Assembly: GCA_019747795.1 (NCBI GenBank)
Contig: JAIEQK010000229.1
Coordinates: 1 to 34,321 of the forward strand
DNA length: 34,321 bases
Reading direction: 5' to 3'
DNA from: Gammaproteobacteria bacterium
GTDB lineage: Bacteria; Pseudomonadota; Gammaproteobacteria; Ga0077536
Shown: positions 1 through 34,321 of the stretch, one piece after another
How positions within the stretch are numbered: the first letter of the stretch is position 1
How the letters are laid out: each line of letters starts with the position of its first letter
Notes under the pieces: generated by a model
Told to the model about the DNA's origin: nothing
Database searches by the model: none
Seen by the model: only the letters and a program-made list of their open reading frames with translations
Position numbers and translations under genes: made by a program

Positions 1-1
1 G

Positions 2-1597
2 CGCGCGCCCGCCGGCGGCGCGGCCGCGGACGCGATGGCCGCGTGGTCGGCCATCCTGCCGTGGTTCGCCGACAATGCGCTCACCCACTACCTCGCGCCG
101 CGCGGTCTCGAGCAGTTCACCGGCGGCGGCTGGGGTTCGCGCGACATCGTGCAGGGGCCGCTCGAGATGCTGCTCGCGCTCGGTCACCTGGCGCCGGCGC
201 GCGACCTGCTGGTGCGCGTGTTCAGCACCCAGAACGCGGTCGGCGACTGGCCGCAGTGGTTCACCTTCTTCGCGCGCGATCGCGGCATCCGCGCCGGCGA
301 CTCGCACGGCGACATCGTGTTCTGGCCACTGCTGGGCCTGGCGCGCTACCTGGAAGCGAGCGGCGATCACAGCCTGCTCGACACGGTCGTGCCGTTCCAC
401 AGCAACGGCCCGCTCGACCAGGCCGAGCAGGTGACGATGTGGGCGCACGTCGAGCGTGCGCTCGCGCACATCGAGCGCAACTGCCTGCCCGGCACTGCGC
501 TCATCTCCTACGGTCACGGCGACTGGAACGATTCCATGCAGCCGGCCGACGTCAAGCTGCGCGACGAGCTGTGCAGCAGTTGGACCGTGGCGCTGCACTA
601 CCAGATGCTGAGCCTGATGAGCGCCGGCCTCGCCGCCGCGGGCCGCGCGCCCGAGGCCGCGCGTCTCGCTGAGCAGGCGGCGCGCGTGGCGAGCGATTTC
701 CGTCGTTTCCTGCTGGTCGACGAGATCGTGCCCGGCTACCTGCACGCGCGCGCCGATGGCGGCCACGACTTCCTGCTGCATCCACGCGACCAGGTCACCG
801 GGCTGCGCTACAGCCTGCTGCCCATTCCCCACGCGGTCCTGACCGGGCTCCTGAGCCCGAGCCAGATGGCGCGACATTTCGAACTGGTGGACCGGCACCT
901 GCGTGGCCCGGACGGTGCGCGCCTGTTCGACAAACCCATGGCCTACCACGGCGGCACGATGCGGCTCTTTCAGCGCGCCGAGAGCGCGGCCTTCTTCGGT
1001 CGCGAGATCGGGCTCATGTACACCCACGCGCACCTGCGCTATGCCGAGGCCCTGGCCCACGCCGGTCGCGGCGAGGAATTCTTCCAGGCGCTGCAGCTGG
1101 TCAATCCCATCGGCATCGAGGCGCGCGTGCCGGGTGCCTCGCCGCGGCCGTCGAACTGCTACTACTCGAGCTCCGACGCCGCCTTCGCCGATCGCTATGC
1201 GGCGCAGGATCGCTACGACGATGTGTTCCACCGCAAGGTCGGTTTCGATGGCGGCTGGCGCGTGTATTCAAGCGGCCCCGGACTCGCCATCGCCATCCTG
1301 CTGCGCTCGCTGTTCGGACTGCGGCTCGCGGGCGACGGCCTGGTGATCGATCCCGTCATGCCGAAGGCGCTGGACGGCGTGTCGATCGCCTTCCCGGTGC
1401 AGGGCAAGGACGGACGCTTCACCTACGCCGTCGGCGCCCGCGGCCACGGGACTCTACGCGTGCGCCTGAACGGCGTGGAGCTCAGCGGCGAGTCCATCGC
1501 CAACCCCTATCGCGCGGCCGGCGTGAAGGTGTCCTTCGCGAGCCTCGACGGGATCCTCCGCGAACGCGACAACGAGTGGCAGGTGGAAACCCTGTAG
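2..1597 (+). CDS. GH94-type glycoside phosphorylase, C-terminal part (5' truncated by window)
   Basis: The reading frame is open from the first bases of the window, so the true start lies upstream; the ATG at 35 is probably internal. The 520 residues after that ATG resemble the (alpha/alpha)6-barrel and C-terminal beta domain of GH94 enzymes such as cellobiose phosphorylases and the phosphorylase part of cyclic beta-glucan synthases. The segment GGGWGSRDIVQGPLEML near the start and GDWNDSM around residue 168 match the family pattern; the GDWND aspartate is the expected general acid. GH94 enzymes cleave beta-glucosides with phosphate to give sugar 1-phosphate. The substrate cannot be told from this fragment. 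The protein has no visible signal peptide here. Its TAG stop (1595-1597) is the TAG of a TGTAGG palindromic repeat. The family call is fairly sure; the exact activity is not. Confidence 0.75.
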   Translation, partial: RAPAGGAAADAMAAWSAILPWFADNALTHYLAPRGLEQFTGGGWGSRDIVQGPLEMLLALGHLAPARDLLVRVFSTQNAVGDWPQWFTFFARDRGIRAGDSHGDIVFWPLLGLARYLEASGDHSLLDTVVPFHSNGPLDQAEQVTMWAHVERALAHIERNCLPGTALISYGHGDWNDSMQPADVKLRDELCSSWTVALHYQMLSLMSAGLAAAGRAPEAARLAEQAARVASDFRRFLLVDEIVPGYLHARADGGHDFLLHPRDQVTGLRYSLLPIPHAVLTGLLSPSQMARHFELVDRHLRGPDGARLFDKPMAYHGGTMRLFQRAESAAFFGREIGLMYTHAHLRYAEALAHAGRGEEFFQALQLVNPIGIEARVPGASPRPSNCYYSSSDAAFADRYAAQDRYDDVFHRKVGFDGGWRVYSSGPGLAIAILLRSLFGLRLAGDGLVIDPVMPKALDGVSIAFPVQGKDGRFTYAVGARGHGTLRVRLNGVELSGESIANPYRAAGVKVSFASLDGILRERDNEWQVETL

Positions 1598-1680
1598 GTC
1601 GGACTTCAGTCCGACATTTTCATGCGGGCTTCGGGATTCGCTCCGGAATTGAATGTCGGGCTGAAGCCCGACCTACAGGG
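1590..1680. repeat. TGTAGG-type palindromic repeat pair (REP/BIME-like), copy 1
   Basis: Two inverted arms face each other. The left arm starts TGTAGGTCGGACTTCAGTCC and the right arm ends GGCTGAAGCCCGACCTACA. When the right arm is reverse-complemented the two arms differ by a compensated pair in the stem (GGAC..GTCC against GGGC..GCCC), so each arm keeps its hairpin. The element fills the gap between the convergent GH94 gene and the cyclic-nucleotide-binding gene, and its TAG is the GH94 stop codon. It could act as a two-way terminator or mRNA end-stabiliser; that role is inferred. Confidence 0.85.
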
Positions 1681-1693
1681 TCTGTCCCCTGCC

Positions 1694-2176
1694 TCAATAC
1701 TCCGGATCCGGATCCCGCATCGACCCCGGCTGCGCCTTCGGGCGCTGACGCTGCGACAGCTCGCGCAGCACGTCGGGGATCATCGCGAGGCCCGGCGCGT
1801 CGCCGTACTGATGCTTGAGGTCGACCAGGTAGCTGGTGACGAAGTTGAGCCGCTCGGCGAGGCCGGCGGCGACCAGGGTGGTGATGGCGGGATGGCTCGC
1901 GAGCAGCGCCGCGCCGTCGTCCGCGCGCCGCAGCACGCAGTCGGTGGCGGTCTCGACGTCGGCGCCGTAGGGCGTGCCGAGCAGGACCGAGATCTCGCCA
2001 ACCACCGCGCCGGCCTGGCTGATGACGTTGACCACCATGCCGCCCTTGCGCACGTTCAGGACGCCCTGCACCAACACCCAGATGGTGCGCTCGCGGCCCC
2101 CTTCCCGAATCACCGTCTCCCCCGCCGGCACTGTGACGGCCGGCAGGTGGGTGGTGAGGCTCAGCATGTCGTCCAT
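1694..2176 (-). CDS. Stand-alone cyclic-nucleotide-binding domain protein
   Basis: A 160-residue protein that begins MDDMLSLTTHLPAVTVPAGE; a longer in-frame extension exists but overlaps the upstream phosphoesterase gene and is rejected. Residues about 10-125 look like a Crp/Fnr-type cNMP-binding beta-roll: the opening VPAGETVIREGG, a V(V)GEISVLLG turn in the phosphate-cassette region, and later the DCVLRR strand. No helix-turn-helix follows; the tail is a helical segment ending in charged residues (SQRQRPKAQPG), so it is not a classical transcription factor. It is the last gene of a minus-strand run with metallophosphoesterase, LldD-like dehydrogenase and GlnD, 50 bp after the phosphoesterase. 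Ligand and partner are unknown. The domain call is good; the function is open. Confidence 0.8.
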   Translation of the reverse strand: MDDMLSLTTHLPAVTVPAGETVIREGGRERTIWVLVQGVLNVRKGGMVVNVISQAGAVVGEISVLLGTPYGADVETATDCVLRRADDGAALLASHPAITTLVAAGLAERLNFVTSYLVDLKHQYGDAPGLAMIPDVLRELSQRQRPKAQPGSMRDPDPEY

Positions 2177-2226
2177 GGCTGGATGATAGTCCAAGGTCGC
2201 GTGTTTTTGTGCAGTGCGGCGACGAT

Positions 2227-2976
2227 TCAGAACACGCTGCGGGGCGGCGCCTCGGGCGCGGCGAGATCCAGCGCCTCCTCGCCCATCAGCGAGCGCCAGG
2301 ACGCGGCGCCGGCAGCGAGATCGAGTTCCACATGGGCGGGTACCGGGCCGATCTGCCGGCCCGGATTGAACACCCAGGTCGGGCCGATGCGATCGGCCCA
2401 CGCGCCGTCGTGGCGGAACGGCGGCTGGTGCACGTGGCCGCACAGCACGAAGTCTGGCGCGAAGCGCGCGATCCAGCCGCCGAGATCCGCGTCGCCGTAG
2501 TCGCGCCTGCCGGTCCAGCAGGTCGGCGAGCCGGACGGCGGCCAGTGATAGACCCACAGCCAGCGCGCGGGGCGGCGCGCGGCGTCGGCCGCGAGCTGCG
2601 CTTCCACCGCGTCGCGTCCCAGCGGGCCGTCCCACCAGGGGCAGATGGTCACGAGCGTGTCGCCGAGCTCGAGCGACATGCCGTCGCTCGGCACGCCCGC
2701 GGCGCGCGCGTCGTCCAGCCACAGCGCGGCCTTCTCGCCGCGCGCGTCCACACCGGTCAGATCGTGGTTGCCGGAACTCACCACGACGCGGCCGGCGGCC
2801 TTCAGCAGATCCATGTAACGCAACATCACCACGGTCTGGGCGTCGAGCGGCACGCTGGAGGCGATGTCCAGGTGATCGCCCGCCATCACCACCAGGTCGT
2901 AGCGCGGCGCGACCTTCACCAGCCAGTCGAGCTGCGGCAGCGTGTAGTGCAGGTCCGCGACCAGCAGGATGCGCAT
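2227..2976 (-). CDS. Calcineurin-like metallophosphoesterase
   Basis: A roughly 250-residue protein with the ordered metal-binding motifs of the calcineurin-like phosphoesterase superfamily: DLH near residue 10 (MRILLVADLHY), AGDHLD near 36, SSGNHD near 70, a histidine in YHWPPSG around 170, and CGHVHQPP around 212. These bind the two-metal centre that hydrolyses phosphomonoesters or diesters, possibly cyclic nucleotides; the substrate is not determined. The ATG at 2976 is chosen because it begins directly with the first beta strand. An alternative TTG at 2985 would overlap the stop of the upstream LldD-like gene by a few bases, so the two genes are very close and probably co-transcribed. The adjacent cNMP-binding gene makes a cyclic-nucleotide link conceivable but unproven. 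Confidence 0.85.
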   Translation of the reverse strand: MRILLVADLHYTLPQLDWLVKVAPRYDLVVMAGDHLDIASSVPLDAQTVVMLRYMDLLKAAGRVVVSSGNHDLTGVDARGEKAALWLDDARAAGVPSDGMSLELGDTLVTICPWWDGPLGRDAVEAQLAADAARRPARWLWVYHWPPSGSPTCWTGRRDYGDADLGGWIARFAPDFVLCGHVHQPPFRHDGAWADRIGPTWVFNPGRQIGPVPAHVELDLAAGAASWRSLMGEEALDLAAPEAPPRSVF

Positions 2977-2981
2977 ATTGG

Positions 2982-4124
2982 TCAAGGACGCGCGAGCAGC
3001 ACGTCGCGCCCGACGTGCTGGATGTCGGTGTGACCGCAGAAGGCCATGCTGAGATCGAGTTCGCGCGCGATGATCTCGAGCGCGCGGGTCACGCCCGCCT
3101 CACCCAGCGCGCCGAGGCCGTAGAGGAAGGACCGGCCGATGAGCGTGCCGCGCGCGCCGGCGGCCCAGGCCTTCAGCACGTCCTGGCCCGAACGTATGCC
3201 GCCGTCCACCCACACCTCGATGCGCGAGCCGACCGCGTCGGCGATGGCTGGCAGGGCCGAGATGGTGCTCGGCGCGCCGTCCAGTTGGCGACCGCCGTGG
3301 TTGGACACCACCAGCGCGTCGGCGCCGCTGTCGGCCGCGATGCGCGCGTCCTCCACGTCCATCACGCCCTTGAGTATGAGCTTGCCGCCCCAGCGCTGCT
3401 TGATCCATTCGACGTCGGCCCAGGACAGACGTGGATCGAACTGCTTCGCGGTCCATTCACCGAGCGTGCCGATGTCGGTCACGTCCTTCACATGGCCGAC
3501 GATGTTGCCGAAGTTACGCCGCCGCGTGCCGAGCATGTTCATGCACCAGCGCGGGTGCAGCGCGAGGTTGGCGAGATTGCCGAGCGTCGGCTTGACCGGG
3601 GTGGAGAGCCCGTTCTTGATGTCGCGATGGCGCTGGCCGAGGACCTGCAGGTCCAAGGTCAGCATCAAGGCGCCGCAGTGCGCGGCGCGCGCGCGATCGA
3701 TCAGGTCTTCGACGAAGCCGCGATCGCGCATCACGTAGAGCTGGAACCAGAACGGCGCCTGGGTCGCGGCCGCGACGTCCTCGATCGAACAGATACTCAT
3801 GGTCGAGAGCGTGAACGGAACGCCGAACTTCTCTGCCGCGCGCGCGGCCAGGATCTCGCCGTCGGCGTGCATCATGCCGGTCGAGCCGGTGGGCGCGATG
3901 GCTACCGGCATCGTCACGTCCTGGCCGATCATGCGCGCGCGGATGCTGCGCTTCTCGATGTTGACCGCGACCCGCTGACGGAACTTGAGCGCTTTGAAGT
4001 CCGCCTCGTTGGCGTGGTAGGTGCTCTCGCTCCACGAGCCGGTATCGACGTAGTCGTAGAACATGCGCGGCACGCGGCGCTTCATCAGCACGCGCAGGTC
4101 TTCGATGCAGGTGACTGCGGTCAC
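2982..4124 (-). CDS. lldD: FMN-dependent alpha-hydroxy acid dehydrogenase (L-lactate dehydrogenase LldD-like)
   Basis: A 380-residue TIM-barrel flavoprotein of the LldD / glycolate oxidase family, which oxidises L-lactate or related 2-hydroxy acids to 2-oxo acids using FMN and passes electrons to the respiratory chain or oxygen. Visible family features are MFYDYVDTGSWSE near residue 21, MPVAIAPTGSTGMMH near 72 (FMN phosphate and ring contacts), FQLYV near 127, LILKGV near 249 with the flavin-contacting lysine, and SNHGGRQLDGAPS near 274 with the catalytic histidine and substrate-binding arginine. The GTG at 4124 is chosen because GGGGGAGAA lies just upstream; an upstream in-frame start at 4166 lacks support. 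It lies 73 bp after glnD and touches the phosphoesterase gene. The lldD symbol is by family; the true substrate may be another 2-hydroxy acid. Confidence 0.85.
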   Translation of the reverse strand: MTAVTCIEDLRVLMKRRVPRMFYDYVDTGSWSESTYHANEADFKALKFRQRVAVNIEKRSIRARMIGQDVTMPVAIAPTGSTGMMHADGEILAARAAEKFGVPFTLSTMSICSIEDVAAATQAPFWFQLYVMRDRGFVEDLIDRARAAHCGALMLTLDLQVLGQRHRDIKNGLSTPVKPTLGNLANLALHPRWCMNMLGTRRRNFGNIVGHVKDVTDIGTLGEWTAKQFDPRLSWADVEWIKQRWGGKLILKGVMDVEDARIAADSGADALVVSNHGGRQLDGAPSTISALPAIADAVGSRIEVWVDGGIRSGQDVLKAWAAGARGTLIGRSFLYGLGALGEAGVTRALEIIARELDLSMAFCGHTDIQHVGRDVLLARP

Positions 4125-4197
4125 TCTTCTCCCCCTTGTGGGAACTCCCCGTAGACGCGCCAGCATAACCGCCGGCGCAGGCCCAATCGAGCCTCGT

Positions 4198-6789
4198 TCA
4201 GGCCGGCGCGGCTTCCGGCGGACTCAGCTCGGCGGCGCGGTGCAGGCGGGCCAGGAGTTGCTCGGCGCGCGCGGCGTCCAGCATGTGGCCGGCCTCGTCG
4301 GTCACGAAGAACACGTCCACCGCCTTCTCGCCGAAGGTCGCGATGTTGGCGCCGCGCAGGTCGACGCCGACCTCGGCGATGGCCGCGGCGAGATTGGCGA
4401 GCAGGCCCTTGCGATCGGCCGCCACCACTTCCACCGCGGTGACGGTCTTGGCCGCCGCCTCCAGCAGCCGCACCTGCACCGGCAAGGCCTTCATCAGCAC
4501 GTCCGGCTTGGCCGGCCGCTTGATCGGCGGCGGCTCCTCGCCCGCCAGCACGCCCTCCAGGCGCTTCTTCAGACGGCCCATCTGGTCGGTCTCGCGCACC
4601 GGCTGGTCGCTGGCGTCGGTGACGTGGAACTCGTCCAGGATGCGCCCGTCGCGGAGCGCATAGGCGTGGGCCGCGAGCGCCTTGGTGTTGGCGTTGGCGA
4701 GCGCGGCGGTCAGATGCGAGAAGAGCTTGGGGCGGTCATGGCCCCAGCACAGCACCTGGGTGTAGCCACCGGTCTCGTTGACCTCGAGATGGGCGCCGGA
4801 CTCGCGCTGCAGGAGGCGACACAGCTCCAGCAGCCGCGCCGGCGGAAAGTGCAACGCGAGCGAATTGGACACCGCCGCGAGCGCGCCGCCGACCGCCTCG
4901 CGCTCGGCCGGCGCGCACAGGCTCAGCACGCTGTCGCGCCGCGACTGCAGCCGCTCGGCGTGATCGGCCGGCAGCACCTGGCCGGTCTGCAGGTAGGCCT
5001 CCGCCGCGCGGAACAGCTGCGCGAAGAGCGAGCCCTTCCAGTCGGTCCACACGCCCGGTCCGACCGCGGTGACGTCGGCCACGGTCAGCAGGAACAGGTA
5101 CACCAGGCGCTCACGATCGCCGACCAGGCGGCTGAAGTCGGCGATCACGTCGACGTCCCCCAGGTCGTAGTGCTGCGCGGTCTTCGACAGGCGCAGATGA
5201 TGCAGCACCAGCCACGCGACCAGGTCGGCGTCGTCCTCCGACAGGCCGACGCGCCGGCAGAAGCGCCGTGCGAGGTTCTCGCCGATCTCGGAGTGATCGC
5301 CGCCGCGCCCCTTGGCGATGTCGTGGTAGAGGAGCGCGATGTAGAGCAGCTCGGGCCTGTCGAGCGCCGGCATCAGCTTCGAGGCCAGCGGCATCTGGAT
5401 GTACTGGCCCTCGCCGAGGCGGAAGTCGCGCAGGATGTCGATGGCGCGCAGGGTGTGCGCGTCGACCGTGAAGTGATGGTAGCGATCGAACTGGCAGTGG
5501 CCGGTGATGCGACCGAAGTCCGGAATGAGCCGCCCGAGCACGCCGGTCTCGTGCATCTGCCTGAGCGCGGTCGCGACGTTGCGCGGCGAGCGCAGGATGG
5601 CGAGGATCATCTCGTTCGCCGCCGGCGCGGCGCGCACGGCCGCATCCACCAGGCGCGCGTGCTTGCGCACCACGCGCAGCGCGCGGCTGTTGAGATAGCG
5701 CCGCTCCTTCTGCGACTCGACGAAGATCCGCACCAGGTTCAAGGGATCGGCCGCGAAAGCGTCGACGTCGTGGACGTTGACCTCGCGCCCGTGCACCTCG
5801 ATGCCGTGGCCGAGCTTGCGCCGGCGGCGCAGGCGTCCGCCGGGCCGGATCTGCTCTTCGAAGTGCAGGATGAAGATGTCGGCGAGATCGGCGATGGTGC
5901 GCACGTGCAGGAAGTAGTTCTTCAGGAAGCGCTCCACCGCGCTCGAGCGCTCGCTGTCACGGTAGCGGAAACGCGTCGCGAGTTCGGGCTGCAGGTCGAA
6001 GCGCAGCTTGTCGGTCTCGCGGCCGGTCGCCAGATGCAGCGCCGCGCGCACCCGCCACAGGAAGTCGCGGCCGCGCACGAAGCCGTTGAACTCCTCGTCG
6101 TCCACCAGGCCCTGGCCGACCAGCTCACGCGCGGTCGGCACGCCGTACCAGGCCATGGACAGCCAGAAGATGGTGCTGACATCGCGCAGCGCGCCCTTGC
6201 CGTTCTTGAGTTCGGGCTCCATGACGAACGCGGTGTCGCCTTGCGCGCGGCGACGCGAGGCGCACTCGTCCAGCTTCAGCGTGCAGAACTCGACGCGCTC
6301 GCGCTTGCTCCAGCGCTGCTGGCCGCTGCTCTTCAGGAGTTCGGCGTAGAGCCTGCCGCTGCCGTGCACGATGCGCGACTCGAGCAGCGCGGTGCGCGCC
6401 TGGTGGTTGTCGCGCGCGAACTTGCGCGCCTCGGCCACGGTGCGCACGGCGTGACCGAGATGCGCGCCGCTATCCCACACCAGCTGGCTGAAGGTCTTGA
6501 TCGCGGCGTCGATGCGTCGATCGTCGGCCTGCGGCACCAGGAAGAGCAGGTCCCAGTCGGAATGGGGACAGAGTTCGGCGCGACCGTAGCCACCCACCGC
6601 GACCACGTCCACCGCCGCGGCCACCTCGCCCGCCACGCGCCGCCACAGGTCCACCACCAGTTCGTCCACCGCCGCGCTGACGTACTTGACGATGGCGCGA
6701 CCGCCGTGGGCGTCGAGGCGCGAGTCGGCGCCGGCCATGATGGCCTGGCGACGGCTTTTGACGTATTCGCGTAGATCGAGATCGAGCAC
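4198..6789 (-). CDS. glnD: [Protein-PII] uridylyltransferase / uridylyl-removing enzyme
   Basis: An 863-residue protein with the full GlnD domain order. Residues 62-85 hold the nucleotidyltransferase site (GGYGRAEL followed by SDWDLLFLV, with the metal-binding aspartates). A helical linker follows, then an HD domain around 440-505 (VDAHTLRA, LLYHDIAKGRGGDHSEIG). Two ACT domains close the protein (about 690-760 with GHDRPKLFSHL, and 795-855 with AADRKGLLANLAAAI). GlnD senses glutamine and adds or removes UMP on PII proteins to set nitrogen status. The GTG at 6789 gives MLDLDLREYV; an internal ATG 17 codons later (MAGAD) is an alternative. Length is close to the roughly 890 residues of E. coli GlnD. 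It is divergent from the DUF1272 gene. Confidence 0.95.
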   Translation of the reverse strand: MLDLDLREYVKSRRQAIMAGADSRLDAHGGRAIVKYVSAAVDELVVDLWRRVAGEVAAAVDVVAVGGYGRAELCPHSDWDLLFLVPQADDRRIDAAIKTFSQLVWDSGAHLGHAVRTVAEARKFARDNHQARTALLESRIVHGSGRLYAELLKSSGQQRWSKRERVEFCTLKLDECASRRRAQGDTAFVMEPELKNGKGALRDVSTIFWLSMAWYGVPTARELVGQGLVDDEEFNGFVRGRDFLWRVRAALHLATGRETDKLRFDLQPELATRFRYRDSERSSAVERFLKNYFLHVRTIADLADIFILHFEEQIRPGGRLRRRRKLGHGIEVHGREVNVHDVDAFAADPLNLVRIFVESQKERRYLNSRALRVVRKHARLVDAAVRAAPAANEMILAILRSPRNVATALRQMHETGVLGRLIPDFGRITGHCQFDRYHHFTVDAHTLRAIDILRDFRLGEGQYIQMPLASKLMPALDRPELLYIALLYHDIAKGRGGDHSEIGENLARRFCRRVGLSEDDADLVAWLVLHHLRLSKTAQHYDLGDVDVIADFSRLVGDRERLVYLFLLTVADVTAVGPGVWTDWKGSLFAQLFRAAEAYLQTGQVLPADHAERLQSRRDSVLSLCAPAEREAVGGALAAVSNSLALHFPPARLLELCRLLQRESGAHLEVNETGGYTQVLCWGHDRPKLFSHLTAALANANTKALAAHAYALRDGRILDEFHVTDASDQPVRETDQMGRLKKRLEGVLAGEEPPPIKRPAKPDVLMKALPVQVRLLEAAAKTVTAVEVVAADRKGLLANLAAAIAEVGVDLRGANIATFGEKAVDVFFVTDEAGHMLDAARAEQLLARLHRAAELSPPEAAPA

Positions 6790-6951
6790 CTGGCGAACTC
6801 CGCTGGACGGCCGCGGGCCGCGGGCATCGGCGCGAGGGTAGCAAGTCGGGGCGGTCGGTTAAAGGCGCGTGGTCGCGCCGACACCCTTGCTTGAGATCGC
6901 CCGGGCAGGCAGGCTGCGAGCCATGTCGCAACGCTCGGCGAGGAGGTTCCC

Positions 6952-7260
6952 GTGCTCGAACTGCGTCCCACCTGTGAACACTGCAACCGCGCGCTGCCGC
7001 CGGCCGCCACCGACGCGATGATCTGCAGCTACGAATGCACCTTCTGTCGCGACTGCGTCGACGGCGTGCTCGGCAACGTCTGCCCCAACTGCGGCGGCGG
7101 CTTCGCGCCGCGACCGATACGCCCGAGCGTGGATCGCAAGGGCGGCAATTTCCTCGGCAACGATCCGGCCAGCGTCACGGTCAAGCACCGCCCGGTGGAC
7201 GCCGAGGCGCAGCGCGCGCTCGTCGCGGCGGTGGGGCACCTGGCGCCGGAGGCGAGATAG
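6952..7260 (+). CDS. DUF1272 family cysteine-rich (putative zinc-binding) protein
   Basis: A 102-residue protein starting at a GTG preceded by a strong GCGAGGAGG ribosome site. The first 50 residues carry eight cysteines (positions 8, 11, 25, 29, 32, 35, 44 and 47) in CxxC pairs, including CEHCNRALPP, ICSYECTFCRDC and CPNCGG, which is the hallmark of DUF1272. The pattern suggests one or two structural zinc sites. The C-terminal half is less conserved (RPIRPSVDRKGGNFLGN). The role of this family is unknown. It is divergent from glnD and convergent with the PAS histidine kinase, from which it is separated by a palindromic repeat. Confidence 0.85.
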   Translation: MLELRPTCEHCNRALPPAATDAMICSYECTFCRDCVDGVLGNVCPNCGGGFAPRPIRPSVDRKGGNFLGNDPASVTVKHRPVDAEAQRALVAAVGHLAPEAR

Positions 7261-7263
7261 GCC

Positions 7264-7337
7264 TGTAGGGCCGATTTCAATCGGCCATGTGCAGCGCCAA
7301 TCGAACCCCGTGAATGGCGGGTTGAAACCCGCCCTAC
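7264..7337. repeat. TGTAGG-type palindromic repeat pair, copy 2
   Basis: The left arm TGTAGGGCCGATTTCAATCG and the right arm beginning TGGCGGGTTGAAACCCGCCC form facing hairpins around a 27-bp core. Read on the same strand the arms differ by compensated stem changes. The element sits between the convergent DUF1272 and histidine kinase genes, and the right arm provides the kinase TAG stop (7334-7336 on the minus strand). It is closely similar in both arms to copy 4 at 23516-23591. Confidence 0.85.
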
Positions 7338-8917
7338 GCGGACGCCGGCAGGAACAGGCGCACGGTGGTGCCGACATCGACGGTCGACTCGACCAGCAGG
7401 TGGCCGCCGGCGGCGTGGACCGCACCGTGGACCACGGCGAGGCCGAGCCCGGTGCCGCGCCCCACTTCCTTGGTGGTGAAGAAGGGATTGAAGATGGCGT
7501 GGCGATGTTCGAGCGGAATGCCGACGCCATCGTCGCTGACGCGCAGTTCCACGTAGTCGCCCGCGAAGTCCTCGCCACAGGACTCGCAGTGGCCGTGCAT
7601 CGCGCTCGGCGCCAGCAGGCTGACCGAGAGCCGGCCATGGCCCTTGCCGTCCACGATCGCGTCGCGCGAGTTGATCGCGAGATTGCTCAGCACCTGCTGC
7701 AGGTCCATGGGCTCGATGCCGAGCGCAGGCGTGTCTTCCAGTGCGACCGCGAAGTCGATGCTGACTGGCAGCGCGGCGCGCAGCAGGCGGAGCGTATCGT
7801 CGACCAGCGCGCGCGGCGGATGAGCGAAGCGCAGTTCCTCGGGTCGGCGCGGGCGGCCGAACACCTGCAGCCGCTCCACCAGGCCGGCGGCGCGCTCGGC
7901 CGCGCTCACCACCTCGCGCAGATAGCTCTCGATCTTGCCGCCGCGCACGAGTTCCGCATTGGCCAGCGCGAGCTTGCCGTAGCCCAGGATGCCGGTCAGC
8001 ATGTTGTTGAAGTCGTGCGCGATACCGCCGGCAAGCTGGCCCAGCGCGTCCATCTTCTGCGCGCGCAGGAACTGCGCCTGCAGGCGCTCGCGCTCGGACT
8101 GCGCGCGCTGCTCCGCGGCGCGCAGCTCGTCGGCCGCGCGCTTGCTCGCGTCGATGTCCCAGGTCACGCCCTGCACGCTCGCCACGCGGCCATCGGCGCC
8201 CAGACTCGGGGTACCGCGCGAGCACACCCAGCGCGCGCCGCCGTCCCGCCGACGCACGCGGAACTCCACCTCGTAGTGCCCGCCGTCGTTCAGCGCGGCC
8301 GCGATCTGCGCTTCGACCCGCGGCAGGTCCTCGTCCAGCATGCAGGCCTTGAGCTGCGCATGGGAGAGGCTGCAGGGCGTGTCGGGCGCCAGGTCGAACA
8401 GTTCGATGATGCGCGGGTCGAGCGTCAGCACGTCCGTCGCGCGGTCCCAGTGCCAGGTCACGAGCCGCGCGGCATCCACCGCGAGCCGCAGACGCGCTTC
8501 GCTCGCTTCCAGAGCCACGCCGGACTTCACCCGTTCGCTGATGTCGTCGAACACCACCACCACGTGTTCCGCGCGCGGCGCGTAGACGGACAGCGTGTAC
8601 CAGCGGTCCAGGCTGCCGACCCGCGCGTCTAAGCGCATGGCGGGCGCGCCGCGGCCGATACGGCCGAACTGTTCGAGCAGTTCCACCTCGTCCGCGCCGA
8701 GCAGCGGCAGGAACTCCGAGGCGCGACGGCCGCGCAGATCGCTGAATCCGGTGAGTTCGAGGCAGGCGCGGTTGGTCACGAGCACGGTGAGATCGACGGC
8801 CCGCTCACCGTCGTAGTGCAGTTCGCAGTAGGCCACGCCGTTCAGCAGGTGCTCGAACAGCGCGGTAAAGACTTCTTCGGCACTCCCTGCCTGATCGTGG
8901 ACCAACAAAGAGTGCAT
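7334..8917 (-). CDS. PAS-domain sensor histidine kinase (soluble)
   Basis: A 527-residue kinase without membrane segments, so probably cytoplasmic. Residues about 15-130 and 140-260 are two PAS-like domains (VLVTNRACLELTGFSD; YEVEFRVRRRDGGARWV and GVTWDIDASKRA at the end of the second). A coiled-coil region leads to the dimerisation domain with GGIAHDFNNMLTGILGY, the phospho-acceptor being His301. The ATPase domain has the N box (LSNLAINSRDA, about 410), G1 (SDDGVGIP), F box (FNPFFTTKEVG) and G2 (GRGTGLGL). Between the N box and G1 there is a CESC pair (Cys444, Cys447) flanked by histidines. No receiver or regulator gene is adjacent. Its stop codon lies inside a palindromic repeat. Ligand unknown. 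Confidence 0.9.
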   Translation of the reverse strand: MHSLLVHDQAGSAEEVFTALFEHLLNGVAYCELHYDGERAVDLTVLVTNRACLELTGFSDLRGRRASEFLPLLGADEVELLEQFGRIGRGAPAMRLDARVGSLDRWYTLSVYAPRAEHVVVVFDDISERVKSGVALEASEARLRLAVDAARLVTWHWDRATDVLTLDPRIIELFDLAPDTPCSLSHAQLKACMLDEDLPRVEAQIAAALNDGGHYEVEFRVRRRDGGARWVCSRGTPSLGADGRVASVQGVTWDIDASKRAADELRAAEQRAQSERERLQAQFLRAQKMDALGQLAGGIAHDFNNMLTGILGYGKLALANAELVRGGKIESYLREVVSAAERAAGLVERLQVFGRPRRPEELRFAHPPRALVDDTLRLLRAALPVSIDFAVALEDTPALGIEPMDLQQVLSNLAINSRDAIVDGKGHGRLSVSLLAPSAMHGHCESCGEDFAGDYVELRVSDDGVGIPLEHRHAIFNPFFTTKEVGRGTGLGLAVVHGAVHAAGGHLLVESTVDVGTTVRLFLPASA

Positions 8918-9016
8918 GACGGAGCGAGACCTATAGAGGGACCGAGCTGGAGGGGGTGGCCGCGCGCTGGTGCGACGGGGCGACGGTCTGGATAGCGGCC
9001 GACACGGGCAAAAACT

Positions 9017-9487
9017 TCAGCGACGCGGCTTGGGCGCCGGGCGGGTCAGGGCCGCCATCGCGTCGCGCGCCGAGGTGCGCAGCGGGTACTCGGCGTGGTC
9101 GAGCTTCAGCTCGACCGTGTGGCCGTCGGGATCGCGCAGGTAGACCGAGGTGCCGAAACCCGTGGCGCCGTAGAGTTCGACCGGGCCCCAGGTGACTTCG
9201 ACGTCGTGCCGCGCGAGATGCTCGAGCACCGCGTCCATCTCGCCGTCCACCAGCAGGCAGACGTGATCGATGCCGCGGTTCGCGGGCGGCGCGAGGGGGG
9301 TATCGGCGCCCAGGACCTTGAGGTCGACGATGTGGCGCCCGCAGCGCAGCTGGTAGATGCCGGCGTCCTCGATGATGCGCTCGAGACGCAGGCCGAGTGC
9401 GTCGCAATAGAACGCCAGGCTGCGTTCGATGGCGGTGACCTGCAGGACGACGTGATCCAGACCGTGATAGCGAAAGGGTGCGGCCAT
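9017..9487 (-). CDS. VOC-family (glyoxalase/dioxygenase-like) protein
   Basis: A 156-residue protein made of a paired beta-alpha-beta-beta-beta module of the vicinal oxygen chelate superfamily. The first half starts YHGLDHVVLQVTAIERSLAF, with the metal-ligand histidine near residue 11; the second has GIDHVCLLVDGEMD and ends YLRDPDGHTVELKLD with the metal-ligand glutamate. This layout resembles single-module VOC proteins of the STM3117 type. The reaction cannot be assigned. The ATG at 9487 is chosen over a much longer in-frame extension because the domain begins immediately after it. It is divergent from the Rieske gene, with 117 bp between the starts, so the two may share a promoter region. 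Confidence 0.85.
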   Translation of the reverse strand: MAAPFRYHGLDHVVLQVTAIERSLAFYCDALGLRLERIIEDAGIYQLRCGRHIVDLKVLGADTPLAPPANRGIDHVCLLVDGEMDAVLEHLARHDVEVTWGPVELYGATGFGTSVYLRDPDGHTVELKLDHAEYPLRTSARDAMAALTRPAPKPRR

Positions 9488-9604
9488 GGTGTGCGCCCGT
9501 GGTTCGACTCGGTGGCCACCGTACTGCGTGCGGCGCCCGCCGTCGAGTCCTCGCGGCGGACAAAGACGTCGGCGCGCTGCTAGTCTTGCGCGGGAGTACC
9601 ACCC

Positions 9605-9919
9605 ATGCCCGACATCGCCCTCATCAACGTGGCGCGCCTCGCCGACGACGCGCCGACCCGCATCGAACTGCCCGGCCTGCCGCCGCTGGTGGTCGTGCGC
9701 CATGGCACGCTGTTCCACGTGTTCGACGATCGCTGCACGCACGACGAAGCCTCGCTGGCCGACGGCAGCGTCGAGGGCGAAGAGCTCTTCTGTCCGCGCC
9801 ATCGCGGCGCGTTCGCGCTGGCCGACGGCCGCCCCACCCGACCGCCCTGCTTCGTGCCGCTCAGGCGTCACGCCGCGCGCGTGATCGACGGCGTGCTCTA
9901 CCTCGACTGGGCGGGTTGA
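9605..9919 (+). CDS. Rieske-type [2Fe-2S] ferredoxin-like protein
   Basis: A 104-residue protein holding one Rieske cluster site: CTH at 44-46 and CPRH at 63-66, that is C-x-H followed by 16 residues and C-x-x-H. This is the ligand set for a [2Fe-2S] cluster bound by two cysteines and two histidines. The size and lack of a membrane segment fit the small soluble ferredoxins that feed electrons to ring-hydroxylating oxygenases, or the small subunit of NirD-like proteins. GGGAG stands before the ATG. It is divergent from the VOC gene, so a shared role in aromatic breakdown is possible, but no oxygenase is nearby. Confidence 0.88.
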   Translation: MPDIALINVARLADDAPTRIELPGLPPLVVVRHGTLFHVFDDRCTHDEASLADGSVEGEELFCPRHRGAFALADGRPTRPPCFVPLRRHAARVIDGVLYLDWAG

Positions 9920-9936
9920 GCCGCACGCCGACGCCG

Positions 9937-10114
9937 GCCTGGATTTCTCACAGGTGCTCGTCGCGAGGGCGACGAGATGCCGTTGTGGCGGGCCGCACGG
10001 AGCAAAACCCGGCGAAGGCATGGTCGACACCATGTCGAGACGGGTTTTGCGAGTACGGCCCACTACTGCGCGCAGATCGGCGGCCGCGGCAGGGGGCCTG
10101 TGAGAAATCCAGGC
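9937..10114. repeat. 174-bp structured inverted-repeat element, copy 1
   Basis: The ends form an exact 18-bp inverted repeat, GCCTGGATTTCTCACAGG against CCTGTGAGAAATCCAGGC. Inside are CTCGTCGC-GAGG-GCGACGAG, a 10-bp stem GCAAAACCCG/CGGGTTTTGC, and a 6-bp hairpin CATGGT-CGAC-ACCATG nested in it. The core (9939-10112) is the same length, without gaps, as the second copy at 30368-30541; differences between copies keep base pairing. It lies between the Rieske gene and the LLM gene, ending about 42 bp before the LLM start codon. It looks like a small non-autonomous mobile or structured-RNA element. Confidence 0.85.
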
Positions 10115-10156
10115 TAGTATGGCCGCCCTGTTTCAGCACATATCGCGGAGGTTTCC

Positions 10157-11005
10157 ATGGACATAGGCGTGATGATCTTCCCCACCGACAAGTCCATCCA
10201 GCCGGTCGAACTCGCGCGCGAGGTCGAGGCGCGCGGACTCGAATCGCTGTGGTTTCCGGAGCACAGCCACATTCCGACCAGCCGCGAGACGCCGTGGGGC
10301 GGCCGTGAGGGCGCACCGCCGCTGCCCGAGCAGTACTGGCGCTCCCACGACCAGTTCGTCGCGCTCGCGGCCTGCGCCGCCGTGACCAGCCGTATCCGAC
10401 TCGGCACCGGCATCACCCTGGTCGCCCAGCGCGATCCGATCTGGCTCGCGAAGGAGGTGGCCAGTCTCGACTTCATCTCCAACGGTCGCTTCGAGCTCGG
10501 CATCGGCTACGGCTGGTGCGTCGAGGAGATGCGCAACCACGGACTCGCCTACCGCGAGCGGCGCGCGGTGCTGCGCGAACACATCCTCGCGATGAAGGAA
10601 CTGTGGACCAAGGAAGAGGCGAGCTTCGAGGGCAAGTACGTGCACCTGGAGAAGAGCTGGGCCTGGCCCAAGCCCGTGCAGATGCCCCACCCGCCCATCG
10701 TCATGGGCGGCGCGGCCGGCCCGCAGACCGCGGCCCACGTCGCCGAGTTCTGCACCGGCTGGATGCCGCTCGGCGGCGCCTACGATCTGCAGAACGGGCT
10801 GAAGGAGATTCATGCCGCGTTCGCCAAGATCGGCCGCGATCCGGCGAGCCTCTCGCTCGGCATGTTCTACGCCCGCCAGGTGCCGGAGGACGCGCTGAAG
10901 AAGCACGCCGCGCTCGGCTTCACCCGCGCCATCCTGCCGCTGCCCTCAGAAGGTCGCGACACCGTGCTGCCGATGCTGGACGAGATCGCGAAGATTCGAG
11001 TGTAG
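10157..11005 (+). CDS. LLM-class (luciferase-like) flavin/F420-dependent oxidoreductase
   Basis: A 282-residue luciferase-like TIM-barrel protein. It starts MDIGVMIFPTDKSIQPVELA and has the class features WFPEHSHIP near 34, RIRLGTGITLVAQRDP near 76, LDFISNGRFELGIGYGW near 100 (typical of the family), and HPPIVMGGAAG near 177. These resemble the subgroup usually labelled F420-dependent, but members in proteobacteria may use FMN, so the cofactor is uncertain. The substrate is unknown. CGGAGG precedes the ATG. The stem element at 9937-10114 is directly upstream. The TAG stop (11003-11005) is contributed by a TGTAGG repeat. It is convergent with the amidase. Confidence 0.85.
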   Translation: MDIGVMIFPTDKSIQPVELAREVEARGLESLWFPEHSHIPTSRETPWGGREGAPPLPEQYWRSHDQFVALAACAAVTSRIRLGTGITLVAQRDPIWLAKEVASLDFISNGRFELGIGYGWCVEEMRNHGLAYRERRAVLREHILAMKELWTKEEASFEGKYVHLEKSWAWPKPVQMPHPPIVMGGAAGPQTAAHVAEFCTGWMPLGGAYDLQNGLKEIHAAFAKIGRDPASLSLGMFYARQVPEDALKKHAALGFTRAILPLPSEGRDTVLPMLDEIAKIRV

Positions 11006-11029
11006 GTCGGACTTCAGTCCGACATTGAA
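11001..11029. repeat. TGTAGG-type palindromic repeat, single arm (copy 3)
   Basis: A single arm beginning TGTAGGTCGGACTTCAGTCC, the same as the left arm of copy 1 over 26 bases. The second arm is absent; a different inverted repeat follows at 11036. Its TAG is the stop codon of the LLM gene. Confidence 0.8.
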
Positions 11030-11035
11030 GTCGTA

Positions 11036-11091
11036 AATCGGGGACAGACCGCGTTTTCCCGCTCGCGGGAAAACGTGGTCTGTCCCCGATT
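11036..11091. repeat. GGGACAGACC inverted repeat (possible two-way terminator), copy 1
   Basis: A 56-bp near-perfect inverted repeat: the left arm starts AATCGGGGACAGACCGCG and the right arm ends GTGGTCTGTCCCCGATT, with one mismatched pair and a loop in CGCTCGCG. It lies between the convergent LLM and amidase genes, so it may terminate both; no T-run follows, so this is inferred. The related element at 14718-14762 shares the GGGACAGACCNCGTTTT arm. Confidence 0.8.
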
Positions 11092-11101
11092 CAACCCGCC
11101 C

Positions 11102-12538
11102 TCAGGCGCACACAGCCGGCTTTCTCCCGCGCCACGGCCGCGCGGATTCGATCTGCGCGGCGAGGCGGAACAGCGTGGCTTCGTCGCCGTCGCGGCCGAC
11201 GAACTGCACGCCGATCGGCAGCCCCTCCTTCGACCAGCCCATCGGCACCGACATCGCCGGCGCGCCGCTCGCGTTGAACGGCGCGGTGTAGCAGCAGTCG
11301 GGCCCCATGCGCGTGTCGTCGTAGGCTTCCACGTCGAGCTGCATGTCGTAGTAGCCGTGGCTGCGCGGCAGCATCGGCACGGTCGGCATCAGCCACGCGT
11401 CGTAGGCGGCCATGCGGGTCATCAGGTCCCGGCAGAGCGCGCGCATCGTCTCGATGTTGCGCGCGTGGCTCGGGCCGTCGATGGCGCGGCCCTTGGCCGC
11501 CATGGTCCAGTACAGCGGCGCCATGTCCGCGGACCCGGCCGCGCGACCGACCAGCGGCGCCATGTTGTCCAGGAACAGCGCGGTCTCGACCGCGACGATC
11601 GCCGTATAGGTCTTGTACAGCGGCCAGAAGTCGTAGGGTACGGGCTCGGGCTCCACCGCGTGACCGAGGGTCTCGAGCAGGCGCCCCGCCTCCTCCACCG
11701 CCTGGCGCACTTCGACGTTGAGCGGTGTGCCGTGGCTCGGCGTGTCGGTGACGAGCGCGATGCGCAGCCGTCCCGGCTCGGCGCCGACCTCGGCGCTGAA
11801 GGTGCGCGCCGGACGCGGCAGTGCATAGGGCTCGCCGGGCAGGCCGCCGGCCGTGACGTCGAGCAGCGCGGCGCTGTCCCGCACGGTCAGCGACACGCAG
11901 TGCAAGGTCGCACCGCCGCACCAGAAATCCACCGCCAGCGGCGCGAGCGAGATGCGGCCGCGGGCGGGCTTCAGGCCGAACAGCCCGCAGTTCGCCGCCG
12001 GCACGCGGATCGAGCCGCCGCCGTCCGAGGCGTCGGCCATCGGCAGCACGCGCGCCGCCACCGCCGCCGCCGAGCCGCCGCTGGAACCGCCCGGCGTGCG
12101 TTCGAGGTGCCAGGGACTGCGCGTCACGCCGTGCAGGCTGGACTCTGTGGCGAGCGCCCAGCCCTGCTCCGGCGAGGTGGTCTTGCCGAAGGGAATGAGA
12201 CCAGCGGCCTTCATGCGCGCGATGAGCAGCGAGTCCGTCGGCGCGACCTGCTCGCGCAGGTAGGGCAGGCAGTTGGTGAAGGGGTGGCCGCCCCAGGCGC
12301 TGGCCAGTTCCTTGACCAGCCAGGGCACACCCTTCAGCGGACCGTCGGGCAGGCGCGCCGAATCGGCCGCCGCGAGCGCCTCGTCGTAGGCGCGATGGGT
12401 GAGGAAATTGAGCGCGGGATTGATCTGCTCCGCGCGGGCGATGGCTTCGGCCATCACTTCGCGGGCCGACACCTCACCGCCGCGCACCAGGGCCGCGAGG
12501 CCCACGGCGTCGAACTGATCGTATTCCTGGAACGCCAT
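11102..12538 (-). CDS. Amidase (amidase-signature family)
   Basis: A 478-residue serine hydrolase of the amidase-signature family, which hydrolyses C-N bonds of amides to acid and ammonia or amine. The Ser-cisSer-Lys triad is visible: Lys76 in GVPWLVKEL, the cis-serine at 152 in TPGGSSGGSAAA, and the nucleophile Ser176 in DGGGSIRVPA. Spacings of 76 and 24 residues match the family. The C-terminal half (DAWLMPTVPMLP, FNASGAPAMSVPMG) also fits. GGAGGGCAGC stands before the ATG. The substrate is not evident. It lies downstream of the carotenoid oxygenase on the other side of a 98-bp gap on the same strand, and is convergent with the LLM gene. Confidence 0.9.
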   Translation of the reverse strand: MAFQEYDQFDAVGLAALVRGGEVSAREVMAEAIARAEQINPALNFLTHRAYDEALAAADSARLPDGPLKGVPWLVKELASAWGGHPFTNCLPYLREQVAPTDSLLIARMKAAGLIPFGKTTSPEQGWALATESSLHGVTRSPWHLERTPGGSSGGSAAAVAARVLPMADASDGGGSIRVPAANCGLFGLKPARGRISLAPLAVDFWCGGATLHCVSLTVRDSAALLDVTAGGLPGEPYALPRPARTFSAEVGAEPGRLRIALVTDTPSHGTPLNVEVRQAVEEAGRLLETLGHAVEPEPVPYDFWPLYKTYTAIVAVETALFLDNMAPLVGRAAGSADMAPLYWTMAAKGRAIDGPSHARNIETMRALCRDLMTRMAAYDAWLMPTVPMLPRSHGYYDMQLDVEAYDDTRMGPDCCYTAPFNASGAPAMSVPMGWSKEGLPIGVQFVGRDGDEATLFRLAAQIESARPWRGRKPAVCA

Positions 12539-12636
12539 GCTGCCCTCCGCGCGCCGCTGGCCGGAGTATGGGGCAAGGTCCGCGAAAAGGGATTTCTCCT
12601 ATCGGGGTAGTGGCGACCCAACGCCCGGGACGTGAC

Positions 12637-14046
12637 TCAGGCCGCGGGCATCCAGTTGCCGTGGAAGCCCGAGGGCACGCGCGTCTCGAGCCGCGCCAGC
12701 GCCACCGGTCCGGCGGCGATCTGCGCGGCGTCCAGCACCAGCAGATCGCTGCGTGCCTCGCGCGCGCGGTAGGCGACCGCCAACAGCCAGCCCTCGCCTT
12801 CTGGCGCGTCTGCGGCACGCGGCACGAACACCGGCTCCGACACGCTGTCGCCGGCCGGCAGGCGGTAGATCTCGCGCGTGTCGCGCACGAAGTCATAGCG
12901 CGCGATTTCGTCGAACACCGCCGCTCGCCCCTGCGCGCCCGGCGTGGTGGAGAAGTAACCATAGCGATGCGCGAGTCCGGCGTAGCGCTCGTCCAGGCGC
13001 GGAAACTCCGAGGCCTGCTCGTCCAGCCGCGTGGTGGTGAACGTGTCCGTGGCGCCGCCCAGGTCGAGCCGCCAGCGTTCGAGGCGCGCCTCGGCCTGGC
13101 GCGGATCGGGCGGGCGACCGTCGGCGTGGGGAAAGCCCGGGCCCGCGTCGTAGCGCAGCATGTCGGCCACGATCACACCGTCGGCGTCGTAGGCGTTCAG
13201 CGGGTGGAACACGCAGCAGGCCTCGCCGGCGAACCAGCGCAGATCGGCCGCCGAGCCCTCGCGCGGCATCACGCCGAGCAGGCTCGGGCGGTCCTGCTCC
13301 CACGCCAGCAGCGGCCCACCGCGGCGCGCGCGCTGCGGCTCGATGGTCAAGGGAAAGATCGGAAACACGAGATAGCGCTCGGTGACGATGAAGTCGTGCA
13401 CCATCGCGCAATAGGGCGCGTCGAACTCGACCGTGCGGGTCAGCACGCCGGCGGCATCGATATGGTGATAAGCCATGCGCGGCGACCCCCAGCCGTCGAC
13501 GCAGTAGCCGAAGGCGTGCAGCGCGCCTGTCTGGGCATCCACCTTGGGGTGCGCCGTCATCGGTCCACGCAGGCGCCCCTCGAAGTCGCAGGGGCCGCGC
13601 GAGGCGAGCGTGTTCGCGTCGAGTTCGAAGGGCGGATTGAATTCTTCCAGGGCGAGCAGGCGCCCGCCGTGGAACAGCACGTTGGTGTTCGCGACGTTGT
13701 AGCGCACCCCGCGTACCTCGGGCTCGCTGGTCGCGGGATTGCCGAAGGTGCCGAACAGCGCGCGGCCGGCGGCCACCTCGCGGTTCAGCTTGTCGGTGCG
13801 CACCCAGCGGTTGCGATAGGACACGCGGCCGTCGTGCAGACGAAAGGCGTGCACCATGCCGTCGCCGGAGAACATGTGGTAGTCGTCGCGCGGCGGGTAG
13901 TAGGGATTGGGTCCGTTGCGCAGCAGCGTGCCGTCCAGTTCGCGCGGCAGCTCACCCTCGATGACGAGATCCGGCGCGTCGCACTCGAGCCGCAGCGGCG
14001 CGAAGTTGCCGCGCAGGAAGCGGTTGTCGGGATAGGCATGGGTCAT
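12637..14046 (-). CDS. Carotenoid oxygenase family protein
   Basis: A 469-residue protein of the carotenoid cleavage oxygenase family (non-haem Fe(II), seven-bladed propeller), which cleaves double bonds of carotenoids, apocarotenoids or stilbenes. The early motif LDGTLLRNGPNPYY near 38 and HMFSGDGMVHAF near 57 are typical. The four iron-binding histidines can be placed: His166 (MTAHPKVD), His217 (AMVHDFIV), His281 (CVFHPLNAY) and His462 (GFHGNW). The ATG at 14046 is chosen because AAAGGAG lies nine bases before it; the in-frame extension to 14205 runs into the neighbouring gene. No carotenoid biosynthesis genes are nearby, so the substrate is open. Confidence 0.92.
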   Translation of the reverse strand: MTHAYPDNRFLRGNFAPLRLECDAPDLVIEGELPRELDGTLLRNGPNPYYPPRDDYHMFSGDGMVHAFRLHDGRVSYRNRWVRTDKLNREVAAGRALFGTFGNPATSEPEVRGVRYNVANTNVLFHGGRLLALEEFNPPFELDANTLASRGPCDFEGRLRGPMTAHPKVDAQTGALHAFGYCVDGWGSPRMAYHHIDAAGVLTRTVEFDAPYCAMVHDFIVTERYLVFPIFPLTIEPQRARRGGPLLAWEQDRPSLLGVMPREGSAADLRWFAGEACCVFHPLNAYDADGVIVADMLRYDAGPGFPHADGRPPDPRQAEARLERWRLDLGGATDTFTTTRLDEQASEFPRLDERYAGLAHRYGYFSTTPGAQGRAAVFDEIARYDFVRDTREIYRLPAGDSVSEPVFVPRAADAPEGEGWLLAVAYRAREARSDLLVLDAAQIAAGPVALARLETRVPSGFHGNWMPAA

Positions 14047-14074
14047 GAGCGCTCTCCTTTGGCGCCGCGCGCGA

Positions 14075-14674
14075 TCATTCGCCCTGGCCGTTCGCCGGCG
14101 GGGGCGACGGCGGCGGCGGCGCGTCGTCCCACTCGAGGCGCTCGTTGAACACGAAATGCTGGCGCGCGCCGGGCGCCAGCGCCAGCCACTGGCCGTCCTG
14201 CTCAACCCACTGCGTGACCTCGGGCTGCGCGTAGCGCTGCGGCCCGGACTGTAGCTCGGGGCCGGCGAGTTCCGGCCCCAGCAGGCGCGCGGCGACCGCC
14301 GGTTCGAGCGACTCGGAGAAGTTCAGCGTCACACTCACCACCGCGCCGTCACCACCGACGCTGCGGCCTTCGATGCCGAGCAGCTCCCAACCCTCGGCGT
14401 CGAGCTCCATCTGCCGCACGTAGGCCTCGAACGGCACGATGCGCGCGAAGCCCGGCCCGCGCAGCGCGTAGGTGGTCTCCCAGTCGCCGGCCTTCTCGGC
14501 CTCGTAGTAGGTGAGCATGGCCTGCACCAGGGCCGGGTTGCCGAGCTCGTCCAGCCCGCTCACCGCGAGGGTGTCACCCGCCTGGCCGGCGCGTGCGCCG
14601 AGCAGGCACAGCAGACCCAGCATCACCCCGAGCCCTCGCCGCCGCACGACGCGTCGCGTCGCTTCCATCCCCAT
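14075..14674 (-). CDS. Secreted/periplasmic protein of unknown function
   Basis: A 199-residue protein not recognised as a known family. Starting at the ATG at 14674 (preceded by GCGAGGAAC), residues 1-33 look like a signal peptide: several arginines, then a hydrophobic run (LGVMLGLLCLLG) and a likely cleavage after GQA. The mature part resembles small NTF2- or DUF-type domains in outline (YYEAEKAGDWETTYAL, then VSVTLNFSESL), and ends in a proline-rich low-complexity tail (DDAPPPPSPPPANG). An upstream in-frame start at 14707 is less likely. It stands 28 bp upstream of the carotenoid oxygenase on the same strand, so co-transcription is likely. Confidence 0.7.
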   Translation of the reverse strand: MGMEATRRVVRRRGLGVMLGLLCLLGARAGQAGDTLAVSGLDELGNPALVQAMLTYYEAEKAGDWETTYALRGPGFARIVPFEAYVRQMELDAEGWELLGIEGRSVGGDGAVVSVTLNFSESLEPAVAARLLGPELAGPELQSGPQRYAQPEVTQWVEQDGQWLALAPGARQHFVFNERLEWDDAPPPPSPPPANGQGE

Positions 14675-14717
14675 GTTCCTCGCGTCCTCGCTGTAGCGCG
14701 GGCGCATGGTAACAGAT

Positions 14718-14762
14718 GGGACAGACCACGTTTTTCGCTACGCGAAAAACGTGGTCTGTCCC
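14718..14762. repeat. GGGACAGACC inverted repeat, copy 2
   Basis: A perfect 21-bp inverted repeat with a TAC loop; the left arm begins GGGACAGACCACGTTTTTCG and the right arm is its exact complement, ending GGTCTGTCCC. It follows the 3' end of the hybrid histidine kinase and precedes the secreted protein gene on the same strand. It may act as a terminator. It is related to 11036-11091, but the loop-side sequence differs (TTTTTCGC against TTTTCCCGC) with pairing kept. Confidence 0.85.
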
Positions 14763-14766
14763 CGAT

Positions 14767-17754
14767 TCAAGCGACGCGCGACGCCTCCAGCGCCTCTGCG
14801 AGGCGGGCGAGCACGCGCTCGAAGTCCACCGGCTTGATGAACACCTGGCGAATGCCGATGCTCTGCGCCAGCAGTGCGTCGAGGCGATCGCTGTAGCCGG
14901 TGCAGATGAACACCGGCAGCTCGGGCCGCCGGCCGAGCACCGCGCGCGCGAGGCCCTCGCCGGACAGCAGCGGCATGGTCATGTCGAGGATCATCGCGTC
15001 CACCGCCTCGGGCGCGGCCTCGAAGGCGGCCAGCGCCGCAGCGCCGTCGGCGTGACAGCTGACGCGATAGCCGGCGCCTTCCAGCACTTCCTGCCACAGG
15101 CGTGTCAGCGACGCTTCGTCGTCCACCACCATCACGTGGCCACCCGTCACCGTCGCGCGCTCCGTCGCGCGCTCGGCGCCCGCCGCGGCCGTGGCCGTCG
15201 CGCCCGCGGCCGGGAACAGCAGGCCGAAGCGCGTGCCCGTCGCGGCCGAGGACTCGAGCAGGATGTGGCCGCCGGCGCGGTGCACGATGCCGTGCACCAT
15301 GGCGAGCCCCAGGCCCGTGCCCTCGTCCACCGGCTTGGTGGTGTAGAAGGGCAGGAACAGATCGGCCGCCGCGGCGTCGCCTATGCCGGGGCCGTCGTCC
15401 TGTACGCCGAGTTCGACGAACTCGCCGACGATGTCGCCGCCGCAGGCGGCGCAGACCGTGTCGGTGTGGCACACGCGGTGCAGCTCGAACTCCAGGCGCC
15501 CCTCGCCGCGCATCGCGTCGCGCGCGTTGATCGCGAGATTCATCACCATCTGGTGGAACTCCACTGCATCCACCGGAATGGACGGCAGACCGACGTCGCT
15601 CTGGCTGCGCACACTCATGCTGGTAGGCAGCACCGCGCGCAGCAGCTGCAGCACGTCCTTCAGCGCGCCGACCGGCTCGAGCGGCTCGGCCACCTCGCTG
15701 GGCGCCCCGCCGCGGCTGAATCTCAGCATCTTCGCAACTAGGTCGCGCGCGCGTTCGGCGCCACGCTGCACCTCGCCCAGGTACTGTGCGAGCTTGCCCT
15801 CGGGTTCGTGCACCTCGCGAGCCAGGGCCAGGGTGACGAAGCCCAGCACGCTGCCAAGGATGTTGTTGAAGTCGTGGGCGATGCCGCCGGTCAGCTGGCC
15901 AATGGCCTCCATGCGCTGCGCCTGCACGAGCTGCGCGCGCAGCCGGTCGCGCTCGCGCTCGGCCTGCACCTGCTCGGTGATGTCGATCACCACGCCACTC
16001 CAGCGCCGACGCCCGTCTTCATCACCGGTATGACGAGCGATTGCGCGGACGTGTCGAATCTCGCCGCGCACCTGGAAACGCAGGTCCGAAAGCACCGGCC
16101 CCGGGCCGTGACGATAGACCTCGCGCAGGCGGGCGACCTCGGCACGGTCCTCGGGCAGTACAGCCTGAAGGGGCAGGTCCACATCGGCAATGATGGCGTC
16201 GCGGTCGTAGCCGAGCATCGCGCAGAAAGGCGCGCTCATGTAGTCGAAACGCTGCGTTCCGTCGGGACCAATGCTCACCTGGTAGAGGCCCACCGGCACC
16301 TCGGTGGTGAGCGCCTGCAGACGCTGTTCCGAAGCGCTCAGCGCGGCCACGGCCGCCTCGCGGGCCTGTTCGCGCGCCTGGTTGTCGAGCGCAAAGGACA
16401 TGTCCAGGCCCATTTCTTCCAGCGTCGGCCACGTGCTCGACTCGACGTCCGCCGCATCGCGCGAATAGAGGTTCAGCGTGCCCAACACCTCACCCTGGCA
16501 GGCAAAGGGGATCGCGGCCACCTCCAAGCCGGCGACACGCGCGGTGGCGATCCAGGGCGGGTCGTCCGGCTGGGCTTCGCCGCGCGTGGTGCGCAGCGCC
16601 CTGTCGGTCGGCACAACGCGTCCCGGCCAACGCTCGCGCAGCAGCGTCACGCCTTCACCCAGGCCCTCAACGCCCGCGCCGGCGACCGCCACCAGCCGCG
16701 TCTCGTTCGCACCCGCATCCCAGCGCGCAACCCAGGCAAACACGTAGTTGCCATGCTCCACCGCGACTTCGCACAGCCGACGATAGAGCGCGGCTTCGTC
16801 CGGGCAGCGCACGATGGCCTGGTTGGTCTGCGACAGCATGGCGTAGTGCCGTGAGAGCCGCGAGATGGTGCGATCGTCGACGTTGGCGCGGCGCACCGTC
16901 AGCCATGCGAGCAGGGTCACCGCGCCAGTAAAGGTCACGCACATGAGCGCGAGCCCGACCTCTGTGTCATAGAGATCGAGTCGCTGGCCCAGCAGGCGCA
17001 GCAATGCAACCAGGGGCACGGTGGCGATCACCAGCACCAGGGTCCGCCGCGCCGCCGAGGACGCTGGGCTCTGCAGCGACAGTTCGCCCACCCAGCCGCG
17101 ATTGCCGGTAACCATCAGCAGGCCCACAGCAAGCGCGATCAGCGCGAGCGCTGTGTGCAGCGCGATGGAGGGATAGGCGGGCAGGTGGTAGAGCACCGGC
17201 GCGTTGAACAGGTAGCCGTAGAGCACCACCAGCATGCTGAGGACCAGCACCGCCGCGAGCCGCTGCGGCCAGGGCCCGAGCCGCGTGCGCGGCCAGCCCA
17301 AGAGCGCCGTCGCCAACGCGGCCAGCGCCACCGCCGCGGCGCTGATCGGCGACATGCCGCTTGGCTGGCGCAGCGGGCCGATGGCGAGCAGGCTGCCCAA
17401 CCCGAGCGGACGGGCAGCGACGAATTCGACGAGGGTGAGCAGGGCCAGCACACCGGCGGGCAGCGCGAATACCAGGACCGCAAGGCTGGGCTCTTCATGC
17501 GCGCATCCACAACCTTCGACCCATTGCGCGGTCCAGAGCGCCGCGCCGAGCAGCAACACCGCGAGCGCAGTGTTGGCCTGCATCACCGCGCCGCGCGGGA
17601 TCAGCGTGGTGAGCAATTGGATGCCGCTCAGCCAGCCGAACAGCGCCAGCGCGGCAATCACCAAGCCTGACATCGCGCCGACTCGCGCGAGCAACAGCTG
17701 CGTTTCACGCAGGCGCGAGGGCGGGAAGGGCGGGAAGGGCGGCCAGGCTTCCAT
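14767..17754 (-). CDS. Membrane-bound hybrid sensor histidine kinase with receiver domain
   Basis: About 995 residues. The first roughly 290 hold about eight hydrophobic segments (for example VIAALALFGWLSGIQLL and SIALHTALALIALAVGLLMV), a membrane sensor region. A GAF-like domain follows (YRRLCEVAVEHGNYVFAWVA and beyond), then a PAS/PAC domain (MLGYDRDAII; WSGVVIDITEQVQ). The kinase core has GGIAHDFNNILGSVLG with phospho-acceptor His627, N box (MVMNLAINARDAM), G1 (DDGPGIG), and G2 (DEGTGLGLAMV). A CAAC pair (about Cys768 and Cys771) lies just before G1. The C-terminal receiver starts VMVVDDEASL, and its phospho-aspartate is in ILDMTMP near 924. The ATG at 17754 is chosen (MEAWPPFPPF); an upstream start at 17793 is possible. 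No DNA-binding output is present, so signalling must pass to another protein. Confidence 0.9.
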   Translation of the reverse strand: MEAWPPFPPFPPSRLRETQLLLARVGAMSGLVIAALALFGWLSGIQLLTTLIPRGAVMQANTALAVLLLGAALWTAQWVEGCGCAHEEPSLAVLVFALPAGVLALLTLVEFVAARPLGLGSLLAIGPLRQPSGMSPISAAAVALAALATALLGWPRTRLGPWPQRLAAVLVLSMLVVLYGYLFNAPVLYHLPAYPSIALHTALALIALAVGLLMVTGNRGWVGELSLQSPASSAARRTLVLVIATVPLVALLRLLGQRLDLYDTEVGLALMCVTFTGAVTLLAWLTVRRANVDDRTISRLSRHYAMLSQTNQAIVRCPDEAALYRRLCEVAVEHGNYVFAWVARWDAGANETRLVAVAGAGVEGLGEGVTLLRERWPGRVVPTDRALRTTRGEAQPDDPPWIATARVAGLEVAAIPFACQGEVLGTLNLYSRDAADVESSTWPTLEEMGLDMSFALDNQAREQAREAAVAALSASEQRLQALTTEVPVGLYQVSIGPDGTQRFDYMSAPFCAMLGYDRDAIIADVDLPLQAVLPEDRAEVARLREVYRHGPGPVLSDLRFQVRGEIRHVRAIARHTGDEDGRRRWSGVVIDITEQVQAERERDRLRAQLVQAQRMEAIGQLTGGIAHDFNNILGSVLGFVTLALAREVHEPEGKLAQYLGEVQRGAERARDLVAKMLRFSRGGAPSEVAEPLEPVGALKDVLQLLRAVLPTSMSVRSQSDVGLPSIPVDAVEFHQMVMNLAINARDAMRGEGRLEFELHRVCHTDTVCAACGGDIVGEFVELGVQDDGPGIGDAAAADLFLPFYTTKPVDEGTGLGLAMVHGIVHRAGGHILLESSAATGTRFGLLFPAAGATATAAAGAERATERATVTGGHVMVVDDEASLTRLWQEVLEGAGYRVSCHADGAAALAAFEAAPEAVDAMILDMTMPLLSGEGLARAVLGRRPELPVFICTGYSDRLDALLAQSIGIRQVFIKPVDFERVLARLAEALEASRVA

Positions 17755-17821
17755 GACCACAGCACTATGTCGTAGCCGCCGCGGCGGCGGCAAGCACGGC
17801 GCGCGCGGGCGCCGGGTGGGC

Positions 17822-17835
17822 TTGATCCAGATCAG
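17822..17835. promoter_or_regulatory. Possible FNR/ANR-type box
   Basis: TTGATCCAGATCAG matches the FNR/ANR consensus TTGAT-N4-ATCAA at nine of ten fixed positions. It is about 75 bp upstream of the hybrid histidine kinase start (minus strand), in the 91-bp gap after the LLM monooxygenase gene, so oxygen control of the kinase is possible. No promoter elements at the expected distance could be confirmed, and a single match may be chance. Confidence 0.35.
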
Positions 17836-17845
17836 GCCCGCACGG

Positions 17846-18832
17846 TCAGGCGGCGCGCAGCGCCGCCGCCAGCTCGTAGGAACGCAGTCGCGCGGCGTGG
17901 GAATAGAACTGGCCGGTCAGCATCAGCTCGTCGGCGCCGGTCTGCTCGATGAAGTGCTGCAGCTTGGCGCGCGCCGTGACCGGCGAGCCGACGATGGCGT
18001 AGCGCAGTGCGTGATCGACACGGTGCTTCTCGAACGGCGCCCAGTAGCCGTCCATGCTGTCCAGCGGTGGCTGCACCTTGCCCGGCTCGCCACGGAACAG
18101 GTTGGTGAACTGCTGCTGGGCGGAGGTGAAGAGTCGCGCGGCCTCTTCGTCGGTGTCCGCGATCACGCAGTTCACGCCGAGCAGCACGTAGGGCCTGGCG
18201 AGCCGCGGCGAGGGCTGGAAGTAGCGACGATAGATGTCGATCGCCTCGAACAGCATGTCTGGCGCGAAGTGCGAGGCGAAGGCATAGGGCAGACCGAGCG
18301 TCGCGGCGAGCTGCGCGCCGAAGGTGCTCGAGCCCAGGATCCACACCGGCACGTGCAGGCCGCAGCCCGGTACCGCCTGCACCTGCTGGCGCGGCTGGGC
18401 CGGCTCGAACAGGCCGAGCAGTTCGGCGACGTCCTGCGGAAAGCGCTCGGCAGCGTTCATGAAATCACGCCGCAGGGCGCGCGCGGTCACGCCGTCCGAG
18501 CCCGGCGCGCGGCCGACCGCGAGATCGATGCGCCCCGGATGCAGCGACTCCAGCGTGCCGAACTGCTCCGCGATGGCGAGCGGCGAATGGTTGGGCAGCA
18601 TGATGCCGCCGGCGCCGATCCGCAGCGTGCGCGTGCCGGCGGCGACATGGCCGATCACCACCGCCGTCGCCGCGCTCGCGATGCCGGCCATGTTGTGGTG
18701 CTCGGCGAGCCAGAAGCGCCGGTAGCCCCAGTCTTCGGCGTGGCGCGCGAGATCCACGCTGTTCCTGAAGGCGTCGGCCGGGGTCGCGTCCTGCGCCACC
18801 GGGCAGAGGTCGAGGATGGAAAAAGGAATCAT
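17846..18832 (-). CDS. LLM-class flavin-dependent monooxygenase (luciferase-like)
   Basis: A 328-residue luciferase-like protein of the MsnO8/alkanal monooxygenase-like type. It begins [20 protein letters not shown] and shows the family landmarks [19 protein letters not shown] near 47, [20 protein letters not shown] near 80, [17 protein letters not shown] near 107, and VWILGSS near 168. These enzymes use reduced FMN and oxygen; the substrate is unknown. The ATG at 18832 overlaps the TGA stop of the MFS gene by four bases (ATGA), which indicates translational coupling with the transporter, so the pair may import and oxidise one compound. An extension to 18862 was rejected because the coupling start fits better. 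Confidence 0.88.
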
Positions 18833-20088
18833 GCGTACTCCGGGCGCGGCTTGACGAAGCACGCCGCGGTAAAGCCTACCGCGGCGCCGAACATCACGTA
18901 GTAGGCGGCCGCGAAGGAATCACCGGTGACGTGGATGAGCCAGGTGACGATGAACTGCGCGAAGCCGCCGAACATCATCACCGCCAGATTGTAGGCCAGC
19001 GACAGGCCGGTGGAGCGCACCCCCGGCGGAAACTGCTCGGCGACCGCGGTGGCGACACAGCCGAAGTAGATGGCGAACACGGCGCACACCGTCACCTGGA
19101 GCAGCATGAGGTTGGCGAAAGTCGGCGCCGCGTGCACGCGCTGGAAGAGCGGCAGCAGCACGACCAGCAGGCCGGCGGCGCCGGTCATCAGCACCGGCCG
19201 CAGGCCGACGCGGTCAGCGAGCAGGCCGACCAGCGGCGTCAGCACCACCATCGTGATCAGCGCCGTGACCTGCACCTCGAACGCGTCGCTGGACGAAAAG
19301 TGCAACTCGCGCTGGGCGAAGGTCGGCATGTAGATGAGGATCACGTAGTAGGTGATGGTGCCGCAGATCACGAGCCCGAAGGTCACCAGCACGGCGCGCA
19401 GGTTGTCGCGGAGCATCGCGATGAGCGGCACGCGCGGCGCCTTGGCGCGCTGATGATCGAGAAACGCGTCGCTCTCCTCGAGATGGCGCGCGATGTAGAC
19501 GCCGACCGGCGCGATCAGAAGTCCCACCGCGAACGGCAGCCGCCAGCCCCAGGCGTCCACTTGTTCGGGCGTCAACGACACGCTGAGCAACATGCCGGCG
19601 CTGGCCCCGCCCAGCGCCGCGAGCGCCTGGCCGATCTGCTGCATGGAGCCGTACAGCGCGCGGCGGTTGGGCGGCGCGACCTCGACCAGGAAGGATGTCG
19701 CGATGGCGTACTGCCCGCCGGTCGCGAAGCCCTGCAGCAGGCGCGCGAAGACGATCAGGAGCGGCGCGGCGAAGCCGATGGTGGCGTGCGTCGGCGCGCA
19801 GGCGATGATCACCAGCGACGCGCTCATCAACGCGATGATCAGCTGCATGGCCTGCTTGCGCCCGTGCTGGTCTGCGTAGATGCCCATCACCAGGCCGCCT
19901 ATCGGCCGCATCACGAAGCCGACGCCAAAGGTCGCGGTGGTGGCGAGCAGCGCGATGTAGGGGTCGCCGGCGGGAAAGAACAGGCGCGAGACTATGACGC
20001 TCAGCAGTCCGAAGACGACGAAGTCGTACCACTCGAGCGCGTTGCCGAGCACGGCCGCGGCCACCTGCTTTTCACGGGAAGCGGGCAT
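18829..20088 (-). CDS. MFS transporter, MHS (metabolite:H+ symporter) subfamily
   Basis: A 419-residue membrane protein with twelve expected transmembrane helices. The N-terminal motif [14 protein letters not shown], then [23 protein letters not shown] (loop 2-3 MFS signature) and [20 protein letters not shown], are those of the MHS subfamily (ProP, KgtP, ShiA). These import organic acids or zwitterionic compounds with protons. The substrate is not predictable. The 3' end overlaps the LLM monooxygenase start by ATGA. The 5' side faces the repeat cluster at 20185-21083. The ATG at 20088 gives [20 protein letters not shown], normal for the family. Confidence 0.9.
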
Positions 20089-20184
20089 GGGGATCCAGGA
20101 AATGTGGGGTGGCGGCGAGGGTACTCGATGGCCTGGGCGGCCTCAACCGCGAAGGCTCTTCAGTCCTCGCGAGCGTTCGCGACA
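20089..20184. other. Leader region upstream of the MFS gene
   Basis: A 96-bp stretch between the MFS start codon and the first structured repeat. It holds GGATCC near 20092 and no ORF worth calling. The MFS promoter is expected here or within the repeat cluster, but no clear -35/-10 pair was seen. Confidence 0.4.
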
Positions 20185-21083
20185 CCGTCACCCTCGCGAA
20201 AGCGAGGGTCGATGGGCGCTCGGCGAAGCCCTTCGGTGCCTGCTTTCGTGGGCATGACGGTACACATCGGGTTCTCATTTCTCCGTCACCCCTGCGCAAG
20301 CAGGGGTCCATGGGCGGTCGGCGAGGCCCATGGATGCCTGCTTTCGCAGGCATGACGGTTCTGATGGGTGCGAGGAGGATCGAAAGACCTGCGCTTTCAC
20401 CTCCGCACCCTCACCCTCGCGAAAGCGAGGGTCCGTGGGCGGTCGGCGAGGCCCATGGATGCCTGCTTTCGCAGGCATGACGGTACACATCGGGTTCTCA
20501 ATTCTCCGTCACCCCTGCGCAAGCAGGGGTCCATGGGCGGTCGGCGAAGCCCATGGATGCCTGCTTTCGCAGGCATGACGGATCTGATGGGTTCGACGAG
20601 GAGCGAAAGACCTGCGCTTCCCCCCCACCACACCGTCACCCTCGCGAAAGCGAGGGTCCACGGGTGGTCGACGAAGCCCATGGATGCCTGCTTTCGCAGG
20701 CATGACGGATCTGATGGGTTCGAGGGGGGCCGAACGATCTGCGCCTTCACCACCACACCGTCACCCTCGCGAACGCGAGGGTCCATGGGCGGTAGGCAAA
20801 GCCCATGGATGCCTGCTTTCGCAGGCATGACGGATCTGTTGGGTTCGAGGGGGGCCGAACGATCTGCGCCTTCACCACCACACCGTCACCCTCGCGAAAA
20901 CGAGGGTCCGTGGGCGGTCGGCGAGGCCCATGGATGCCTGCTTTCGCAGGCATGACGGATCTGATGGGTTCGAGGAGGATCGAAAGACCTGCGCTTTCAC
21001 CACCACACCGTCACCCCTGCGAAAGCAGGGGTCCATCGGCGATCGGCGAAGCCCATGGATGCCTGCTTGCGCAGGCATGGCGG
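20185..21083. repeat. Tandem cluster of eight 76-bp three-hairpin repeats
   Basis: Eight copies of a 76-bp core start at 20185, 20283, 20408, 20506, 20633, 20758, 20883 and 21008. Each core holds three hairpins: a GC stem with a four-base loop (CCCTCGC-GAAA-GCGAGGG or CCCCTGC-GCAA-GCAGGGG), CCATGGGC...GCCCATGG, and ATGCCTGC-TTTC-GCAGGCAT, ending ATGACGG. The linkers are also repeated: a 22-nt type after copies 1 and 3, and about 49-51 nt after copies 2, 4, 5, 6 and 7. Copies 1-2 and 3-4 form a 223-bp double unit; copies 5-8 follow at 125 bp. The short ORFs in this region (MPAKAGIHG-type and its antisense) are translation artefacts of the repeat and not genes. Confidence 0.92.
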
Positions 21084-21179
21084 GTCTGACGGGCTCGCCA
21101 GCTCGTTGCCAGCGGTTGACGCGTCGAAGCGCGCCGCGACATAGTCGGTCGGACACGGCCACAACGCGAGGATGCCGCC

Positions 21180-22592
21180 ATGAGTTCTGCCGCGCCCCAT
21201 TATCTCGATCTGACCGCGCTGTCCGCCCTGCTCCGCCAGCGCGAGCTGTCGCCCGTGGCCGTGACCGAGGCGCAGCTCGCGCGCATCGCCGCGCTGGACG
21301 GGAATCTCAAGAGCTACGCCGCGGTGATGGCGGATACCGCGCTGGCCGAGGCGCGCGCGGCCGAGCAGGAGATCGCCGCCGGCCGCTGGCGCGGGCCGCT
21401 GCACGGTGTGCCGCTGGCGGTGAAGGACCTGTGCGACGCGACCGGCGTGCGCACGGTGGCCGGCATGCCGCGGGTCCGCGGCGCGGTGCCGCCGGCGAGC
21501 GCCGATTCCACCGTCGTCGCGCGGCTGCGCGCCGCGGGCGCGGTGATCCTCGGCAAGCTGCAGCTCACCGAGGGCGCGGTCGCCCATCACCATCCGGACA
21601 TACCGCCACCGGTGAACCCGCACCACGCGGGCTACTGGAGTGGCGCGTCGTCGAGCGGCACCGGCGTCGCGGTCGCCGCGGGCCTGTGCTATGGCGGCCT
21701 GGGCTCGGACACCGGCGGCTCGATCCGCCTGCCCTCCTTCGCCAACGGCGTCACCGGCCTCAAGCCGAGCTGGGGCCGGGTGAGCCGCGCCGGCGTGTTC
21801 GCTCTAGCCTGGTCGTTCGATCACGTCGGCCCGATGGCCCGCAGCGCCGCCGACTGCGGCGCGATTCTGAACGCCATCGCCGGCGCCGACCCGGCCGATC
21901 CGACCGCGTTGCAGGCGCCGGTGCCGGATCACTTGTACAAGCTGGACGGCGATCTGCGCGGCCTGCGCGTCGGACTCGACACCGCGTGGGCGTCGTACGG
22001 CATCGACGCGCCGACCCAGCAGGCGCTCGAGGCCTGCCTCGCGGTGCTGAAGGACGCCGGCGCGACCGTGGTGCCGGTGAAGATGCCCGACACCCAGGCG
22101 GCGCTCGCAGCCTGGACGCCGATGTGCTGCGCCGAGGTCGCGGCGACCCATGCCGAGAATTACCCGTCGCGCGCGGCGGAGTACGGCCCGGGCCTGAAGG
22201 GCCTCATCGAGGCGGGCGGCGCCACCTCCGGACTCGACTACGCCCGCGCCCACGATGTGCGTCAGCAGTTCCGCGGCCAGATGGCCGCCCTGTTCCGTGG
22301 CGTCGACGTCCTGCTCGCACCGGCCTTCCTCGGCCAGAACATGACGCTGGAACGCTTCGCGAGCTTCGGCTCCCAGGTCGACGACTGGGACAACCTGCTG
22401 CGCTACACCGCGCCCTTCGACGTGTCCGGCTCGCCGACCCTGTCGTTGCCGGCCGGCTTCAACGCCGATGGCGCGCCTTTCGGCTTCCAGCTGGTCGCCG
22501 ATGTGCTGAACGAGCCTCTGCTGGTGCGCGCCGGCGACGCCTGGCAGCGCGCCACGGACCATCACCAGCGCCGCCCCAAGCTCGCGCCCTAA
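21180..22592 (+). CDS. Amidase (amidase-signature family)
   Basis: A 470-residue amidase-signature enzyme, distinct from the amidase at 11102-12538. The triad is Lys82 (PLAVKDLCDATG), cis-Ser157 (YWSGASSSGTGVAVAAG) and nucleophile Ser181 (GSDTGGSIRLPS); the spacings of 75 and 24 residues match the family. Other landmarks are LKPSWGRVSRAGVF, FDHVGPMARS, and the C-terminal FDVSGSPTLSLPAGF. The substrate is not known. GCGAGGATG precedes the ATG at 21180. It lies directly after the repeat cluster and 63 bp upstream of the MscS gene on the same strand. Confidence 0.92.
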   Translation: MSSAAPHYLDLTALSALLRQRELSPVAVTEAQLARIAALDGNLKSYAAVMADTALAEARAAEQEIAAGRWRGPLHGVPLAVKDLCDATGVRTVAGMPRVRGAVPPASADSTVVARLRAAGAVILGKLQLTEGAVAHHHPDIPPPVNPHHAGYWSGASSSGTGVAVAAGLCYGGLGSDTGGSIRLPSFANGVTGLKPSWGRVSRAGVFALAWSFDHVGPMARSAADCGAILNAIAGADPADPTALQAPVPDHLYKLDGDLRGLRVGLDTAWASYGIDAPTQQALEACLAVLKDAGATVVPVKMPDTQAALAAWTPMCCAEVAATHAENYPSRAAEYGPGLKGLIEAGGATSGLDYARAHDVRQQFRGQMAALFRGVDVLLAPAFLGQNMTLERFASFGSQVDDWDNLLRYTAPFDVSGSPTLSLPAGFNADGAPFGFQLVADVLNEPLLVRAGDAWQRATDHHQRRPKLAP

Positions 22593-22655
22593 CGCGCGAT
22601 CGGGCGCGGCCGCGTGCCGCGCCCGCGATCCCGCGCACCCCTTCATTCGTCAGTC

Positions 22656-23486
22656 ATGGAAGCACAGGACATGGATCAGCTGCAGAGCTACCGCGAACTC
22701 GCCACCCACTACCTCGCCGAGGGCGCCGTCAAGGTCGGCGCGGCACTGCTCTTCTGGATCGTGGGCCGCTGGCTCATCGGCCTCATCGGCCGCCTGCTGC
22801 AGGAGATGATGCAGCGGCAGAAGGTCGACCCGACCTTGATGCGCTACCTCGGCAACATCCTCTCGGTCACGCTCAACATCGCGCTGGTGGTGGCCATCCT
22901 CGGCTACTGCGGCATCGAGACCACGAGCTTCGCCGCGCTGGTCGCCGGCGTCGGCATCGCGATCGGCGCGGCCTGGGGCGGCCTCTTGTCCAACCTCGCG
23001 GCCGGCGCCTTCCTGATCGTGCTGAAGCCGTTCAAGGTCGGCGACTTCATCAGCGCCGCCGGCGTCACCGGCACGGTCAAGGAAGTGGGACTGTTCGCCA
23101 CCGCCATCGACACGCCGGACAACGTGCTGACCATCATCGGCAACGGCAAGATCTTCGCCGACAACATCCAGAACTACAGCGCCAATCCCCATCGCCGCGT
23201 GGAGCTGAAATGCCAGCTCGCGGGCAGCGCCGATCACGTCGCGGCGATGGAACTGCTGCGCGCGCGCATGGCCGCGATCCCGAACGTCATGAAGTCACCG
23301 GCGCCGGAAGTCGAGATCCTCGACTTCAACCTGGTCGGCCCGGTGCTGGCCGTGCGGCCCTTCTGCCACAACGATCACTACTGGCAGGTGTACTTCGACG
23401 GCAACCGCGCGATCCGCGAGTCGCTCGGCGAAGCCGGCTTCCCGGCGCCGATGCCGGCGCAGCTGGTGTTGACGCGGGCGGGGTGA
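22656..23486 (+). CDS. mscS: Small-conductance mechanosensitive channel (MscS family)
   Basis: A 276-residue MscS-like channel, which opens under membrane tension and releases solutes on hypo-osmotic shock. Two transmembrane helices (about 25-45, VKVGAALLFWIVGRWLIGLI; 64-85, LSVTLNIALVVAILGYCG) are followed by the pore helix around 90-125 with GVGIAIGAAWGGLLSNLAAG and LKPFKVGDFI, closely matching the MscS TM3 and its hinge. The cytosolic beta domain (TGTVKEVGLFAT, NGKIFADNIQNYS) and C-terminal alpha/beta domain follow. Length is close to E. coli MscS (286). The ATG at 22656 (MEAQDMDQLQ) or the one at 22671 are both possible. It is convergent with the GNAT gene across a palindromic repeat. Confidence 0.93.
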   Translation: MEAQDMDQLQSYRELATHYLAEGAVKVGAALLFWIVGRWLIGLIGRLLQEMMQRQKVDPTLMRYLGNILSVTLNIALVVAILGYCGIETTSFAALVAGVGIAIGAAWGGLLSNLAAGAFLIVLKPFKVGDFISAAGVTGTVKEVGLFATAIDTPDNVLTIIGNGKIFADNIQNYSANPHRRVELKCQLAGSADHVAAMELLRARMAAIPNVMKSPAPEVEILDFNLVGPVLAVRPFCHNDHYWQVYFDGNRAIRESLGEAGFPAPMPAQLVLTRAG

Positions 23487-23515
23487 ATCGAACGGAAAGG
23501 CGTCCGCCGAAAAAT

Positions 23516-23591
23516 TGTAGGGCCGATTTCAATCGGCCACGCACTGCGCACCGCTGGGCGCCGTGCCTGGCGGGTTGAAACCCGCCCTACA
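23516..23591. repeat. TGTAGG-type palindromic repeat pair, copy 4
   Basis: The left arm TGTAGGGCCGATTTCAATCG and the right arm starting TGGCGGGTTGAAACCCGCCC are the same as in copy 2 at 7264; the 28-bp central part is less similar. It sits between the convergent MscS and GNAT genes, and the right arm provides the GNAT TAG stop. Confidence 0.85.
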
Positions 23592-24015
23592 AGAATCTTC
23601 GCATCGTGCGGTGGGGGATGCCGGCGTCGTCGAACACCGGGCCCTCGGCGACGAAGCCGGCGCGGGCATAGAACTCGAGGGCGTGGACCTGGGCGTGCAG
23701 GTGTACCTCCGGCGCGCCGGCGGCGCGCGCGTGGACCACGGCGGCGTCGAGCAGGCGCCGGCCGATGCCTCGGCCGCGATGCTCCCGCAGCACCGCCATG
23801 CGGCCGATGTGATCACCGGCGCGCAGCCGCACGGTGCCAATCGCTTCGTCGCCGAGCCAGGCGAGCCAGTGCAGGGCTTTCTCGTCCTCACCGTCCCACT
23901 CGAGTTCTTCCGGCACCGCCTGCTCTTCGATGAACACGCCACGGCGGATGCGCTCGATGTGCGCACGCTCGCCCGCCCACGTCGCGGGCGCGACGCGGAC
24001 GTCGACCTCAGCCAT
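23587..24015 (-). CDS. GNAT-family N-acetyltransferase
   Basis: A 142-residue protein of the GNAT superfamily, which transfers acetyl from acetyl-CoA to an amine. It has FIEEQAVPEELEWDGED near 29, typical of ElaA/YjdJ-like members, and the acetyl-CoA motif RMAVLREHRGRGIGRRLLDA near 72, with RxxGxG/A seen as RGRGIG. The end HLHAQVHALEFYARAGFVAEG also fits. The ATG at 24015 overlaps the end of the RoxA gene by eight bases, so they are likely co-translated. Its TAG stop comes from the palindromic repeat. The substrate is unknown; a link to ribosome modification is only suggested by the neighbour. Confidence 0.88.
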   Translation of the reverse strand: MAEVDVRVAPATWAGERAHIERIRRGVFIEEQAVPEELEWDGEDEKALHWLAWLGDEAIGTVRLRAGDHIGRMAVLREHRGRGIGRRLLDAAVVHARAAGAPEVHLHAQVHALEFYARAGFVAEGPVFDDAGIPHRTMRRFL

Positions 24016-25180
24016 CACGCGCCTCCCAGGTGAGCGCCTGCTGCGCGAGAAGCGCGGTGACGAGCGTCAGCGCGGCCGGCGCGCGCAGCGCCTGCGCATC
24101 GAGGCGCGCGGCGGTGTCGGCGCAGAGTCGCAGCGCGAGCCTGGCCGCCGCGCCGCGGCAGAGGTGGGCCTCGCCATCGACGTAGAGTGTGAGACTTGGG
24201 CCGCGGGCCGCGCGCAGGTACAGGAAGCGGCTCGCGGGATGGCGCGCCAGTCGCTCGCCCCGCGCGAGACGCGCGCGCACCGCGGTGACGCTCTCCGACG
24301 GCTCGTCGGCCTCGGCCCGCGGATACTTGGGCTCGCTCACCAGGCGCGCGAACCAGTCATCGAAACCGGCATCGTCGTCCAATGCGGCGCGCATCAGTGC
24401 GCGCACCCGCGCGAGCGTCGCGGCATCGAGTTCGGCGGGATCGGCGCGCGCGTCGAGCAGCGCGTCGGTGTAGCGCAGGTCCTCGCTGTCCTGCTGCAGC
24501 AGGTGATCGGCCCAGTGGCCGACGAGTTCCGCGCGGCTCGGCGCGCGCAGGCCGACCGAGTAGGTCATGCAGTCGTCGTCCAGCGCCACGCCATCGTGCG
24601 CGAAGCGCGCCGGCAGGTAGAGCACGTCCCCCGGCTCGAGGATCCACTCGTGGCGCGCCTCGAAGCGCGCGAGCAGGCGCAGGTCGGGATGGTCGCGCAG
24701 TGGCGTGCGCGCATCGCAGCGCCCGCCGACCCGCCAGCGTCGCCGGCCGCGGCCCTGCACCAGGAACACGTCGTACTGATCGTAGTGCGGACCGACGCCG
24801 CCGTTGGCGACGGCATGACTCACCATCACGTCGTCGACGCGCCAGTCGGGCAGGAAGCGAAACGCGTCGCGCAGCGCGCGCACCGCCGGCACGTGCTGAT
24901 CGACCGCCTGCACCAGCAAGGTCCAGCCGTGGGGCGGCAGCTTGCGCAGCTGCGCGGCGCTGAAGGGTCCGTGGGCGAGCCGCCAGTCGCGGCCCGCGCG
25001 CCACACCACGCGCGACTCGACGTCTGCATCGCGCGTGAGGCGCGCGAGTTCGGCCGGCGCGAGCGGCCCTTGCCAGTCGGGGAACGCGCGCTCGATGAGC
25101 CGTGGTCGCCGCTGCCAATCGCGCGCGAGAAAGCGCTCTGCATCGAACGCCGCATGCCAGCGCGGCGGCGTATCGGCCAT
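24008..25180 (-). CDS. roxA: Cupin/JmjC ribosomal protein 2-oxoglutarate oxygenase (RoxA/YcfD-like)
   Basis: A 390-residue protein matching YcfD/RoxA, the Fe(II)/2-oxoglutarate oxygenase that hydroxylates an arginine of ribosomal protein L16. The iron ligands are visible: His132 and Asp134 in GVGPHYDQYDVFLVQ, and His195 in LPARFAHDGVAL. The following RGRRRWRVG contains the usual 2-oxoglutarate-side residues. The C-terminal winged-helix-like domain, about 260-390, is present, so the length is normal for the family. The ATG at 25180 (MADTPPRWHA) lies 8 bp after the acyl-CoA ligase stop; the longer in-frame extension to 25915 overlaps that gene and is rejected. It overlaps the GNAT gene, forming a three-gene unit. 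Confidence 0.9.
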   Translation of the reverse strand: MADTPPRWHAAFDAERFLARDWQRRPRLIERAFPDWQGPLAPAELARLTRDADVESRVVWRAGRDWRLAHGPFSAAQLRKLPPHGWTLLVQAVDQHVPAVRALRDAFRFLPDWRVDDVMVSHAVANGGVGPHYDQYDVFLVQGRGRRRWRVGGRCDARTPLRDHPDLRLLARFEARHEWILEPGDVLYLPARFAHDGVALDDDCMTYSVGLRAPSRAELVGHWADHLLQQDSEDLRYTDALLDARADPAELDAATLARVRALMRAALDDDAGFDDWFARLVSEPKYPRAEADEPSESVTAVRARLARGERLARHPASRFLYLRAARGPSLTLYVDGEAHLCRGAAARLALRLCADTAARLDAQALRAPAALTLVTALLAQQALTWEARDG

Positions 25181-25188
25181 GGCCGCGC

Positions 25189-26820
25189 TCAACCGCCGGC
25201 GGCGAACAGCTGCTTGGCGGTGACGTAGTCCGCCTTGCCGTTCGGCGCGCGCGGCGTGCGCGGCACCAGCACCAGGCGGCGCGGCAGCTTGTAGCCCGCG
25301 AGCCGGCCATGGGCATCGGCGAGGATGTCCTCGGCGCTGGCGGTCGCACCCGGCTTGAGCGACGCGACGCCGACCACGCGCTGGCCGAAGCGCTCGTCGG
25401 CCTCGCCGAAGACCAGCGCGTCTTCCACCGCCGGATGCTGCTTCAAGGCCTCCTCCACTTCCTCGGGAAAGACCTTCTCGCCGCCGGTGTTGATACAGTT
25501 CGAGCCGCGCCCGAGCAGGGTCAGGGTGCCGTCGGCCTCGACGGTCGCCATGTCGCCGGGAAAGGAATAGCGCTGGCCGTTGACCGTGCGGAAGGTGCGC
25601 GCCGACTTCTCCGGGTCCTTGTGATAGTAGAGCGGCACCAGGCCGCCGTTCGCGACCAGGCCCACCTCGCCCGAACCCGGCTGGACTTCGCGATCGTCGC
25701 TCGTGAACACGCGGCTGGTCGGGCGCAGCATGAACTTGGCGGTCTCGGCCGGCGGCGTGTCGCGCGTCATGAGGGACTGCCCCATGCCGCCCTCGGTGGA
25801 GCCGAGCAAGTCGGCCAGCGCAACCTGCGGCAGCAGCTCCAGCAGCCCGCGCTTCACTTCCAATGACCACATCGCGCCCGACGAGATGATGACGCGCAGG
25901 CTGTCCAAGTCCCAACGCGTGGGCGCGGCCTGCAGCTCACGCAGCATCGGGCGCGCGAAGGCATCGCCGACGATGATCAGCTGCTGCACGCGCTCGCGCG
26001 CCACCGTGTCCCACAACTCGATCGGGTCGAGCCCGCGGCTCTCCAGCATCACCGTCGCGCCGCCCATCAGGTGCGGCGCCATCATGCCGAGCCAGCAACC
26101 CGTGCCGTGCATGAGCGGCGGCGAGGACATGGCGACCAGCGGCGTGCCGCTCGCCGCGCGCGCGCGCACCGAGTCCAGCACCTCCTCGGCCGTATTCCAC
26201 GGCGCCCCGCCCAGCATGGTGGGATAGGAGGCCAGGAAGAAGCGCGTGAACTCGGCCATCGAGTAGGTCACGCCCTTGGGCATGCCGGTGGTGCCGCCGG
26301 TGTAGAGCATGTAGAGCTCGTCGCCCTCAGGCTTGATGCGCGGCGCCGGCGCGAACTGCGCCTGCACCTCGTCGTAGGACAGCGCGCCCGGCACGCTCAC
26401 GCGACCGTGGGCGATGGGGCCGTCGTCGACTTCGATCCAGCGCCTGACGCGCGTCGCCTTGTCCTGCACGCGCGCCACGCGGTCCGCCAGTGAGCTGTGA
26501 TAGACCAGTACTTCGATGTCGGCATTGTCGAGCAGGTAGGCGAGCTCCTGGTCGAGATAGCGGTAGTTGATATTGATCGGCACGCCGCGCATCTTCATCG
26601 CGGCGAAATTGGTCTCGCAGTACTCGGGCGCGTTGTAGAGGTACATGCCGACCCGCGCATGGGGCGCCAGGCCCGCATCGAGCAGACAGGCGGCGAGCCG
26701 CGCGGCGCGTTGCTCGTACTCGCCCCAGGAGAGGCGGCGCGCGCCCTGCACCACCGCCGGCGCGTCCGGCACGGTGTCGGCCACGGCCTCCCAGATTGAC
26801 CCGTAATGCATGTCGACCAT
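25189..26820 (-). CDS. AMP-binding acyl-CoA synthetase (FadD-like)
   Basis: A 543-residue adenylate-forming ligase that activates a carboxylic acid to acyl-AMP and then acyl-CoA. The AMP signature YTGGTTGMPKGVTYS is near 172, the NHxx-like region is SPPLMHGTGCWLG near 245, the middle motif STEGGMGQSL near 340, the YSFPGDMA element near 418, GRGSNCINTGGEKVFPEEVE near 433, and the C-terminal lysine in PNGKADY near 530. The arrangement matches bacterial FadD/FadD3-like enzymes, often involved in steroid or fatty acid side chains. The substrate is not determined. Start ATG at 26820; a second ATG three codons later is also possible. It is the first gene of the unit with RoxA (8-bp gap) and GNAT. 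Confidence 0.9.
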   Translation of the reverse strand: MVDMHYGSIWEAVADTVPDAPAVVQGARRLSWGEYEQRAARLAACLLDAGLAPHARVGMYLYNAPEYCETNFAAMKMRGVPININYRYLDQELAYLLDNADIEVLVYHSSLADRVARVQDKATRVRRWIEVDDGPIAHGRVSVPGALSYDEVQAQFAPAPRIKPEGDELYMLYTGGTTGMPKGVTYSMAEFTRFFLASYPTMLGGAPWNTAEEVLDSVRARAASGTPLVAMSSPPLMHGTGCWLGMMAPHLMGGATVMLESRGLDPIELWDTVARERVQQLIIVGDAFARPMLRELQAAPTRWDLDSLRVIISSGAMWSLEVKRGLLELLPQVALADLLGSTEGGMGQSLMTRDTPPAETAKFMLRPTSRVFTSDDREVQPGSGEVGLVANGGLVPLYYHKDPEKSARTFRTVNGQRYSFPGDMATVEADGTLTLLGRGSNCINTGGEKVFPEEVEEALKQHPAVEDALVFGEADERFGQRVVGVASLKPGATASAEDILADAHGRLAGYKLPRRLVLVPRTPRAPNGKADYVTAKQLFAAGG

Positions 26821-26905
26821 GATGCTGTGCGCCTCCCCGTGGCTCGCGTCGTGACAGGCCGCATTCTGGGCGAAGCGGCCGGTAAGCGCGAGGGTGGGCG
26901 CGAAG

Positions 26906-27793
26906 TCAGACCTGAACCACGGTCACCACGTCCAAGGTAGCGATCTGCGCAAGGCCGTTGGTCCAGGCCTGGAACTGCAAGCCGGGCGACTGCGCCTCCA
27001 GGTCTAGTGCGAGTTGGGTGTCTTCCACCCAAGTACCGACCAACTGCAGCGTGTCACCCGCTTCGCCGAGCACGCGCACGAGGTCGGAGGTCGAGGACAG
27101 GTCGAGCACGTCGGCGGCGGCCACGCGCAGGGTATAGGTCTGCGCGCGCTGCGCGGCGTCATTGCCGCCGGCCGCGTCGAACAGGATGTCCTCGACGTCC
27201 GTGATCTGCGGCCCACCCGCGGCGGTCAGATCGAGCAGCGTGGTGGCAGTTGCACCCTTCACGAACAGACCGTCGACGTCCGCGCCGCCGTCCAGCAGCG
27301 TGGCCGCCGCGTGATAGTTCAGCAGATCGCTGCCCCCCTCGCCGAACAGCGAATCCGCGCCGCCGCCACCGCGCAGTTCGTCGTTGCCGGCACCGCCGCG
27401 CAGCTCGTTGGCACCAGTGTTGCCGACCAGGAGGTTGTTGCCGCCGTTGCCGGTGCCGTTCACGGCATCGCCGAACAGGAACAGTTCTTCCTGGTTCGCG
27501 CCTAACGTGTAATCGATGAAGCTGTTGACGAGATCTCGGCCCGCGTCCGGCACCGTGCGATCGATGTCGCCGTCGTTGTCGACGAAATACTTGTCGTTTC
27601 CGCCCTCGCCGCGAAGATCGTCGTCGCCCGCGCCGCCATTCAGAGTATCGCCGCCATCGCCACCGTACAGCTCGTCGCCATGCTGCGGGCTGCCGCCGAG
27701 GAAGTTCGCGCCGGCGTTGCCCGTGATGCGCACGAAAACCAACGCGGCGCGGTCCTGGCTGATGAAGAGGTTCTCCTGGTGCGGGCCGAGTTC
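26906..27793 (-). pseudogene. C-terminal half of the RTX protein, separated by an in-frame stop
   Basis: In the same frame as the upstream RTX ORF and directly after its TAA. Read through, the sequence continues ELGPHQENLF and then enters another RTX module (GNAGANFLGG; GGAGDDDLRGEGGND; DYTLGANQEELFLFG; GNTGANELRGGAGNDELRGG). The last 100 residues (DLVRVLGEAGDTLQLVGTW and beyond) look like the C-terminal domain usual at the end of secreted RTX proteins. The only in-frame start candidate near the beginning is a TTG at 27742 inside a repeat, with no ribosome site. I treat it as the broken-off half of one 632-residue gene (26906-28804). Confidence 0.75.
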
Positions 27794-28804
27794 TTAGTCG
27801 AAGTTTACTTCGATCGAATCATCGAGGCCCTCGTCGGCCTCGCTCTTGTCGATCTCGCTGGCGTCGTCGATGAAGTAAGTGTCGTTGCCGGCGCCGCCAT
27901 GCAGTTGATCGATGCCAGCGCCGCCGCGCAACTCGTCGTTACCCGCGTCGCCGAACAGGATGTCATCGCCTGCGCCTCCGGCCAGGGAATCGTTACCCTC
28001 CTTGCCGCGCAGCACGTTCGCACCGTCATTGCCGACGATGAAGTTGTCGCCGTCATTGCCGGTGGCCGACAGCGCGCGGCTGCCGAGCAACACCAGTTCC
28101 TCCTGCTGCGCGCCGAGCGTGTAGCTGACCGTGCTCTTGACCTGGTCGCGGCCCGGATCGGCGCGTCCGAGTTCGATCTCGAGCGCATTGTCGATGAGGT
28201 ATAGGTCGTTGCCCGCACCGCCGCGCAGGATGTCGCGGCCCTTGCCTCCGTCCAAGGTATCGCGCCCGATGCCGCCATCAAGCGAGTCGTTGCCGTCGCC
28301 GCCTTCGAGGTAATCATCGCCATTGCCGCCGGACACCCGGTCCGCACCCGCCCGCCCTGTCAGAAAGTCGTTACCCGCCAGGCCGGAGAGGATGTTTGCG
28401 CCGACGTTGCCTTCGATATAGTTATTACCTGCATTGCCAGTGCCGTTGAGCTTGGCCTTGCCAACCAGTACCAGCTGTTCCTGCTGCGCCCCCAACGTAT
28501 AGGTGATTTGGGCGAATACCGTGTCGAGTCCTGGGTCGGCCAGCGTCAGGGTGATGTCCTTGACGTGATCGACTCCGTAGCTGTCATTGCCCTTGCCGCC
28601 GCGCAGATCGTCGTCGCCTGCGCCGCCATCCAACTGATCGTTTCCGTCGCCCCCTTCGAGCCGGTCTACGCCATTGCCACCAATCAACAGATCCGCGCCA
28701 CCCAATCCGCGCAGCAGGTCATTGCCGTCCAGACCGGCGAGCTGATCCTTGCCGTTGGTCCCGGTCAGGGTGTCGTTCTTGGCCGTGCCTTGCTTGGTCG
28801 CCAT
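27794..28804 (-). CDS. RTX-type calcium-binding repeat protein, N-terminal half (ends at premature TAA)
   Basis: A 336-residue protein built of nonapeptide repeats GGxGxDxLx (such as GGDGNDQLDGGAGDDDLRGG), which bind calcium and fold as a beta-roll outside the cell. It starts MATKQGTAKNDTLTGTNGKD. The repeats alternate with modules of pattern YTLGAQQEELVLLG...GN.G.N.I.GN.GAN. No signal peptide is seen; RTX proteins usually leave through type I secretion with a C-terminal signal, which would lie in the downstream half. The ORF ends IEVNFD-TAA at 27794-27796, exactly where the other modules have tyrosine (SYTLG, TYTLG, DYTLG). The gene is divergent from the transaminase. No type I secretion gene is in the window. 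Confidence 0.85.
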   Translation of the reverse strand: MATKQGTAKNDTLTGTNGKDQLAGLDGNDLLRGLGGADLLIGGNGVDRLEGGDGNDQLDGGAGDDDLRGGKGNDSYGVDHVKDITLTLADPGLDTVFAQITYTLGAQQEQLVLVGKAKLNGTGNAGNNYIEGNVGANILSGLAGNDFLTGRAGADRVSGGNGDDYLEGGDGNDSLDGGIGRDTLDGGKGRDILRGGAGNDLYLIDNALEIELGRADPGRDQVKSTVSYTLGAQQEELVLLGSRALSATGNDGDNFIVGNDGANVLRGKEGNDSLAGGAGDDILFGDAGNDELRGGAGIDQLHGGAGNDTYFIDDASEIDKSEADEGLDDSIEVNFD

Positions 28805-29025
28805 CGCTCGCGCTCGCTCATCATCGGGCGCTCTGGGGTGAGCGCGGAGCGGTCCTTATACCTGCGTCCCGGCGGCCCTGCCATGCCACGCCGCCCGATT
28901 CGACGAATATGTCAATTGTTCACCGGCGCGCGGCGCGACGCGGGAACCCATGCCCCGCGCGGCTGCAACAAGTCATTGGCCCTGGGTATCATTGGGCTCC
29001 CGCTCCTGCCGCTGGACGCTCGCCC
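28805..29025. other. Intergenic region between the divergent RTX and transaminase genes
   Basis: A 221-bp region holding the promoters for two divergent genes. On the minus strand TATAAG (28855-28860) and TTGACA (28910-28915) resemble promoter hexamers, but their spacing is too large to pair. No operator palindrome or transcription factor site was recognised. Confidence 0.3.
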
Positions 29026-30357
29026 ATGGAACAGCCCGTCATCACCACCGCGCCCGAGCTCGAAGCGCTGTGGCTGCCCTTCACCCACAATCGTCACTTC
29101 AAGCGCCACCCGCGCCTGGTGAGCGGCGCCGAGGGCATGTACTACACGACGCCAGACGGCCGGCGTGTGCTCGATGGCCTCTCGGGCCTGTGGTGCTGCA
29201 ACGCCGGGCATCGCCATCCGCGCATCGTCGAGGCGGTGAAGGCGCAGTTGGACGAACTGGATTACGCGGTCGCCTTCCAGGTGCATCACCCGCGCGCCTT
29301 CGAACTGGCCTCGGCGCTGGCCGCCGCCGCGCCCGCCGATCTGAACCACGTGTTCTTCACCAACTCGGGCTCGGAGGCGGTGGACACCGCGCTCAAGGTG
29401 GCGCTCGCCTACCACCAGGCGCGCGGCGAAGGTCAGCGCTTCCGCTTCATCGGCCGCGCGCGTGGCTATCACGGCGTCGGCTTCGGCGGGCTGTCGGTCG
29501 GCGGCATGGTGGCGAACCGCAAGGCCTTCGCGGCCGCCCTGCTGCCCGGGGTCGATCACCTGCCGCACACGCACAATCTCGAGCACATGGCCTTCAGCCG
29601 AGGCCAGCCCGAGTGGGGCGCGCATCTCGCCGACGAACTCGAGAACATCATCGCCCTGCACGACGCCTCGACCATCGCGGCCGTGATCGTCGAGCCGATG
29701 CAGGGTTCGGCCGGCGTGATCGTGCCGCCGCGCGGCTATCTCGAGCGCCTGCGCGCGCTGTGCGACAAGCACGGCATCCTCCTCATCTTCGACGAGGTGA
29801 TCACCGCCTTCGGTCGCCTCGGCACGAGCTTCGCCGCCGAGCGCTTCGGCGTCATGCCCGACCTGCTGACCTTCGCCAAGGGCGTCAACAGCGGCATGGT
29901 GCCGCTCGGCGGCGTGATCGTGAAACAGGGCATCTACGACGCCTTCATGCGCGGCCCCGAGCACCTGGTGGAGTTCTTCCACGGCTACACCTACTCCGGC
30001 CACCCGCTCGCCTGCGCGGCGGGCCTGGCCGCGCTCGAGGTGTATCGCGAGGAAGGCCTGTTCGAGCGCGCGCGACGGCTCGAGAGCGTGCTGGAAGACG
30101 CGGTGCACGCGCTGCGCGGCGAGCCGAACGTGATCGACATCCGCAACTTCGGCCTGGCCGCCGCGGTGGAACTGGCGCCGCGCGCCGGGCAGCCCTCGCT
30201 GCGCGCCATGCAGGTCTTCGACCGCTGCTTCCAGGACGGCGTGATGCTGCGCTACACCGGCGACATCCTGGCGCTCGGCCCCGCGCCCATCGCGAGCGAG
30301 GACGAGGTCGGCATGCTGGTCGACACCCTGCGCCGCGCGATCCGCGCCGCCGCCTGA
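29026..30357 (+). CDS. Class III PLP-dependent transaminase (omega-amino acid:pyruvate type)
   Basis: A 443-residue aminotransferase of the class III fold, close in appearance to beta-alanine/omega-amino acid:pyruvate aminotransferases. It has LWLPFTHNRHFKRHPRL near 15, the phosphate-binding FTNSGSEAVDTALK near 111, RARGYHGVGFGG near 144, the pyridoxal-contacting FDEVITAFGR with Asp256, and the PLP lysine Lys285 in LTFAKGVNSGM. HGYTYSGHPLACAA follows near 325. The amino donor is not predictable, and no neighbour fixes it. The ATG at 29026 (MEQPVITTAP) is chosen; an upstream in-frame start at 28909 would add a non-homologous leader. It lies 215 bp upstream of the halohydrin-dehalogenase-like gene, with a 174-bp element between. 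Confidence 0.9.
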   Translation: MEQPVITTAPELEALWLPFTHNRHFKRHPRLVSGAEGMYYTTPDGRRVLDGLSGLWCCNAGHRHPRIVEAVKAQLDELDYAVAFQVHHPRAFELASALAAAAPADLNHVFFTNSGSEAVDTALKVALAYHQARGEGQRFRFIGRARGYHGVGFGGLSVGGMVANRKAFAAALLPGVDHLPHTHNLEHMAFSRGQPEWGAHLADELENIIALHDASTIAAVIVEPMQGSAGVIVPPRGYLERLRALCDKHGILLIFDEVITAFGRLGTSFAAERFGVMPDLLTFAKGVNSGMVPLGGVIVKQGIYDAFMRGPEHLVEFFHGYTYSGHPLACAAGLAALEVYREEGLFERARRLESVLEDAVHALRGEPNVIDIRNFGLAAAVELAPRAGQPSLRAMQVFDRCFQDGVMLRYTGDILALGPAPIASEDEVGMLVDTLRRAIRAAA

Positions 30358-30367
30358 GCTTGCTAGA

Positions 30368-30541
30368 CTGGACTTCTCGCAGGTGCTCGTCGCGAGGGCG
30401 ACGAGATGCCGTCGTAGTGGGCCGCACGGAGCAGAACTCGGCGAAGGCATACTCGGCAGTATGTCGAGACGAGTTTTGCGAGTACGGCCCACTACCACGC
30501 GCAGATCGGCGGCCGCAGCAAAGGACCTGTGAGAAGTCCAG
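30368..30541. repeat. 174-bp structured inverted-repeat element, copy 2
   Basis: The second copy of the element at 9937-10114. The ends CTGGACTTCTCGCAGG and CCTGTGAGAAGTCCAG pair with one G-T wobble. The hairpins of copy 1 are kept with compensatory changes: GCAGAACTCG/CGAGTTTTGC, and CATACT-CGGC-AGTATG. GTAGTGGGCCG/CGGCCCACTAC is an exact 11-bp pair here. The copy is flanked by GCTAGACT on both sides (30362-30369 and 30542-30549), a possible 8-bp target duplication that slightly overlaps the ends. It ends about 31 bp before the SDR start codon. Confidence 0.85.
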
Positions 30542-30572
30542 GCTAGACTCGAACAACGACGAGGAGTCCGAC

Positions 30573-31253
30573 ATGAGCCAGCGCCTGCGTGGCAAACGCG
30601 TGGTGGTCACCCAGTGCAGCGCCTTCATGGGCCCGCCCACGGTGGCGGTATTCCGCGAGGAAGGCGCGGAGGTGTTCGCCGATGATCGCGACCTCGCGGT
30701 CGGCGGCGCCTGCGAGGCGCTGATCGCCGACGCCGGCGAGGTCGACGTGCTGGTCGCCAACCTCGCAGGGCCGACCTTCTCCGGCACCGCCACCACGGCG
30801 CTCGCCGACGAGCAGTTCGAACAGACCTTCGCGCTCATGGTGCGCCCGCTGCATCGCCTGGTGCGCGCGGTGCTGCCGCAGATGATCGCGCGCCGCGCCG
30901 GCAAGGTGGTGGTGTACGGCAGCGCCTCGGCGCTGAAGGGCATGAAGACGCTGGCGGCTTACTCGGCGGCGCGCGCCGCGCAGGTCGGCTACGTGCAGTC
31001 GGTCGGCGTCGAAGTGGCGCCGCACAACGTGCAGATCAACCTCATCGCGCAGAACTACATCGAGAATCCGGACTACTACCCGCCGGAGCTGACCGCGCGC
31101 GAGTCCTTCCAGACCTCGCTCAAGCGCCAGGTGCCGGCCGGTCGGCTCGGCACCGCGCGCGAGGACGCGCTGTTCGCCCTGTTCCTCGCCAGCGACGAGA
31201 GCAACTACTTCACCGGCCAGGCCATTCCCTTCTGCGGCGGGTGGGTGCAGTGA
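30573..31253 (+). CDS. Halohydrin dehalogenase-like SDR
   Basis: A 226-residue SDR-fold protein whose active-site motifs are those of halohydrin dehalogenases, not normal SDR oxidoreductases. The glycine-rich NAD(P) motif TGxxxGxG is replaced by TQCSAFMG (Thr13-x4-Phe18-x-Gly20). The catalytic set is Ser117, Tyr130 and Arg134 (S-x12-Y-x3-R), where a usual SDR has Y-x3-K. Both patterns are used to recognise this family, which eliminates halide from vicinal halohydrins to give epoxides, and in reverse opens epoxides with halide, cyanide, azide or similar anions without a cofactor. QRLGT-like GRLGTAREDALFALFLAS and YFTGQAIPFCGGW also resemble HheC. GAGGAG precedes the ATG. It overlaps the next gene by four bases (GTGA). 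The activity is inferred from motifs only. Confidence 0.82.
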   Translation: MSQRLRGKRVVVTQCSAFMGPPTVAVFREEGAEVFADDRDLAVGGACEALIADAGEVDVLVANLAGPTFSGTATTALADEQFEQTFALMVRPLHRLVRAVLPQMIARRAGKVVVYGSASALKGMKTLAAYSAARAAQVGYVQSVGVEVAPHNVQINLIAQNYIENPDYYPPELTARESFQTSLKRQVPAGRLGTAREDALFALFLASDESNYFTGQAIPFCGGWVQ

Positions 31254-31561
31254 GCGGCGCGCGCGGTCATCACGACATGGGTGGCCTGCCGGCCGGCGAG
31301 GTGGTGGCCAGCGAACACGACTTCGCGCTGTGGGAGAAGCGCGTCGACGCGCTGCTGGTGCTGCTGAGCAAGAAGCAACTGATGACGGTGGACGAGCTGC
31401 GTCGCAACATCGAGAGCCTGGGCGCCGAGGCCTACGACACCATGAGCTACTACGAACGCTGGATCCACGCCATCACCCAGACCCTGCTCCAGCGCGGCGT
31501 GCTGCACGTGGACGAACTCGGTCGGCGCATGGCCGAGGTCACGGCGCGCGGTCATGAGTGA
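31250..31561 (+). CDS. Nitrile hydratase/thiocyanate hydrolase beta subunit, N-terminal domain as separate protein
   Basis: A 103-residue protein matching the N-terminal domain of the nitrile hydratase beta subunit, which in thiocyanate hydrolase is the separate beta subunit. Marks are GHHDMGGLPAG near the start, then FALWEKRVDALL, and MSYYERWIHAITQTLLQRGV. The GTG at 31250 overlaps the TGA of the preceding SDR (GTGA), a sign of coupling; an in-frame GTG at 31241 is possible but overlaps more. It overlaps the following gene by eight bases. The protein packs with the alpha subunit to form the active site entrance in known hydratases. The split into two polypeptides resembles thiocyanate hydrolase and toyocamycin nitrile hydratase. 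Confidence 0.8.
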   Translation: MSGARGHHDMGGLPAGEVVASEHDFALWEKRVDALLVLLSKKQLMTVDELRRNIESLGAEAYDTMSYYERWIHAITQTLLQRGVLHVDELGRRMAEVTARGHE

Positions 31562-31868
31562 CGCGGTGGCGCCGCGCTTCGCGGTCGGCGAGCCGGTGCG
31601 CGTCCGCGTCGCCCATCCGCCCGGGCACGTGCGTACGCCGTTCTACATTCGCGGCAAGCGCGGCGTCGTCGAGCGCCTGTGCGGCCAGTACGCGAACCCC
31701 GAGGAGCTGGCCTACGGCCGCGATGGTAAGCCGCGACTGCCGCTGTACCGGGTGCGGTTCCGCCAGTGCGAGGTGTGGCCCGAGTACGCCGGCGCGCCGG
31801 AGGACACCTTGGACGTGGAGATCTACCAGCATTGGCTGGAGGCGGACGATCCGTGCACGGCCGGTTGA
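31554..31868 (+). CDS. Nitrile hydratase/thiocyanate hydrolase beta subunit, C-terminal SH3-like domain as separate protein
   Basis: A 104-residue protein corresponding to the C-terminal SH3-like domain of nitrile hydratase beta (alpha subunit of thiocyanate hydrolase). RFAVGEPVRVR, TPFYIRGKRGVVERLCG, LPLYRVRF and the final VEIYQHWLE are the usual signatures of this domain. The ATG at 31554 overlaps the stop of the N-terminal domain gene in ATGAGTGA. The TGA stop lies inside a palindromic repeat, which separates it by 95 bp from the alpha subunit gene. The two beta parts together equal a normal beta subunit. Confidence 0.85.
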   Translation: MSDAVAPRFAVGEPVRVRVAHPPGHVRTPFYIRGKRGVVERLCGQYANPEELAYGRDGKPRLPLYRVRFRQCEVWPEYAGAPEDTLDVEIYQHWLEADDPCTAG

Positions 31869-31951
31869 ATCCGGCCTTGTAGGGCCGAATTCATTCGGCC
31901 GACCGAGATTCCGAGCGGAGCCGTGCATGGCCGGTTGAAACCGGCCCTACA
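31851..31951. repeat. Palindromic repeat element inside the hydratase operon (copy 5)
   Basis: Three hairpins in a row: GGCCGGTTGAATCCGGCC (31859-31876), TGTAGGGCCGAATTCATTCG with its completion (31878-31900), and TGGCCGGTTGAAACCGGCCC with CTACA (31928-31951). The first and third are near copies: CCGTGCANGGCCGGTTGAA is repeated at 31851 and 31921, a 70-bp period. It separates the beta C-terminal gene from the alpha gene and may act on mRNA stability or translation ratio. Confidence 0.85.
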
Positions 31952-31963
31952 GAGAGAAGCGAC

Positions 31964-32599
31964 ATGTCAGACGATCACGATCACGATCACGACCACCCGC
32001 ACGCCCCGCCGCGCCCCGACCAGGACGACACCCTCACTCATTGGCGGGCGATGGAGATCGCGGTGCGCGAGCTCCTGATCGAGAAAGGCGTGCTCACGGC
32101 CGACGAGGTGCGCCTCGCGGTCGAGGACATGGACGCGCGCACGCCCTCGGTCGGCGCGCGGGTGGTGGCGCGGGCCTGGATGGACCCGGACTTCAAGGCG
32201 CGGCTGCTGGCCGACGGCAACGCCGCGCTCACCGAGCTCGGCCTCGATCGCGGCCCCTACAAACTGGTGGTGGTGGAGAACGACGAGACCACCCACAACC
32301 TCGTGGTGTGCACGCTCTGCTCCTGCTACCCGCGCTGGCTGCTCGGGCTACCGCCCGACTGGTACAAGAGCCGCGCCTACCGCTCGCGCGCGGTGAGCGA
32401 GCCGCGCGCGGTGCTGCGCGAGTTCGGCACCGAGCTGCCGCCGGCCACCGTGGTGCGCGTCCACGATTCGACCGCCGACATGCGCTACCTGGTGCTGCCG
32501 CGTCGGCCGGCCGGCACCGAGGACTGGCCGGAGTCGCGCCTGGCTGAGCTGGTCGGCCGCGACACCATGATAGGCGTGAGCCTTCCGCGTCAGCCCTGA
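31964..32599 (+). CDS. Nitrile hydratase/thiocyanate hydrolase alpha (metal) subunit, cobalt type
   Basis: A 211-residue protein with the metal-site motif CTLCSC at 116-121 (Cys116, Cys119, Ser120, Cys121). In this family the two outer cysteines are oxidised to sulfinate/sulfenate and the site holds Co(III) or Fe(III); the threonine after the first cysteine is the cobalt-type form. The downstream LLGLPPDWYKSRAYRSRAV is typical. The N-terminus is histidine- and aspartate-rich (DDHDHDHDHPH), a possible metal-loading tail. It hydrates nitriles to amides, or thiocyanate to carbonyl sulfide and ammonia; which one cannot be told. No activator (P14K/CobW-like) gene is seen in the window. It is the last gene of the SDR/hydratase unit. 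Confidence 0.88.
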   Translation: MSDDHDHDHDHPHAPPRPDQDDTLTHWRAMEIAVRELLIEKGVLTADEVRLAVEDMDARTPSVGARVVARAWMDPDFKARLLADGNAALTELGLDRGPYKLVVVENDETTHNLVVCTLCSCYPRWLLGLPPDWYKSRAYRSRAVSEPRAVLREFGTELPPATVVRVHDSTADMRYLVLPRRPAGTEDWPESRLAELVGRDTMIGVSLPRQP

Positions 32600-32698
32600 G
32601 TCCGCTACAGCCCTCGCTCGGCCGCGCCGCTAACCGGCGCATTGTCGAACCCAAGGGCGTTGCGTGGCGTGCTGGCCTTGCCCCATAGTCGAACCGTC

Positions 32699-34321
32699 AT
32701 GACCTCGGCCGCCACCGAAACGCCCGCCGGGCCGCCGCCCGCGCCGCGCGTGCATCGCAACGCGCTGCCCGCCGGCACCACGCTGCTGTGGTACACCATC
32801 GAACACGTGCTCGGTCAGGGCGCCTTCGGCGTCACCTACCTCGCCCAGGACGCCAATCTCCACCGCCAGGTGGCGATCAAGGAATACCTGCCGATGCAGC
32901 TCGCGCACCGCGAGCCGGACGGCTCGGTCATGCCCTCCACCGACGACTTCGCCGAGGAATACGAGGCGGGCCTCAAGCGCTTCATCTTCGAGGCGCGCAC
33001 CCTGGCGCGCTTCGAGCACCCGGGCATCGTGCGGGTACACAACATCTTCGAGGCCAACCGCACGGCCTACATGGTCATGCAGTACGAGCAGGGCGAGGGC
33101 CTCGACCGCCTGCTGAAGGCGCGCGGCACGCTCACCGAAGAAGAGGTCCTGCAGCTCCTGCACCCGCTGCTGGACGGGCTGGAGGTGATCCACGGCCAGG
33201 GCTTCGTGCATCGCGACATCAAGCCGGCGAACATCTTCGTGCGCGCCGACGGCACGCCGGTGCTGCTCGACTTCGGCTCGGCGCGCGAGGCGACGCGCGG
33301 CGAATCGCGCACGCTGACCAACTTCGTCTCGCCGGGCTATGCGCCCATCGAACAGTATTCCGGGCGCAGCGATCAGCAGGGGCCGTGGAGCGACATCTAC
33401 GGCCTCGGGGCGACGGTCTACCGCGCCATGACCGGTCGCGCGCCGCATGACGCCATCGATCGCTCCCAGGCGCTGGCGCAGAACACCGCGGACAGCTACG
33501 AGCAGGGCGCGCGCCACGCGAAGCGCAACTACAGCCCGCAGCTGCTCGCGGCCATCGATCACGCGCTCGCGTTTCGCGTGCAGGACCGGCCGCAGAGCAT
33601 CGTCGAGTGGCGCCGCGAGCTGCCGCCGCCGCTGAACTTCGGCGCCGACACGGCGCAGTGGCGCAGCACCGACACGCCGACCACCGGGCAGGACCTGGGC
33701 GCACCGACGTTGGCGGTGACGGTGGTGACCACCCAGGCCAGCCAGCCGCGCCCGATCACCGAGCAGGAGGCGCCCGCCACCCGCTCCCTGACGCGTCTCG
33801 TGCGGCGGCACTACCCGCTCGGTCTGGTGGTGATGGTGGTGACCGCCGTGGCGCTCGGCACCTGGCTCGGCCGCGGCGTGATCGAGACGCCCGCCACCGA
33901 GACGCCCAACGACCCGCCGGCGAGCGCGGTCGCGCCGGCAGCGCCATCCGCATCTTCCACCGATGAGGCGCCCGTGCCCGGCGCCGCCGCGCCGATGGTG
34001 CCTGTCCCGATGCCGGAAGCCCCCGCGCCCAACCAGACCAGCCTCGCCGAACAGGTGACGCTGCTGCTGTTCGCCGCCGGCACCGACCTCGCGGCGCTCC
34101 GGCTCACCACGCCCCCCGGCCAGAACGCCCACGACAAGTACCAGGAAGTGCTGCGCCTCGACCCGGGCAACGCCGAGGCGCTGCGCGGGCTGGCCGACAT
34201 CGGCGCGCGCTACGTGGAACTCGCCTGGCAGGCGCTGAACGACGGCGACCTCGCGCGCGCCACCAGCCACCTCGACCAGGCGACGCTGGTCGCGCCCGAA
34301 ACCCCGGGCATCGCGGCGGCG
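32699..34321 (+). CDS. Membrane serine/threonine protein kinase (3' cut by window)
   Basis: The reading frame starts at ATG 32699 and stays open to the window end (541 codons). Residues about 31-300 form a Hanks-type kinase: P-loop LGQGAFGVTYLA near 38, Lys61 (VAIKEYLP), the Glu98 region, the catalytic HRDIKPANIF with Asp173, DFGSAR with Asp191, and activation segment TNFVSPGYAPIEQY. A single transmembrane helix lies near 371-390 (YPLGLVVMVVTAVALG), followed by a proline/alanine-rich linker and an outer segment that begins TPR-like repeats (YQEVLRLDPGNAEALRGLA). This topology matches bacterial kinases that phosphorylate partners in the cytoplasm and sense outside. No phosphatase is nearby in the window. 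Confidence 0.92.
   Translation, partial: MTSAATETPAGPPPAPRVHRNALPAGTTLLWYTIEHVLGQGAFGVTYLAQDANLHRQVAIKEYLPMQLAHREPDGSVMPSTDDFAEEYEAGLKRFIFEARTLARFEHPGIVRVHNIFEANRTAYMVMQYEQGEGLDRLLKARGTLTEEEVLQLLHPLLDGLEVIHGQGFVHRDIKPANIFVRADGTPVLLDFGSAREATRGESRTLTNFVSPGYAPIEQYSGRSDQQGPWSDIYGLGATVYRAMTGRAPHDAIDRSQALAQNTADSYEQGARHAKRNYSPQLLAAIDHALAFRVQDRPQSIVEWRRELPPPLNFGADTAQWRSTDTPTTGQDLGAPTLAVTVVTTQASQPRPITEQEAPATRSLTRLVRRHYPLGLVVMVVTAVALGTWLGRGVIETPATETPNDPPASAVAPAAPSASSTDEAPVPGAAAPMVPVPMPEAPAPNQTSLAEQVTLLLFAAGTDLAALRLTTPPGQNAHDKYQEVLRLDPGNAEALRGLADIGARYVELAWQALNDGDLARATSHLDQATLVAPETPGIAAA

Follow-up and report, generated by a model that had tools for sequence, protein, structure and literature searches.

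The window, the whole 34,321 nt stretch of gammaproteobacterial DNA analysed here, carries two copies of a strongly palindromic sequence, and the question is what kind of element this is and what keeps its two arms complementary. A first-pass annotation had described it as a 174 bp element with compensatory differences between the copies, and had read them as the signature of an RNA or single-stranded DNA fold that is under selection or subject to duplication-linked maintenance.

Two copies of a 184 bp hairpin and their relatives

The two copies share 89 % identity in a gap-free alignment and are of equal length, as had been claimed, but the real unit, which includes the duplicated target, is 184 bp rather than 174 bp. 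Both lie on the forward strand, copy 1 at 9934–10117 and copy 2 at 30363–30546, and both were recovered by DNA search, by folding and by a covariance model, which scored them at 174.8 and 174.9 bits, respectively, over model positions 1–184. In the minimum-energy fold, the two arms pair with each other over the full element to give one long imperfect hairpin, with a folding energy of −123.1 kcal/mol for copy 1 and −110.2 kcal/mol for copy 2, far beyond chance when set against dinucleotide shuffles (z = −11.2 and −9.8). All of the compensatory differences reported earlier are present: the outer stem changes from T:A to C:G, the inner stem from C:G to T:A, and the apex from CATGGT/ACCATG to CATACT/AGTATG, the covarying apical hairpin of copy 1 (GGCATGGTCGACACCATGTC, forward strand) occupying 10017–10036. 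A further stem, CTCGTCGC/GCGACGAG, does exist as a local inverted repeat inside the left arm, but it is absent from the minimum-energy fold, in which the left arm is taken up by pairing with the right one.

In copy 1, the left terminal inverted repeat, CCTGGATTTCTCACAGG, is at 9938–9954 (forward strand) and the paired right end, found by an end search, is at 10097–10113 (reverse strand). They are bounded by CTAG on the right (10114–10117) and, on the left (9934–9937), by CCGG in place of CTAG, which we take to be a decayed copy of a 4 bp target duplication on the basis of related copies. Copy 2 has CTAG at both ends. The neighbouring host genes, all on the forward strand, are predicted to encode a Rieske-domain protein (9605–9919) and a luciferase-like monooxygenase (10157–11005) upstream and downstream of copy 1, and a class-III aminotransferase (28909–30357) and a short-chain dehydrogenase (30573–31253) in the same positions around copy 2.

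A DNA search of this genome (G000) found two subfamilies, distinguished by CCTGGATTTCTCACAGG or CCCGCATTTCTCACACG at the ends, with about 11 full-length members between them; several shortened copies were also found, and copies with preserved flanks have CTAG on either side. Two of the shortened copies are near-perfect palindromes (L014, 66 bp, and L043, 53 bp). In one copy of 154 bp (L012, G000:C305:39673-39826), the central part has been swapped for different sequence. A plasmid search gave no match to the element.

Beyond this genome, 28 of 369 gammaproteobacterial genomes contain the end motif CTAGCCYGSATTTCTCAC and none contains a reversed control motif; the matches listed for a related motif, in the named genomes scanned, include Acidobacteria, Planctomycetota, Gemmatimonadetes, Alphaproteobacteria, relatives of Halomonas and others. 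Several unrelated inner hairpins lie inside the same ends, designated type I (184 bp, including both window copies), type II (approximately 167 bp) and longer ones. The covariance-model search of related genomes that the first-pass annotation had suggested was run with a model built from 25 type-I copies, and it matched 24 of the 369 genomes (E up to 1e-8), mostly at exactly 184 bp; a few of the weaker matches are type-II hairpins, and the count for type I alone is somewhat below 24. Among 107 distinct extracted copies, 92 are exactly 184 bp, and this length is mostly kept at identities down to 49 %. L234, one of the copies, comes from an Acidobacteria genome. The family is multicopy, patchy in distribution and recent in some genomes, such as G239, where 40 copies were scored at 97–100 % identity.

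The window holds two other repeats. A second hairpin element, GTAGGTCGGACTTCAGTCCGAC...GTCGGGCTGAAGCCCGACCTAC, lies at 1594–1676 (z −8.7), and a similar motif is present in contig C191 of this genome (L045) and in another genome, G002, at the site that corresponds to that of copy 2 (L210). Near-identical direct repeats (223-nt families, 125-nt spacing) cluster at 20183–21097; they consist of short palindromes, found around CTCGCGAAAGCGAG and GCCTGCTTTCGCAGGC, and are similar to a REP-like array.

Ends, transposases and target site

The ends of the element provide the link to a transposase. IS1380-family transposase genes in several phyla sit between CTAGCCCGCATTTCTCAC ends that are the same as those of the element, and ends of the CTAGCCCG[CG]ATTTCTCAC type flank such genes in inverted arrangement, with the start of the gene mostly 75–134 bp inside one end. 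Intact genes with these ends are found in Gammaproteobacteria (L108, L109, L110 and L120) and in other bacteria (L248, L279 and L293), and two loci in other bacteria (L233 and L253) have shorter transposase frames between them. The ends of L120 have diverged but remain matched to one another, an argument for their being its own. In G000, the search for an intact IS1380 transposase with these ends yielded none, only two IS1380 fragments, both at contig starts, one of them with a similar end, CCTGGATATCTCAC. Two genomes, G319 and G303, carry intact IS1380 transposase genes together with type-I copies, and eight of 20 carrier genomes gave no PF13701 match, a number to be read with the knowledge that repeated sequence is often dropped from assemblies. 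The shared ends lead us to infer that it was an IS1380 transposase that mobilised both window copies.

An IS1380-like insertion sequence in G193 (L121, contig C84) lies between two inverted 43 bp arms of the local element and was considered as the autonomous parent. It was rejected, as its relatives L413 and L415 have CCTA-type ends (CCTAGAAAAATCAGTTA and CCTAGAAACCGCAGTT) and lack those arms, from which L121, with CCTA ends of its own, appears to be nested in the palindrome; its transposase type was found in only two of 24 carriers. Separately, an IS110-family transposase gene (L089, G090:C6:4786-6587) is located between the same ends, apparently inserted in a palindromic element, an arrangement that recalls IS1111 in Coxiella MITEs.

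Target duplication is seen in G239, where four copies have matched variant tetranucleotides at both ends (TTAG twice, CTAA and CTGG), supporting a 4 bp duplication with CTAG preferred. For another IS1380 member, IS1247, a 5 bp duplication is listed (PMC3281130). At two further copies in the same genome, L199 and L206, the flanks do not form direct repeats (TCAG with CTGA and TTAG with CTTA), and a simple target duplication does not explain them. Copy 2 has no counterpart upstream of the dehydrogenase gene in G001, a genome of the same genus, an observation made at this one site; in G002 another palindrome occupies the position.

A CTAG tetranucleotide at the ends of a hairpin is also a feature of REP/REPIN-type elements, which are moved as single-stranded hairpins by RAYT tyrosine transposases and for which compensatory changes and a length constraint are likewise known (PMC3116915). 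However, the same ends flank DDE transposase genes of IS1380 and not RAYTs, and 4 bp direct duplications of variant sequence fit DDE transposition, making a REPIN origin highly implausible. Rather, each window copy is very probably a non-autonomous mini-transposon (MITE) linked to the IS1380 family. As is usual for MITEs, the element is short (184 bp), gene-free and multicopy, shares its terminal inverted repeats with an autonomous element (the 18 bp ends that enclose IS1380 transposase genes in genomes other than this one), duplicates its target, and has an empty orthologous site (the single one in G001). The target duplicated on insertion is 4 bp long and nearly always CTAG, and we envisage that an IS1380-family transposase acting in trans would cut and paste the MITE.

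Since CTAG includes a TAG and is regenerated on each side of the insert, a copy that inserts where a gene ends does not destroy its stop codon, and gene ends would therefore be safe sites. Counting open stretches rather than annotated genes as reading frames, 18 of 38 boundary CTAG sites in G239 terminate a frame that is open over 150 codons or more, compared with two of 30 CTAG sites elsewhere (p=3e-4) and, among TAG triplets, 23 of 537. The corresponding figures for this genome are 12 of 22 boundary sites and 3 of 8 controls, the latter too few for a test. Over all genomes, the TAG stop of a neighbouring long frame is supplied by the element in 43 of 86 scorable copies (100-codon threshold). 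Neither window copy is at a stop codon, the last base of a TGA lying 15 bp before copy 1 and six bp before copy 2. At seven loci (L009, L010, L011, L185, L194, L195 and L373), the CTAG at both ends of the element closes long frames that converge on it from the two sides.

Covariation and maintenance of the fold

Across 25 sequences, standard pairs are found in 81.7 % of cells, a percentage biased towards the true register because the structure was derived from folds of the same sequences. Both sides have changed in 47 of the 81 pairs, and there are 255 double-change cells in the true register compared to 42–85 when the partners are slid. A tree-based count gave 40 pairing-preserving double substitutions in the true register against 0.3–6.4 in registers shifted by 1–6, and with 90 sequences and pairs picked by strict Watson-Crick matching the count was 55 against 0–5 with partners slid. 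A simplified R-scape-like test (G-test with APC and a tree-based null), which has low power and was replaced by these tree-aware counts, returned one significant pair, in register. The covariation is real and grows as more copies are added, which supports a maintained fold, as in the original claim; what the claim missed is that the element is mobile.

The first-pass annotation had also held that random stem substitutions in additional copies, or copies present only as unpaired decayed sequence, would count against it. The former outcome does not appear on older branches, where double changes are common relative to single changes, but on the recent scale, after insertion, decay does occur: among close copies, 101 of 154 distinct body substitutions are at paired positions where 109.5 are expected, and there is no depletion in stems. 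Older substitutions preserve the fold and recent ones strike stems as often as elsewhere.

The covarying stems, together with the frequent placement just past stop codons, could be explained if the element encoded a structured RNA, either a small RNA or a 3'-UTR element, that is used by hosts and whose copies are kept for that role. Changes of the G-T kind also exceed those of the A-C kind at stem pairs on one strand (79 vs 50, summed over branches; 34 vs 20 in recent copies, p=0.08), a faint hint, with relatedness only partly corrected, of one strand functioning as RNA or single-stranded DNA. Against such a role, recent stem substitutions are undepleted, the element has no promoter- or terminator-like site, it matches no Rfam family at gathering score, its distribution is patchy, and its orientation with respect to the gene ending at it is random (21 co-oriented, 15 opposite, p=0.41). 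We consider this explanation quite improbable and, given the unbiased orientation and the lack of recent stem constraint, rejected the idea that hosts make use of the fold in 3' ends.

A second possibility is that the complementarity of the arms is a product of mutation and not of selection, with template switching during replication using one arm to rewrite the other. Such switching clearly takes place, since short perfect palindromes made of one arm exist (L014 and L043, above, and L107, 58 bp), and all nine double changes in close clusters restore pairing. Yet in recent copies uncorrected single changes far outnumber corrected ones (143 vs 9). Template switching would also erase bulges and mismatches and tends to alter length, whereas these irregularities persist at fixed places in divergent copies and the element stays at 184 bp; conserved bulges and fixed length are left unexplained by it, and as the source of the complementarity it is unlikely.

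Hence, from the undepleted recent stem changes and the random gene orientation, the fold is probably kept during proliferation and not by the host at each site, that is to say, it is probably maintained in those lineages that go on transposing. Copies able to fold may proliferate or survive better during mobility, either via the DNA hairpin itself or via a transcript, and we lean towards the view that the fold is kept for mobility of the MITE rather than for host use of each inserted copy. A more far-reaching proposal, which we offer only tentatively, is that these are cross-phylum mini-transposons whose mobility needs a specific 184 nt fold of one strand, as RNA or single-stranded DNA, such that an IS1380 cut-and-paste system would select for structure and the CTAG target would make stop codons the preferred safe landing site.

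Comparison with known mobile elements

Palindromic bacterial MITEs are known, many of them hairpins over their whole length. Since its length is fixed, its copies are numerous and deeply diverged and its covariation is clear, this family allows a natural test of the role of the hairpin, as changes made before insertion, when the fold is kept, can be separated from those made after insertion, when it is unprotected. A CTAG target together with intact stop codons also suggests a simple, testable route to dozens of copies without harm to genes. In the open-access literature, to which the search was confined, neither an IS1380-derived MITE nor an earlier description of the end sequence was found.

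The MITE resembles IS1380 insertion sequences (NF033539, PF13701) in the type of its ends, their inverted arrangement and the CTAG flanks, but it is gene-free and its body beyond the approximately 18 bp ends is not recognisably derived from them. REPINs (PMC3116915), which are short, multicopy, extragenic single hairpins with compensatory changes, are the closest precedent for covarying hairpins of constrained length, but they are tied to RAYT transposases whereas the MITE has the ends of a DDE family and a target duplication. Other palindromic bacterial MITEs, among them ERIC/RU-1, Correia/NEMIS and RUP (PMC2229807, PMC10969869), are likewise approximately 100–200 bp, intergenic, and folded into a whole-length stem-loop, with terminal inverted repeats and target duplication. 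The MITE described here differs from them in its IS1380 parent family, in its CTAG target, often at stop codons, and in the breadth of a single family, which extends across many bacterial families and into the Acidobacteria. Finally, IS1380 serves as the outgroup to piggyBac (PMC10813416), and though piggyBac is eukaryotic, both duplicate a palindromic 4 bp target, TTAA in piggyBac and CTAG in the MITE, a parallel that is suggestive.

Follow-up and report, generated by a model that had tools for sequence, protein, structure and literature searches.

A halohydrin-dehalogenase-family gene beside an arginine-type split hydratase in one gammaproteobacterial genus

Halohydrin dehalogenases (HHDHs) are defined by a T-x4-[FY]-x-G motif that replaces a Gly-rich motif (PMC4989007). 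The same source records that these enzymes accept cyanide and that the strains behind the first cloned examples had been enriched on haloalcohols and epihalohydrins. A literature search for their natural role returned unrelated papers only. Among described hydratases, AnhD-AnhE-AnhA of Streptomyces canus is a three-subunit, Co-type enzyme encoded in the order betaN-betaC-alpha, with no adjoining activator gene and with a reported role for AnhD in maturation (PMC7329996). Thiocyanate hydrolase (SCNase; PDB 2dd4) also has a split beta and an Arg following the CYP of its metal loop, and SCNase-type loci share the betaN-betaC-alpha order. We take the SCNase pocket to contain two arginines, one being the gamma Arg after CYP and the other a beta Arg that precedes a conserved Arg.

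Genes resembling both kinds of enzyme lie side by side in the window, the whole 34,321-nucleotide stretch of DNA analysed (contig JAIEQK010000229.1), in a small same-strand run of omega-transaminase, HHDH-family SDR, betaN, betaC and alpha. Its features are as follows.

29026..30357, + strand: class III omega-aminotransferase (NCBIfam AptA, above cut-off)
30363..30546, no strand: MITE-like dispersed element between the aminotransferase and HHDH genes (25-nt inverted ends, 88% complementary)
30573..31253, + strand: halohydrin-dehalogenase-family SDR, 226 aa (Pfam adh_short_C2, 2.3e-29; HHDH motifs)
31250..31561, + strand: hydratase betaN, equivalent to SCNase beta and AnhD, 103 aa, GTG start (NHase_beta_N, 6.8e-18)
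31554..31868, + strand: hydratase betaC, equivalent to SCNase alpha and AnhE, 104 aa (NHase_beta_C, 5.5e-24)
31866..31958, no strand: dispersed palindromic repeat filling most of the betaC-alpha gap
31964..32599, + strand: hydratase alpha, 211 aa (NHase_alpha, 6e-78), with the Co-type loop CTLCSC followed by Y-P-R124
32642..34321, + strand: protein kinase gene running past the window end, start uncertain (Pkinase, 8.8e-40)

The open reading frames and Pfam matches bear out the four-gene layout described in the first-pass annotation. The SDR stop codon TGA (31251-31253) shares bases with the betaN GTG (31250-31252) in a GTGA overlap, the betaN stop and the betaC ATG overlap through ATGAGTGA (31554-31561), and the ATG of alpha, whose N-terminus is rich in His and Asp, follows 95 bp past the betaC stop. 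The aminotransferase start was placed, by inference, at the Met at residue 40 of the ORF 28909-30357. This gene is the upstream neighbour of the HHDH gene, and the protein kinase gene, which is outside the cassette, the downstream neighbour, in all three genomes of the genus examined (the window strain and two congeners, G001 and G002). The aminotransferase-HHDH gap measures 215 bp in the window, 56 bp in one congener and 106 bp in the other. The MITE-like element has 15 matches in the genome, of which 11 are almost complete copies (73-100%, with the element itself entering once), and the palindromic repeat has 70 (its own copy and overlapping matches on both strands counted). The GTGA overlap suggests, from the sequence, translational coupling of SDR and betaN in the window strain; both overlaps from which tight coupling of SDR, betaN and betaC was proposed earlier are present in the window, but that of SDR and betaN is not conserved: in G002, where the betaN start was placed by inference, about 69 bp separate the two genes, and the betaC-alpha gap is 1 bp. 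The genes might also be mere chance neighbours without common regulation: the window and G002 are syntenic on both sides of the pair, which means that adjacency requires no special selection, and two of the gaps are filled by dispersed repeats, yet the single strand, 4-bp overlap and compact order make shared transcription the simplest reading, and a chance arrangement is very improbable.

The SDR carries the nucleophile-pocket motif T13-QCSA-F18-M-G20 in place of the Gly-rich SDR motif and the catalytic triad Ser-x12-Tyr-x3-Arg as S117, Y130 and R134; T13, G20, S117, Y130 and R134 are invariant in all 17 aligned sequences. Its best solved relatives are HheB (4zd6, 5b12) and the SDRs 7b73 (presumably HheD2) and 8xxb, with E-values of 4e-68 to 3e-66, the next match being at 3e-32. 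These four are similar in length to the window SDR, share its motifs, likewise lack the Gly-rich NAD motif and, by eye, are roughly half identical to it. The initial description of the protein as halohydrin-dehalogenase-like therefore stands, and by family, as judged from its sequence, the SDR is an HHDH. An ordinary dehydrogenase was rejected, as both HHDH motifs occupy the NAD and Lys sites. The protein would present an anion pocket where the NAD site was, with Ser117-Tyr130-Arg134 as catalytic residues, and would be expected to interconvert halohydrins and epoxides and to use small anions for epoxide opening.

The hydratase was first read as a three-subunit nitrile hydratase. It matches AnhD-AnhE-AnhA in gene order, in Co type and in having no adjoining activator gene. 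Its Co type, given by the CTLCSC loop of alpha, and its split beta, given by separate betaN and betaC genes beside alpha, agree with that reading, but it departs from the ordinary type in that the loop reads CTLCSCYP-R, with Arg124 replacing the Trp of the ordinary CTLCSCYP-W; Trp stands opposite Arg124 in all seven alignments shown to solved hydratases. In phmmer searches with the loop region of alpha, 3vyh_A scored 70.2 versus 66.6 bits for 1ire_A, and the SCNase entry 2dd4_C 56.6 versus 52.6 bits for 3vyg_C, where we assume 3vyh to be a Trp-to-Arg and 3vyg an Arg-to-Trp mutant. Against the NCBIfam nitrile hydratase model TIGR01323, alpha reaches 245.5, narrowly below the cut-off of 249.85, and four other Arg-type alphas reach 242.6 to 267.5. 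The same genome encodes a second hydratase (contig C250) that has the CTLCSC loop and the family in common with that of the window; unlike the latter, it has Trp after CYP and an alpha gene followed by a single beta gene, and the two alphas are 52% identical. For the beta halves, PDB profile searches with betaN and betaC gave no SCNase alignment among the top five listed.

The Arg residue also divides the wider family. In an 85-row alpha tree, in which identical sequences were counted once and L077, L161, L171 and L196 were omitted as fragments or long branches, a branch with 100/99 support places all 27 Arg rows (18 R-type and 9 SCNase-type) on one side and all 58 other rows opposite; a 54-row tree made without L077 shows the same division, 14 to 40. 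The window alpha and SCNase lie on the same side. All 18 Arg-type loci have a split beta, as do 19 of the 52 Trp-type loci in which both halves could be placed (counted by ORF, with three split cases also read), and the idea that a split beta marks the Arg type was rejected on that count. The gene order at Arg-type loci is betaN-betaC-alpha in 14 and betaC-alpha-betaN in 4, with alpha never first; beta also comes first in 6 of the 52 Trp-type loci. The Arg and, less strictly, the gene order are the only features that go together. Given the loop Arg, the betaN-betaC-alpha order and the position of alpha on the SCNase side, the window hydratase is, on sequence grounds, not an ordinary nitrile hydratase.

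These same features raise the possibility that the hydratase works chiefly as an SCNase-like anion hydrolase, acting on thiocyanate and perhaps cyanate or cyanide, and that it serves in anion detoxification alongside an HHDH that binds small anions too. On the SCNase gamma model TIGR03887, however, alpha scores only 204.7 bits, below the cut-off of 291.45, compared with 393 for the one SCNase-type alpha scored and with its own near-threshold score on the hydratase model. Of the two SCNase pocket arginines, the first is present but the second corresponds to Leu50 of betaN, in contrast to the E-R-R found at that site in 7 of 9 SCNase-type loci (those with an aligned betaN), and a further loop reads GLPPDWY instead of GQSPEWY. 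The Arg-type gene contexts read are, by eye, unlike those of thiocyanate oxidation. Membership of SCNase was dropped on the model score and the missing second Arg. The early aside on thiocyanate gains strength from the loop Arg and the gene order, but the anion-hydrolase reading as a whole is unlikely.

Arg-type hydratases were found on plasmids of Streptomyces and Planktothrix as well as in several families of proteobacteria, and a Streptomyces plasmid relative, with a gene order like that of S. canus, carries the Arg. Six of 177 plasmid records were examined, mostly the best by identity and hence biased to the Arg type; five, those with annotation, bear the label 'nitrile hydratase'. The genes that Arg-type hydratases follow elsewhere are unrelated, including Fe-ADH (G247), a flavin monooxygenase (G007), a CoA ligase (G017), an asparagine synthase (Planktothrix plasmid) and a lipid-A-type acyltransferase (G485). 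None of the 16 Arg-type neighbourhoods read (from 8 genomes, G007, G017 and 6 plasmids; 6-16.5 kb) contains an ORF with both HHDH motifs at SDR spacing or a tblastn match to the window SDR. A Polymorphobacter plasmid has a truncated ordinary SDR gene with an NAD-type motif about 400 bp upstream of its Arg-type hydratase.

Seen from the HHDH side, the pairing is local. Adjacency to a hydratase was found in 2 of 22 HHDH-bearing genomes of the order (1.5 kb scanned per side, four stretches being shorter), and flanking hydratase genes in 1 of the best 80 of 481 GTDB relatives, again G002 (5 of the 80 have less than 1.5 kb downstream, and at least five, L078, L083, L088, L091 and L140, also count among the 22). 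In a sample of 398 genomes of the phylum (two draws treated as the same from their equal count and handles), the pair occurs together only in the window; in the class and phylum searches the best 7-8 first-look candidates were scored per genome. Elsewhere the neighbours of HHDH orthologues often include GST (23), glyoxalase (22) and EHN epoxide hydrolase (9) among 77 loci, namely the best 80 minus three without a called HHDH gene, which come from related and hence non-independent genomes. A conserved HHDH-hydratase operon type was rejected on the order, GTDB, phylum and neighbourhood counts. Within these samples, and for this HHDH type, the pair does not recur in different families; the pair extends to a single congener, and since that congener has it, the refuting case set out in the first-pass annotation, that no other genome carries the pair, narrowly fails to apply. 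Among the 36 genomes of the order, 21 of the 22 with an HHDH and 9 of the 14 without one have a hydratase alpha, whatever its type (Fisher p = 0.024), a weak test that is confounded by incomplete genomes and uncorrected for completeness and relatedness.

The congeners suggest how this distribution arose. In G001 the aminotransferase, HHDH and kinase genes follow one another with about 130 bp between HHDH and kinase and no hydratase, and a search of the rest of that genome for an Arg-type alpha found none; the assembly (530 contigs, 92% complete) has other gaps, and the contig is unbroken through the site. The HHDHs of G001 and G002 are 90.7% identical, and either is 80-81% identical to that of the window. 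As G001 and G002 are closest to each other and, of these two, only G002 has the hydratase, the simplest history, judged from these sequences, would be loss of the hydratase in G001 with retention of the HHDH. In the genus ancestor, the three-gene, Arg-type Co hydratase would have been placed directly behind a resident HHDH gene. Weak selection for the linkage is possible, because two species retain it although 20-25% separates their proteins.

This distribution also weighs on the coupled pathway originally envisaged, in which epoxide opening with cyanide by the HHDH yields a beta-hydroxynitrile that the hydratase converts to a beta-hydroxyamide. HHDHs accept cyanide (PMC4989007), the genes overlap, and the window has two amidase genes (Pfam) some 8 and 18 kb upstream, with genes resembling them by eye at comparable distances in the congener. 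The amidases, however, lie outside the gene run, no cyanide-source or nitrile-transporter gene was recognised by eye alongside, and the rarity of the pair, together with the HHDH that stands without a hydratase in G001, tells against a conserved route; such a cascade is decidedly unlikely. Slightly less probable still is a two-enzyme route in which the HHDH attaches a nitrile-bearing anion (cyanide or thiocyanate) to an endogenous epoxide; hydration of the product would then fall to the Arg-type hydratase, whose extra pocket arginine would suit a polar or charged nitrile.

The reading we favour, with some confidence, is that within one genus two enzymes with separate substrates share an operon, probably not as a dedicated pathway. 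The HHDH and the hydratase would most likely be independent in function, co-transcribed for detoxification or scavenging and not working as successive steps. The hydratase, with Co bound by the CTLCSC loop of alpha and a beta made of two chains, would act on a small nitrile, probably polar or anionic, and betaN probably also aids maturation. Linkage in two species, the co-occurrence of alpha, the GTGA overlap, the gaps in the G001 assembly and the truncated SDR gene of the Polymorphobacter plasmid were counted against this reading.

A dedicated pathway, if real, would supply a natural partner for HHDHs; as the comparison shows, the hydratase does not play this part in general. The Arg-type clade is a more interesting lead than the pairing. 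Should the two-enzyme route prove true, the clade would form a functional class of its own, the third beside nitrile hydratase and thiocyanate hydrolase and intermediate between them. The Arg-type group makes the passage from nitrile chemistry to that of thiocyanate testable with two residues.

The gene run consists of SDR, a gene of the halohydrin dehalogenase (HHDH) family, and the betaN, betaC and alpha genes of a split-beta cobalt-type hydratase. The first-pass annotation had proposed that the two enzymes could lead from an epoxide or halohydrin plus cyanide to a hydroxyamide, or serve to use or detoxify cyanide or thiocyanate, and two amidase genes in the window are possible unlinked partners for an amide product:

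29026-30357 (start inferred): omega-aminotransferase gene, upstream of SDR (AptA model, 702 bits; cut-off 500)
30573-31253: SDR (Pfam adh_short_C2)
31250-31561: betaN, GTG start (Pfam NHase_beta_N)
31554-31868: betaC (Pfam NHase_beta_C)
31964-32599: alpha (Pfam NHase_alpha)
downstream of the hydratase genes: protein kinase gene
11102-12538, minus strand: amidase gene 1 (Pfam PF01425)
21180-22592, plus strand: amidase gene 2 (Pfam PF01425)

That annotation had placed the four genes exactly, together with the GTGA overlap of SDR and betaN, the ATGAGTGA overlap of betaN and betaC and the 95-bp gap between betaC and alpha, and its families were right in outline (Pfam, HHDH motifs, alpha metal loop). 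The 215-bp gap before SDR contains a 184-bp MITE-like element (30363-30546) with 25-nt inverted ends. It has 15 matches across the genome, of which 11 are nearly full-length (own copy counted once) and 73-100% identical to the 30363-30546 copy, itself included; a second copy within the window lies at 9939-10117. Most of the gap before alpha is taken up by a dispersed palindromic repeat (31848-31958; direct and inverted, of the CCGGTTGAAACCGGCC / GGCCGAATTCATTCGGCC type) with 70 matches in the genome, overlapping matches on both strands counted in.

Halohydrin dehalogenases are defined by the motifs T-x4-[FY]-x-G and S-x12-Y-x3-R (PMC4989007). Both are present in SDR (T13-x4-F18-x-G20 and S117-x12-Y130-x3-R134), with T13, G20, S117, Y130 and R134 invariant across the 17 aligned sequences. 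The closest solved structures are 8xxb, 4zd6 (halohydrin epoxidase B, HheB), 7b73 and 5b12, with E-values of 4e-68 to 3e-66, after which the next match drops to 3e-32. Neighbourhoods were compared among the best 80 of 481 related GTDB loci (56-80% identical, mostly gammaproteobacterial metagenome genomes), in 77 of which the HHDH gene was called. Within five genes, a GST is encoded at 23 of the 77 loci, a glyoxalase at 22 and, for one cluster, an EHN epoxide hydrolase at nine; EHN-type genes were read at L128:10748-11947 and L081:4025-5269. Families were assigned by running Pfam on one or two representatives per cluster, and the counts are non-independent because the genomes are related. No universal partner occurs among these 77 loci; the neighbourhoods fit epoxide and electrophile handling, and the EHN neighbours are a natural-context clue to HHDH function. 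A RES-domain (toxin-type) gene immediately precedes HHDH in three related metagenome genomes (L081 and L084 by Pfam, L080 by eye). One locus, L079 (CAMAVY010000258.1), encodes an HHDH 77% identical to that of the window under the title of a Klebsiella pneumoniae MAG, a label that is probably wrong.

The hydratase alpha carries the loop CTLCSCYP-R-WLLG, and opposite its Arg the solved hydratases have Trp in all seven alignments printed. When the loop region is searched by phmmer, 3vyh_A, which we take to be a Trp-to-Arg mutant of the Pseudonocardia hydratase, scores 3.6 bits above 1ire_A, and the gamma subunit of thiocyanate hydrolase (SCNase; 2dd4_C) scores 4.0 bits above 3vyg_C, presumably the Arg-to-Trp mutant of SCNase. 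On the hydratase model this alpha reaches 245.5 (cut-off 249.85), compared with 306.9 for the genome's own Trp-type alpha, and on the SCNase model 204.7 (cut-off 291.45), compared with 393 for the SCNase-type locus L189. We take the selectivity residues of SCNase to be two pocket arginines, one after CYP in alpha/gamma and one in betaN. In the window, Leu50 of betaN directly precedes the conserved Arg; the residue at that position is Arg in seven of nine SCNase-type loci (those with an aligned betaN) and Lys, by eye, in two Arg-type plasmid copies (Streptomyces, Rhizobium); the window enzyme therefore has one of the two presumed SCNase arginines.

A hydratase alpha occurs in 30 of the 36 genomes examined in the order, which is a single family, and is of the Arg type in four (window, G002, G007, G017). 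The remainder have Trp, save one divergent copy with CTLCSCTAF in the congener G001 (L161, G001:C104:1-9000, alpha at about 701-1231), where TAFT rather than YPW follows CTLCSC and the branch is very long. In the class sample (matches in 20 of 369 genomes; 23 loci), G247 is the sole Arg type besides the window; the others comprise Trp-type loci, two that carry Phe or Thr, and nine of SCNase type, the last assigned by common loop and tree with one verified on the SCNase model. Among 29 phylum-sample loci (window contig left out), eight are Arg type (two near-identical), all ordered betaN-betaC-alpha; in the remaining 21 alpha comes first and the residue is Trp, Phe or His. All six plasmid relatives fetched, from 177 records and mostly chosen by identity, are Arg type. 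A tree of 54 alphas sets the Arg and SCNase rows (14) apart from the others (40), and an 85-row tree divides 27 from 58, each with support 100/99, the latter following the residue without exception. Because the 85-row tree is unrooted, its SCNase branch long (3.1) and its Arg side weakly resolved internally, a bipartition is claimed rather than a rooted clade. In L245 (G481; 3327-7371) an Arg-type hydratase lies behind a transporter binding protein-like gene (by eye) that is divergent from a formamidase gene (NCBIfam equivalog, 580 bits), a context suggesting that certain enzymes of the Arg type may serve cyanide or formamide chemistry. In L202 (Planktothrix agardhii plasmid; 3391-6576) the Arg-type hydratase immediately follows a gene for asparagine synthase, and the surroundings resemble a natural-product cluster.

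The linkage of SDR to a split hydratase, presented in the first-pass annotation as one operon, recurs in one congener, G002, and was found in no other genome sampled. HHDH is found in 22 of the order's 36 genomes, and hydratase genes adjoin it in the window and G002 only (flanks of 1.5 kb each side, four shortened by contig ends). G002 retains the surrounding block; its HHDH and betaN genes are separated by about 69 bp, its betaC and alpha genes by 1 bp. G001 keeps the order aminotransferase-HHDH-kinase, with about 130 bp, including a palindrome, from HHDH to kinase and no hydratase genes at that site. The history is simplest if G001 lost the hydratase genes, since G001 and G002 are nearest to each other (HHDH 90.7% and aminotransferase 90.9% identical; each 80-84% to the window). 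Among the best 80 of 481 GTDB loci, five with less than 1.5 kb downstream, hydratase genes lie in the flanks (up to 10 kb) of one, that of G002. The phylum sample of 398 genomes holds the window's HHDH type in four, a hydratase in 54 and both in three, side by side in the window only. Conversely, this HHDH type occurs in one of 11 Arg-type hydratase genomes (G007, on another contig; window and G002 uncounted), and no ORF with both motifs at SDR spacing was found in the 16 Arg-type neighbourhoods read (eight genomes, G007, G017 and six plasmids); a Polymorphobacter plasmid has a truncated NAD-type SDR gene upstream of its hydratase. Elsewhere, Arg-type hydratases have as direct partners Fe-ADH (G247), flavin monooxygenase (G007), CoA ligase (G017), asparagine synthase (Planktothrix plasmid) and a lipid-A-type acyltransferase (G485).

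The pairing of HHDH with nitrile hydratase is not described in the full-text literature searched, with subscription journals mostly outside it, and one report states that HHDH is absent from the genome studied there (PMC6941271). The three-subunit hydratase of Streptomyces canus has the window's gene order, betaN-betaC-alpha, and lacks an activator gene, its betaN being a cobalt and subunit-swapping chaperone (PMC7329996); by analogy of gene order and description, the maturation of the window hydratase would best be modelled on it. The distribution of the pair speaks for a juxtaposition, at the level of one genus, of two enzymes that occur apart elsewhere, with a joint pathway as the less likely reading. 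Hydratase alpha is present in 21 of 22 order genomes with HHDH versus nine of 14 without it (p = 0.024, uncorrected), and this weak co-occurrence, together with the linkage kept in two species, mildly suggests some shared use.
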